Of a stretch of 64,000 nucleotides of DNA, positions 1-64,000 are shown piece after piece. The stretch comes from Siphonodentalium dalli. Lineage: Eukaryota; Mollusca; Scaphopoda; Gadilida; Siphonodentaliidae. The DNA is taken from NCBI GenBank assembly GCA_032622095.1, contig CP136062.1:38440918-38504917 (forward strand), written 5' to 3'. The first letter of the stretch is position 1. Each line of letters opens with the position of its first letter. The translations under genes and the position numbers were made by a program. The notes below the pieces were generated by a model. That model did not search any database, had not been told where the DNA came from, and saw only the letters and a list, made by a program, of their open reading frames with translations.

Positions 1-184
1 AAAGACATATTATGGACTTGTTCGGGTGCATGCAACTGTAAGTTAGTACTCAGGCGCTATGCCAACTGGAGGAATGCGTCATTCTACTAACATCACCGAA
101 AATGTCAAGCAAATCGACCTCACGACTCCATGGAAAATATCGTCTCAAATACGTTCAATTGTAAATACACAGTTAGAAAAAATA

Positions 185-335
185 CCGTCGTTTCAACGGT
201 CTGAGACCGCGCACTATCGCTGCCAACATTTGACCGTTAAACATACGGTCAGACCGTAGCATGTTCCACGGTATAAAACCGTTTAAGTAACGGGCAGACC
301 GTAACCAATAACTGTCAGACCAATGGTATTTTTCA
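185..335. repeat. Cluster of ACGGTC/GACCGT palindromic words
   Basis: Repeated short words related to ACGGTCTGAGACCG occur about every 20-40 bases here, and again at 2396-2480. The partner copies lie at about 54933-55083 and 57156-57240. No coding potential is seen: the 66-codon open frame across 59-259 contains these words and resembles no family I recognise. The two clusters may be subterminal repeats of one element of about 2.3 kb, but no clear termini were found. Confidence 0.6.
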
Positions 336-956
336 TGGGTCAACACCAATTGTTTGCTCTTAATTTGCTAATTTACCATATAATTAGCCAGGTTCCCATG
401 ATGATAATATGATTCCCCGGTAGGCATTACGATTCATGTTTTTGAATGGTCGAAACTTGTATTATTCGTAACTGAAAAATACATCTTAGTTCTTATGTTA
501 CGATCATATTTTTGATGAAATGTAAATCCTCAATGCATAAAGTGATAGACAATACTTATGAAACTTTGCAGTTTGCAGAGGATAAAGCTTGTTATCTGCC
601 TCGTAGAATTTAATCCGGAAAAGGCTGCGCACGCCTTTCACTAACTACTGTTTAAATATGGCTGTAAATAAAAAACGTTACTAGTAATAGCTGATAAGCC
701 AACCCATCACTATTCAGTTATGAGAAATACTAATTTCGACCATTCTAAAACATGAATTGGCATGCCCTTTTAAGCCATAAAAAGAACAAAGCTACATGTT
801 TCACAGTTAAAACTCAAATGTATGTACATGTAAAAGTCAAATATCTTAATGGCATACTTTTTGGTAACTTGTAAGGCGTGAAATTGTCCAGTCACTTGTA
901 AACAGTTTTTGTTTTAGCAGGTGAATCCGTACATCATGGCAGTACGGTACGAGTCT

Positions 957-1441
957 GAAGAAGTGGTATTTTTAGGCGCACCTTTATTGCGATATTGAGT
1001 GTGCTTAATTTAGAAAAGGCGTGATTATAGCACACTACCAAAAATCTGCCGCGCTTATTATTGCAATATTGAACGCAAAATATTGCGATACTAAGCGCGC
1101 TAAATTTCATACAAACCCGATAGTGTTATATTTATATTAGATAAATAATGTGCATATATTGTACATATAGTGTACATACCATATAGCATTTGCAACTATA
1201 ATTATATACATATCTAAAACATTGTCTCTATTTAGACAATAAACAATATAGAAGAAACAATAATTTGATTTAAATGTCGCAATTTTGAGCTCAAGATGTC
1301 GCAATATTAAGCGCAAAATATTGAGATATTAAGCGCAAACTATTGCAGTAATATCACAATCGACATGCTTATAAGCGGTTCCACTTGCTATATTTCGATA
1401 TTGGGCGCGAAAATAGCGCGCTTAATATACCACTTCTTTTG
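957..1441. mobile_element. MITE-like element with GCGATATTAAGCGC palindrome cluster
   Basis: The left end GAAGAAGTGGTATTTTTAGG and the right end ATATACCACTTCTTTT are inverted relative to each other, giving a roughly 480 bp foldback-like unit. Inside, variants of a palindromic word near GCGATATTAAGCGC recur (TTGCGATACTAAGCGC, TTGAGATATTAAGCGC, TCGATATTGGGCGCG). This arrangement of inverted ends plus an internal cluster of a private palindrome recurs across the window. No target duplication was identified. The partner is at about 55713-56197. Confidence 0.5.
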
Positions 1442-2395
1442 ACTGGTACTGTATATCAATAACGGCTAGATGTGATTGGAACCTACAAGACAACAGCAGA
1501 TCCCATAATAACTGTGCGCAATGACTTGGCGACAATGTTCTCCTGTTGTCGCGCATTTTCATTTTGGTATCACAACCACTTAGTATCAATGTCAGCCAAA
1601 GATGAACATGCAACCAATAATGTACTGCCGGTAAATTGTCGTAATAACTTGACGTTAACATGGCGAATGATGACAATGTCTCATGTCCACACGTTTCAAT
1701 GAAAATTCAGAACACTGTCAACATAATTGTCAACATTATAATAGTAATACTGTAGCTGCTCGTTGAGTCGTTGTTATTATTGTCACTATTGGTTGACATC
1801 GAAGCTATTGTTAATTGTATCTGTATCCTCTTGTGTCAGTAAATGTGAGTGTTTTGATATTAAGTCACACACTGTCAATTTCAACATCACTCAGTCGAAT
1901 GAAGTCAGACCCCCGATCGTGCCATGAATCGATTGCCAGAATGAATCCCTGCGCTCTAATTTAGTGGAAATTGTCAATGATTAAGCCGATTTTCCCAGAA
2001 TTGAAATTTGTCCGGTTATCAAAGGAACCGAAATCAGACCGTCTTAACTGTCCACAGTGGAAAAGGTAACAGTTTCCCAAAAAAACAATAATTTGCGATT
2101 AAATATGCAACGCCAAATACAAAATGGCGAAAATAAGATCTTAAGGTAGTGCTAAAGCGGGAACTTAACCCCGGTGTGAATTACTTGCTCATCAATATAC
2201 GTACCGACCCGATTCACACAGTGTGAATGCCGATAGTATATACATATTAAATAACAGTAGAGTAAGATTCAGTCATACGCATGGAGTCATTGTCGTATAT
2301 AATATGGTCGCCGATAAATATACTATTGAATTTTGACGCAATGACTTTGAATCACGAAAATATTTAATTTAGACAATTTTCATGGGCACATAAAA
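1442..2395. other. Non-coding stretch, no gene recognised
   Basis: AT-rich DNA with many TTGTCA/TGACAA words between about 1475 and 1780 but no clear periodicity. Short open frames on both strands overlap and show no recognisable domain. It is present in both copies of the long duplication. Confidence 0.5.
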
Positions 2396-2712
2396 TAACG
2401 GTATGGGACCGTCAAACTGACGAAACGGCATGAGGCCGTCTATTATGACGGTCCGAAACCGTCGAACCGACAGTAATTTCTAAGTGTATTTACATCTCAA
2501 TTCGGGGCACAACTATCGGAGATAAACAAACGAAAATATTTCGCAACCAGGAGTCATTGCATTTAATTGATATATAAGAATGACGGTGTATATGGTCAAT
2601 GTTGATATAATATTTGTAAATAATAACTAATGTTGAGCAAGATTATGCTCCATTTCTATTTGATTACCCATAGCCGAGTGTTTCGCATCACTTTAAAACT
2701 ACTTGGGGGGGT

Positions 2713-2830
2713 CTCTATTTATGGTATGGTTTGTAATAAATATGTATTCTCTATTTAGGGTATGGTGTCCAATAAATATATATGCTCTATTCAGGGTATG
2801 GTGTGTAATAAATATGTATTCTCTATTTAG
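2713..2830 (+). repeat. 36 bp tandem repeat, about 3.3 units
   Basis: CTCTATTT-type starts fall at 2713, 2749, 2785 and 2821, an exact 36 bp period. Each unit contains a GGTATGGT...AATAAATAT core. The partner array is at 57472-57589 with the same phase. Its 12-codon period explains the repetitive short open frame across it in the partner copy. Confidence 0.85.
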
Positions 2831-3259
2831 TTCTTGGCGCGCCGTCACCAGACTACCTACAAGCTAAGGTGAGTAAATTATAATGCTATAATTATGATTA
2901 CACGCCAGTGGGGTGGGGTCAGAAATAATGTTCAGGCACGTATGCCGATTTTTGTCCTTTCGTCGACCCTTGTTGGGACACACCCACCCCACGTCAAAAT
3001 GTTTGTCTGTTTTCGGAAGTTTTTTTTCCCGACCAGCTGTATATGAATTTATGTGCATACTATTGTCATGGATGTTAACATTGACATGTAGATATGAACG
3101 AGTCATTTTGGAGTCATTTTGGGGTCATTTGGCCAAAAAAACATGGGGGAAAAACATGCGGACAAAATTGTGCCATGATGAGACGGCATATGCCCCACTC
3201 TATTCAGTTACACATATATTTAATGGAAAAAGTAATGTGTGTCTCTTTCAGATATCATG

Positions 3260-3560
3260 TTATTATCCGTGTGTAACAATTTTTTACAATTTTAATAATT
3301 TGTTCTTGTATTCTTTAACAATTTTATAATTTCACCCATACAGAGCCCCATACAAACATGAGCAGACGACACTCTTCTATATGCTTCTATATATGTGTGG
3401 GGCTCCCTGCAGGGTAATAGATGTTTTTTATTTTATGTCCTAAAAATTGTAAGAAACATTTATTTTTAAAAACATGATAAAAAATTGTTAGGCCAATGCA
3501 TTCTCGTATATATACGAGGCGACCTATGGTCGACTCGCATATATAAGAGAATGCATTGGC
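3260..3560. mobile_element. Partial palindromic MITE (internal part of a piggyBac-like family)
   Basis: A T-rich stretch with TTCTTTAACAATTTTATAAT-type sequence, like the interior of the element at 49770-50225, leads to a 69 bp near-perfect palindrome at 3492-3560 that starts GCCAATGCATTCTC and ends GAGAATGCATTGGC. A CACAGGGTA flank follows. The TTAACCC/GGGTTAA termini of the complete family members were not found, so this looks like a truncated or rearranged copy. Confidence 0.6.
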
Positions 3561-4202
3561 ACAGGGTAAAAAAAACCGACTTACAACTGGATTTGATATT
3601 GCATGTCACATTTGTTGTACATAAATGAGGTCTGGGTCATGCTTATTATATGCCAGGTTCTTTAGATGTAGGCTTCTTTGCTTGGTTCTTTGATTGTCTA
3701 CACTGTTTCAGACTGATCGGTCCTTTATTAGTGACGTGACCTGTTGAGTCATCGATACATATTGTGTCTGGATGTCGAAATCCAACATTACTATCCGGTT
3801 ATACTTTTTGTGGCCGCATTATTGTCAAAGTACATTTTATGTTCCATGTTGCATCATTTCATGACACAAACCCATATTTTTACAATTGAGGGTCAAATTT
3901 ATGAAAAAATATCTTGGTTGACACTGATAAGTTATAGTGTGCACGAATTAGTCGGAGCACTACTAGACTACTAAAACATTTTTATAGCCTAATATATACA
4001 TGTATAGGAGAGGTTTTTAAATGTGTAAGATACCTTTCGATGCCCTTGCAACTGAGCAAAAAAAAAGATCTGTCTATACAGTCTAATAAAAAGTTTTCGG
4101 TAGGCACCTTTTTCTTGGGTAGGTAGGGAAACCCTAAACAGTTAATTTTTTTGTTTGGCCTTACAGATAGAACTACTGTATTGTGGGTGACAATGGTTGG
4201 TA

Positions 4203-4267
4203 CAGTAATGCTCAAAGTAATTGACCCCTCAACCACAGCAGAATTATGGGTAACATTTCAGGATTTT
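4203..4267 (+). mobile_element. Half of a Tc1/mariner-like palindromic MITE
   Basis: The sequence starts TA-CAGTAATGCTCAAAGTAA and matches one arm of the 129 bp palindromic elements at 37921-38399. It stops near the palindrome centre (TTTCAGGATTT), after which unrelated sequence follows. The partner copy is at about 58898-58962. Confidence 0.75.
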
Positions 4268-4828
4268 GTCGAAAATATGGCTTGTTGCCATTCATCGGAA
4301 AGCATTCTACTAACATCGACGAAAATCTGAAGCAAATCGACCGTATAACACTCAACAGAAAACATCGTCAGAACTACACTCAAATGTAAATATTTACTAC
4401 TCGATTCTGGACGCATCTATCGGCGATAAACTAACGAAAACGATTTCGCCATCGAGATTCACTGCATTTAATTAATACTAGCAGGGTTACCCGGCGTTGC
4501 CCAGGTTAAAGTAATATGAAACCCTTTGCATATTACGGATATATGATTGGAATAGGGGATACTCTTGTTCAAAGCGTTACACTTATTCTCATAAATTATA
4601 TACCCAAAACATGATTCTTACACACGGAATATAAGTAGTAGCTCACCTTGTTGGATCGGAGCGATTGTCATTTTGTGTATCGCGATTAAATCATCCCACC
4701 AATAAAGAACTATTTATTTATTTACAACTGCGTAAACTTCAACGTTATAACATGAACATGAGCACATTAGTTCGCAAAAATAAAAGACAATTGAGTTTAA
4801 CATATAGAGGATCTAAAGCGAGTCCCAT

Positions 4829-4936
4829 GTTTATAGCGAAATTTGCAAAAAGAGTCCAGTAAATTAGGTCTGGATCGAGCCTTTGGCGAGGTCAAGACCT
4901 AATTTATCGGACGAGTTTTGTAAATTGCGCTATAAA
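4829..4936. repeat. Foldback of about 108 bp
   Basis: The arms pair as TATAGCGAAATTTGCAAA with TTTGTAAATTGCGCTATA, and TAAATTAGGTCT with AGACCTAATTTA, around a short centre near 4880. It lies inside the part of the 4477 element that its sister copy at 6911 lacks, so it could be an insertion. The partner is at about 59535-59642. Confidence 0.65.
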
Positions 4937-5121
4937 CTGTGGACGATTTGTAGATTCTATTTATTACATGATCCAAAAACTCTACAAAACATGCATAATA
5001 AATCAAAAAATGGGACGATAAACTAACATCTGCTTCTATGAGACATGCGATGACGTTTCACGGAAGTATGCGTTGTTTGTCCACGTAAAGAAATAGTCCC
5101 AGATAAATAAAGACTCTTTGG

Positions 5122-5160
5122 CGTATTTTAAGGCGTATTTTAAGGCGTATATTAAGGTGT
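5122..5160 (+). repeat. 14 bp tandem repeat, three units
   Basis: GGCGTATTTTAA is repeated with a 14 bp step, the third unit changed to GGCGTATATTAA. The partner is at about 59828-59866. Confidence 0.7.
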
Positions 5161-6470
5161 ACCACTTACACGGGGGTGTTATTGCTTGTTGGAAAAATAT
5201 TGGAAGCCATAGTATTTGAGACATACCGTATGTAAAGTAAATAGACGACAAACCGGATGTCAAAGGTTACCTGGCACTATTTCTTGTTATCAAACGAACG
5301 TTTAATATCAGAATTTATAGAATGGGTTTATTGAATGGAATAAGGGTAGGATCATGTAATAAAGAGACGTATCAATCTAGTGAGTTTGACTTAAGATTTT
5401 GATGACACCTGGTTATCAAATCTCCAGATACAGATACTTTAATGATACAGATACTTTAATGAAATGTCCCAGTGCTCTGTTCATTGTGCTATATACTGGC
5501 TAATAATAATCAGTTTAAACGAAATGTTGCTATGCTTCTATATCAAATGCATGTGCCCGACACAGAATGATATTTTGAGTTTTTGTATGTTAGGCGATGA
5601 GTCTGTTCTAAACATGAATGATATCCTCTGTATTTTGGGCAGATATAACATTGTCAGATGTCAGTATTGGAGGATCCTGAAAAGTAATGTGCCACTGACT
5701 CCGTTTTCTTTTATCTCAGACATTATAATCGACGGCACACTGTGACCACAATTGTTGAACAGGCCTTATATGCATTTCCATATCTCTTGTAACTTTTGTG
5801 TGGAAACTATATTGAATGGGGCAGACTCAATTGTCTTATAATATTAAATTGAGCTATTCTAGTATTTTAACATGCACCATTATCTTCCTCGCAAAATGTT
5901 ACCACAGTTTGAACGCATTGGTGTCACCTCGATTGTACCCGTGAAGTTCTATATAGATCACATACAGACATACATATATTTGCAAATATATCTAGGCACC
6001 AAAATTAATGTGACATTTTACGTACGATTTGATTCCTCGCATTAAACATAAATATGTATAAGTTTGGTGCTAATCGGCGACTAAACAATTTTGTTTTATC
6101 AAATTGAGTGCCCACCCACAACATCTCGCACACAAACAACACCAATATAGCGTCTTTAAATCACATGATTTGATTCCTCATATATCGTGTATAAGAATGT
6201 GTATCAATTTGGTGCAAATTGGCGCTAAAATGATATCAATGTTGGTGCCGCTCTCCCTTTCAGTACACCCCTGTACAACAAATTACTACTTTCAACAAGG
6301 TTATTCTACATTTGTGTTTGATCACCCTACTGGAGTGTTTCACATCATTTTACGTGAAGATCTGCTATAGATGAGGCCCACAACCTGGCTGCCGAAAGTC
6401 AAATACATGGAACACATCTAGTTTTAGGTTGATACTTGTGTAACTATTCCCCAGGTCATGTCAAACGTTG

Positions 6471-6912
6471 AAGGCCCATTTAATTTTCGAGTCTCTGATT
6501 ATTTTTTGTATAGTGCTTTGATATACGGTTTAAATGACAATCTATGCCATGAAATACTATTAAAATACTATTAATTCGTCACAATTTGAAACGTCTGTCT
6601 CAGAAGGTGCCCATAGAGAAATAGAGAAACAGTTGATATCATAGAAAGATTCCCCCCGTTATGGATCCCATATTGCAACATAATTCAAACTCAAAAATGT
6701 GTTTTCAATGGAAGGGGGTAACTCTATCTTTAAGATATATCCCCCTCCATTGAAAATAATACTTTGCACTGCAAAACAGATGAAACTTAAGCACATAAAC
6801 AGGTCGGTAACTCAACAAAAACATGTTCAGTTTATTACACCGAATAAGTTGATAATGCAATATTGTGACGCTTCCTCGTTCAAATGGTATATAATATGGC
6901 ATATATTTTATA
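6471..6912 (+). mobile_element. Truncated MITE of the AAGGCCCA family
   Basis: The left end AAGGCCCATTTAATTTTCGA matches the complete element at 11166-11622. Interior phrases such as a GGGGGTAACTCTATCTTTAA block also match. The right terminus is missing because the TACTAGCAGG element begins at 6911. The partner is at about 61164-61605. Confidence 0.7.
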
Positions 6913-7790
6913 CTAGCAGGGTTACCCGGCGTTGCCCAGGTTAACGTGGTGTGAAACCCTCTGCATATTGTGGATATCTGGTGGAATAGAGGATACTTTT
7001 GTTCAAAGCGTTACACATATTGTCATAAATTATATATCCAAAATACCATCACAAAACATGATTCTTACACACGGAATATAAGTAGTAGCTCACCTTGTCG
7101 GATCGGAGCGATTGTCATTTTGTTTATCGCGATTAATATGTCCCACCAATAAAGAACCATTTATTTATTTACAACTGCGTATACTTCAGACGTTATAACA
7201 TGAACATCATAAACACATTAGTTCGCAAAAATAAAAGATGACAATTAGGTTTTACATAGAGATGTATCAATCAATCTAGTGGGTTTGACTAAGATTTTGA
7301 GGACACCTGGTTATCATATCTCCATGAAGATACAGATGTTTTAAAGAAATGTCCAGGTGCTCCTCTGTGCATTGTGCTATGTACTGACTAATTATTCTCT
7401 GCTTAAAAGAAATGTTGCTATGCAGCTATATCAGCTACATGTGCCCCGACACAGAGCGAGATTTTGAGTTGTTTATTATGTTAGGCGATGAGTCTGTTCT
7501 AAAATATGACAGATATCCTCTGTATATTGGGCAGATATAACCTTGTCAGATGTCAGTATTTGATCCTGATCTGTTTTCTTTCATCTCAGAAGAAATTATA
7601 TTTGACGGCACACTGTGACCACTATTGTTGAACGGGCCTTCTATAAATTTCCATATCTCTTGTAATTTTTTTGTGGAAAATATATTGAATGGGCAAACTA
7701 AATTGTGTTATAATATTAACATGAGCTATTCTAATATTTTAACATGTACCATTATCTTCCTCGTAAAAGGTTACCACTATTAGAACGCCT
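6911..7790 (+). repeat. Second diverged copy of the TACTAGCAGG element
   Basis: It aligns with 4477-4800 and then with about 5370-5860, skipping the intervening 560 bp. Base differences between the two sister copies are more frequent than between the long duplicates, so this internal duplication is older than the one relating 1-9314 to 54749-64000. Confidence 0.6.
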
Positions 7791-9582
7791 TGGTACCACC
7801 TCGATTGTACCCCGTGAAGTTATATATAGAACAAATAGACATATATTTGCAAATATATCTAGGCACCAAATGTTACGTTTTTAATACACACGATTTGATT
7901 CCTCGTATCATTTGAGAAGAACGTGTATGAATTTGATGTTAATTGGCACTAAACATATTTCTATCTGTTGTGGTGACCAGCCCGTCCCTATCTCGGACTC
8001 AAGCGGTGCCACATTTGACATCATTAAACCACAAACTTAGCTCAGTATAGAGATTAGTATATATAAAATTGTTGAAAATTGGCGAGTATACAAATTGGTA
8101 TCAAATTTAGGGTCCCATAACTCTAACCCAAATGATACCAATTTGGCGTCATTAAATTACACGATTAGATTCCTCGTATCACGAAGAAGAATATCTATCA
8201 AGTCTGGTGGAAATCGGCGCTAAACATATTGTTTATCTATTTCTGTGTCTCTCTCGCCCTCTGTGGACCCCTGTCTCGAATGTCACCACGTTTGACATCT
8301 TTAAACCACACAATTAGACTCTTGATATCATGGAGATAAATATTTATAAGTTTGGTGCTAATCGGGGACTAAACCCTTTTTTTATCAAAGTTATGCCCAT
8401 CCCACACCCACACCATCTCTCACACAAACAGCACCAATATAGCGTCTTTAAATCACATGATTGAATTCCTCGTGCCATGGATAAGAACGTGGATCAATTT
8501 GGTGGATTTTGGCGCTAAAATTATTTTTATCAATGTTGTTGCCCCTCATCCTTTCTCGAATGACGCTACTTTTGACAGCAGTAAGCTTGTATAAGTTTTT
8601 GTATAAAATTGGCGAGTATACAAATTCGTATCAAATTTATTGCCCCCATATCTCTCATCCAAACGGCACCAATTTGGCTTATCTAAACCACACGATTAGT
8701 CTTTCTCGTATCACGGAGAATATGTATCAATCTGGTGGAAATAAGCGCTAAACATATTGTTGATCTTTTGTGTGTTCCTCTCACCCTCTATGCATCCTGA
8801 CTCGAATGGCCCCACTTGTGAGAGCTTGTGGCATCCTTAAACCACACAATTAGACTCCTGATATCATGGAGATGATTATTGATAAATCTGGTAAACCAAT
8901 TTTGGTTAAATTTAGTGCCCACTAACCCTCATCTCTCACACAAACATAGCATCTTGAAATCACACGATCAGACTCTTCGTATTATGGATAAGAACGTGTA
9001 TCACTTTGGTGGAAATTGACGTTAAAATTATTGCGTATCAATGCGTACCCTCTCCCATTCAGTTCAACCCTGATTCGAATAACGCCACTTTTGACAGATT
9101 TAAGCTACACCATTAGACTCCCCATACCATGGGGATGATATTGTATATGTGTGGCGGCAATCGGCGACTAAACCCATTCCTATCAAATTGAGTGCCCCTC
9201 CCACAATATTTCGTCCAAACGACAGCAATTTGGACTTGGCGTCTTTAAATAGCACACTTAAGAGTAGACCTTAGATGCCTACAATCGCTAGAGATTTCGC
9301 ATTCATACTGCAATTAGTTTAGGAGTATTCATTGTATCATGGAGAAGAATATATATAAATTGTGGAAATCCGCGCTAAAATTAGTTTTATCAATTTACCC
9401 CCTTCGGTGTGCCCTGACGCGAAAGGCGCCACGTTTGGCATGTTTAAACAACTCCATTAGATTCATCATATCATGGGAATTATAATAAAAAAATTCCGTG
9501 GCAATCGGCGGCAAAACAAATTTCTACCCCTCCCCTTTTTCTGCCCCTGACAACGGCGTCACTTTGGAAAATTCTAACCTAC

Positions 9583-10795
9583 ACCATTATCTTTCTCGTA
9601 ATAAGTTACCCCTAGTAGACCGTTTGGTGCAATCTAGATGGTCCCTCGGCGCTAAACTTAGTTGATCAATTTTGGTGCCACTCCCCCCTTCTGTGCATCC
9701 CAGACTCGAATGGCGCCACTTTTGACGTATTTAAACTATCTATTGCATATGGGTCTCTTCTGACGTCATTGTTATGTTTTGTCTCACTATAACTGAGGAC
9801 TAACGAGTGTATACGTTTCTATAATTTAGTATACAATACTCCCTAAGCGCGACTGCTTTTATATATAGCAAGCAAACAAGTCATGAATATTAATGAGTTT
9901 GTATAGTAGAAGATGGAGATGTCCCGATATATAACACCTCCCCGTTTTAACGAAAGATAGAGCGACAGTATGTCAAAGAGGAAAGATACATAAATGGAAG
10001 GTGATACATCGAAATGTTGCCTCTTTCAATTTACTGTTTAGTAAATCCCACTTCTGACACCATGTTATGTTTTGTCTCTCTAAAAATGAGGACTAACGAG
10101 TGTATACGTTTCTATAATTTATTATACAATGTTAGTGCAGCATGAAAACGATTCATGAATATTTATGAGTTAGTATAGTAGAAGATGGAGATGTCCCGAT
10201 ATATAACATATCCTCGTTTTTACGAAAGATAGAGCCACAGTATCCTAAAGAGGAAAGATACAAAAATGGAAGATGATTCATCGAAATGTTGCCTCATTCA
10301 ATTTACAGTTTAGTACATCCCACTTCTGACACCAGGTTATGTTTTGTCTCTCATTAACTGAGGACTAACGAGTGTATACGTTTCTATAATTTATTATACA
10401 ATGTTCCCTAAGCGCGCGACTGTTTTTATAGCAGAGAAGCTGGAGCACGTGTTAGTGCAGCATGCAGACGATTCATGAATATTAATGAGTTAGTATAGTA
10501 TAGAAGATGGAGATGTCCCGATATATAACAGTCATCATTGACCAAAATTTGGGTTTATACACCGTTACTATATATCGATGCTGATTGGCTATTCGCAAGA
10601 GCCGACATAATACAAAATGTTATCCGCCCCAGTGATGGTTATATTTTCTGACATTTGCTACTGAAAGGCAAAATCCGTCGTCTATCTATATCTTTATTTG
10701 CGAATGTCTGTCTGTCTTCTATTCACGGGGGACCATCTAGATGGCACCAAAGGGGTCTAACATGGGTAACTATTTACGAGGAAGATAATGGTGCG
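9583..10795. repeat. Inverted flanks around a tandem-repeat block
   Basis: The block at 9583-9648 (ACCATTATCTTTCTCG ... AATCTAGATGGTCCC) reappears inverted at about 10723-10795 (GGGGACCATCTAGATGGCAC ... GAGGAAGATAATGGTGC). The sequence between them includes the tandem repeat at 9771-10530. This may delimit one larger element, but no target duplication was identified. Confidence 0.45.
9771..10530 (+). repeat. Tandem repeat of about 280 bp, 2.7 units
   Basis: Units start with GTTATGTTTTGTCTC at 9771, 10063 and 10336. Each contains ACGAGTGTATACGTTTCTAT, then GAAGATGGAGATGTCCCG and a CATCGAAATGTTGCCTC block. The third unit is cut short after the GATGTCCCG block near 10530. Units differ by small indels. 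Confidence 0.9.
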
Positions 10796-10799
10796 GGTT

Positions 10800-11160
10800 A
10801 GTATTTTCTAAAATGACGCTGTAACAGCGGTACTCGGTCCAAGATCAGCATCATTCAAACCGACACACCATGCTGCTGTAGTCCGAGAAGACTTGGTCTA
10901 CTGGGCGACAAAAACATTCATCTGAATGAATGAAAATAGGTTCAACTGTTTCAACCATTGCTCTGTTGTCGGCGATACCCTCCGGTCTCCGGTCGGCGAC
11001 ACCGAGTTAACGGGTGGTGGTGAGATCATTCAACACTAGACGAAATGTGATGTTTTCAGATTTGGCGATTTCATGTAGTTTCCATGTATCGAATATACGT
11101 CACATTTACGATGCGTTTATTCTTATATTAGCAGTTTCTGTATTCTTCACGTTTTATTGG
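10800..11160. other. Non-coding stretch, no gene recognised
   Basis: Moderately GC-richer DNA between repeat blocks, with no open frame of note and no repeat structure that I could resolve. Confidence 0.4.
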
Positions 11161-11165
11161 GTCTA

Positions 11166-11622
11166 AAGGCCCACTTAATTTTCGAACCTCCAGATTACTT
11201 TATATAAAATATATGCTATATTATATATCATTTTAAATCTCCAAGACATTGTATTATCAACTTATCCGGTGTAATAACATGTGGTCATGTTTTTGTTGAG
11301 TTGCCAACGCGTTTTGTCATAAAGATTGAAGTAAAAATCAGTATTATTTCCAATGCAGGGGGAATAACTCTATATATTAAAGATAGAGTTCTTCCCCTTT
11401 CATTGAAAAAGTTTGAATTCCCTCGCGTTATGTGTGCCAGAAAGGGGGTGGGGTCTTTAGCAGTTTTCTATTTCTCTGTGGGCATCTTCTGTGACACAGA
11501 TGTTTCAAATAGTGATGAATTATAGCATTTTAATCATATTTTATGGCATAGATTGTTATTAAAACCGAATATAAGTAACTATACAAAAAATAATCGGCGA
11601 CTCAAAAATTGAGTGGGCCTTT
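11166..11622. mobile_element. MITE with AAGGCCCACTTAATT termini, TA-flanked
   Basis: The left end AAGGCCCACTTAATTTTCGA and the right end TCAAAAATTGAGTGGGCCTT are imperfect inverted repeats, both flanked by TA. The roughly 457 bp size and lack of coding capacity fit a non-autonomous DNA transposon. The open frame at 11301-11525 lies wholly inside it. Relatives are the truncated copy at 6471 and a diverged copy at about 28867-29277. A TA target suggests a Tc1/mariner-type mover, but the family is not certain. Confidence 0.7.
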
Positions 11623-11683
11623 AAATCCCAAGTATTCGCCTACATCTGGATGTTATTCTGGCACATCATATCTCACTATCAAT

Positions 11684-12017
11684 GTATTAATCCTTTCAGT
11701 GCAACGGGCCGATCACGTCGGCCCTAATTTATGGTCTGTAAAAAAAAAAAAAAGCAAACAAACTGGTTAAAACCTTAGGGGCATGTTACAACTCAAAACT
11801 ATCACCAAGAATTCATAGTAATAAGTTTGATGCCCATGATAAACGTAAGATTCCCTGGCACTAAACCTACAAAATAAGTATGTTAAAGAATATAAGAAAA
11901 AAATATTAAAATTGTACAAAATTCAAAAAAATAATAACTGATGAAAAATTGTTAGGCCAATGCATTCTCTTATATATGCGAGGCGACCTATGGTCGACTC
12001 GCATATATGAGAGAATG
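11684..12017. mobile_element. Broken palindromic MITE abutting the left inverted array
   Basis: A TTAA-TCCTTTCAGTG-like left end at 11684 is followed by an AT-rich interior (TTAAAGAATATAAGAAAA) and then by most of the 69 bp palindrome from 11956. The palindrome stops at GAGAATG (12017), where the ACGAGTTTTGTAGTA array begins. The missing CATTGGC end shows that the element was broken at this junction. Confidence 0.5.
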
Positions 12018-12222
12018 TAGTAACTGACGAGTTTTGTGGTAGCTCACGAGTTATGTAGCAACAATCGACGAGTTTTGTGGTAGCTCACGAGTTTTGTAGT
12101 AAAATCGACGAGTTATGTAGTAATTTGGGTTACGAGTTTTGTAGTAAAACATCGACGAGTTTTGTAGTCAAAAACAGGCTAACGAGTTTTGTAGTAATAC
12201 TCATCGAGTTCTGTAGCAACAA
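12018..12222 (+). repeat. Left array of ACGAGTTTTGTAGTA words
   Basis: About nine copies of the word ACGAGTTTTGTAGTA or close variants (ACGAGTTATGTAGTA, ACGAGTTTTGTGGTA) are separated by short variable spacers. The whole stretch 12018-12192 is matched, inverted and nearly base for base, by 22180-22350. It has no coding frame. The spacers are shared between the two arrays rather than unique, so this is not CRISPR-like. Confidence 0.9.
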
Positions 12223-12264
12223 TTTTTAGTCAGTTTCACAGGCGGGTTTGGACTTACACTCTTA

Positions 12265-12880
12265 AACATTTTGGTTTTTAAAAAAACCAAATTTGGTTTT
12301 GAACTTTGTCCCATATATGTAACCAAATTAGGTTTTGATCAATACCATATACCACAGTACCATGTGGTTTTGATCAAAACCAAATGGTATTGAGCACTTG
12401 ATCAATATATGAAACCAATTTTGGTTTTGATCAAAACCAAATGGTATTGAGCACTTGATCCATATATGAAACCAATTTTGGTTTTGATCAAAACCAAATG
12501 GTATTGAGCACTTGATCAATATATGAAACCAATTTTGGTTTTGATCAAAACCAAATGGTATTGAGCACTTGATCAATATATGAAACAAATTTTGGTTTTG
12601 ATCAAAACCAAATGGTATTGAGCCCTTGATCAATATATGAAACCAATTTTGGTTTTGATCAAAACCAATTGGTATTGAGCAATTGGTTTCATTCAAAACC
12701 CAAATTGGTATTGAACTTTTGTCCCATATATGTAACCAAATTAGGTTTTGATCAAAACCAAATACCAAGCGCCAACTAGTTTTGATCAAAACCCAAACTG
12801 GTTTGATATATGAAACCAATTTTGGTTTTGATAAAAACCAATTTTGGTTTTGATAAAAACCAATTTTGGTTTTGACCAAA
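12265..12880. repeat. 57 bp tandem array of GGTTTTGATCAAAACC palindromes
   Basis: The central part repeats exactly every 57 bp (CAAATGG at 12381, 12438, 12495, 12552 and 12609). Each unit carries the 16 bp palindrome GGTTTTGATCAAAACC and a GAGCACTTGATC segment. Because 57 is a multiple of three, the minus strand stays open for 196 codons (12328-12918) with a repeated 19-residue unit. I regard that frame as a by-product of the array, not a gene. A smaller group of the same word lies at 21486-21605. Confidence 0.9.
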
Positions 12881-14051
12881 AAGTTCCTTTTTGCACAATT
12901 TATTGATAAATGTGCCATACAACATACTTATGCAACCTTAAAGGGTACTGTACACTAAATCCACCCATTTATTGTACCATATCCATACTCAACAAAATAT
13001 ATGCAACACATGAATGAATTTGGTTTTCCAAGTTCGACATGTAAAATTATAATGAAAATTAATTTATGACCCAAGTCATAAATTGATTTTTATTATAATT
13101 ACCAATCCATTGATATATTAAAGGGCTAATTATAAAAAGGCTTTAGACAGTCTGAAACAGATGCCATCAGATTCCATTTCCAGTACAAAAATTCAGCTGA
13201 TCACTTGCATGCTACAGGCTATCAAATTTCTATATTATGCCTTTCATACCCTCCCACAAACATACATGTACATGTATATGGGTTCTTTTTGCCAATTTGT
13301 CAAATCTTAAATTATACGAAAACCCATTATTTTTGATGGTTTCTACCATAATAATGTTGGTTGCCAAGTAAACAGAAAATAAACGGTGACCATGTAATTT
13401 TTTTGTTTACGGTTATCACTTATTTACTGTTTACACAGTCCTGAAATTATTATGATAGTTGGTACGCAAACAGTCAAGTGTTTCTCACATAATTTTGTGA
13501 TTAATTTTTCAAGTGTGCATGCTGGCATAGAACTAAATTCCACAAGATGCTGCAAGATGTGGCAAATTACATGTAAAATGTCCTGAAATCACAAACCTCT
13601 GAGGACTATTCTACCATTTAAGTGCTGTCAGTAACCTTAAATTGAGGCATGTAATTTGCCTGCACATGTGAGGGCCACCCCATTTATGAATCATATCATA
13701 AGCAACCAAAATTAATAGTCGAAGATGAAGTAAATTGTCCAAATGACATAATTGGTTGCATCAATGTTGAATGAAGTTTTAAGATAAACATCAATGAAGA
13801 CACAGTGAGATTTTGAAAATTAAACTTTAATTCAAACATATCCAGCAGGAATAATTGTCATCCTAGCCATTCTTCCACAGCAGTGTATATTCCTGATGTA
13901 TGTGCACACCTCACCATTGCAACAATTGCAATGAATTAACACTTAATATATAGTTCATCACACCCTTCTTATATTGAACATTCCCAAGAATGACAGCTCA
14001 TCTGTTTTTACACCTGTCATGCAGTAGAAATTTAAAGATCAGCAAACTCCT
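12881..14051. other. AT-rich stretch, no gene recognised
   Basis: A small hairpin centres near 13070 (AATTAATTTATGAC against GTCATAAATTGATT). Otherwise I see neither repeat periodicity nor coding frames. It could hold introns or the 3' region of the candidate minus-strand exon at 14052-14266. Confidence 0.4.
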
Positions 14052-14266
14052 TTATATTCGCATCTGATGAATATAGCAGCACTTGACAGCATAGCATGTT
14101 ACTAACTTCCCACAGGCTGCACCACACTTGTATATTGTGGTGCAATATTTATGAATGAAAAGTTGACGAATAACATATTGTATCTGCACAGATGACACAC
14201 ATGCCTCCTCTGTATGCTGTGCACATTCTGGTACTAAAGTTTCCAATGCCAGTGAACGAACATACT
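14052..14266 (-). CDS. Candidate terminal exon, function unknown
   Basis: On the minus strand a pyrimidine-rich acceptor (CCTTTCTTTTCAG) lies at about 14267-14279 and is followed by about 71 open codons ending in a TAA stop at 14052. The predicted segment starts EYVRSLALETLVPECAQHTE, is cysteine-rich in its second half and ends QMRI. I recognise no domain. No obvious AATAAA follows within 200 bp, and no upstream exon was identified. A second open frame at 14359-14541 (-) lies in an inverted repeat and is probably not coding. Comparison with transcripts would be decisive; chance is a serious alternative. Confidence 0.2.
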
Positions 14267-14460
14267 CTGAAAAGAAAGGCATAAAATACTATGTTTAGGA
14301 AAAGTCAGATTTAAAGACATATATTGCAGACTTATTTCATTGAATATTAAAAGCATTGTTAGGACATGGCAAAATATGCCCATGGCAATTCCAACAAAAG
14401 GCCTTTAACTCTGGTGAAATTGACGTGCTGAACCAAAACACTATCCCCACCAATAACCTG

Positions 14461-14682
14461 ATGTGCTTTTAAAGACAAATTAAAGTGATGTGAAACAATC
14501 CAGTGAGGTGTTCCCGGACCTGCTGATGGAATAATAAACAATCATGCCAAAATAATTTATCCAAATAGTCAGAAAAATTTGGATAAATTATTTTGGCATG
14601 ATTGTTTATTATTCCATCAGCAGGTCCGGGAACACCTCACTGGATTGTTTCACATCACTTTAATTTGTCTTTAAAAGCACAT
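14461..14682. repeat. Near-perfect inverted repeat, 106 bp arms, 10 bp loop
   Basis: The arms 14461-14566 and 14577-14682 pair apparently without mismatch around AGTCAGAAAA. A third copy of the right arm, with one visible substitution, lies at 14833-14941 and extends further to match the left flank (CAATAACCTGATGTGC inverted). The order suggests a foldback element or local inverted duplication of recent origin. A hairpin this tight is also a place where assemblies and libraries fail. Confidence 0.9.
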
Positions 14683-15231
14683 TTCAGAGAATTCAACGGT
14701 TGAACCACGCACAAATGTAAACATTTACTACTTTATTCAGGGCACCTTATTGAGTATAAACATTACTGAAATGATTGTCCCACTACTATTATACTAGTCA
14801 CTGACTTTAATTGGTGTTTTCTGACTATTTGACTAATTATTTTGGCATGATTGTTTATTATTCCATCAGCATGTCCGGGAACACCTCACTGGATTGTTTC
14901 ACATCACTTTAATTTGTCTTTAAAAGCACATCAGGTTATTGGATATTTACTAGGCCATTTATAAGGCTATCATGGCTATGGTTTATATAGTGTCATCAGT
15001 ATTCTGTGAATTAAAGTGCAAAATGCAGTGATTATTCACCCCCCCCCCCCAATTGCCCCTGTTTTTTAAATCTCCAGTTAACCTTCACAGGTATTATTTT
15101 ATTTAGTCTTATTCCATACCATGACACTTATAAGTACACAATCTGCTAGACATTATTGGTTTGGACTCTTTTCCATAGGTAGGGAATTTAGACCTAAATT
15201 CAACAAACGTACAACATAAGGCTTTTTGTTA

Positions 15232-15555
15232 AAGGTGCACAATCTGATCTGATTGTCCCCGGATCATCCAGTTACAACATGAACAACAACGGAAATTTAC
15301 ACCGAAAGCCAATAGTCATCAAACATTACTTTTCATAATGTTATCTTCCGAAATTGATTTGTGATGACCTTGCGGGACCTCTCAATATCTTGTATATCTG
15401 CATATTTCTAGAAGAAGTAAGTGGAATGTTTGGTAGGCTGACAAATAATCGAGGTGGATAAAATTAACAGATTTGATAACTCAGAGCTTTGATGGATAGG
15501 ATTCTCAACTCAAATAAAATATTATTTAAACCCGAAGCTGAAGAAATAGTTATTT
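15232..15555. mobile_element. Degenerate MITE of the AAGGTACTCAATCC family
   Basis: The left end TTAAAGGTGCACAATCTGAT and the right block CTGAAGAAATAGTTATTTAG resemble the ends and subterminal part of the better-preserved element at 16943-17226, including a CAGAGCTTTGATGG phrase. The right terminus is weak. Confidence 0.45.
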
Positions 15556-15756
15556 AGGGGGCGTCAAATCAGATTATACATCTTCTAAGTGATGCGTATT
15601 TATATAAAAACTTACATGTACAGTTGTAAATTGAATACATCCAAGTTCCAACTTTGGTCCAGTGTACGTCTTCCAGTCAATTTACTTCCACAGCAAGACT
15701 TCTAGCTGACAGTCCTCTATAAAATATAACATACAGGTCTTATAAAATGATACCAA

Positions 15757-16002
15757 CAAGCCTTGAAATAGTGTGTCTGTCATTTGCAGAATGAGGTCCC
15801 CAGAGAAAGAATTTAGTTATGGTACCCCAAATAGTGGGCTAGCATCACCCTCTGTGAACCTCCTTCTGCTGAGGTGTAAGCAGCATGAGCTCTCCAGAGG
15901 GTGCATTTGGTGATGCTAGCCCACTGTGTGGGGTACCATCACTAAACTCACCCTCTGGGGACATCATTCTGCAAATGACAGGCACACCATTTCAAGGCTT
16001 GG
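15757..16002. mobile_element. Foldback MITE of about 245 bp
   Basis: Long inverted arms: CAAGCCTTGAAATAGTG... pairs with ...CACACCATTTCAAGGCTTGG, CATTTGCAGAATGA with TCATTCTGCAAATG, and GTGGGCTAGCATCACC with GGTGATGCTAGCCCAC. The unpaired centre is about 45 bp. No target duplication is clear. The short overlapping open frames on both strands at 15926-16185 cover its right arm and are not credible genes. Confidence 0.75.
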
Positions 16003-16942
16003 ACATGCACTAGTATGTGAAATGACATGTACATCTATAGATTTACTTAAAATATCACATATTGTTCTGGATATAACTCTTTTCAATGTACTGGCCACGA
16101 CATATAGGATTTCAAACAAAGAAAACATTATTGCAGGCATGTCATACATGTAGCATGGTTTGATGACAGGTGAAATACCCATCATGGGTGGGGGTGTTAG
16201 TAATCACATTCTTCATGACTTCGGGGCGGGCGGCCTTCATTTAGGTTATAGTTTAGAAATAACATTTATCAAATTATGATAATTTCCTCAAGAAGATACT
16301 ATTATATAGTATAGCATAATTATTATATGAATGTGATATTATTCACAAAACACGCTTTGTGTCAGAGAAAATGCAAGTCGAGCAAAAAGAGCAGTGAATT
16401 GTTTATAAGCAGAGTCACGATAATGCATCATTTCCTTATATTTGGATTTGTGTTTGGTGCATCTACAACTTACAACTCACAATACTTTCATAGTAAATTC
16501 CTTATTTGGTCTGTATTACCATATTTTAGTTAAGAGAGAATTCTAACTGGATAAGGGGGTGAGCTCGGAAAATAATTCAGGCACGTATGCTGATTTTTAC
16601 TTTTCGACCCTAGTTGGGACTCACTCATCCCCACATCCAAATTGTTTTTCTGTTTTCGGCAGTTTTTTCGACCATATTTGGACACCCAACCCCCATTTTA
16701 TCACTAAAACAGAGATTTGCGAGGGTGGGGGGCGGGGGGGGGGGGGAATTCACTGTAAACAGCTGTATATGAATTTCTGTGCATTCATGGATGTTAACAT
16801 AACATGTAAATAGGAATGTGTCATTTTGGGGTCATTCGGCCATCTTGGATTTCAAAATTTGCAACAAAATACAACACGATAACTGCCTGCAGCCAGTTTA
16901 GCAGTTAGAATTACATTATTTCTCTTATTCTAAGGTGTTTTA

Positions 16943-17226
16943 AAGGTACTCAATCCGATCAGACGCTCCTAAATTACTATTTCTTTGGCTTCGGGGTTAA
17001 AATATATTTGAATCGTGTCAAGGAACCTACCTGTCAAAGCTCAGCGTGATCAGATATAGATTTTTCAAGTTAGTTATTTAAATTCTTTCTGGGCCAGAAA
17101 CTAGAGTTTAAACAGAAAAAATTGAGTGGTAAATTATTACCGCTCGAGTGTTCTGTTTAAACCAATTAATAACCCTGAAGCCAAAGAAATAGTAATTTAG
17201 GAGCGTCTGATCGGATTGAGTACCTT
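16943..17226. mobile_element. MITE with AAGGTACTCAATCCGATC inverted termini, TA-flanked
   Basis: The left end AAGGTACTCAATCCGATC and the right end GATCGGATTGAGTACCTT are perfect inverted repeats. Pairing continues inward for about 50 bp (CCTAAATTACTATTTCTTTGG against CCAAAGAAATAGTAATTTAG). Both ends are flanked by TA. At 284 bp it is non-coding. A longer relative lies at 36581-37052 and a degenerate one at 15232-15555. Its AAGG start and TA flanks resemble those of the element at 11166. Confidence 0.85.
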
Positions 17227-17364
17227 TAAGCCAAACTTATTGCAAAAACAGTAAAAAAAACATGCAGGAAAAAAAAATTTGAGTTGCGGAAAGCTTTTTT
17301 GGTCCCGTCGACCACACATCCACCCCGGCATACGTGCACTGAAAATAATGGTGTGCTGTTACAT

Positions 17365-17950
17365 GAGCCGCGTCAACTCGTCAAACCGAGTTCGCTGGGA
17401 CAACTCGGTTAGCTAGCTGGGACAACTCGGTTAGCTAGTTGGGACAACTCGGTTGACGTTGACTACCGAGTTGTCCCAGCTAACCGAGTTGTCTCAGCTC
17501 ACATAACAGCATGATTGATTTGTCCCCGCAGACTGTGTTGTCTCGGCTAAGTGTACCTTCAGACGACCACGATACACATCGTAAGTGGAGGCATCGGGCC
17601 CGATGAGATCGTGGATAGTTTGTTCAGACGATTGCGATGTCACGTGCATTATTCTATCGTAGGTTGTTCTAAAGCATGTGATTGACTACCCTACGACCAT
17701 TTCCAGCTACGATTTTTACATACACACGACTGCGATTACGTCGCAAGTGGATGTAACCAAGGATACGCCACGATATCGTATCTAAAATCAAACACTGTCT
17801 GATATTATTTATTATTTTTTGTTCTACGATTTAGACGTTAGCATGCGCACTCCATCTTCCTGTTACTTCCTACGACGAAAATCCTTCCACTTACGATTGA
17901 ATCGTGGTCGTCTGAAGGTTCACTAACCGAGATGTCCCGGCTCATGTAAC
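17365..17950. repeat. Cluster of CCGAGTTGTCCCAGCTAACC words, split by a MITE
   Basis: Direct and inverted copies of AACTCGGTTAGCTAGCTGGG-type sequence occupy about 17370-17500. Related words resume at 17923-17945 (CTAACCGAGATGTCCCGGC). The MITE at 17551-17923 lies between them and probably landed inside the cluster. Confidence 0.65.
17551..17923. mobile_element. MITE with CCTTCAGACGACCACGAT inverted termini
   Basis: The left end GTGTACCTTCAGACGACCAC and the right end GTGGTCGTCTGAAGGTTCAC are inverted repeats with one mismatch. Inward pairing continues (CGTAAGTGGA against TCCACTTACG). The 373 bp element is non-coding. The flanks are themselves inverted relative to each other (CTCGGCTAA and CTAACCGAG) because the host site is a palindrome cluster, so the target duplication cannot be read with confidence. 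Confidence 0.75.
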
Positions 17951-18213
17951 ATAACAAGCCCACGCGAGGAAATTCTTAATTTATTTTATAAGTCAACAAG
18001 ACAGGTAAAAAAATTGCTATCATGACTTCATTGTGTTAACAGTAGACACTGATAGAACCACATGAATAGTGGTCATTATATCAATGTGAAGACAAATATT
18101 TTGAGAATATATGTCTGCCGACGGATCATGAGGGAAACTAAAAGCTGCCTCGAGGTAATTTATTTTTTTAGGAAAATTATACGGGTAATCAGTTTGTATG
18201 CCGTAATTTTCTG

Positions 18214-19301
18214 TAGTGATGTTCCGATAATCGGAATCGGAATCGGCCATCGGCCGATAATAGCCCATCGGAAATTAATCATACCTCGCAGTTGAACATC
18301 GGCTTTTACCGATTGTCAAAATAAATAAAAACGTTCTAGTATCTAAGCGCAATGTGCACGCTTTAATAAACATACGCAATACAACTGTAGTATTGAATGT
18401 AAAACGCAGTTGTAACAGCCTAAAAAGAAGCCATTGGCATCATCAAAGCAGTCTGATGTGATGATGTATTATAAGAATGGCAATACACATGCCCGACATC
18501 CCGTGTAATATGAAGTTATTGGTTCAATCGCGTTGACACGAAATAGATTCAAAGAAAGCTTTAATTAAAAAGCTGACCTGATTACAGTGAGGCTTCCTCT
18601 AGAGCACGTGTCATGTGACGTCACATGCTATGTCAATAACTTGAAGCACACACTGAATGAATTAATACAGTTGTTATCAGAACTGTCTTCAATAACGATC
18701 AACGTTAGTAGGGGCATAATTAGCTTTTTCGTCTGTACAACGTATGCTTTGAAATACGCTTAGCTCCACGTTGAACTTGCGAAACAAAAATTGAGCAGGC
18801 GGAACTATAAAAGCTTCCGAGTTGTTAAAAGATAAAAGGTGTGACCAATGGAAACTTGGGAAATCTCAGACAAATATGACAGCAATTATTATCCATCAAT
18901 CAAAATTTAGTTAATAATCATCGCCATTCCATACATTGTTGCAACTTACAAGTATTCAATCAAGACTTTTACTCCGCATGCAAGTGTTCCACACATGGTC
19001 ATAACGTTACTCTGAGTCGGCACCTTTGATCTCTTTGTCAAAACAACTACCGGTATACATCAAAGGAAGCACACAACCGACGTCGGCAGAAATACTGTCA
19101 CGACAGTGTGTATATATTTCTTTGATATATTTAGCTTTGAAACTATGCGGGATATGGAGTGCATTGGGTGTATATAAGTCCATTATAGGAACAAACGCAC
19201 AATATATATAAACATCGGAATCGGAAACGGAAATCGGCCGATTGTGCCTCCAGTTATCGGAAATCGGTCCGATAAGCTTTTTCATTATCGGAACATCACT
19301 A
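18214..19301. mobile_element. hAT-like non-autonomous element, 8 bp target duplication
   Basis: The termini TAGTGATGTTCCGATAATCG and TTATCGGAACATCACTA are inverted repeats of the type common in animal hAT elements. Subterminal ATCGGAATCGG-like words cluster at 18225-18310 and 19210-19280. The flanks ATTTTCTG (18206-18213) and ATGTTCTG (19302-19309) match at seven of eight positions, as expected for an aged hAT target duplication. The 1088 bp body encodes no recognisable transposase; its short open frames are not credible. Confidence 0.85.
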
Positions 19302-19734
19302 ATGTTCTGCCTATATGACCTTACCTGTTTGGGTCCGTGGGCAGCAAGTAGACACAAGTGAGGCTCAGTGGTCGTGCAGCATGTGCTAATTTCATAATTT
19401 TCAATAATTCGAATATACGAATACATGCAAATAATTTTTTGATTTGTAATTTGTGCATGATTAAAATAGGTCGTAAATATCGGGTCCATTTATTGAACGA
19501 CGTATAGTCATGTTCATATAAATAAAACATCATACAACTGTTGTTAGCATTAAGTTTTTTATATTTAAAACAATAATTATTCAGTGGGTGCGGGTGGAAA
19601 AAGTAACCCCTTAGCCTTAGTAAGCCCATCAAATTTTTATGTCTATGTTGTTACATAATTATCTTCATTTTGATTATATGATTAATTAATGAAATATTAT
19701 AAAATTCAAACAGGTCTGGGTGATCCATTTGTCA

Positions 19735-20965
19735 ATTTTGTGCTTAAGAATAAATGATAATGATTTGTGCTCATTTGTAAATAATTTGCGCTTAAGCGTA
19801 AATAATTTGTGCTTAAGAGTAAATAATTAGCCCTTTTGCGCAAATAATGAATAAATGTGAAAATGCTTTCCTTCTCTTACAATTTAGTTAGACCGGTGTC
19901 AGAGAAGGTACTGACAGGAAGACTTTAGACCAATTGGTCTAGACGTTTCAGACCGATCGGTCAAATAAAGAACATTCGATGGTTCACCAATATGGGATGC
20001 GATTTTAACATTTGTACCTTATTTGCGCTTGAGCATAAATATGATCCATAATTTTTTGATTCTAAAGTTTAAGTAATTTTCGCATGGCCTCCCATACACC
20101 TATTCACATAGACCTGATAAATTCCCATGAATCATGATAATTTTCAAACGGAATGACAACTTTTTATCAAATAAACTGCCAAATGTCTTTTTCAACTTTA
20201 AGATTTGTTTTTATGAAAATTTTATGTCTTATCTATTGGCAAATTGTCAACATTCAATCTGTTTAGACTGATTACCCAACACATTTAGACAGATCGGTCT
20301 AAATAAAGATTGATTTGTGGTTCACCCATATTGGTATGGGAGGCCAAATTCATATTTAATAGCTACTTATGCTTAAGGGTTCAAAATAGATTTAATATTG
20401 AGAGAATCCAATTAGTCATAAAGCACTGAAAATTGAAAAATACACTTAAGCGCACTGCCATTACGCTTAAGCATAACATATTTGTATAGCCTTATTACCT
20501 TACATATAATGATATAATCTAAGCTCGATATTTGTCAAAAGTTACTAGCATCAGGAATTGGCTGCATCCATTTCAGCTTCAGGGGAGTTTTCACATATGG
20601 AATATGAATTACGATTAAGCGTATTGACATTACGCTTAAGCATAACGACATTACGCTCAAGCGTAATGGCTTTACACTTAAGTTTAATAGATGATGCTTT
20701 GAAAAACATAATGGAAATCTGAAATTACGCTCATGTGTAATGTCTTAATGCATTACACTTAAGCGTAATTGGCTATTAAATGTGAATTTGAACTCCCATA
20801 CAATATGGGACATGGTTTTAATATTTACTTCTTATTTGCACTTAAGCATATATATGAAAATTATGATCTTTTCGTGCTTAAGCGTAAATGATTTGCATTT
20901 GAGCAAAATAATTTGCATTTACGCGTAAGTGATTTAAGTTTAAGCGCAAATAAGGAATAAATGTA
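19735..20965. repeat. Cluster of CGCTTAAGCG palindromic words
   Basis: Words such as TTGCGCTTAAGCGTAAAT and TTACGCTTAAGCATAA recur many times at 19740-19850 and 20380-20960. Longer diverged blocks also repeat, for example a TTTTTATCAAAT..CTG..AAATGT phrase at 20161 and 21054. A related cluster sits at 37110-37530. It is non-coding. Confidence 0.8.
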
Positions 20966-21485
20966 AAAGTACATGCCATTCCATAAACATGACCTAAAGT
21001 TCTAAACCTGATAAATTACTGTGAACATGACCAATTTGAAACAGCATGACAAATTTTTATCAAATTTACTGAGAAATGTATTTTTCAACTTGAAGTCTTT
21101 TTGATGAAAATTTGTTATCTCTTATCCATTGACAAAGGCATAATCTTATTTGTTGAGTTTGAAATGTTCTGTCACTTCTCTATCGTGTTGGTGCCCATAT
21201 GAGCTTTTGTGGTGATACAAAATATGTGTGAATATTTCGTGTAAAGTTGAAGTCGAAACCGAAAGCATCCTATAATTAAAAGTTTGTAGATACATACATG
21301 TCAAGATTCCCGAAGATAAGATTGTCCGGCCATCAGGAAACATATCTGTGATCACCCATTGAACCAGTCTAAGTTATTTGCTGTGATTTTAACACTATAA
21401 TGTGTTTCAGTCGCTTCGAAATAAAATGGCGACCTCCAATCTGGCCGTGTGCTCCACGGAAACAGTAACGATAACTCTTGAAGAC

Positions 21486-21605
21486 TATCGGTCAAAACCA
21501 ATATATGGTATTGAACATGTCCTCAAAACCAAGGGATTCAGATTTGGTTTTGATCAAAACCAAGGGAATCAGATTTGGTATTGATCAATACCAATAAAAA
21601 CCGAA
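21486..21605. repeat. Right group of GGTTTTGATCAAAACC words
   Basis: Two or three copies of GGTTTTGATCAAAACC or GGTATTGATCAATACC occur here, the same word family as 12265-12880. Together with the array at 22180-22350 this mirrors the left-side order and supports an inverted outer structure for 12018-22350. Confidence 0.75.
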
Positions 21606-22179
21606 TTTATTGTCAGTGTAATACAATCGTATATAGTAAATGCAATGTTTTTTTGTGTAAGTGTGTGTGGTGGACGTTAATGACGTTGTAGCTCAACTTG
21701 ATGTTGGTCCCTCGTCACTGCTGCTTCGTTTCTCATCAGATCTGAGCCAAACTTCGTACCTAGAAGTACTATGGCCATGTTATTAACTTGAACCTGGCCC
21801 TCATTACGTCAGACGTCGCGTCCTATTTCTTAATACCATGTTGTATTTGGTGAAATAGAATAAACTATCTATCGTGGTGGAAAACCAAATGTGGTTCGTC
21901 ATTTTTCTCTCAGTGCATAATGGATTCGCGGCTTGTGCACTTTAAGAAATAAACGCAACCAACAGTAACAGTGAAACAAAAGAGAGCGGCGAGTCATGCA
22001 TGCGTACCATACAGTTATTGTTACCAATAATCGTTTCACTTTGTTTTTGCAATATAGACAACTCTACGCCACCTCTTGGTTCTTGGTTCGTTCTTGGGGA
22101 TACCCATGTGATTTGACAAAGTAACACTCTGCATATTCAATCATAATACATGTAGTTGAAAAATCAAAGAAAAAAAAAC

Positions 22180-22350
22180 CTCGTTAGCTTGTTTTTTACT
22201 ACAAAACTCGTCGATATTTTACTACAAAACTCGTAACCTGAAATTACTACATAACTCGTCGATTTTACTACAAAACTCGTGAGCTACCACAAAACTCGTC
22301 GATTGTTACTACATAACTCGTGAGCTACCACAAAACTCGTCAGTTACTAC
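22180..22350 (-). repeat. Right array of ACGAGTTTTGTAGTA words, inverted
   Basis: This is the reverse complement of 12018-12192, with matching words and spacers and few differences. The sequence continues outward as CATAACTCGGCGTAACACAGGG (22350-22371), which the left array lacks because it is broken at 12017. The outer CACAGGGTA also follows the solo palindrome at 3560, which hints that a palindrome element once flanked this side too (speculative). Confidence 0.9.
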
Positions 22351-22395
22351 ATAACTCGGCGTAACACAGGGTATATGGGTTGATACAAAAATCGG

Positions 22396-22650
22396 ACTTG
22401 TGTTATTTCGAATATAATTTATACCTATATTGCACGTATATGTGAAATTTAACGCATCCATAATGTGTTATATTTCGAAAATAAATGCACGTAAATTGCA
22501 CGTATATTTGAAATTTAAAGCATCCATAAATGTGTTATTTGGTATATAAATTCACACAAACTGCACGCATATTTTAAATTTAACGCATTCATAAATGTGT
22601 TATTTAGAAAATAATTCATCCGTAAATAACACCTATATTTTAAATCGAAC
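22396..22650 (+). repeat. Degenerate tandem repeat of about 66 bp
   Basis: Phrases of the type AACGCATCCATAAATGTGTT recur near 22451, 22517 and 22583, with TGCACGTATAT-type segments between. It ends about 200 bp before the sulfotransferase exon and probably lies in its upstream intron. Confidence 0.65.
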
Positions 22651-22821
22651 GTGCGCGTATTTTCCACGTAAATGTTGAAGAATACGTGTCCGTAAATACA
22701 ACGTATTATTAGGTTACTTGTTTTGGAAATTGACATGATCCGTAATTAAATTCCAAATTTGGTGCAGGGCGGTTGACTAATATTCCTGAAAGTTCATGCT
22801 GCTTTGAATTTTCTTCTCCTG

Positions 22822-22836
22822 CTCACTTTCCACAGG
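22822..22836 (+). promoter_or_regulatory. Splice acceptor of the sulfotransferase exon
   Basis: A pyrimidine-rich tract (TTTTCTTCTCCTGCTCACTTTCCACAG in two adjoining parts from 22809) ends in CAG before GTGACGGTG. It keeps the frame in phase 0. An alternative acceptor (TTGGTGCAG, ending 22767) has a weaker tract. Confidence 0.7.
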
Positions 22837-23768
22837 TGACGGTGATGAAGCTGATCGAAGCCAGGTGCCGGAACTCTGACGCAATATCTGGTAGAGCGAA
22901 TACCGTAATTTACTGGACTAACTTGAAATCTGCTCTGTGCGTGGTTCCAAAAGCAGCAAGCACACTACTGCGCTCGGGAATATCGGACGAGTTGGAATCA
23001 AGAGTGGGAAAGCCGATGGTGGCCAAGGTCAAGGTCTGGAGTAGCCCGGATGTGTTCCGATACATGTTTGTGCGAAATCCTTGGTCGAGGTTATGGTCTG
23101 GATATGTCGATAAATTGGTGATGCTCGGATTCAGAAATAACAAATTCCCAATCTTCAATGCATTGAATCTGGGCGATTGTAGTAGAATTCCAACATTCGC
23201 AGAATTTATTGCATATCTCGCTAACCACGAGAACAATCCGGGAGTTATTAACCAGCATTGGGCCCCGATCACGTTGTTGTGTGATCCCTGTTACTTTAAA
23301 CCTCATTTCGTTGGTAAATTGGAAACGTTCGACGATGACCTGAAGTACATTGGACAAAAGCTTCACATTACTGACGAGATTCGTATTGCAAACGACAAAG
23401 AAGGTAAAGCTAGGAACAAATTCTTGATCCCAAATCAACTCAATTTTTACCTCAATAACAATGCATCGTGTGGCCTGTCTATTATGGGAATTTTGCATCG
23501 GATTTGGGTTGCTAGCATACTGACAGGTCGCATAAACAACAAAGCAGTCTTCCCCCAGGCTGAGCTCGAAGCGATCCAACCATTTACATTACAGCGATCG
23601 GATCTTATCGTTGACATATTTAAAAAGTACAGCCTTGAGGGGGAGGCTCGACGAGCGCAAAAGAATCTTCTACGAGATAATGCCTACGCGCAAATTCCAG
23701 ACGACCTTAAATCGCGCATCAGACGAATGTATAATGACGACTTTACGTTGTTTGGATACGACCCGTGA
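22836..23768 (+). CDS. Carbohydrate sulfotransferase (CHST8-14 type), 3' terminal exon
   Basis: Enzymes of this family (Sulfotransfer_2) move sulfate from PAPS to sugars of glycosaminoglycans or glycoproteins in the Golgi lumen. The exon has about 310 codons. Counting from V22 of the frame that opens at 22773, the 5'-phosphosulfate loop is CVVPKAAST (56-64), the 3'-phosphate site is MFVRNPWSRLWSGYVDK (98-114, with R101 and S109), a QHWAP..LLCDPC block spans 161-173, VGKLETFDDD 180-189 and the usual YNDDFTLFGYDP ends the protein. The start is set by an acceptor (CTCACTTTCCACAG) ending at 22835, in phase 0. The first ATG (22845) is inside the exon, and no membrane anchor is present, so upstream exons are expected but were not identified. 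The frame is intact with all key motifs, so it is probably functional. The sugar specificity cannot be read. Frames on the other strand are shadows. Confidence 0.92.
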   Translation: MTVMKLIEARCRNSDAISGRANTVIYWTNLKSALCVVPKAASTLLRSGISDELESRVGKPMVAKVKVWSSPDVFRYMFVRNPWSRLWSGYVDKLVMLGFRNNKFPIFNALNLGDCSRIPTFAEFIAYLANHENNPGVINQHWAPITLLCDPCYFKPHFVGKLETFDDDLKYIGQKLHITDEIRIANDKEGKARNKFLIPNQLNFYLNNNASCGLSIMGILHRIWVASILTGRINNKAVFPQAELEAIQPFTLQRSDLIVDIFKKYSLEGEARRAQKNLLRDNAYAQIPDDLKSRIRRMYNDDFTLFGYDP

Positions 23769-23809
23769 CGACTGCCATTGTACCTGAAGATTGTCCGTGA
23801 ACTAGGAAG

Positions 23810-24320
23810 CCACCCCTTGCCAAGTGGTCCTGCTAATATGCTATGATGCTGGTGGTCCTGCTGAATTGCTATGATGCGCATAGGGCAAACTGATGTCGTT
23901 ATGAAATAGTACCGTTATATTTTCTAAAGTTATCATTTTCGCGGTGTTTGACTAATCAGAGCGATTTGAGAAAAAACAGGTGTTCGTATGAAACACTCAG
24001 GAACATATATATTTTTGAAAAATATCATAATGCCTGCGCTGGTGTTCCTAAAATTACGGAATAACCCATCTTGATCATAGTCAATATTCAACAATTTATA
24101 CATTTAGTATTAAAAATATTTCGCAATAAATATATTTTTGAATGTTTGATGCGCATAATGGCTTTTCCTGGATATGTTCAGTTATCGAAACACCGCGATA
24201 AAGATAAATTAAACAAATATAACGGTACTTTTTTATAACAACATCATTTTGCCCTAACATCATCATAGCAATTCATCAGGACCCAACCGCATCATAGCCG
24301 GAACACTTGACCAGGGGTGG
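23810..24320. mobile_element. MITE directly downstream of the sulfotransferase stop
   Basis: The left end CCACCCCTTGCCAAGTGGTC and the right end GAACACTTGACCAGGGGTGG are inverted repeats. Pairing continues inward for about 100 bp (GCTGAATTGCTATGATG, AGGGCAAACTGATG, AGTACCGTTATAT). AAG flanks both sides. It begins 42 bp after the stop codon, so it probably forms part of the 3' untranslated region. An AATAAA at 24125-24130 lies inside it. A half copy is at 32138-32250. Confidence 0.8.
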
Positions 24321-25385
24321 AAGCCTGTTCTTGATCTTGAGAGGTTTCCGGCGACCTTGTAGGACCGTGATTCGGGTTGTCTAAATGTCTGCGTTCATGC
24401 ATTCTGGAAATGGTTGAATCTGAACATGCAATGATTGTATTCAGTATGCAACGTTGTCAGCTGTTTAATTTTTGTTTTCGTTTGGACGTTAATCATTATC
24501 GTGTTATTTGTTATACATTATAGTGTTATTTGTTATACATTTGTTATTTGTTGATGTTAACATTGTTCACCCTAGCGTGGTAAGTTCTTCACAACAGAAC
24601 ATTACGATATAAAGGGACATAATGCATTCACAGTGGGAACACGTGTGTGGGGTGGTCATAAATTGTAAAACAGTCATCACTAAAAACATGGAGAAAGAAA
24701 CCCTCTTTCTTATTTGTATTAATAACTCTCCAGATAAAGCATTTAAAACATGTGTTATATAAATCATACTGCGTTAGTGCCAGTCATGTGATCAACATAT
24801 AGCAGAGAAAATTATGATAAATTCGTAACAAACGTTAGGTAACATATTAGATACATAGATATATTGTGTATGTATTATGTGCATATATTTCGTATATTTA
24901 TCGAATTATTTGGCCACCGGATTGAAACGAGAGCGATAAATTGCATGCACTACACCCCATTCCCTGTAATTATTTGAATGCGGTTCGGTTCTACACCCGG
25001 TTCTGTAGTTATACGCCTTGCGGTGTGTTAGTTTCTACATTGTCGAATTTCAAACTAAACCGGAGCGTATTTCAAAGTAATTTTGACTATCTCTTCATTT
25101 CACATTGTTTATAAAATTCAACATAAAAAATTTAAAAAGTAGAATTGAGCATTTATATTTGTCTACCGTTGTCATCGGTACCCGATGTTGTAACGTTTGA
25201 CTGAAATAAATGCTAAATTTCTTAAGGAGGCAACCCATTCGTGAATTATTAAAAAAAATCCCAATTTCAGACAATAAATTTGAATGAAAATATCATTCTT
25301 TATAACTAACGTATTTTTTAAAATAGAAAGCAATCATTTATTCGTGCAGATCGATAGACAGTTTGACGGGAAATATTAAAAAAAA
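24321..25385. other. Non-coding stretch, no gene recognised
   Basis: AT-rich DNA with short direct repeats (GTGTTATTTGTTATACATT at about 24500-24550). No credible exon or element termini. Confidence 0.4.
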
Positions 25386-25815
25386 CAAAAACACTGCATT
25401 ATCTTGACTATCTAGAATATGCTCTCAGTCTATCATCTGAAAGCACGACTGTCTGCTAGTAAATAAATAAAATCGTTTTCACTACATATATAGTATTTGG
25501 CAGCCATTTGCTGGACTATTTATGTATCGGTGTAAAGGACCCAAACAACATAAAACAACAAATATTCAGCCCCGTTCTCAATAACCTGGCAGATATAAAT
25601 ACTCATTATATATTGATTCGTGCTTTCAGACATTATGTAGTTTCATGGTAATTTTTCCAAATAAAATAGTTCTGAAAATGGCTGCGAAAAAAACTAACAT
25701 ATGCAACGAATTTTTTTTTTTTTTCTCGCAGACAGTCATGACTTCAGATGGTAGACTGAGCGCATTCCCTGGTTGGGTTGATATTATAGATAATGCAGTC
25801 TGTTTTTTTTTAATA
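25386..25815. mobile_element. Degenerate foldback, about 430 bp
   Basis: The left block CACTGCATTATCTTGA...CTCAGTCTATCATCTGAA...GACTGTCTGC pairs with the right block GCAGACAGTC...TTCAGATGGTAGACTGAG...TAGATAATGCAGTC. The arms are about 75 bp with several mismatches and indels. The open frame at 25645-25971 overlaps it and contains a poly-Phe run from a T tract, so it is not a credible gene. Confidence 0.55.
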
Positions 25816-26770
25816 TTTCCTGTCAAACCGTTTTATAAAGCACTATTTTTCATACTTCGAACATATCTCTCACACTGTGATGGTAAAGAGTTGCTGCTAT
25901 ATAGTACTACAGCTTATACACTATTTATAAGGGATAATGATTTGTTGTCCTTCAAATTGATACATGTATAGCTAGAAATTGAGATTTTTTTGAAAATTCA
26001 GATGGGTCGCCTTCTAAAAGATAACTGTTATGTCTGGTGTTGAATTGTGCAGGCAGAAAGTCGCAGGATTAACGCCATGCAACAATCCGATAAATGAATG
26101 ACATTTGTTCCAGTGTCAGAATATAACTTTCGAGGAGGTGTGGTTTAGTGTGATGCTGTCCTCGTGACCACACACATAATCTAAGCTATATTTCTATCGG
26201 ACACTTAATGACTGAATATCAGCCTAAGTATTGTCAGGTCTACTTTTTTCGGCGACAAATAACGCTAAGACTAATTTGTCACATCATGCAGTGGTCACGA
26301 CGGAGACGACATGCTAACTTGACAAGACGTGTCGTGGCTTGTAAAATCTTGTCTGGATTCTCGTCATGACTTCTTCATTTTTCGTTTTCATTAAGCGAAC
26401 CAACAAAATTGGTCTAAATTAAATTAATAAACCTAAATCGCATCTGAATTCTTCGTAAGTTGTGAAGTAGTATAGATACTTTCATTTTTATCGCGATTCT
26501 TCATTTCCAATTCCGCGGTTTTTTTTTTGCAATCTCCACACGGTTGCTAACCGAAAGTCAAGTGACAATTTCTCCAAAATCTATGCCCGCGATCTTGAAA
26601 AATCACTGATGGATATAGAAACAAATATGACGTCATTCACCTGCCTTAGGTATTTGCACCCTTGTTGGTTGCTATAACTCCATAGAACCTAATTTGGAAC
26701 CGAATCTCATTGAAATGGTCGAGAGTGTTCCGTAGATCGACTGAACTAAACAAACGAATTCTGAATCCCT
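25816..26770. other. Non-coding stretch, no gene recognised
   Basis: No repeat structure or domain-coding frame found. Short T tracts at about 26520. Confidence 0.4.
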
Positions 26771-26773
26771 TTA

Positions 26774-27195
26774 GGCTACGTTCATACGCTGGCAAGTTTG
26801 CACGGTATGTTTTTGCGGGCATTTCGTCATGGGGAAAACCACATGGTGCCAGAATATGAACGGAACCGTGCACATAGCATGCATCTTTACCAACGCGAAA
26901 GGCATGAGAAGTAACATTTATCTAATTCCACTTGTAACAGTGCTATTGGAATTTGCCTTCAAATACCTGCATATGTATGATTTATTCTTGCGAGATAATT
27001 CCATGATATTTACAGGCAAATCCCGGTAGCATCGTTACTAGTGGAACTACAGAGATTTTACTTCGCACGTAGTTAGCTGTGGCACATATGCACTTTTTGT
27101 GCTTGTTTCCGTTCATATTATGGCACCATATCGTTTTCTACGACAAAATGACTGCAAACCATACCGTGCAAACTTGCCAGTGTATGAACGTACCC
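26774..27195. mobile_element. PIF/Harbinger-like MITE, TTA target duplication
   Basis: The left end GGCTACGTTCATACGCTGGC and the right end GCCAGTGTATGAACGTACCC are inverted repeats that continue inward (AAGTTTGCACGGTATG against CATACCGTGCAAACTT). TTA lies immediately outside both ends (26771-26773 and 27196-27198), the 3 bp target typical of PIF/Harbinger elements. At 422 bp it is non-coding; open frames on both strands inside it are artefacts. Confidence 0.8.
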
Positions 27196-27198
27196 TTA

Positions 27199-28866
27199 AA
27201 GTACCGTGCACCCTTCCATATGTTGGTTAGTTAGATGACAGAAGGTTATGTTAATTTAAAATAGACAACACACTGATCCCCAAAGGGCTATCCAGGAAAA
27301 GATGAGACATTGAGAGCTGTTATTGAAATGTTCTCATTCATTGAAACGACTTGCTTCTATTCGCCACATGTTCAAAACACTATTGTACACAAACACGTAA
27401 CGCCTGGTCCGAATTGACCAATCATAAACATTAACATAATTACAATATATTGACAAATGAAATAAATAATTGAACTCATAAAACACAAAACGAATATTGC
27501 ACTAAAACATGTTGATAGGCCATATGCATGTTTTGCTATCGTATGTATACACTGCCGACAATATAGAGAGCGGTTCAAAATCGCAAATCGCGAAATACCG
27601 ATCTGGCAAAATTTGGTAACAGATTTAGACAAAATCAGATGTCATTTCAGACTTATCAGAACTAAAGAACATAATAAATATATTCGTAATGTTGTAATGC
27701 ACGAAAAATCAAATTAATAACCAGACATTGGTAAATCATGCGCACTCGTATTATGACGTACGCAATCAAAATCTGGTAGAAATGTGGCTTGAAATTGTTT
27801 TATTGAGCGAGAATTGTCATTGGAAATGTTGTGGGGGGTGGAACGTGCAACTGGCCCTGAAGATACATAATCCCCGATCTCTTTCTTTTACGAAGGCAAG
27901 CTCCACGCTGAGCAGTCTCCTGCACATGACTTATACCGCTGCCCGCACTTTCATGTAGCATACGAACGTCTCAAATAAATGTGACAACTCATTCTGCATT
28001 ATTCTCAGAAACTGTCCATGTTCATTTGAAAATTATCTAGATCAAGCCAGAATGAATTGTAACTGACAAAACAGACATAGCGTAGCGAGGGGACTGAACT
28101 ATGTTTTGCAGCTTGTAACGAAGGTTCTCCATTAGAGGTCACGTGGCCTGCGTACCGTTTATGAAGTTCGCAACGGCTGTTTCTCGCAATTTCATCCATA
28201 TGCAGACACAACTTATTCGATTTATATGCTATACGCTCTTAAAGCGACATATAACATTCAAGCCTCACATTAAAACCCATTGATTTCACGCATTCGTCGT
28301 GCCCCATAGGTTAGTCAGGTTCTCACACACGTACGTGTAACGTGTGATACTAAGCTAATGCACCAGCGGTCAAAGTCACATGATTTCTCGGCGCGAAAAA
28401 CACGTTTATTAAGGCGCAAGGTATAGTAGCAGTTGTAAAGAATAGTTGGTGGTGAGGGCAAGCTGCGACCACCCGTACGCTTAATTCACTTCCATCAACA
28501 TAATATTCCTCCGAGACAAATTAATCCCATTTCTCACACTGTTTGCATAGCGTTGGTCTCGTCGGCCTTTTGGTTAATAGCATATTTGATAAATCTTCTT
28601 TGTCACACGTTTCGTAAGATACAGATTGAATTAAAATAAACTTCTGAACGGAATTGCCGTGTACGTGTTAGGCGAACTGGTCATGTAAGCCAGGTGAATT
28701 GTAATGGTAAAATAAGTTACAAGTTAAAGTTTGTGTGGCTGCACATGGCTATTGAAATATATAGATAGTGTAACTACATGAACTATACATGTAATATAGA
28801 CGACTGATTACGCCCGATACTTGGGGAATGCTCACTTGATGCAACACTGTCTACGTTTTTCACTTT
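27199..28866. other. Non-coding stretch, no gene recognised
   Basis: Two short open frames, at 27728-27958 (+) and 28005-28211 (-), have somewhat more even composition than the surroundings but no domain that I recognise and no convincing splice signals. Confidence 0.35.
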
Positions 28867-29277
28867 AAGGCCCAATTAACTATCGAATGCCCAGATCACA
28901 TTATACACAACATATTCCATTTGATATACCACTTGAAAGAGGCACTAAACATTTTCATTCCACCAAAATACGGAACAGCTGTGGCCCAGGAGAGTCAATC
29001 GAGCGATAGTCTCATATTCAACCCCAAGACTTTTCCGGTTATTTACCCCAGAATGCATAATAATTCATAACCCAGATCGTTATCTTCCATTAGAAATAAT
29101 AATTTGGCAGTACAGACCAGACCAAAATTAAGCACTGACCACACGTCGGTACCTTGACGGAAAAAATACTCAGTTTATTCGACGTGATAAGTTGATAATA
29201 CAATGTTGGAGCATCCTCCTCCAAATAATGTAACATTTGGAGTATGCTGTATATAATGTGAAACTTAAGTGGTCCTT
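28867..29277. mobile_element. Diverged MITE of the AAGGCCCA family
   Basis: The left end TTAAGGCCCAATTAACTATC and the right end ACTTAAGTGGTCCTTTAA resemble the termini of 11166-11622 with several substitutions. Interior phrases such as CAGTTTATTC..GATAAGTTGATAAT match the truncated copy at 6471-6912. Non-coding. Confidence 0.6.
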
Positions 29278-29407
29278 TAATTATAAAAGGCAAACGAGAT
29301 ATACCCACGCTTGGCGTTCGCGGATATGTTTGAAACTTCGCGGAAATCAATACGCGTCAACCACAAACATATGAACAGTGAGAGATTTGTCTCATAATTC
29401 TCTTGAT

Positions 29408-29888
29408 TACCTTACTCGTATTTAAATTCATGCAGTACTATTTTTCACGCATCCATCGGTGCGCGAATTTAAAACTGAGCGAAAAATAGTACGACTCCCC
29501 AAGTTTAATCTAAGCCACAGTCCATAGAAAGTACAAGAGGGCCATGCTGCTGAATTTAGCTAGATATTAAGAACGGATGAATATGCATATATTTACATTC
29601 GACCAACCGCTATCAAGACCATTGCTCGCAATGCCAAGAGGCAAACCATGACAACTTAGTCTACACGATGTAAATCCACCGCGAATGTGTTTAATATACA
29701 TGTACACATATACTATCTCGGCAATGACCAAGAACCGAAACTTTCATCGACTTCAAGATATACGAAAATAATACGAAATCATTTTTGTCAGTTTTGAATT
29801 CGCGCAGCTAGGTGCGCGAATTTAAAGTACGCGAATTCAAAACTGAGCGAAAACTAGTACTACGCGAATTTAAATACGAGTAAGGTAG
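29408..29888. mobile_element. Foldback with TACCTTACTCGTATTTAAAT termini
   Basis: The left end TACCTTACTCGTATTTAAAT and the right end ATTTAAATACGAGTAAGGTA are perfect inverted repeats. Inside, GCGAATTTAAAACTGAGCGAAAAA-type words recur at about 29462 and 29815-29860. The 480 bp unit is non-coding. The target duplication is not resolved. Confidence 0.7.
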
Positions 29889-30272
29889 CTAACGATTTAA
29901 CAGGTATCAAGATTCACGTCGCGACATTAGTTAAAATATAGCTTCATTTTTTTTTATATTTGATTCGCGCTTGTCACATATTTGAAGTTTCCTATGGACC
30001 TTGAATGACCTAAACCAGTTCTTCAAAACCGGAACGTCAGAGTCCGTAACAGTTTTCTGTTAACCGTGGGTAGAATTAACGGTACTCAATCCGATTCGAT
30101 GGTCCCCAAATCATCATATTCCAACAACATTTTTTGAAATGCCGCTTCAGTTATCAGAATCGATTAGTAAACTATATATAAACTCATCAAAAAAGTAAGT
30201 TCCCCCTCATATAATGGCCTTAATCACCTATGTTATTTGAAGGGATCCCTGTCCCATATGACGGCCCAATCC

Positions 30273-31371
30273 GGTGTTACCGCCATCGATTTACTGAAGA
30301 CAAACAAGCCTATGATGCATGTAGCTCGAAGAATGTATTTACCTTGGTCATCCTATAATCCCCGCTGCGGGCAGTAAACCCCGGTACGGGCGTCAGCAAA
30401 CCGCATATCGGGCTATAACAGTTAAGAGTATTCCACACTTGGGCTAGTCTAATATCGGCTCTAGAGAAAAACAATTAGTCGAGCGCATTCGAAATTTCGG
30501 GGTAAATTTAAGTTTAATTCAGCAAAACTTTCACCGCAGACACTTCTCGAATTTAAAAAAAAAGAAAGAAAAACATGGATCAGTCTATATCATGGGACAC
30601 TCTACCCGTGGCGTTTTTTATACTAAAAAACCCCAATTCCCCATCCAGTAACCCGAATAGAGACATCGATAATGTGGGCATGCAGGAGTAAACTCGGATG
30701 CGGGTAAAAATCTTGCCCGCGTCGGGGTTTACTCCGACAGTTTGGAGTGCCACATGCAATTGTCAATATTTTCCTAATTGCAGCAAATTCTAATGTGAAT
30801 GTAGATTTAGTTTCCTAAACTATCTATATCAATGGAACGTTGTACAAATTTATCACCACGCACTCCTATATTGAAGCTGAAAACACACAACATTGAAACA
30901 TGGAAGCTACTCTCGCACTTCATCGCTACTCTCGCACTTCATCGCTACCATCGCACTTCATCGACCATTTCGTCACTTTGTTGAGCTTTATTCGTCGAAA
31001 TGTTAACATTTGGTTGAAGCTGGGTTCATATCGCACCTCGTGGATCCGGAATTGAAAAATAGAAAAACAATAAAAAAAATATTCCTCAAAACAAAACTAC
31101 CTGTACTTTTCACTTGTGCTCGCAACGGGGTTTACTCAATATTTGCTCGCAGCGGGTATTATAGGATGACCAGCGTGGTATTTCACCGAATGCAACAAGA
31201 AAACACGCCACATTTCAAGATGCTGGCTGTGCAAAAGAATGCTTCAGAACGGGACAATCTTCACATGGGCAAGTTTCTTGAAAATGATTTTTCTTATCGC
31301 ATGCATTCGGTGAAAAAATAGCGGCCTGCATTACGGGTTGTTTGTCTTCATTAAATCGATGGCGATAACAC
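30273..31371. mobile_element. Inverted-repeat element of about 1.1 kb
   Basis: TGTTACCGCCATCGATTTAC and GTAAATCGATGGCGATAACA-type ends (the right end has A for C at one position) pair over about 33 bp. Second-tier blocks also pair: ATCCTATAATCCCCGCTGCG near 30351 with CGCAGCGGGTATTATAGGAT near 31147. A small palindrome (GGAGTAAACTC...GAGTAAACC-like) lies at 30685-30735 and three CTCGCACTTCATCG words at 30910-30962. The 103-codon open frame at 31010-31321 lies within it and has no recognisable domain. Confidence 0.65.
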
Positions 31372-31384
31372 ATTTTTTGTCTGT

Positions 31385-31870
31385 TCTGGCAATTCCCAAT
31401 TATAGCTACAGCTGTGTGTAGCTATTGCATCTACATTTGACTTTCGTAAAACAATATTTTGCCAATTTGCATTGCATGCATTATCCCGAGCTGTTGCAAC
31501 TCAGGTTGAGGTGTATTGTGTTGTTACAATTTATGAACTCACATCCGAAGACATTTCGGTTGCACCAGCTTGTGGAATATCAGAAGCACAGCTAAGTGAC
31601 ATGAGACTCGGATTCTTCTTCTATTTAGGTGCAGTTGTCAGGAAAAAATAACAGTATTGGAATATGTTATTAATTATACATGGACATGGCAAACAATATT
31701 AATTTACTAAGAGTATAATCAAATCTTGTTCTTGTATATTTAAATGATTGTTTGTTGGATTGGGTTATCTCTCTCTTCAACCATATTCATCCATCACCAA
31801 TAGCCATATGTAGCTACAATAGCTACATATATGGCAATTGTAGCTATAATTGGGAATTGCCAGACCTGGT
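31385..31870. repeat. Inverted pair of TGGCAATTCCCAATTATAGC blocks
   Basis: TGGCAATTCCCAATTATAGC at 31388 reappears inverted as GCTATAATTGGGAATTGCCA at about 31843, with TAGCTACA words beside both. They probably bound a small non-coding element of about 480 bp. Open frames here run through the repeat and are not credible. Confidence 0.55.
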
Positions 31871-32137
31871 CGTATGGGGCAGGGATCTTCAAGTGCATGT
31901 AGTGAACCATTATATGGGGGCGAATAAATTCCGTTATAGGAGAGTAATGGAGCAGATTTCCGACGTAAACCGGCGTATGTAACAACCGATATCGCAAGTT
32001 CGTTTATGTCCAAGGATGTGGTCGAGCAATAAGAGGGGCGGCTGAACCAGGAATGAGTCCACAACCGGCCAAGTAGGCGGGAGCCAGTGCAATGTATCTA
32101 CCCCGTCACCACAATGTCTCTACCCCCGGCATCATAA

Positions 32138-32250
32138 CCACCCCTGGTCAAGTGGTCCTGCTAATGCAGTTGAGTCCTGCTGAATTGCTATGATTGTGTT
32201 AGGGCAAACTGATGCTGTTCATAAAAAGTACCGTTTTTGTTTTATAACGT
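32138..32250 (+). mobile_element. Half copy of the 23810-24320 MITE
   Basis: Starts CCACCCCTGGTCAAGTGGTC and matches the left arm of the element after the sulfotransferase stop, through GCTGAATTGCTATGAT and AGGGCAAACTGATG to AAAAAGTACCGTT. The right arm was not found nearby. Confidence 0.75.
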
Positions 32251-32880
32251 CCTATTCGCGGTGTTCGATAATCTGAATGAGTATCAAACAGTCAAACACA
32301 TATTTATTGAAAAATATCTCTAATATCTGTCGTATTAGTTGTGTGAAGGAATAAGACTGTTCTCTGTATAAATTGTATTCATCTCTAACATCGTGTGGTA
32401 AGCAGCAAGTGTATGTAGCAATACATAATGGTGAATCATTTGGATGCCATGAAAGAAAGGCGTCGCTTATTAATTAGCGATTCCATGTTGGCATCTGTCA
32501 GATATGTCTGAAGAGCCAGAACTAAGTACAGAGTAGATTAATGTTGGTTTATATATACGCTAATGACTTATAGCGGTCATTAGTATATCTCTTTGTCTGT
32601 ACTGACCGATGGATGAACTGAAGTTGTTACCTAAGACTTTCTATCCTTTGTGGCTAGCCTTGCATAACTCATAGGTCGTGGCCAGCAGGTCGCGCCAGGG
32701 TCAGACCATGTGGAATGTTTTGGGGCTGCTAGAGTTCAGATTATATTCCCTCTTCCCATCAATAAGTTAAGATAGATATATTTAGTATGTACCATCACGT
32801 CCCTTGAATAAGATAAGGGATAGGGGTGCATTACTCTACAGTTGTTGAACATCGATTAAAACTATATATACACGAACACC
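32251..32880. other. Non-coding stretch, no gene recognised
   Basis: No open frame of note and no internal repeat resolved. Confidence 0.35.
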
Positions 32881-33670
32881 ACATACATTAACATATGTTA
32901 CCACTACTATATAGCCACACATGGGTATACCCATACACACAACACATGGCCATATAGCCGTGAGTAACCATGCAGGCACAGGCACAGGCACAGGTATACT
33001 CCTACACTTCACCCATGAACATAGTCACGACCTGTATACCCATTCACTACATTAATGAACATGCAGCAACCTTGTGCATACCTAATCGTCGCACCATTAG
33101 TCATACAGTCACTCCGTGTATATGTATAAATATTTGCCACATGCATGGCCATTTATGCACTCATGATATACATATACACCCCAACGAGGACAATATAGTC
33201 ACTCCCGGTATACATTTTCTCCACGTTCATGACCATACATCAATTATTGTTTACACATTTGCCTCATCAGTGGACATACAGTCACTCTCTGTATATACAT
33301 ATATATAAATATTTGCGACACCCATGGCCATATAGCCACTCAAGATATACATATACACCCAACCCAACCCAAAACCACAGTCACTACATGTCTATATAGT
33401 ATACAAATAAACCGCACCAATTGCATTATAGTCCTTCTTGATATACCAATGTCCCGCACCGCGCAAACGGACATTTCACACACCCCAAACGTGCATATGC
33501 ACCTCACCATGACAATTCAGCCTCTCTGTGTATACTCATGAACCACACTCGTGACCATAAAATCACTCCTTGTATAACAATTTAACCACCATTAATGTTG
33601 CCAAACTGGCACTCCCTATATAAATATTGGCCACAGCATGGCCACACAGCCACTCAAGATATGCAAGTGC
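32880..33670 (+). repeat. Degenerate minisatellite rich in CATATACACCC / CCATGACCATA
   Basis: Phrases such as CACCCATGGCCATATAGCCA, CAGTCACTCCCTGTATAC and CATATACACCC recur every 45-65 bp with drift. It also contains a CAGGCA run at about 32972. The 112-codon open frame at 32970-33308 is a translation of the repeats. Confidence 0.75.
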
Positions 33671-34290
33671 TCTCGTCTTGTAGATAATGAGTCGAAACGT
33701 AATGTGACACTTGCTTAGTATGACACATAGTCATCGATCTACAAATGATGATGATCTAATTCATTTTGGCATCTTTTCAACTCATTTGGGAGTAATTTCC
33801 AAAAATGTCTAAACGCTACTTTGGGCATGAAATAAAATCTTGTTTTTGTGGGGTACGTTCTAAAGCTATTTTCAAAATTCCATTAAACCGCTCCAGGGCC
33901 CAGCTTCCACCTCAACATTCGTGTCATTAGAACGGGGAACAATTTGTCTGCGAAAAATGGTGACCTTGGTCATCATATATTTAGCCTCAAATATATCCTG
34001 CCCTTTCTTTTGACATACATACATTTATGTACCACCTTCATTGTGCAAGGACATTATATGACGTATGGGAGGTAAGTCATTATTTATTTCCCTATACTTA
34101 TGTTGACAAACGGAAAGGCCGCATTACCCGTCAGTCAGTGCTCCATTCTGACTTGTTATTGTCATTCCCGAGGGCTAGGTGTGATTTTCGTTGACCAGGA
34201 CAGATGTGTCACCTTGTCATACAACAACGTACGTGTATTTTTTAGCCTATACTTACCTGTATTGGTTGGTTGTAGTATTGGTTAATTCAT
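33671..34290. other. Non-repetitive interruption of the minisatellite
   Basis: Between the two minisatellite blocks lies ordinary sequence with an open frame at 34100-34285 (+) of unknown meaning. No domain recognised. Confidence 0.35.
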
Positions 34291-35050
34291 GACCACAGGG
34301 TCACTCCAGGTGTATATACCTCATCAATCACCATAGCGTTCGTCTAGATGTACCTATACCCCGCACACACGATCATTCGCACACTTCAGACTGGCCAATA
34401 CAGCTCAACCATGACAATGCATCCACTCGCTGTATTATTACACACCCCATCCATGAGCATTCAGTTATTCACTGTTTACCGGTACACACACCAATGGCAA
34501 TACAACCACAATGGATAAACATATATATCCCACCATGACCACGATGTCACTATATATATATATACACAAGCCCACCAATGACCATCAAACTACTCCACTG
34601 TACTCCAGGTATGCATATACACTTCAACAACATTGACCGTGCAGTCATTCCATGTACACATATACACATTGTCCATTGCCATACAGTCAACGCATGTATA
34701 CATATACACCCACCCATCACAATACAACCACCCAATGTACGCATGTACACCCCACCCATGACCACACAGTCACGCCATATATACATAAACAACACAAAGA
34801 TGGACAATGCAGCTAATATCGCTATACACATACACCACTGCCATGGCCAGACAGCCACGCCCTGTTTTCATGTTCACCTCACACATGACCATAAGCTACT
34901 CATTATATACATATACATCTCAACGTGACCACCCCATATATGACTATATAGTCACACATTGTATAACTATTCACATGATTCATGGATACAATAACTCCCC
35001 GTATACATACTCACATCACCTATCACCATGCAGTCAAAAGACATACACAA
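34291..35050 (+). repeat. Second block of the same degenerate minisatellite
   Basis: The same words as in 32880-33670 (CCACCCATGACCACACAGTC, GTATACATATACACC). Open frames on both strands, up to 116 codons, come from the repeat. Confidence 0.75.
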
Positions 35051-36560
35051 GGTATTAAGTTGATCAATGTTGAGTATAATGGGCCAGAGTAGCCACATAC
35101 TATGATCACTCTCAGTTCTGTTTCAACATTCTGCCCATTTCAGTTAAAGTGATGTGAAATACTCATGCTAAAAGTAGTTATATTTTAAGAATATTGTATC
35201 CAAATTGACATGACACACCACCATTCTTATATATTAATTAAATGTAGCGACTCTCGATTTTCGATGATGTTATTAGAATGCTACATTCCACCAGTTGGTA
35301 CAGCGCCTGTATACTGACTTATCAGTTTCATGCACCCGAATAAGTCCATAATATGTCATTAAAACAAACATGGACAGAATCCCAAGAAAGTTTTCGGCAA
35401 AATCCACTGCATCCCTTAGAACGAACTGTCCATGCCTCTTAAGGTACTGGGTTAACACGAATAGAACATTTAGTTGACAAACTAACATGTTGAATAACCA
35501 AGTGAGTCACAATAAGCTGCCTTTTCGGAACAGCAGAGAATAATGTTGACAAGTCAACATTTTACCAAATTTGGTTGCCATTTTGCAAGCCATCTTGAGC
35601 AAAATTGTGTAAATCACCTCAGTATAACACAGTTAGCACATATCAAAAACAATAAATACATTTGATACCACAGATAGTTCCATTTTACTTTTTAGAAATG
35701 GTTCAAACCTTAACAGTGATTTTTTGCCGATTTTGATGTCAAGTTTGTGAGATAAATGTTCGATTAATTCTGGCTATTTCAGTGGTTAAGATAGTAACAA
35801 TTAAACAATAATCCAATATGCATCAGAAATGTTAGTATTCAATATATACAAGACAGAATAGTCAATCAACCACAACTTGTAAGCAGTTGCACGGTACGCT
35901 GTGGCAATATTTGCCATTTTTTATATATTGGTCGCCATTTTGAGCCAAAGCGACAATTTTGGTACAATTGAGGTAGAAGATCAATAAAAAATAGAAAGCA
36001 TCACTAACGTTGACACAGTTCTTCCAATTTCTTGATGAAATATAACTAGAATCCCAATGGTGATATTTTGTGATATGTTAAACCGCGTTCTGTAAAATCG
36101 AATTTTTTAGTGATCGGATTGGGTTGGGGCCCCATGAATGGCATCTTTCATTTCTTCAAAGGTCAGTTAACATACTTAATTCAAATATTAAGTCACAGTT
36201 CCAAACTTATCTTAAAGATACTAGTAAACAAGAAATTCAATTAATTGAGGAAAAACACCCACTGTCCTGAGTGGTATTGATAAGCTATTTGGGGGGGGGG
36301 GGTCTACCACTTCGCATGCAAAATAACAAGAATGACACCAACAGCTTGGATGTGAGAATAATCCACCATATATGGTAGATATTCAACCAGACTGTGCTTA
36401 AGTTTCTCAATTGGTGACTGATGTACATATACAGTACACACAAATAGTAATAACAATTAACGTTGTGATTTTGAAATTAACCATGCTAGAATATTGACGG
36501 TAAGGTGGTATTAACTACTACGAGCATAATAATAGTATATTCTTTTATAATATATGTGGG
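35051..36560. other. Non-coding stretch, no gene recognised
   Basis: AT-rich; contains a G run at about 36290-36302. An open frame at 35273-35488 (-) has no recognisable domain. Confidence 0.35.
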
Positions 36561-36580
36561 CATGATGTATGGAAATATTA

Positions 36581-37052
36581 AAGGTACTCAATCCGATAAA
36601 ACTCATCTCAATTACTATTTCAATGGCTTCGGGGGTCAAAAATATTTGATTCGAGTCGAGGAAGTCACCCATCAAAGCTCAGATTTGTTAGATATCGATT
36701 TTAGAAATCTATTATTTTTCATTATCGGGAATTCTTTCTGGCCCAGAAGACATTCAAAATTGCGTACCCTGATTGTAGAGTTATCCATCCTTGTCTGTTT
36801 GAATAGAGTTTTGGCGTAAAATCTCGAGCAGGTTACCAAATTGACGGCAGTTATTAGTACTCATCTCGAGCAATTAACAAATTTCAAAAATCAATATCTA
36901 ATAACTCTGAGCTTTGTTAGGTGGTTTCCTCGACTCGAATCAAATATGTTTTACCCCCAAAGCCAAAGAAATAGTAATATAGGACCCTCTGATCGGAATG
37001 TTGTTGTTGGAATCTGTTGAGATGGGGACCCTCTTTTCGGATTGAGTACCTT
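36581..37052. mobile_element. Longer MITE of the AAGGTACTCAATCCG family, TA-flanked
   Basis: The left end AAGGTACTCAATCCGAT and the right end ATTGAGTACCTT are inverted and TA-flanked. Subterminal pairing includes ATTACTATTTCAATGGCTTC with AAGCCAAAGAAATAGTAAT, and GATTCGAGTCGAGGAA with a matching inverted block. The 104-codon open frame at 36505-36819 lies mainly in its left arm and is not a gene. Confidence 0.8.
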
Positions 37053-37109
37053 TAAAGGACAAACCAATAGTTACAATACAATTATAACTGTTTTTTTTTA
37101 ATTAAGAGC

Positions 37110-37530
37110 AAGAAGAGCTAATTGTGCTTAAGCACAATAAGGGATATTCCTTATTGCGCTTATAAGCTCAATAAGGGAATCTCTATTGTGCTTAAGCGCA
37201 ATAAGGAAATATTTAATTGCGCTTAAGCGCAATGAAGAATATTCAAATTTCGCTGATAAAGCCTAATAATGAATCTCTTATTAAAGAACAATATATTATA
37301 TATAGTACATAAACTCCTTATAATACAGATGGTGTAGTCCATCTCCATTCTCCATGGCACAATGGGTGGAACAAATATAGGATTATTCTACTATTTGCAG
37401 AAGGGTGATCTAATGAGAGATATATTAATTGTGTTTAAGTGGAATGGGAAGTAATTGCGGTTAAGCATAATAAGGAATGTCTTATTGCATTCTCATTGGG
37501 CTTAAGCGCAATTAGAGATTCCTTAAGTTA
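37110..37530. repeat. Second CGCTTAAGCG palindrome cluster
   Basis: Words such as ATTGTGCTTAAGCACAATAA and ATTGCGCTTAAGCGCAAT recur about ten times with AAGGAAT-type spacers. It is related in motif to the cluster at 19735-20965. Confidence 0.8.
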
Positions 37531-37873
37531 TTGCGGTTAATCGAAATTGTCTATTAAATGTCAATTTTGATTCCCATAGAGATCATCAATGATGTCTATG
37601 CGCAAGGGCGACGTGCCAATCTTCTCTATTGGGATTCCAATTGTTGGCTCATTAAATATGCACATATGCTTAAGATACAGTCGCGCATGAAGCGCGCTCC
37701 CGTAAGTCGGGTTTTGGATCCCAGTTAATGAAAATATTATTGAAATAATCGGTTTTCCCCAATAAACAACCATATATTCAATATACATGTTTTGGAGCAG
37801 AATTAGGCAGTCCATATTGGACGCCATCATGGAATTTATTTTTTTTGGTTTAATTTTCACACATATTTATTAG

Positions 37874-38402
37874 TTATGAGGATGGAGTTCTCATTAAACC
37901 TCACATCCTTATATTGGTTACAGTAATGACCAAAGTAATTGACCACTTAACCACATCAGAATTATTGGTAATTTTTCAGGATTTAAAATCCTGAAAAATT
38001 ACCAATAATTATGCTGTGGTTAAGTGGTCAATTACTTTGGACATTACTGTATGAGGATTGAGTTATCATTACACCTCAAATCCTTATATTGGTTACAGTA
38101 ATGCCCAAAGTAATTGACCACTTAACCACAGCAGAATTATGGGTATTTGTTCAGCATTTAAAATCCTGACAAATTACCCATTATTATGCTGTGGTTAAGT
38201 GGTCAATTACTTTGTACATTACTGTATGAGGATTGAGTTATCATTACACCTCAAATCCTTATATTGGTTACAGTAATGCTCAAAGTAATTGACCACTTAA
38301 CCACAGCAGAATTATGGGTATTTTTTCAGCATTTAAAATCCTGACAAATTGCCAATAATTATGCTGTGGTTAAGTGGTCAATTACTTTGGACATTACTGT
38401 AT
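37874..38402. repeat. 175 bp satellite, each unit carrying a 129 bp palindromic MITE
   Basis: Three palindromic elements at 37921-38049, 38096-38224 and 38271-38399 are each 129 bp. Each begins TA-CAGTAATG and ends CATTACTG-TA, with arms that pair almost fully to a TTTAAA centre. The spacing is exactly 175 bp because the 46 bp spacer (TATGAGGATTGAGTTATCAT...) is repeated too. TA flanks and CAGT ends fit a Tc1/mariner-type MITE. A MITE and its flank were evidently amplified in tandem. Confidence 0.9.
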
Positions 38403-38951
38403 TGAGGATGGAGTTAAACCTCACATGAGTGTGTTGGGGATTTGGACCTTGACTTGGGACCTTTTGTTTTTAACGCGACAAATGCGCATACACCTTATAC
38501 ACAAATTTCTTATGTAACCAGAGTTTTTCTTGGATAAGATGAGTTTGAAGCCTGCTTACATTTCAAAATGTCGTCAGTTTTATATTGTCTGCAGCGGAAC
38601 TCAACGCGTTGAAGCAAAAGTTACAAAAGATAAAATGTGTATGTAACGAGACTATAATACAACTGAAAAAATAAATTGAGGGAGGGGTGGGCGATACAGG
38701 GAACTAAGGGTTGAACCGATATAAATTTGTAGAGCAATAACGACCAATGTTGACACATTATGCATCTGAACTCAGAGATCGACTCTACTGTTGCAACAAG
38801 GCTTTAAAATAAGGGGGTGTCAGAATCTTAGTCATCTCTATATAGTGCCAGAATAATCATTTATGGACTTCTATAAGATGTTGGATTGGTTATATGGACT
38901 CGGAGAAAAAGTGGTTTGTACCGATGAACTGACATAAATTAGTGGAGCGAT

Positions 38952-41143
38952 GTTGCATCGCGACTGTACTAAAGCAGCAATGATATCAAATTGGGGGGGG
39001 GGTCTGAAATTATCTATCTCTATAGATGGCACCAGGATTATAAAGAAAGGAATAGCAATTGATATACGTATACGGTATACTATAGTAATACCATAGACAT
39101 ATAAGTGCAAGTATCACATGATAAAATATTACGTAACGTGACTATACCGATGAAAGAAATAAATAAATTGGACCGGGATTAGAGGTTGGGTTGGTTATAA
39201 GTTGATAATTGGATATGGAATTCATACCGATGAAACGATACAAATTAGTGGAGCGATAAAGACCAATGTTGACATTTATTCAGGCTACGCGGGAGAAAAT
39301 AGGGGTTTATACGATAGACCGAAATAAATTTGTCGGGTGATAATGACCAATGTTGACCTATAAAGTAATGCGACTGTACTGTCGGATAATTATCAGGTGT
39401 AACCGGTCAAATATTGACTCTAGTGACCAATATAGAACAGCTTAGAAAACATTCGCAGGGCCCTAAAATTTATTTAACACTGCATTTGCCATTAAAATCG
39501 ATTTATGTCAATAAAACTGTCATTTTTCAAAATTTTAAGCTGAGACTTGGTGTGTGTGGGTGTGATACCTACATATTCCTAAAATGACAGAGTACAGCAC
39601 GTAATTATGTTTTAGATGGAAGAAATGAATTTTTTTCAATGATAAAATTTAACATGGAATTTACCATTAAAATCGATTTATGTCGATAAAACTGTCTTTT
39701 TTTCAAACTTTTAGGCTGAGACTTGGTGCATGTGCGTGGGATACATATATGTTCCTAAAATGACAGAGTCCATCGCGTAATTATGTTTTAGATGGAAGAA
39801 ATTGAATTTTTTCGATGATAAATTTTAACATGGAATTGTCCCATTCAAATCTATTTATGTCGATAAAACTGTTATTTTTCAAAAATTTAAGCTGAGACTC
39901 GGTGTTTCTGCGTGGAATACCTATATATTCCGAAAACGGCAGGGTTAAGCACGTAATTATCTTTTAGATGGAAGAAATTGATTTGTTTCGATGATAAAAA
40001 TCCAGCGTAAAATAATCGCCAATGGAGGCTTCTTGCATCGCGACTGTACTAAAGCAGCAATGATATCAAATTGGGGGGGGGGGGGGTCTGAAATTATCTA
40101 TCTCTATAGATGGCACCAGGATTATATAGAAAGGAATAGCAATTGATATACGTATACGGTATACTATAGTAATACCAAATTACCATAGACAAATAAGTAC
40201 AAGTATCACATGATAAAATATTACGTAACGTGACTATACCGATGAAAGAAATAAATAAATTGGACCGGGATTAGAGGTTGGGTTGGTTATATGTTGATAA
40301 TTGGATATGGAATTCATACCGATGAAACGATACAAATTAGTGGAGCGATAAAGACCAATGTTGACATTTAGTCAGGCTACACGGGAGAAAATAGGGGTTG
40401 ATACGATTGACCGAAATAAATTTGTCGGGTGATTATTAAATGACCAATGTTGACCTATAAAGTAACGCGACTGTACTGTCGGATAATTATCAGGTGTAAC
40501 CGGTCAAATATGGACTCTAGTGACCAATATAGAACAGCTCAGAAAACATTCGCAGGGCCCTAAAAATTAGTAAAATTTATTTAACACCGCATTTGCCATT
40601 AAAATCGGTTTATATCGATAAAACTGTCATTTTTCAAAATTTTAAGCTGAGACTTGGAGTGTGTGGGTGGGATACCTACATATTCCTAAAATGACAGAGT
40701 ACAGCACGTAATTATGTTTTAGATGGAAGAAATGAATTTTTTTCAATGATAAAATTTAACATGGAATTTACCATTAACATCGATTTATGTCGATAAAACT
40801 GTCTTTTTTCAAACCTTTAGGCTGAGACTTGGTGCATGTGCGTGGGATACATATATGTTCCTAAAATGACAGAGTCCATCGCGTAATTATGTTTTAGATG
40901 GAAGAAATTGAAGTTTTTTCGATGTTAAATTTGAACATGGAATTGTCCCATTCAATTTCAAAACTATTTATGTCGATAAAACTGTTATTTTTCAAAGATT
41001 TAAGCTGAGACTCGGTGTTTCTGCGTGGAATACCTATATATTCCGAAAACGGCAGGGTTAAGCACGTAATTATCTTTTAGATGGAAGAAATTGATTTGTT
41101 TCGATGATAAAAATCCAGCGTAAAATAATCGCCAATGGAGGCT
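38952..41143 (+). repeat. Tandem duplication of a 1.08 kb unit with internal 180 bp repeats
   Basis: TTGCATCGCGACTGTACT starts unit 1 at 38952 and unit 2 at 40033; unit 2 ends at about 41143 with the same AATCGCCAATGGAGGCTTC. The copies differ by small indels and a longer G run. Within each unit, a block (ATCGATTTATGTCGATAAAA ... GAGACTTGGTG ... CTAAAATGACAGAG ... GTAATTATGTTTTAGATGG) is present three times at about 180 bp spacing. It is non-coding. Confidence 0.9.
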
Positions 41144-41254
41144 TCGCTTCGCATGGTTGGCAATTATCACGATACACAGGGAACACTTTGACGTTCGTAC
41201 TCATATTTCACCAATTTTTGTACCTGGCTTTCCAATCCTAAGTTTCAAGGGGAA

Positions 41255-41635
41255 ATGTCTAATTTTACTCTATTTGTCGTTATATACATATTATACATAT
41301 TTATCACATTATTTATTATTCATTTTCATAAAAATAAAAAAAAGAAGCCGAAGATGACATGTTTAAACTGTTTGAAGCACGAATTTGGCGATAACTTATC
41401 AGAGTACGTTATACTTGTGATAGTTACGTTACGCACACGTGTTCCAATATCCTATTGCGATAATCGCTTAACCCTTCAGTTTTCAACAGCATTTCAATTG
41501 GTTGAAATTAAAATTTCTCAAGTTCCAGCTCAACACGAATCTAGTGACCTAATTGGTAGAAATACTTTAGCAGTAATTCTTAGTTTTATAAGTCATAACT
41601 CTAATTTTATTGACGATACGAGCTCAACATCATAA
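41255..41635 (+). CDS. Unassigned open frame, 126 codons, one N-terminal membrane segment
   Basis: The frame starts MSNFTLFVVIYILYIFIT and shows one hydrophobic helix at about residues 4-24, a basic KNKKKKPK stretch at about 31-38 and a soluble tail. I recognise no family, and no splice signals or promoter stand out. It follows directly on the tandem duplication. It is only modestly longer than chance frames in this AT-rich DNA, so it is probably not a gene. Confidence 0.12.
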   Translation: MSNFTLFVVIYILYIFITLFIIHFHKNKKKKPKMTCLNCLKHEFGDNLSEYVILVIVTLRTRVPISYCDNRLTLQFSTAFQLVEIKISQVPAQHESSDLIGRNTLAVILSFISHNSNFIDDTSSTS

Positions 41636-43170
41636 TATGTCACTGTTTATGGCGGTGTTATCCAAACATGTGCTTTGATAATGGTTATAATTTTATTTTG
41701 CGATCAAACGTCAGTGCAGCCCAGCAGAAACGCATAGGCACTAGTTCAATTCAGCAGAAATGCATAAGTCCTACGATTATAGTACACCCACTGAACGCGC
41801 TTTGCGCGTTGGTCAGTGGGTGAAAAAGGTAACAAATCACGTCCGGCCGCCATTTTGGCTGCCATCTTTAACGAGGAGTTCCAATTGTGGCACAGAAAAG
41901 TGGCGTTATATCTTAGCTTTACAAAAATGTATACATGTGTATATATATGGGAAGATTGCATCAAACTAATTTAACGGAAATGACAGCCATCTTGGACGCC
42001 ATCTTGAATTACAAATAAATGCTCAAAGCGAATGCTAGCGGAACTTGGATATGTTATAGAGGATATATTCCTCTTCAATATGGTATACAAACTAACTTTT
42101 TCTAGGTCAAACAGGGTCAAACCGTTCATCGACCAATCTACACTCGCAGATGTGTTTCGATAGTCAAATGTGACAGTCGCATGATTGTGTCTTACTATTA
42201 TATTATATACATTGTATAAGTGGATCATGAATTCCGAAGAAGTCTGTCTGCCAGCATGATAATAAGGAATTTGGACATGAAACCAACAACCAACTTGCTT
42301 TTTACCAAAGGTACGGCTGCAAATCATTAGTATGTGACAAACGTGTCGCATTTACACGCACACTTTTCGAAATTACTACTAATAGTCCATTGGTTCCTCC
42401 AGATTCTCCAGATACAAGTTCTGTTGTTAGTTATATCGGATATGTGGAGCGCTATATAGTGAAGTGGTTATTATGTTGGATTATTGGATATATCACTATT
42501 TAGTGGTTCTAAAAGTAAATGTTAATTCGTTTAGTTTCATCGTTGGATTAGTGGTCCTGAGTACCTGTGAATATTTTCGGAACTGGATTAGCTTTGTGGA
42601 ATAATCATATAAATGTAATTATTCTATAGTAGTTAATAAATAATTCAACCAATGTATGTGTTACTAATGCCACCGCCTTCCGTTCGCCCTGTTGGTGTAT
42701 ATATATTGTATGTTTGGTAAATCACCCTAATTCCCAAGGCTGGCAAACTTCAGTGATATCCCGTTGTTCGACACGCGCCCCTCATAACAAACAAATCGCG
42801 CGGTCGTTTCAATGCAGCTTCAATTATTATACCAGATGACATGCACCCTACCCGCTCTCCCCTTATACACCGTCCTTATAAATGTGCCTGCTTAGTATAT
42901 CAGAAGTGCGCAAATAGTAACGGCGTATAATTAACGCCCCCGCGGTGTATACTGTTCTACAAATTTTAGAAAGCTGTGGTCAGCTGGGCATTTTATAAAT
43001 AGATAATGGGTTTTTCCTGTTATTTTTGGACGCATTAAAGTTGTACTGCGATCCCGAGCCCGGTAAAAGCTGTTGATGGAATTTCAATTTCGTTTATTTA
43101 TTATCGTTGATTTTGGTTTATGATAAGCTATGCCAATTACAAATAGAAGTAATGAAAAATATAATTTGTA
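41636..43170. other. Non-coding stretch with a small hairpin
   Basis: A hairpin at about 41787-41820 (CCCACTGAACGCGC against GCGCGTTGGTCAGTGGG). Otherwise no gene. Short overlapping open frames at 41746-42351 have no recognisable domain. Confidence 0.4.
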
Positions 43171-43173
43171 AAA

Positions 43174-43585
43174 TGCGTATGTCAATTGATACATGTTGTC
43201 TGAGTGTAGTGTGAGACAGCCGAGTCAGCCACCGGTTCGTTAATTATGTGCTGATCGGCGTGACAGTTTGCAGTAGGTCCCCTATTTGCGGAGTTGTTTG
43301 CGAAAGTCCCCAAATTCGCGGAGATTCCTAAAATGGTCGAAATATGTTGATTTTAATGAGGGAACGGTGCATATATCTCAATTTATACGTATTTTAAAGA
43401 GGTTAATCGGATACAGCTGAGTCCGCCACGGTTCGTTAATTGGTGCTGATCAGTGTGACAATTTGCAGTAGGTCCCTATTTGCGGAGATCCCCGAATTCG
43501 CGGAGTTCTCATAAAATGGTCGAAATATGTTGATTTTAATTAGGGAACAGGTGCGTATATGTCAATTGATACGTATTTTAAACAA
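43174..43585 (+). repeat. Tandem duplication of about 200 bp
   Basis: Blocks GTCCGCCAC/GTCAGCCACCGGTTCGTTAA, TGCAGTAGGTCCC, ATTCGCGGAG and AAAATGGTCGAAATATGTTG appear at about 43220-43350 and again at 43415-43540. Both end in ATTGATACGTATTTTAAA-like sequence. Two diverged copies. Confidence 0.75.
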
Positions 43586-43624
43586 ATAACGACACGGTCA
43601 TCATAATAGTGGTTTGTGTTCTAT

Positions 43625-43700
43625 AAATCATATCATCGTCATCATCATCATCATCATCATCATCGTCATCATCATCATCATCGTCATCATCATCAAAATA
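43625..43700 (-). repeat. GAT microsatellite tail of the retrotransposon
   Basis: A run of ATC/GTC triplets on the plus strand directly follows the 3' end of the reverse-transcriptase fragment. The open frame of poly-Ile here is an artefact. Confidence 0.85.
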
Positions 43701-44330
43701 CGGAACAAGTCTTGCGACTTTTCGTCCAATAACATAATATGCAATGTTTGTTTACAAATATATGTATCGTCATTCGATATTTACTTGTGCGTAACTTGAA
43801 CATATTACTAACTAATTCTTGTAAGAATGAGTCCATGTATATTTTGAATTGGTCGCGTGTTTGGGCCTCAACAGCGAAGTCTGGCAGAGAGTTCCAGCTA
43901 TATACCACCCTCTGTGTGAAGATATATTTTCCTATGGCCTTGTTAACAATTGGCATCTGTAGCTTGTTATTATGTCCTCTTGTTCTTCCTAATGAATGTC
44001 TTTCTAAAAGGTCACAGGCATTGATATTGTAATGACCATTCACCAGTGTATATACCTCGATTAGATCCTCTCTAAATCTTCGATATTTTAAAAAACATCA
44101 GATTGAGTCTTATCATTCGGTCTCGGTAGCATATAATTTTGATTTGACGAACTAGTTTCGTTGCTTTTCTTTGTATTTCTCTAACACAATGGTTTGATAT
44201 TTGTGATGTGGGCTCCATGCAGAGTTACAGTGTACGATGATAGGTCTCACCTTGCTTATGTAGAGCGATTATAAATTGTTGATGTCCAAGTTCGTGAAAG
44301 TTCTATATTGACTATGCCGATGATTTGAGA
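43625..44330 (-). pseudogene. Non-LTR retrotransposon (CR1/Jockey-type) reverse transcriptase, 3' fragment
   Basis: On the minus strand the fragments read SLYISKVRPIIVHCNSAW, SPHHKYQTIVLEK, KYRRFREDLIEVYTLVNG, and YSWNSLPDFAVEAQTRDQFK. This is the order found at the C-terminus of the reverse-transcriptase ORF in CR1/L2/Jockey-like elements. Frame changes separate the blocks, for example between TQSDVF and KYRRF near 44095, so it is broken. The 5' end is missing, as is usual for 5'-truncated insertions. The element ends in a GAT/GAC microsatellite at 43625-43700 (seen as ATC repeats on the plus strand), a typical tail for these retroelements. Confidence 0.85.
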
Positions 44331-45080
44331 AGCTTTATTGTTTTAGGATATTGTAGGAAGGCTAACCTGGCCGTGTCAAATTGAGCTATGGCGATGGAAT
44401 ATCTCGCAGGACAACACATTTCGGGTTTTCGTGGGGTGTGTATTCGCTGGATGTCTTATAGTTGCAGTATGTAACTATTATGGCCGCGTTAATTGCGTTC
44501 GATGTTTAGGTATGAATAATGGCGTGAACACAATTTTTGATCCGTATTTAGAAGCTTTCTGGTTTGTTGATTGAGAAACCTGCAGTAATAAGCCGTAGTT
44601 TTTTGTAATAATTTGAAGGATTAGTTGTTTTAACGGAATTCTGAGGCGGTGCATTCAGGTAACCAATATATTTTATATTATAATTTATATTTATGGCTAA
44701 TAATATGATCTTGAGGGCGTTACCATTTCTGACTATGGTTTTCTTGTGGCAGTGTGGTGGGGGAAAGCAGAGCGCTGTTCGTGCCCCAGTGGCCTCTGGC
44801 AATTGAAGCTGCTTCGAAGCGCCAGTGCGATTTGTCTGTTGTGAGGTGCGTGTGCCTAACAACGGGCGCTTTAAAGAGGGAACAGTCCGCGTTGTCTCGG
44901 ACATATCCATTCACATTCAACGGCGATAGGAACAGTATAATCACGTTGTTGGGCGTAACTAACCGGCTATTATGTCTAATCGCGGCCATCGCACGGATTG
45001 TGCGTCGTGGTCAAACACGTTCAATGGCACATTTTCATTTGATTGCATTATGTGGGATCAATTGTGCTCTAAGTCGGTCA
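44331..45080. other. Stretch with no recognised gene
   Basis: Open frames of 118 codons at 44754-45110 (+) and of 120 and 89 codons (-) overlap on opposite strands. The GC content is somewhat higher than around it, but none shows a domain that I recognise. It may be an unidentified element that ends at the hairpin 45082-45160. Confidence 0.35.
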
Positions 45081-45081
45081 C

Positions 45082-45160
45082 AGCACGCGAATAGTTCTTT
45101 ACCAGAATAAATCTCTTGTCTTCGACTCGATTTAATCTGGTAAAGAACTATTCGCGTGCT
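45082..45160. repeat. Perfect hairpin, 25 bp arms, 29 bp loop
   Basis: The arms AGCACGCGAATAGTTCTTTA+CCAGA (45082-45106) and their exact reverse complement (45136-45160) pair without mismatch. The loop contains TCTCTTGTCTTCGACTCG. It lies about 30 bp upstream of the GC box of the promoter candidate. It could be a tiny foldback element, or the boundary of the unidentified stretch to its left. Confidence 0.85.
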
Positions 45161-45179
45161 CTAACTATTACGGATAATC

Positions 45180-45328
45180 TCGATTTAGCCCCGCCCCGCA
45201 ATCAGAAGGAGGATCGAGCGCATGCGGAATTTCAAATTCTCGGTGATTGGTGAACCATCATTTTGACACGACGCGGTCTCTTCGTTTACCCAGTCGAACG
45301 CGGACGACCCACCAGTGACACACCAGGT
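45180..45328 (+). promoter_or_regulatory. CpG-rich promoter-like patch
   Basis: A GC box (GCCCCGCCCCGC, 45188-45199), an inverted CCAAT box (GATTGGT, 45245) and an unusually high CpG density for this window precede a short ATG-initiated exon. No TATA box is obvious. The inference rests on composition and position only. Confidence 0.4.
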
Positions 45329-45371
45329 ATGGCGTTCAGAGTAATACTGTTTGCGTCCACAGTTCTAACCG
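45329..45371 (+). CDS. Candidate first coding exon with signal peptide and splice donor
   Basis: ATG at 45329 opens 14 codons plus one base, MAFRVILFASTVLT, followed by a consensus donor G|GTAAGT at 45372. A short basic start and a hydrophobic run fit the first part of a secretory signal peptide; phase 1 after a signal exon is common in secreted animal proteins. The CpG-rich patch upstream supports a transcription start. No downstream exon was recognised before the window turns into repeats, so the product is unknown. A chance match is possible. Confidence 0.4.
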
Positions 45372-45417
45372 GTAAGTCTGGGTAAGGACACAGGTACATG
45401 TAACAAATATTTTATTA

Positions 45418-45575
45418 CTCAAGAGGGAGGTCAAGTGATCAATTTTTAATGGGGATTTCCATGCAAATCTGAGGAGCAAAAGTTACAGAGTTGCACATAC
45501 TTCTGAGTGTGACTTGATGTGGTATTGAAAATAATATGGACTGGAACATTGTGTATTTATCTGGCGGGTACGCTT
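45418..45575 (+). repeat. Left member of a 160 bp inverted pair
   Basis: AAGAGGGAGGTCAAGTGA, GAGCAAAAGTTACAGAGTTG and TATTTATCTGGCGGGT occur here and inverted at 49425-49580. The two lie about 4 kb apart with the same spacing between blocks. Probably two copies of one short repeat family. Confidence 0.75.
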
Positions 45576-45806
45576 GGAACTTGTTCCATTATAATCACAC
45601 TGAGATCCGCGAACTCGAACAACGGTTGAAAACTCGGAACAACCGTTAACATTGACGGACGGAAAGTGTAATTTTTATGATATATACCCATGCAATGTGC
45701 CATAATTCAAATATTTTCCGAGTTCATTGTGTGTGTATATAATTGTTCTATTGCATGATCGTCAAATCTCCAGTGTTTAATCAAATTTGTTTGTATATAT
45801 GGGCTG

Positions 45807-46791
45807 TTAAGGGCTTTGTGGACCCAATTTTTTCAAAATTTCCCAAAATTTTATAGAGTCCAAATAAAGAATTCTGTTCATGTATATTAGTAATAATAGA
45901 AACCATGCCCATTGATGAAACATTTTGAGAGTATACTTCATGGTGGATTATGTTAGAAATACAAAATGTGAACTTTATTGAGATTTGAAAAAATAACATT
46001 TACAGGCAATGGTCCAAGAAAAACAAAGTCCATATCTAAGAATCAAATATGGGAGTATGTACTGACCACTGTGATGAATGATGTAATACAAAACAATATT
46101 ATATTTCTTGAGTGTTCTTTGTTAAAATTACTTTGAACCGGTTGTTGACAAATGATATACTATCTTCATAATATGGTTGACTGAGTGGCAGCAGTTCATG
46201 GGACAACCTTTCATGGCTGATGTCCAGTCTAGTGTGAATGGCTTTTACCAGTTTCAACTTCCACATGAGTGATTACCCTGAGTGAGTGGTGACCTACTTA
46301 CTAGAATTAGTGTGGTGATCTGGTAGGGGTTTGGTTGAGGATTAGCATTATATTGTCAACAGAGTCCAGAGCAGTTACAATGGTCAGCTGTTAACCAGTG
46401 CCTGCTACCACCCACATAGCTAATATTTAAGCAAGTATATATCATTTGTCAACAACCGGTTCAAAGTAATTTTATAAAAAAACACTCAAGAAATTTTATT
46501 TGTTTGTGTATTACACCATTCATCACAGTGGTCGGTACATATTCCCATATTTGATTCTCAGATATGGACTTTGTTTTTATTGGGCCATTGCCTGTAAATT
46601 TTATTTTTTTAAATCTCAATAAAGTTCACATTTTGTATTTCTAACATAATCCACCATGAAGTATACTCTCAAAATGTTGCATCAATGGGCATGGTTTCTA
46701 TTATTACTAATATACATGAATATAATCCTTTGTTTGGACTCTATAAAATTTTTAGGAAATTTTGGAAAAATTGAGTCCACAAAGCCCTTAA
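45807..46791. mobile_element. Foldback element, arms of about 355 bp
   Basis: The arms 45807-46163 and 46438-46791 are long inverted repeats with moderate divergence (TTAAGGGCTTTGTGGAC against GTCCACAAAGCCCTTAA at the ends; GTTGTTGACAAATGATAT against ATATCATTTGTCAACAAC at the inner edge). The roughly 275 bp centre is unique. TTAA borders both ends. Open frames on each strand inside the arms are artefacts. A related element is at 50962-52282 and a loose arm at 46788-47040. Confidence 0.85.
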
Positions 46792-47040
46792 GGACTTTGC
46801 TAACCCAATTTTCCCCAAATTTGATGGAGTCACAATAAAGGTTTATGTTCACTTTTATTAGTAATCACAGTAACCAAACCCATGAATGCAACATTTTAAG
46901 AGTATAATTCATGGTGAAATATGTTAGAAATACTAAATGTGAAATTTATAGAGGTTTTTTAAATCAATTTTTGCGAACCCAAGATCAATAAACACAAAGT
47001 CCATATCGGAGAAATAAAATATGGCAATGTGTACTGAATA
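46788..47040 (+). mobile_element. Loose arm of the same foldback family
   Basis: Starts CTTAAGGACTTTGCTAACCC and matches the left arm of 45807-46791 and of 50962-52282 (CACAAAGTCCATATC near the end). It directly abuts the complete element and has no visible partner arm. Confidence 0.75.
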
Positions 47041-47745
47041 TTGCGAAGTAAATCCTGCTGATGAAATTTGATGGCTAAATGGCCCATGTTAGTTGAAACC
47101 CCATCTATAACATATTGCATGCATTATAGTATGCCATCAACCGACTATTGTGGTTATATAGCACATAGTTTTATTTCCCCAAATGAACAACCATATACAA
47201 ATTGTGATATTTTGAGGCAGTATTCTGCATCCTTCCTTTAGTATAAACATGTGTAGAATGAAACCCACGAATAGAATCGTATAAATTGTTACAAGCTCAA
47301 AGTGATTATACTAGGTACCACACTATTATATATAGACAAAAACAAGTATATGCACACTTTATATAGCTTAGCACTCTTATACCATAGCGCGAATACAGCG
47401 CGGATCGGATGCGCCTGTCTTATTTATTAAGCTGCGTTCACGTACATGTACATGCGTTTAACACATGCGTTTAAGCTATGCATGTTGCGTACACCTTTCA
47501 CATAAGTGCGTTGAACTATCCGTTAGCTTTGCGCATAACGCAAGCGTTTCACACCCATGTAAAGCATTTAGCTCCATTCGCTTGTTCAAAATGGATTCAT
47601 TTAGAGTCAATATCCCGAGCAACAGTTGTGGACCGAGAATACTTGGTCTAATTATATTGTAGAATAATCTAGTCTAATATGACAAAAGACACTTTACAAC
47701 GGCATCAACAGTTTTCTGTAACATTGTAGTTTACCCTAGTACGTA
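47041..47745. other. Non-coding stretch, no gene recognised
   Basis: Contains CCTTTCACATAAGTGCG at about 47491, which is inverted near 48275-48292 (TTATGTGAAAGG). This may mean that the palindrome cluster 47745-48140 sits inside an element of roughly 0.8-0.9 kb. Confidence 0.35.
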
Positions 47746-48140
47746 CTTTCCATGGTACCATGGTAGTACAATGGTTGTTATCACTTTGCCGTGGTAATAC
47801 CACGCGGGGTAGTATACCATACTACAATGCATGGTAGTACCAACTGTAACCAAAAGCATGGTGAAGTACTTTAGTACAATGCCATGGTATAGTGCATGGT
47901 ATATATAAATTTAACGTGGTTGTACCATGGTAGAATACCGTGGTAGTACTATACTGACATGGTAGTACAAAAATGCCATTGTAGTATCATGATAAGTAGG
48001 CCCCTACCCTAGTAGAGTTCCAATGAATCATGGCAGTACCATGGGAAATATAACTTATAGTACCATGTTAGTACGACACTACCATGATATTACCACGGTA
48101 TAGTACCATGATAGTACCATTGTAGTAACATGGTATTACG
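47745..48140. repeat. Cluster of ACCATGGTAGTAC palindromic words
   Basis: More than twenty variants of CATGGTAGTAC / GTACTACCATG / TACCATGGTA occur in about 400 bp, many forming overlapping palindromes (CCATGGTACCATGG at about 47751). There is no fixed period. Non-coding. Confidence 0.85.
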
Positions 48141-49420
48141 ATTGTGCTTTTATATGGGAGTCTTGATCTCGTCACATAAATTTGTGCATTTCTGGGCATC
48201 GCGCAATGCGTTCACACAACAATTTACTGATTGTTTAGTAAAGGTGTCTACTAAAATGAACGGACGTCTTTTTATGCAGTTATGTGAAAGGCCCAGTGCT
48301 GACTCTTTTGTTTAAAGGTACGGTTGGCCTTGGCGGTGGGTATCCTGTGAAATTATTTCCACCCGTCAAAAAACGCCACAAACAGAAAGAACAACAAAAT
48401 GTAGACAGACTTTGTCCGTATACAAATAAGAAATATCGCATAAACAGTATGTTATTGTCATATCTTTGACCATTGTTATGTAAACAAAAGCATAAAAAGT
48501 TACTTTTCTGGTGTTTGTTTATATTATGATGGTAAACATAAAGAGCGTTCTTTGTTGATGAATTCCCGAATAAAGAGCGTTTATGCCATTTTATGCAGCA
48601 TTTTGCTGTCTTCTGTAACACAATCAGGCTCTTGATTATGTAAAATATAGTAAATCATTATGATAACATGCTGTTTACGCGATGGTCCTGGTATATATGA
48701 ACGAAACTGTATGCATTTTAATGTTTTTCTGTATACGGTGATTGGAACAAATATAAATATTTTCGACAACTAAGGCCTCACGTGCCTTTAAACTAATGCG
48801 CCTTTCTAATATTGAAAACCGGTGTGCGTGTTATTAAACATGTTTGCTTAATTAACCTAAGTGCGTGTTCGAAATTGGTTGCACGAGTTCTTGCAGAAAT
48901 AATACTGGATTTCAAAATGCATACCGTATACATGCCTTTCATCTTGTTATAACATCTGGGTTCAACATATAAGTATGCTGAGATGCTAGCCTATTTGGAG
49001 ACAAATAACATACATTCAGAGAACAGCCGACAGGGTCTCGCCTAACGATTGAAATCGTAAATTTGGAAATTATTCAAGAAATAAGGTAATAAATTTCTTT
49101 TGTGACACGATTAATACATTGTTTCGACAATGGATTACTTCTTCCCATTGATGGTTCATACTCACACCTGTTTTATTTAATCTGATATGGATATTATCAT
49201 TGTTTTGTTTCATACTCACCGATTTTGTGCAGTAGCTTCGACGTGAAAATAAAAAAAAATGACCGCTGTACTTAGTTCGCGTAACCGTAGATCGAGTTCA
49301 CGGATCTCCAGTGTGATAATGTTGGTGTATTTATTTTTGAATTTTATAATGATTTTTTAAATGTAGGTCAAGTGATGTAATTCCAGAAAAAAAATCTAAT
49401 ATATATATTTATTGCAAAAT
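48141..49420. other. Non-coding stretch, no gene recognised
   Basis: Overlapping short open frames on both strands around 48280-48770 show no recognisable domain. No repeat was resolved. Confidence 0.35.
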
Positions 49421-49424
49421 TTTA

Positions 49425-49580
49425 TAATTTACCAAGCGGACCCGCCAGATAAATACCTGTTTCCAATACCATATCAATTCACACCCAAACGTATGTGCAA
49501 CTCTGTAACTTTTGCTCCGCAGATTGTCGTGGAAATCGCCATTCAAAATTGTTCACTTGACCTCCCTCTTAATTTAAAAG
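49425..49580 (-). repeat. Right member of the 160 bp inverted pair
   Basis: Inverted partner of 45418-45575. The open frame at 49412-49633 (+) runs through it and is not credible as a gene. Confidence 0.75.
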
Positions 49581-49769
49581 AAAGGTATTGTCAGCCTCTC
49601 ACATCTATGTTAAAATACATTGCTGTCGATTAATAATTTCTGAAATTCTACATACAATGAAGACGGTGATCTGATAAAATCAAGGTCTTTTGCCAGATCC
49701 AGAGAAATTCTTTATTGAAAATCTCTGCCATTTTGGCTGGATTTATGCAAAACGTGCATCTCCCCTTAA

Positions 49770-50225
49770 CCCTTTACCCAACAAAACGGCCCAAAACGCC
49801 CAAATAAAGCTTCAACAACCTAAAATATCTTGGGTATGTCTCAATAGAACCATAAAAATATGGATATCATTGGAACCGGTTCATTGACCACATTGTGATG
49901 GTTACAGTTATGCCCTGTGCCAATGCATTCTCTTATATATGCGAGTCGACCATATGTCGCCTCGCATATATAAGAGAATGCATTGGCCTAAAAAATTCTT
50001 TTTTTTAACACTTTTTACCATTTTTTCTTACATTCTTTAACAATTTTATAATTTTTTCTTACATTTTTTAACAATTTTTATAATATTTTCTACATTCTTT
50101 GACAATTTTATCATTTTTAATATGTGTTAAGCCAATGCATTCTCTTATATATGCGAGGCGTCCTATGGTCGACTCGCATATATAATAGAATGCACTGGCA
50201 CAGGGCCGTTCTGTTGGGTAAAGGG
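49770..50225 (+). mobile_element. piggyBac-like MITE with two internal 69 bp palindromes
   Basis: The left end CCCTTTACCCAACAAAACGG and the right end CCGTTCTGTTGGGTAAAGGG are inverted repeats, and TTAA lies directly outside both (49766-49769 and 50226-50229). A TTAA target with CCCTTT ends is the signature of piggyBac elements. The 456 bp body holds two copies of a 69 bp near-perfect palindrome (49919-49987 and 50131-50199) separated by a T-rich spacer. No transposase is encoded, so it would need one in trans. The open frame at 49690-49887 runs across the left end and is not credible. Confidence 0.88.
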
Positions 50226-50253
50226 TTAATATCTCTGTGGAACATCACGCTCT

Positions 50254-50281
50254 CGCTGTAGGGGGGGGGGGGGGGGGGGGG
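50254..50281 (+). repeat. Poly-G run
   Basis: About 20 consecutive G residues (50261-50280). Other G runs occur at 16735, 36290, 38995, 40073 and 50870. The length is likely to be unreliable in any assembly. Confidence 0.85.
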
Positions 50282-50726
50282 TATAAAATGATTCCCAGAA
50301 ATGACGCAGAATAAGCCTCCACGAAAGTAAACGCATTACATATGCTTTTTCTTGCATGTTCGTGATCAACTGGTGTCAATCTAGCTGGGTAAAAATGATT
50401 GGAGTGACCTGTAGGCTTCAATTCATTGAATTTGACCAAAACGTTAACACTGTCGCCTATGGGAAACCATTTAGTTCAGCGATTCCTATAAGAAAAATTT
50501 GAATTTTACGAAATTTCACGTTTCGCCATGTTAAGTTGTTAATTTCATATTTTTTTATATTCAAATGATAATGGCGAAATGTTCGACAGATTTAAAGAAC
50601 ACAAAAACAGTAGATAGTAAAGACAGTGATAAATCTGGGAATTTTGTATGGGCAGTAAGTACCATGAGAGGGGTCTGGGGTCTAAGAAAGGGCAAAGGTT
50701 AGCAGCACGCCAATTTTTTACCCTGT

Positions 50727-50795
50727 GCCAATGCATTCTCTTATATATGCGAGTCGACCATAGGTCGCCTCGCATATATAAGAGAATGCATTGGC
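50727..50795. mobile_element. Solo 69 bp palindrome
   Basis: Same palindrome as in the piggyBac-like MITEs (GCCAATGCATTCTC ... GAGAATGCATTGGC), flanked by CCCTGT on the left and CTAAGAATG on the right, but without the TTAACCC termini nearby. Frames on both strands run through it. Confidence 0.85.
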
Positions 50796-50961
50796 CTAAG
50801 AATGTTTTATCATTTTTTTATTATAAATGTTTCAGAAAATCCTCCTGTCGTGATCATGTTTATCAACTTGGGGGGGGGGTCTTAGAATGAAAATAGGTAC
50901 AAAAAAGGGGAACATCGCCGAGCACGCATACATTTTTAGCTCCTTTTAAAGGTTTTGAATT

Positions 50962-52282
50962 GTTAAGAGCTTTGCTAACCCATTTTCAACCCAAATTTGA
51001 AGGAGTGAAAATAAGGATTCTGTTCAATTTTATTAGTAATCACAGCAACCAAACCCATAGATGCACCATTTTAACAGTTAAAGTCATGATGGATTATCTT
51101 AGAAATACAAAATGTGAACTTTATAGATGTTTTAAAAAATATTTTTTTGTGCCCAAATCCAAGAAACACAATCAATTTCTAAGAAAAAAATATGGAAATG
51201 TGTACTAAATACTGTGAAGAACGATGAACAATAAAGTTATATTCATATTTACCAAGTGTTCTTTGACAAACTTAATTAAAACCAGCTGTTTACAAATGAT
51301 AGATTCACTTCCCAAACTTGGCTGACTGGGGAGCTGGAAGCAGTTGGTTAATTATTGACAGTGGTGAATTGATAATATAACTTATTAACCCTTTACCCAA
51401 ACAGAAGGGCCCTGTGCCAATGCATTCTCTTATATATGCGAGTCGACCATAGGTCGCCTCGCATATATAAGAGAATGCATTGGCTTAACACATTAAAAAT
51501 TATAAAATTGTTAAAGAATGTAAGAAAAAATGGTAAACAAAGATTATTTTTTTAGGCCAATGCATTCTCTTATATATGCGAGGCGACCTATGGTCGACTC
51601 GCATATATAAGAGAATGCATTGGCACAGGGCATAACTATAACCATCACAATGTGGTCAATGAGCCGGTTCCAATGATATCCATATTTGTATGGTTTTATT
51701 GAGACAGACCCAAGATATTTTAGGCTGTTGAAGCTTTATTTGGCCTGTTTTGGCCGGTTTGTTGGGTAAAGGGTTAAGCTTCAATTTTTCACACCACCCT
51801 GTAGCCACTAAATAGGTCACCAATCATGGAATAATCCCTTACAGTCCAGTGGCCACACAGGCTGATAACAATCCCAGCGACACTGGACACAAGGTGACCC
51901 GTAATCCACCCATCAAGTGTCACCTTATGGACATAATTACTGAGAAAGTAAATCTACCATTTGTAAATAAGTGGTTCTGAGTAACTTTTTCAAAGAGCGT
52001 TTGGTAAATATGAATATATTTTTATTGTTCATCATTCTTCAGTGTTCAGTACACATTCCCATATTATTTTCTTAGATATGGACTTTGTGTTTGTTGGATT
52101 TGGGTTCGAAAAAATATATTTTAAAAACCCCTATAAATTTCACATATAGTCTTTCCAACATAATCCATCGTGGTATTCTACATCAATGGGTTTGGTTACT
52201 GTGATTTTGTAATAAAAGTGAACATAATCGTTTATTTTGACTCCATCAAAATTTTGGGAAATTGGGGTAGCAATGTCCTTAA
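50962..52282. mobile_element. Foldback element interrupted by a piggyBac-like MITE
   Basis: The left arm (50962-51300) and the right arm (about 51955-52282) are inverted and related to the element at 45807-46791. The ends are TTAAGAGCTTTGC and GCAATGTCCTTAA. The 385 bp MITE at 51389-51773 sits in the unique centre. Removing it would give an element close in size to its relative, so the MITE came later. Confidence 0.75.
51389..51773 (-). mobile_element. Second piggyBac-like MITE with two palindromes
   Basis: The left end CCCTTTACCCAAACAGAAGG and the right end CCGGTTTGTTGGGTAAAGGG are flanked by TTAA (51385-51388 and 51774-51777). Palindromes occupy 51416-51484 and 51556-51624. Its right part (CACAGGGCATAACTATAACC to TGTTGGGTAAAGGG) is the reverse complement of the left part of 49770-50225, so the two elements are inverted relative to each other. 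The copy is 385 bp because its spacer and one flank are shorter. Confidence 0.88.
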
Positions 52283-52429
52283 AAGGGGATAATGATCTAG
52301 TTTGTTTTCATTTGATATGAATGATCTTCAACTCGTCATGTTGGATAAGATTTCCTGAAACTTGTTTGATAAGTTTGATTCACAACTCGTCTACGAATCG
52401 TTGTGAATCAAATTTATCCAACACTGCAT

Positions 52430-52760
52430 GAAAACTGGAATTTATTCATTGCATAAATTCCGGATAAATGTGCATAAATCCGGATAAATCAGAAATTTAT
52501 TCACTGAATAAATGTGCATAAATCCGGAAATTTATGCACATTTATTCACAATTTATTCATGAATAAAGGCCGACATTTATACACAATTTATTCACTGAAT
52601 AAACCCACGTTTATTCAGCAGAATAAACTCGGCATTTATTCGTACGTTTATGCACATTTATTATCGACCTGTTTATGCATAAATGCGAAATTTATTCACT
52701 GAATAAAGCTGCATAAATATATAGGGCTACATTTATTCTGGTTATATACTCCAGTGTATG
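52430..52760. repeat. Cluster of TTTATTCACTGAATAAA palindromic words
   Basis: AATTTATTCACTGAATAAA and TGCATAAATCCGGATAAAT-type words alternate about a dozen times without a strict period. The open frame at 52514-52702 is made of these words. AT-rich and non-coding. Confidence 0.85.
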
Positions 52761-53161
52761 CACATTTATACCCCGTATAAATTATTTGGATTTGAACATA
52801 TATATCCATATATATTTGTGAAATCTACTTTATGGTGACATTTGGCTTGTAACCAGCATATAAGGCGAAACGGGTGTGTATATCTAACTATACATATACG
52901 CATGTGTCGCCCTGATTATGGTATCTCCATGTGTAGTAATTTGCCAACAAAATGCTGCCCTATTGTTGGTTATACCAGTCACAAATATAATATGAACTAC
53001 TTGGACATGGCACTTTGTGTCATAGTTGTATCTTGCCGTCATCAATTTTCGTAGTCTCGGTAATGAAGAATAAAAATTAAATAATTAAGTGATCGCATGG
53101 GAAATAAGTATAAACGATAAAATATTAAAACTAAAATAAGAAAAAAAATTTCTGCTGAAGA

Positions 53162-53840
53162 GTGATATCGCCCTTCAAGGAACAATTTTTTTTACGGGAT
53201 TCAAAATTGTGTAACATCATGGATTTATTGTACATTGAATTTTTATGCGATATGACAAAGCGTGATATCACCCTTTCATCGCCACAATTTTACTCGATTC
53301 AAACTTCAAAACGGGATTACATCATGGACTTACTGTACAATGGATTTATATGTGATATGGCAAAGGGTGATATTGCCCTTCCATTACCATAATTTTACGC
53401 GATTCTAACTTCAAGACCGGATTACATCACGGATATATTGTACAATGAATTTATATGTGAACTGGCAAAGGGTGATATCACCCTTCCATGATCACTATTT
53501 TACGCGATTCTAACTTCAAAACGGGATTACATCATGAATATATTGTACAATGAATTTATATGTGAACTGGCAAAGGGTGATATCACCCTTCCATGATCAC
53601 TATTTTACGCGATTCTAACTTCAAAACGGGATTAGATCACGGATATATTGTAGAATGAATTTATATGTGAACTGGCAAAGGGTGATATGTCCCTTCCATG
53701 ATCACTATTTTGCGCGATTAAAACTTCAAAACGGGATTACATCATGGATATATTGTACAATGGATGTATATGTGATGCTAGCAAATGATATCACCCTAAC
53801 ATGACCACAATTGCAATTTTACGCGATTAAACTGATGCGA
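53162..53840 (+). repeat. 105 bp satellite, about six units
   Basis: GTGATATCACCCTTCCATG-type starts fall at 53162, 53262, 53367, 53472, 53577 and 53682, and a partial one lies at about 53786, giving a period of 100-105 bp. Each unit contains TTTTACGCGATTCTAACTTC and ACGGGATTACATCATGGATA. The middle units are most alike; the edges drift, as expected for unequal exchange. Confidence 0.92.
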
Positions 53841-54748
53841 ATTGATGAAAGAATGAATCTGCAACTTAAATTGTGAAATAGCTTTATTTCATATTCACAT
53901 ATATTTTAACTTACCCTTGGTAAAATTTATAATTAGAAAAGGAATTTAAAAACTGAAATGATGTGGAGATCATTTTCTAACCCAAGCATTTACCCCCATT
54001 GCAGACGATGCCTTAGTTTAGACAGAACATGCGAAAACAAACGTATTTGTATATACATAATCCATATAAATACTTGCCTCATGCAGCTAATAGTTCGCAT
54101 TTCTCGTGGAACACGTCTGCGCTGTAGCAGTGTTGAGAGGAAAAGAAAGCTATCTCAAACGCTTGCTTCTGTTATCTGATACAGTTCTCGCATATGTATG
54201 CTTGCTGGCGACATATGGTAATAATTAAATTATGGGCTCAGAATGAAACCGGCGGCCAGTTGCAGAAATAAGCAAAATTAATGCACGACATCTATAAGTT
54301 ATTCGTTATATGTACATCGCCGGGCCAACATTAAGATTCTCGATTTATTTAGTATGATACCTGATTTGGTATAACTGAATGCCTGCATTATGAGAGCGGT
54401 ACATTATCTGTAGGGCGTTTTGTCAGGATACCTGATGTAAAATATATTCAGCCATGGGCCTTTTGTGGGTAAATGTTGTCAGAATGTCATTTGACTCAAT
54501 GGTGTTAAAATGACATCAAATGTTTACCACATTGCTATAAATGTTCACTGGCGACATAATAGCTCTACCGACCCCGGCACTGTTCCAAGAAAGGCGAATT
54601 TAATATGCATAAATGCATGCATACATTCAGGGTCCTAAATTTATGCAACATTTATATTTTATAAATCTTCATGCAGTGCAACTAGTTTCATAAAATATTA
54701 TATCCCAACATAACGAGTTGGAGATCCGCTATGTATAATATATCAATC
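53841..54748. other. Junction region before duplicate copy B, no gene recognised
   Basis: An open frame at 53958-54179 (+) has no recognisable domain. The sequence up to 54748 has no match in the window's left part because copy A begins at base 1; its equivalent, if any, lies upstream of the window. Confidence 0.4.
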
Positions 54749-55712
54749 AAAGACATATTATGGACTTGTTCGGGTGCATGCAACTGTAAGTTAGTACTCA
54801 GGCGCTATGCCAACTGGAGGAATGCGTCATTCTACTAACATCACCGAAAATGTCAAGCAAATCGACCTCACGACTCCATGGAAAACATCGTCTCAAATAC
54901 GTTCAATTGTAAATACACAGTTAGAAAAAATACCGTCGTTTCAACGGTCTGAGACCGCGCACTATCGCTGCCAACATTTGACCGTTAAACATACGGTCAG
55001 ACCGTAGCATGTTCCACGGTATAAAACCGTTTAAGTAACGGGCAGACCGTAACCAATAACTGTCAGACCAATGGTATTTTTCATGGGTCAACACCAATTG
55101 TTTGCTCTTAATTTGCTAATTTACCATATAATTAGCCAGGTTCCCATGATGATAATATGATTCCCCGGTAGGCATTACGATTCATGTTTTTGAATGGTCG
55201 AAACTTGTATTATTCGTAACTGAAAAATACATCTTAGTTCTTATGTTACGATCATATTTTTGATGAAATGTAAATCCTCAATGCATAAAGTGATAGACAA
55301 TACTTATGAAACTTTGCAGTTTGCATAAAGCTTGTTATCTGCCTCGTAGAATTTAATCCGGAAAAGGCTGCGCACGCGTAATGTGTTCGCCTTTCACTAA
55401 CTACTGTTTAAATATGGCTGTAAATAAAAAACGTTACTAGTAATAGCTGATAAGCCAACCCATCACTATTCAGTTATGAGAAATACTAATTTCGACCATT
55501 CTAAAACATGAATTGGCATGCCCTTTTAAGCCATAAAAAGAACAAAGCTACATGTTTCACAGTTAAAACTCAAATGTATGTACATGTAAAAGTCAAATAT
55601 CTTAATGGCATACTTTTTGGTAACTTGTAAGGCGTGAAATTGTCCAGTCACTTGTAAACAGTTTTTGTTTTAGCAGGTGAATCCGTACATCATGGCAGTA
55701 CGGTACGAGTCT

Positions 55713-56197
55713 GAAGAAGTGGTATTTTTAGGCGCACCTTTATTGTGATATTGAGCGTGCTTAATTTAGAAAAGGCGTGATTATAGCACACTACCAAAAA
55801 TCTGCCGCGCTTATTATTGCAATATTGAACGCAAAATATTGCGATACTAAGCGCGCTAAATTTCATACAAACCCGATAGTGTTATATTTATATTAGATAA
55901 ATAATGTGCATATATTGTACATATAGTGTACATACCATATAGCATTTGCAACTATAATTATATACATATCTAAAACATTGTCTCTATTTAGACAATAAAC
56001 AATATAGAAGAAACAATAATTTGATTTAAATGTCGCAATTTTGAGCTCAAGATGTCGCAATATTAAGCGCAAAATATTGAGATATTAAGCGCAAACTATT
56101 GCAGTAATATCACAATCGACATGCTTATAAGCGGTTCCACTTGCTATATTTCGATATTGGGCGCGAAAATAGCGCGCTTAATATACCACTTCTTTTG
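55713..56197. mobile_element. Copy B of the GCGATATTAAGCGC MITE-like element
   Basis: Partner of 957-1441 with the same inverted AGAAGTGGTAT ends and internal words; only isolated substitutions differ (TTGTGATATTGAGC for TTGCGATATTGAGT). Confidence 0.5.
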
Positions 56198-57471
56198 ACT
56201 GGTACTGTATATCAATAACGGCTAGATGTGATTGGAACCTACAAGACAACAGCAGATTCCATAATAACTGTGCGCAATGACTTGGCGACAATGTTCTCCT
56301 GTTGTCGCGCATTTTCCATGACATTTTGGTATCACAACCACTTAGTATCAATGTCAGCCAAAGATGAACATGCAACCAATAATGTACTGCCGGTAAATTG
56401 TCGTAATAACTTGACGTTAACATGGCGAATGATGACAATGTCTCATGTCCACACGTTTCAATGACAATTCAGAACACTGTCAACATAATTGTCAACATTA
56501 TAATAGTAATACTGTAGCTGCTCGTTGAGTCGTTGTTATTATTGTCACTATTGGTTGACATCGAAGCTATTGTTAATTGTATCTGTATCCTCTTGTGTCA
56601 GTAAATGTGAGTGTTTTGATACTAAGTCACACACTGTCAATTTCAACATCACTCAGTCGAATGAAGTCAGACCCCCGATCGTGCCATGAATCGATTGCCA
56701 GAATGAATCCCTGCGCTCTAATTTAGTGGAAATTGTCAATGATTAAGCCGATTTTCGCAGAATTGAAATTTGTCCGGTTATCAAAGGAACCGAAATCAGA
56801 CCGTCTTAACTGTCCACAGTGGAAAAGGTAACAGTTTCCCAAAAACAATAATTTGCGATTAAATATGCAACGCCAAATACAAAATGGCGAAAAAAAGATC
56901 TTAAGGTAGTGCTAAAGCGGGAACTTAACCCCGGTGTGAATTACTTGCTCATCAATATACGTACCGACCCGATTCACACAGTGTGAATGCCGATAGTATA
57001 TACATATTAAATAACAGTAGAGTAAGATTCAGTCATACGCATGGAGTCATTGTCGTATATAATATGGTCGCCGATAAATATACTATTGAATTTTGACGCA
57101 ATGACTTTGAATCACGAAAATATTTAATTTAGACAATTTTCATGGGCACATAAAATAACGGTATGGGACCGTCAAACTGACGAAACGGCATGAGGCCGTC
57201 TATTATGACGGTCCGAAACCGTCGAACCGACAGTAATTTCTAAGTGTATTTACATCTCAATTCGGGGCACAACTATCGGAGATAAACAAACGAAAATATT
57301 TCGCAACCAGGAGTCATTGCATTTAATTGATATATAAGAATGACGGTGTATATGGTCAATGTTGATATAATATTTGTAAATAATAACTAATGTTGAGCAA
57401 GATTATGCTCCATTTCTATTTGATTACCCACAGCCGAGTGTTTCGCATCACTTTAAAACTACTTGGGGGGT

Positions 57472-57589
57472 CTCTATTTATGGTATGGTTTGTAATAAAT
57501 ATGTATTCTCTATTTAGGGTATGGTGTCCAATAAATATATATGCTCTATTCAGGGTATGGTGTGTAATAAATATGTATTCTCTATTTAG
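57472..57589 (+). repeat. Copy B of the 36 bp tandem repeat
   Basis: Same unit number and phase as 2713-2830. The preceding G run is one base shorter. Confidence 0.85.
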
Positions 57590-58248
57590 TTCTTGGCGCG
57601 CCGTCACCAGACTACCTACAAGCTAAGGTGAGTAAATTATAATGCTATAATTATGATTACACGCCAGTGGGGTGGGGTCAGAAATAATGTTCAGGCACGT
57701 ATGCCGATTTTTGTCCTTTCGTCGACCCTTGTTGGGACACACCCACCCCACGTCACAATGTTTGTCTGTTTTCGGAAGTTTTTTTCCGACCAGCTGTATA
57801 TGAATTTATGTGCATACTATTGTCATGGATGTTAACATTGACATGTAGATATGAACGAGTCATTTTGGAGTCATTTTGGGGTCATTTGGCCAAAAAAACA
57901 TGGGGGAAAAACATGCGGACAAAATTGTGCCACGATGAGACGGCATATGCCCCACTCTATTCAGTTACACATATATTTAATGGAAAAAGTAATGTGTGTC
58001 TCTTTCAGATATCATGTTATTATCCGTGTGTAACAATTTTTTACAATTTTAATAATTTGTTCTTGTATTCTTTAACAATTTTATAATTTCACCCATACAG
58101 AGCCCCATACAAACATGAGCAGACGACACTCTTCTATATGCTTCTATATATGTGTGGGGCTCCCTGCAGGGTAATAGATGTTTTTTATTTTATGTCCTAA
58201 AAATTGTAAGAAACATTTATTTTTAAAAACATGATAAAAAATTGTTAG

Positions 58249-58317
58249 GCCAATGCATTCTCGTATATATACGAGGCGACCTATGGTCGACTCGCATATA
58301 TAAGAGAATGCATTGGC
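58249..58317. mobile_element. Copy B of the 69 bp palindrome
   Basis: Partner of 3492-3560. It has the same CTCGTATATATACG variant in one arm as copy A, which distinguishes this pair from the palindromes at 49.9-51.6 kb. Confidence 0.85.
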
Positions 58318-58897
58318 ACAGGGTAAAAAAAACCGACTTACAACTGGATTTGATATTGCATGTCACATTTGTTGTACATAAATGAGGTCTGGGTCATGCT
58401 TATTATATGCCAGGTTCTTTAGATGTAGGCTTCTTTGCTTGGTTCTTTGATTGTCTACACTGTTTCAGACTGATCGGTCCTTTATTAGTGACGTGACCTG
58501 TTGAGTCATCGATACATATTGTGTCTGGATGTCGAAATCCAACATTACTATCCGGTTATACTTTTTGTGGCCGCATTATTGTCAAAGTACATTTTATGTT
58601 CCATGTTGCATCATTTCATGACACAAACCCATATTTTTACAATTGAGGGTCAAATTTATGAAAAAATATCTTGGTTGACACTGATAAGTTATAGTGTGCA
58701 CGAATTAGTCGGAGCACTACTAGACTACTAAAACATGCCCTTGCAACTGAGCAAAAAAAAAGATCTGTCTATACAGTCTAATAAAAAGTTTTCGGTAGGC
58801 ACCTTTTTCTTGGGTAGGTAGGGAAACCCTAAACAGTTAATTTTTTTGTTTGGCCTTACAGATAGAACTACTGTATTGTGGGTGACAATGGTTGGTA

Positions 58898-58962
58898 CAG
58901 TAATGCTCAAAGTAATTGACCCCTCAACCACAGCAGAATTATGGGTAACATTTCAGGATTTT
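58898..58962 (+). mobile_element. Copy B of the half Tc1/mariner-like MITE
   Basis: Partner of 4203-4267, with the same break point at the palindrome centre, so the truncation predates the long duplication or the haplotype split. Confidence 0.75.
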
Positions 58963-60699
58963 GTCGAAAATATGGCTTGTTGCCATTCATCGGAAAGCAT
59001 TCTACTAACATCGACGAAAATCTGAAGCAAATCGACCGTATAACACTCAACAGAAAACATCGTCAGAACTACACTCAAATGTAAATATTTACTACTCGAT
59101 TCTGGACGCATCTATCGGCGATAAACTAACGAAAACGATTTCGCCATCGAGATTCACTGCATTTAATTAATACTAGCAGGGTTACCCGGCGTTGCCCAGG
59201 TTAAAGTAATATGAAACCCTTTGCATATTACGGATATATGATTGGAATAGGGGATACTCTTGTTCAAAGCGTTACACTTATTCTCATAAATTATATACCC
59301 AAATAGCATCACAAAACATGATTCTTACACACGGAATATAAGTAGTAGCTCACCTTGTTGGATCGGAGCGATTGTCATTTTGTGTATCGCGATTAATCCG
59401 TCCCACCAATAAAGAACTATTTATTTATTTACAACTGCGTAAACTTCAACGTTATAACATGAACATGAGCACATTAGTTCGCAAAAATAAAAGACAATTG
59501 AGTTTAACATATAGAGGATCTAAAGCGAGTCCCATGTTTATAGCGAAATTTGCAAAACGAGTCCAGTAAATTAGGTCTGGATCGAGCCTTTGGCGAGGTC
59601 AAGACCTAATTTATCGGACGAGTTTTGTAAATTGCGCTATAAACTGTGGACGATTTGTAGATTCTATTTATTACATGATCCAAAAACTCTACAAAACATG
59701 CATAATAAATAAAAAAATGGGACGATAAACTAACATCTGCTTCTATGAGACATGCGATGACGTTTCACGGAAGTATGCGTTGTTTGTCCACGTAAAGAAA
59801 TAGTCCCAGATAAATAAAGACTCTTTGGCGTATTTTAAGGCGTATTTTAAGGCGTATATTAAGGTGTACCACTTACACGGGGGTGTTATTGCTTGTTGGA
59901 AAAATATTGGAAGCCATAGTATTTGAGACATACCGTATGTAAAGTAAATAGACGACAAACCGGATGTCAAAGGTTACCTGGCACTATTTCTTGTTATCAA
60001 ACGAACGTTTAATATCAGAATTTATAGAATGGGTTTATTGAATGGAATAAGGGTAGGATCATGTAATAAAGAGACGTATCAATCTAGTGAGTTTGACTAA
60101 GATTTTGATGACACCTGGTTATCAAATCTCCAGATACAGATACTTTAATGATACAGATACTATAATGAAATGTCCCAGTGCTCTGTTCATTGTGCTATAT
60201 ACTGGCTAATAATAATCAGTTTAAACGAAATGTTGCTATGCTTCTATATCAAATGCATGTGCCCGACACAGAATGATATTTTGAGTTTTTGTATGTTAGG
60301 CGATGAGTCTGTTCTAAACATGAATGATATCCTCTGTATTTTGGGCAGATATAACATTGTCAGATGTCAGTATTGGAGGATCCTGAAAAGTAATGTGCCA
60401 CTTTTATCTCAGACATTATAATCGACGGCACACTGTGACCACAATTGTTGAACAGGCCTTATATGCATTTCCATATCTCTTGTAACTTTTGTGTGGAAAC
60501 TATATTGAATGGGGCAGACTCAATTGTCTTATAATATTAAATTGAGCTATTCTAGTATTTTAACATGCACCATTATCTTCCTCGCAAAATGTTACCACAG
60601 TTTGAACGCATTGGTGTCACCTCGATTGTACCCGTGAAGTTCTATATAGATCACATACAGACATACATATATTTGCAAATATATCTAGGCACCAAAATT

Positions 60700-63600
60700 A
60701 ATGTGACATTTTACGTACGATTTGATTCCTCGCATTAAACATAAATATGTATAAGTTTGGTGCTAATCGGCGACTAAACAATTTTGTTTTATCAAATTGG
60801 GTGCCCACCCACAAAATCTCGCACACAAACAACACCAATATAGCGTCTTTAAATCACATGATTTGATTCCTCATATATCGTGTATAAGAATGTGTATCAA
60901 TTTGGTGCAAATTGGCGCTAAAATGATATCAATGTTGGTGCCGCTCTCCCTTTCAGTACACCCCTGTACAACAAATTACTACTTTCAACAAGGTTATTCT
61001 ACATTTGTGTTTGATCACCCTACTGGAGTGTTTCACATCATTTTACGTGAAGATCTGCAATAGATGAGGCCCACAACCTGGCTGCCGAAAGTCAAATACA
61101 TGGAACACATCTAGTTTTAGGTTGATACTTGTGTAACTATTCCCCAGGTCATGTCAAACGTTGAAGGCCCATTTAATTTTCGAGTCTCTGATTATTTTTT
61201 GTATAGTGCTTTGATATACGGTTTAAATGACAATCTATGCCATGAAATACTATTAAAATACTATTAGTTCGTCACAATTTGAAACGTCTGTCTCAGAAGG
61301 TGCCCATAGAGAAATGGAGAAACAGTTGATATCATAGAAAGATTCCCCCCGTTATGGATCCCATATTGCAACATAATTCAAACTAAAAAATGTGTTTTCA
61401 ATGGAAGGGGGTAACTCTATCTTTAAGATATATCCCCCTCCATTGAAAATAATACGTTGCACTGCAAAACAGATGAAACTTAAGCACATAAACAGGTCGG
61501 TAACTCAACAAAAACATGTTCAGTTTATTACACCGAATAAGTTGATAATGCAATATTGTGACGCTTCCTCGTTCAAATGGTATATAATATGGCATATATT
61601 TTATACTAGCAGGGTTACCCGGCGTTGCCCAGGTTAACGTGGTGTGAAACCCTCTGCATATTGTGGATATCTGGTGGAATAGAGGATACTTTTGTTCAAA
61701 GCGTTACACATATTGTCATAAATTATATATCCAAAATACCATCACAAAACATGATTCTTACACACGGAATATAAGTAGTAGCTCACCTTGTCGGATCGGA
61801 GCGATTGTCATTTTGTTTATCGCGATTAATATGTCCCACCAATAAAGAACCATTTATTTATTTACAACTGCGTATACTTCAGACGTTATAACATGAACAT
61901 CATAAACACATTAGTTCGCAAAAATAAAAGATGACAATTAGGTTTTACATAGAGATGTATTAATCAATCTAGTGGGTTTGACTAAGATTTTGAGGACACC
62001 TGGTTATCATATCTCCATGAAGATACAGATGTTTTAAAGAAATGTCCAGGTGCTCCTCTGTGCATTGTGCTATGTACTGACTAATTATTCTCTGCTTAAA
62101 AGAAATGTTGCTATGCAGCTATATCAGCTACATGTGCCCCAACACAGAGCGAGATTTTGAGTTGTTTATTATGTTAGGCGATGAGTCTGTTCTAAAATAT
62201 GAAAGATATCCTCTGTATATTGGGCAGATATAACCTTGTCAGATGTCAGTATTGGATCCTGATCTGTTTTCTTTCATCTCAGAAGAAATTATATTTGACG
62301 GCACACTGTGACCACTATTGTTGAACGTGCCTTCTATAAATTTCCATATCTCTTGTAATTTTTTTGTGGAAAATATATTGAATGGGCAAACTAAATTGTG
62401 TTATAATATTAACATGAGCTATTCTAATATTTTAACATGTACCATTATCTTCCTCGTAAAAGGTTACCACTATTAGAACGCCTTGGTACCACCTCGATTG
62501 TACCCCGTGAAGTTATATATAGAACAAATAGACATATATTTGCAAATATATCTAGGCACCAAATGTGACGTTTTTAATACACACGATTTGATTCCTCGTA
62601 TCATTTGAGAAGAACGTGTATGAATTTGATGTTAATTGGCACTAAACATATTTATATCTGTTGTGGTGACCAGCCCGTCCCTATCTCGGACTCAAGCGGT
62701 GCCACATTTGACATCATTAAACCACAAACTTAGCTCAGTATAGAGATTAGTATATATAAAATTGTTGAAAATTGGCGAGTATACAAATTGGTATCAAATT
62801 TAGGGTCCCATAACTCTAACCCAAATGATACCAATTTGGCGTCATTAAATTACACGATTAGATTCCTCGTATCACGAAGAAGAATATCTATCAAGTCTGG
62901 TGGAAATCGGCGCTAAACATATTGTTTATCTATTTCTGTGTCTCTCTCGCCCTCTGTGGACCCCTGTCTCGAATGTCACCACGTTTGACATCTTTAAACC
63001 ACACAATTAGACTCTTGATATCATGGAGATAAATATTTATAAGTTTGGTGCTAATCGGGGACTAAACCCTTTTTTTTATCAAAGTTATGCCCATCCCACA
63101 CCCACACCATCTCTCACACAAACAGCACCAATATAGCGTCTTTAAATCACATGATTGAATTCCTCGTGCCATGGATAAGAACGTGTATCAATTTGATGGA
63201 TTTTGGCGCTAAAATTATTTTTATCAATGTTGTTGCCCCTCATCCTTTCTCGAATGACGCTACTTTTGACAGCAGTAAGCTTGTATAAGTTTTTGTATAA
63301 AATTGGCGAGTATACAAATTCGTATCAAATTTATTGCCCCCATATCTCTCATCCAAACGGCACCAATTTGGCTTATCTAAACCACACGATTAGTCTTTCT
63401 CGTATCACGGAGAATATGTATCAATCTGGTGGAAATAAGCGCTAAACATATTGTTGATCTTTTTTGTGTTCCTCTCACCCTCTATGCATCCTGACTCGAA
63501 TGGCCCCACTTGTGAGAGCTTGTGGCATCCTTAAACCACACAATTAGACTCCTGATATCATGGAGATGATTATTGATAAATCTGGTAAACCAATTTTGGT

Positions 63601-64000
63601 TAAATTTAGTGCCCACTAACCCTCATCTCTCACACAAACATAGCATCTTGAAATCACACGATCAGACTCTTCGTATTATGGATAAGAACGTGTATCACTT
63701 TGGTGGAAATTGACGTTAAAATTATTGCGTATCAATGCGTACCCTCTCCCATTCAGTTCAACCCTGATTCGAATAACGCCACTTTTGACAGATTTAAGCT
63801 ACACCATTAGACTCCCAATACCATGGGGATGATATTGTATATGTGTGGCGGCAATCGGCGACTAAACCCATTCCTATCAAATTGAGTGCCCCTCCCACAA
63901 TATTTCGTCAGCAATTTGGACTTGGCGTCTTTAAATAGCACACTTAAGAGCAGACCTTAGATGCCTACAATCGCTAGAGATTTCGCATTCATACTGCAAT
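60700..64000 (+). repeat. Copy B of the degenerate 150 bp array
   Basis: Partner of the array in 6000-9314, running off the window end. The same short open frames recur, confirming that they are repeat-borne. Confidence 0.75.

Follow-up and report, generated by a model that had tools for sequence, protein, structure and literature searches.

Mirror-ordered repeat arrays in Siphonodentalium dalli as possible ends of a decayed, Foldback-like DNA transposon of about 10.35 kb

The closest described systems are DNA transposons with long, internally repetitive terminal inverted repeats (TIRs), as portrayed in excerpts of the papers cited here. Tm1, a Mutator/Foldback element of root-knot nematodes, has composite TIRs that contain short tandem motifs of about 14 bp (PMC3169594). 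Tetris from Drosophila virilis is a non-autonomous element with multi-domain TIRs, including tandem repeats, and a variable middle domain that lacks coding capacity (PMC4079207). Galileo, a member of the P superfamily, has Foldback-like long TIRs whose tandem repeats contain binding sites for its THAP domain (PMC3688188), and chromosomal inversions in Drosophila have been generated by this element (PMC3573991). In the oyster, the Cg_HINE non-autonomous Helentrons are mobile elements that carry short satellite-like arrays, in exceptional cases two array types in succession (PMC7492417); excerpts of PMC10294476, PMC8268682 and PMC5139131 provide the background on bivalve repeats.

The locus analyzed here (Table 1) belongs to a 64-kb window, that is, the whole stretch of S. 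dalli DNA that was analyzed. The preliminary description of this window proposed that array families in mirror order bound a single large transposon. The outer arrays form one inverted repeat: the part of the left array that is shared with its partner (12015-12190) and the reverse complement of 22176-22352 are identical in 170 of 177 columns, with 6 mismatches and 1 gap, which bears out the match of about 170 bp, spacers included, that had been reported. The inverted local score is 317 compared to 16.4 +/- 2.3 for 200 shuffles, and this is the strongest distant repeat pair of the window. Sites of ACGAGTTTTGTAGTA (at most 2 mismatches) occur 8 times on the plus strand (12027-12182), 8 times on the minus strand (22197-22345) and nowhere else in the 64 kb, against an expectation of 0.125 under a first-order Markov null (8 simulations). 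The units follow each other at 19, 22, 19, 21, 24 and 23 bp in the left array and, counted from the second unit, at 19, 22, 19, 21, 25 and 23 bp in the right one, so that the two arms have a common register in both order and spacing. The right array exceeds the left one outward by one unit, and the left array is broken mid-unit at 12017. Single-strand folding of the outer units is no better than that of shuffles (z 0.6), and the possibility that this is a hairpin array was ruled out for this reason.

Table 1. Coordinates of the arrays, their junctions and the interior elements within the window
Feature	Position	Strand	Description
Palindromic MITE copy	11881..12017	+	AT-rich part plus hairpin 11963-12017; dispersed family
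Left outer array	12018..12219	+	8 units of ACGAGTTTTGTAGTA, <=2 mismatches, 19-27 bp spacing; a more diverged ninth
Left inner array	12268..12881		units of 57 bp containing palindrome GGTTTTGATCAAAACC; 5.6 copies (96%) and additional diverged ones
Interior	12882..21485		several passenger elements
Further interior stretches with inverted ends	14450-14942, 15757-16001, 16940-17229, 17555-17922		
TTAA-flanked MITE	16940..17229		60-bp TIRs, 98%
hAT-like non-autonomous passenger	18214..19301		TIR TAGTGATGTTCCGATAAT; 8-bp duplication
Right inner array	21486..21594		degenerate; ~31-bp units, palindrome family as in left inner array
Spacer, right inner to right outer array	21595..22175		581 bp; without homology to the 48-bp left spacer
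Right outer array	22176..22364	-	8 units; inverted partner of left outer array
CACAGGG	22365..22371	+	matches exactly the last 7 bp of the MITE broken at 12017

The inner family, defined by GGTTTTGATCAAAACC with at most 2 mismatches, has 11 sites at 12331-12846, 2 at 21546-21577 and none elsewhere in the 64 kb (null expectation 0, 8 simulations). Given that it sits directly inside each outer array and only there within the window, the mirror order of the two families is real. With random placement of two inner clusters (2,000,000 draws), mirror nesting within 581 bp arises with a frequency of 1.5e-4, and placement within 581 bp of different outer arrays, on either side, with a frequency of 6.6e-4. 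The inner arrays are related to each other (score 53 direct and 60 inverted versus a 200-shuffle maximum of 30), and their units fold better than shuffles (z -3.7 and -3.4). Because the inner unit is palindromic, inverted and direct orientation of this family are undecidable. The layout is asymmetric: the gap between outer and inner array measures 48 bp on the left side and 581 bp on the right. A run of 9 A (22170-22178) borders the longer spacer.

These features also bear on the alternative given in the preliminary description, in which a cluster of outer and inner array was long ago duplicated in inverted orientation; the copy would have been rejoined some 10 kb from the original, and the inner arrays would have turned over since. 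The mirror order of both families, the ragged ends and the missing target-site duplication (TSD) are all compatible with such an event. However, divergence is much greater in the inner arrays than in the outer ones (96% identical), and the two spacers are unrelated, so that a single duplication would need strong later turnover; together with the MITE pieces that lie outside both arms (see below) and that a duplication does not predict, this makes such an origin unlikely.

The left outer array adjoins a palindromic MITE copy that is broken at 12017, where it ends at ...GAGAATG without the terminal CATTGGCACAGGG. This copy is 81-97% identical to those at 3467, 49913-50205, 50721, 51410-51630 and 58224, and its hairpin folds better than shuffles (z -9.6). 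Directly after the right outer array comes CACAGGG, in the same orientation as in the left MITE, as would be expected after insertion of the unit into the MITE; the CATTGG of the MITE is absent at the right end. An equally good match to the 13-bp missing tail is present in 126 of 40,737 15-bp stretches (0.003; known MITE copies left out). When the next two bases, TA, are added, only 1 of 40,737 stretches matches equally well; this criterion was chosen after looking, and no more than two independent MITE copies have the TA (3560 and 50721; the copy at 58317 is a duplicate of that at 3560). When the left MITE remnant is fused to the right flank and the product is aligned with an intact MITE, the outcome does not discriminate and counts against the MITE argument: 1,801 of 19,197 random flanks score equally well, as do 4,363 of 5,751 when the joint is allowed to slide. 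In view of this test and of the 0.3% chance match, the MITE pieces on the two outer sides are only suggestive. Had a simple inversion broken the MITE at one of its breakpoints, the MITE end on the right would be reversed; the CACAGGG at 22365 is forward, and this scenario was rejected.

No TSD was found; the longest word common to both flanks is 6 bp (TATATG), a length that is also reached by 44% of random pairs. Loss of a TSD is possible because the left end is truncated. The array ends are ragged, with no matching clean boundary between the two outer arrays.

Within the interior, the hAT-like element reported by the preliminary description was recovered, with a target duplication (ATTTTCTG/ATGTTCTG) that matches at 7 of 8 positions. 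A search of 12 stop-masked frames of 12880-21881 yielded no Pfam match above the cut-off, in line with the earlier statement that no transposase was recognized. No mutual homology was found between the two 2.6-kb ends of the interior, and inverted homology deeper than the arrays was not found in the stretches tested. A crude screen of the plus strand (8000-22700) for a start codon followed by a hydrophobic segment was negative. A retro-insertion origin of the 581-bp spacer is unsupported; the longest word shared by its ends has 8 bp and consists mostly of T.

Analysis of the window as a whole brings in a second explanation, namely two independent copies of a dispersed two-array module, in opposite orientations and about 10 kb apart, with host intron or intergenic DNA between them. 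The module would consist of short satellite-like arrays on small elements comparable to the Helentron-type elements of the oyster, where non-autonomous Helentrons are described, in the excerpted text, as scattering short arrays (PMC7492417). Dispersed repeats are abundant: the first 54.7 kb contain 20 distant pairs (separated by over 3 kb, 80 bp or longer, identity of 75% or higher), 10 inverted and 8 direct once the array pair and its shifted alignment are left out. A 54.7-kb duplication may be a false one that contains a second allele of the locus. Base composition is alike in the unit (0.358) and its flanks (0.373 and 0.364), and, given a good splice acceptor on the exon at 22836, the right outer array is probably intronic. 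These observations, as well as the ragged boundaries that no TSD joins, are those expected of separate copies. Against this stand the rank of the array pair as the strongest of the distant pairs, the lack of a third copy of either array in the 64 kb, and the MITE pieces on both outer sides, which separate copies do not predict. Altogether, this explanation is the main rival to a single element, if somewhat doubtful. Searches for host exons or a transposase on the plus strand of 9000-12001 and 23700-28201 gave no Pfam match, a sequence search with the sulfotransferase ORF against PDB chains gave no match (E <=0.001), and the window had 0 matches each in Rfam (gathering cut-offs) and in tRNA scans.

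The best reading, to which we assign about an even chance, is that 12018-22364 (about 10.35 kb) is one DNA transposon, decayed and non-autonomous, that works in the manner of Foldback elements (Tm1, Tetris, Galileo). The arms with their common register, the mirror-nested inner family, the MITE pieces on both sides and the internal passengers with their own ends argue for it; the failure to find a TSD, a coding trace or deeper inverted homology, the ragged ends and the commonness of inverted pairs in the window argue against it. The single transposon proposed by the preliminary description is partly supported. From this locus alone, one old disabled element and two separate repeat copies are indistinguishable as sources of the facing arrays, and the former is unproven. 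If it was one element, its TIRs would be internally repetitive, ~20-bp units forming the outer domain and palindromic units the inner one. The element would have been mobile and inserted as one unit near the end of the palindromic MITE, which, if uninterrupted, would run ...GAGAATGCATTGGCACAGGG straight into 22372 onward. The left junction would later have been shortened between two ATG triplets, which cost the MITE its CATTGG and the left array its first part, and the MITEs and the hAT-like element would have landed inside afterwards. By analogy with Drosophila Galileo, the array units might offer multiple sites at which a transposase provided in trans would bind.

The array word has one match in genome_contigs (257 Gb scanned), in a sheep-gut MAG (L001), where it forms a 32-bp tandem duplication upstream of an AAA_14/DUF4143 gene. 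Given that 257 Gb were scanned, this match is regarded as chance; among 295 genomes sampled from the order of L001 the exact word occurs in L001 alone (1 of 295) and the reversed control word is equally frequent (1 of 295), and a prokaryotic origin was rejected. Three array patterns, one MITE core and one inner-unit pattern gave 0 matches in viral_contigs, and the left outer array had no match in phages or plasmids. The literature searched contained no match for the exact 14-letter array word, for DUF4143 with an upstream intergenic motif or for long TIRs in mussel. That the locus represents a family of large transposons outside the known superfamilies, with two-tier array ends (~20-bp units outside, palindromic units inside) acting as a multi-site transposase platform and with TSD-less insertion next to a palindromic MITE tip, appears highly improbable.

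If the unit is one element, the class in which end repeats are transposase binding sites would gain a large Foldback-like member, and the unit could be used as a query for its autonomous partner; two separate copies would amount to ordinary repeat clutter. Given the inversions attributed to Galileo in the excerpted source (PMC3573991), this distinction also bears on the reading of the locus. Inverted terminal repeats of tandem short units, as in Foldback elements, are present, with 8 units per arm; a TSD of ~8-10 bp and another copy within the 64-kb window were not found. Because of the TSD result, the unit is not assigned to the Foldback group. Non-autonomous Helitron/Helentron elements have a 3' hairpin and a fixed terminus, with neither TIR arms nor a TSD; here, no TSD was found, but paired inverted arms are present. 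The arrays of Cg_HINE, as far as its excerpted description goes, are central repeats and, unlike those described here, are not paired and inverted at both ends (PMC7492417). Galileo, with its THAP sites in tandem repeats, is a model for the array units but has 7-bp TSDs in most copies and a P-type transposase (PMC3688188; PMC3573991), whereas at the S. dalli locus no TSD was found, nor any coding trace in the frames of 12880-21881. Tetris, like the proposed element, is non-autonomous, with multi-domain TIRs and a variable, non-coding middle, and differs by its ~220-bp units, TIRs of up to 1,735 bp and 8-10 bp TSDs (PMC4079207). The excerpted account of Tm1 reports 8-10 bp TSDs in 45 of 53 complete copies and a putative transposase in one group, neither of which was found here; Tm1 nevertheless resembles the S. 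dalli unit in its short tandem motifs, in the average identity of 93% between the TIRs of one element, and in one copy that lacks a TSD and has an apparently truncated TIR (PMC3169594).

Sequences matching ACGAGTTTTGTAGTA with up to two mismatches form eight units on the plus strand in the left outer array and eight on the minus strand in the right one, with no site elsewhere within the 64 kb. The arm at 12015-12190 is an inverted copy of that at 22176-22352 (170 identical positions, 6 mismatches and 1 gap), in agreement with the preliminary description of a match over about 170 bp including spacers, and the units keep the same register, with spacings of 19, 22, 19, 21, 24 and 23 on the left and, counted from the second unit, 19, 22, 19, 21, 25 and 23 on the right. 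Together, the matching arms and spacings indicate that the outer arms are a single copied block, not arrays grown separately. The ends of the block are ragged: the left array is broken mid-unit at 12017 and extends one to two units further inward than the right, which extends one unit further outward.

A survey of repeat pairs in the first 54,748 bp (at least 80 bp, 75% identity, more than 3 kb apart) identified 20 distant pairs, 12 inverted and 8 direct. The outer-array pair is the strongest of the 20 and, with its shifted alignment, accounts for two of the inverted ones. Because such pairs are numerous, inverted pairing alone is commonplace here, whereas the identity, register and nesting of the array pair are not. 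Separately, positions 1-9314 are repeated at 54749-64000 (~99% identity, period ~54.7 kb). This is either a tandem segmental duplication or an artefact in which two haplotypes appear as a duplication; in the latter case another allele of the array locus may sit just beyond the window. Two of the tandem arrays (see the table), at 39.5-41.1 kb, lie within a ~1.1-kb tandem duplication (95%).

Coordinates of features in the window
Feature	Position	Details
Left outer array	12018-12219	+
Right outer array	22176-22364	-
Left inner array	12268-12881	
Right inner array	21486-21594	
TTAA-flanked MITE passenger	16940-17229	
hAT-like passenger	18214-19301	target duplication 7/8
Sulfotransfer_2 open frame	22746-23768	E 2.7e-28
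Other MITE copies	3467; 49913-50205; 50721; 51410-51630; 58224	
Tandem arrays	37875-38416; 39472-39999; 40579-41112; 53214-53812	175-176-bp and 105-bp units

The palindromic inner unit, GGTTTTGATCAAAACC, is found with up to two mismatches at 11 sites in 12331-12846 and 2 in 21546-21577; the rest of the window has none. These clusters are related to each other, scoring 53 direct and 60 inverted (mean 20.2 and maximum 30 in 200 shuffles). When two clusters are placed at random, they are nested within 581 bp inside the outer arrays in 1.5e-4 of draws and lie at most 581 bp from them, on either side, in 6.6e-4. Of the mirror order proposed for the two families, the nesting therefore stands, whereas the inner orientation is masked by the palindrome. 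No homology above the shuffled level, direct or inverted, was found between the two spacers (48 vs 581 bp), between the 2.6-kb ends of the interior or between the outside flanks of ~0.5 kb. An inverted duplication appears improbable. The main rival, two separate copies of one two-array module, is a serious though minority possibility; non-autonomous Helentrons are described as scattering short arrays in oyster (PMC7492417).

A palindromic MITE copy (11881-12017) adjoins the left outer array and terminates at GAGAATG, followed by array sequence, the ATG being common to both sides. Among seven MITE ends in the window, GAGAATGCATTGGCACAGGG is exact in six and differs by two bases in one; through the 54.7-kb repeat, the ends at 58317 and 3560 are duplicates of each other. 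CACAGGG occurs ten times, seven times as a MITE end; one of the three other sites, at 22365, immediately follows the right outer array in the orientation expected for a 10.35-kb unit inserted into this MITE. CATTGG, six bases of the MITE end, is absent at that joint. With known MITE copies excluded, the missing 13-bp tail is matched equally well in 126/40,737 stretches of 15 bp (0.003), 277/40,698 of 25 bp (0.007) and 507/40,638 of 40 bp (0.012); adding the TA that follows the tail in two independent copies, a post hoc choice, leaves 1/40,737, 4/40,698 and 9/40,638. Alignment of the joined flanks to a MITE copy is not discriminating (1,801/19,197 random flanks equal; 4,363/5,751 with a sliding joint). 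The MITE pieces are thus suggestive of insertion, not proof. The complete copies at 49913-50205 and 51410-51630 both lie inside a larger inverted duplication; each of their terminal repeats is a nearly perfect ~69-bp hairpin (CCCTGTGCC...GGCACAGGG) around AT-rich sequence, and the former copy contains 31-bp repeats.

No target duplication of the unit was found, the longest word common to both flanks being 6 bp (reached by 44% of random pairs). In 12 stop-masked frames over 12880-21881, no Pfam family scores above cut-off (the top score, DUF4316, E 0.021, is below that family's); the hAT-like and MITE passengers are real. The window is AT-rich and eukaryotic-looking (GC 36.7%), tentatively DNA of a mollusc or comparable marine invertebrate. 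Given the clean splice acceptor CTTTCCACAG at 22826-22835, upstream of the sulfotransferase frame, an exon open over 22836-23768 is suggested to begin at 22836, ~470 bp downstream of the right outer array's end; this array is probably intronic. An array 15-mer also occurs twice in a 32-bp tandem repeat upstream of an AAA_14/DUF4143 gene in a sheep-gut Oscillospiraceae MAG (L001:5021-5093), judged to be chance.

The identity, register and nesting of the arrays favor the single large transposon originally proposed, and the lack of a target duplication and of a Pfam trace does not; a non-autonomous element with internally repetitive ends is the best fit, at roughly even odds. The repeated units in its ends would bind transposase made elsewhere. 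Since the TSD, a defining feature of Foldback elements, was sought and not found, the unit is not classed among them, although it might work like one. If it is an element, it would belong to a structural kind already described, in which short tandem units make up the inverted ends; no superfamily is assigned and the novelty is modest. Its interest lies in the two-tier array ends and the testable prediction of an empty site. The proposed role of the array units resembles that described for Galileo, where the THAP domain binds sites in TIR tandem repeats (PMC3688188), and the inverted array ends resemble the composite, tandemly repeated TIRs reported for Tetris (PMC4079207) and Tm1 (PMC3169594), one copy of the latter having no TSD and a TIR that looks truncated.
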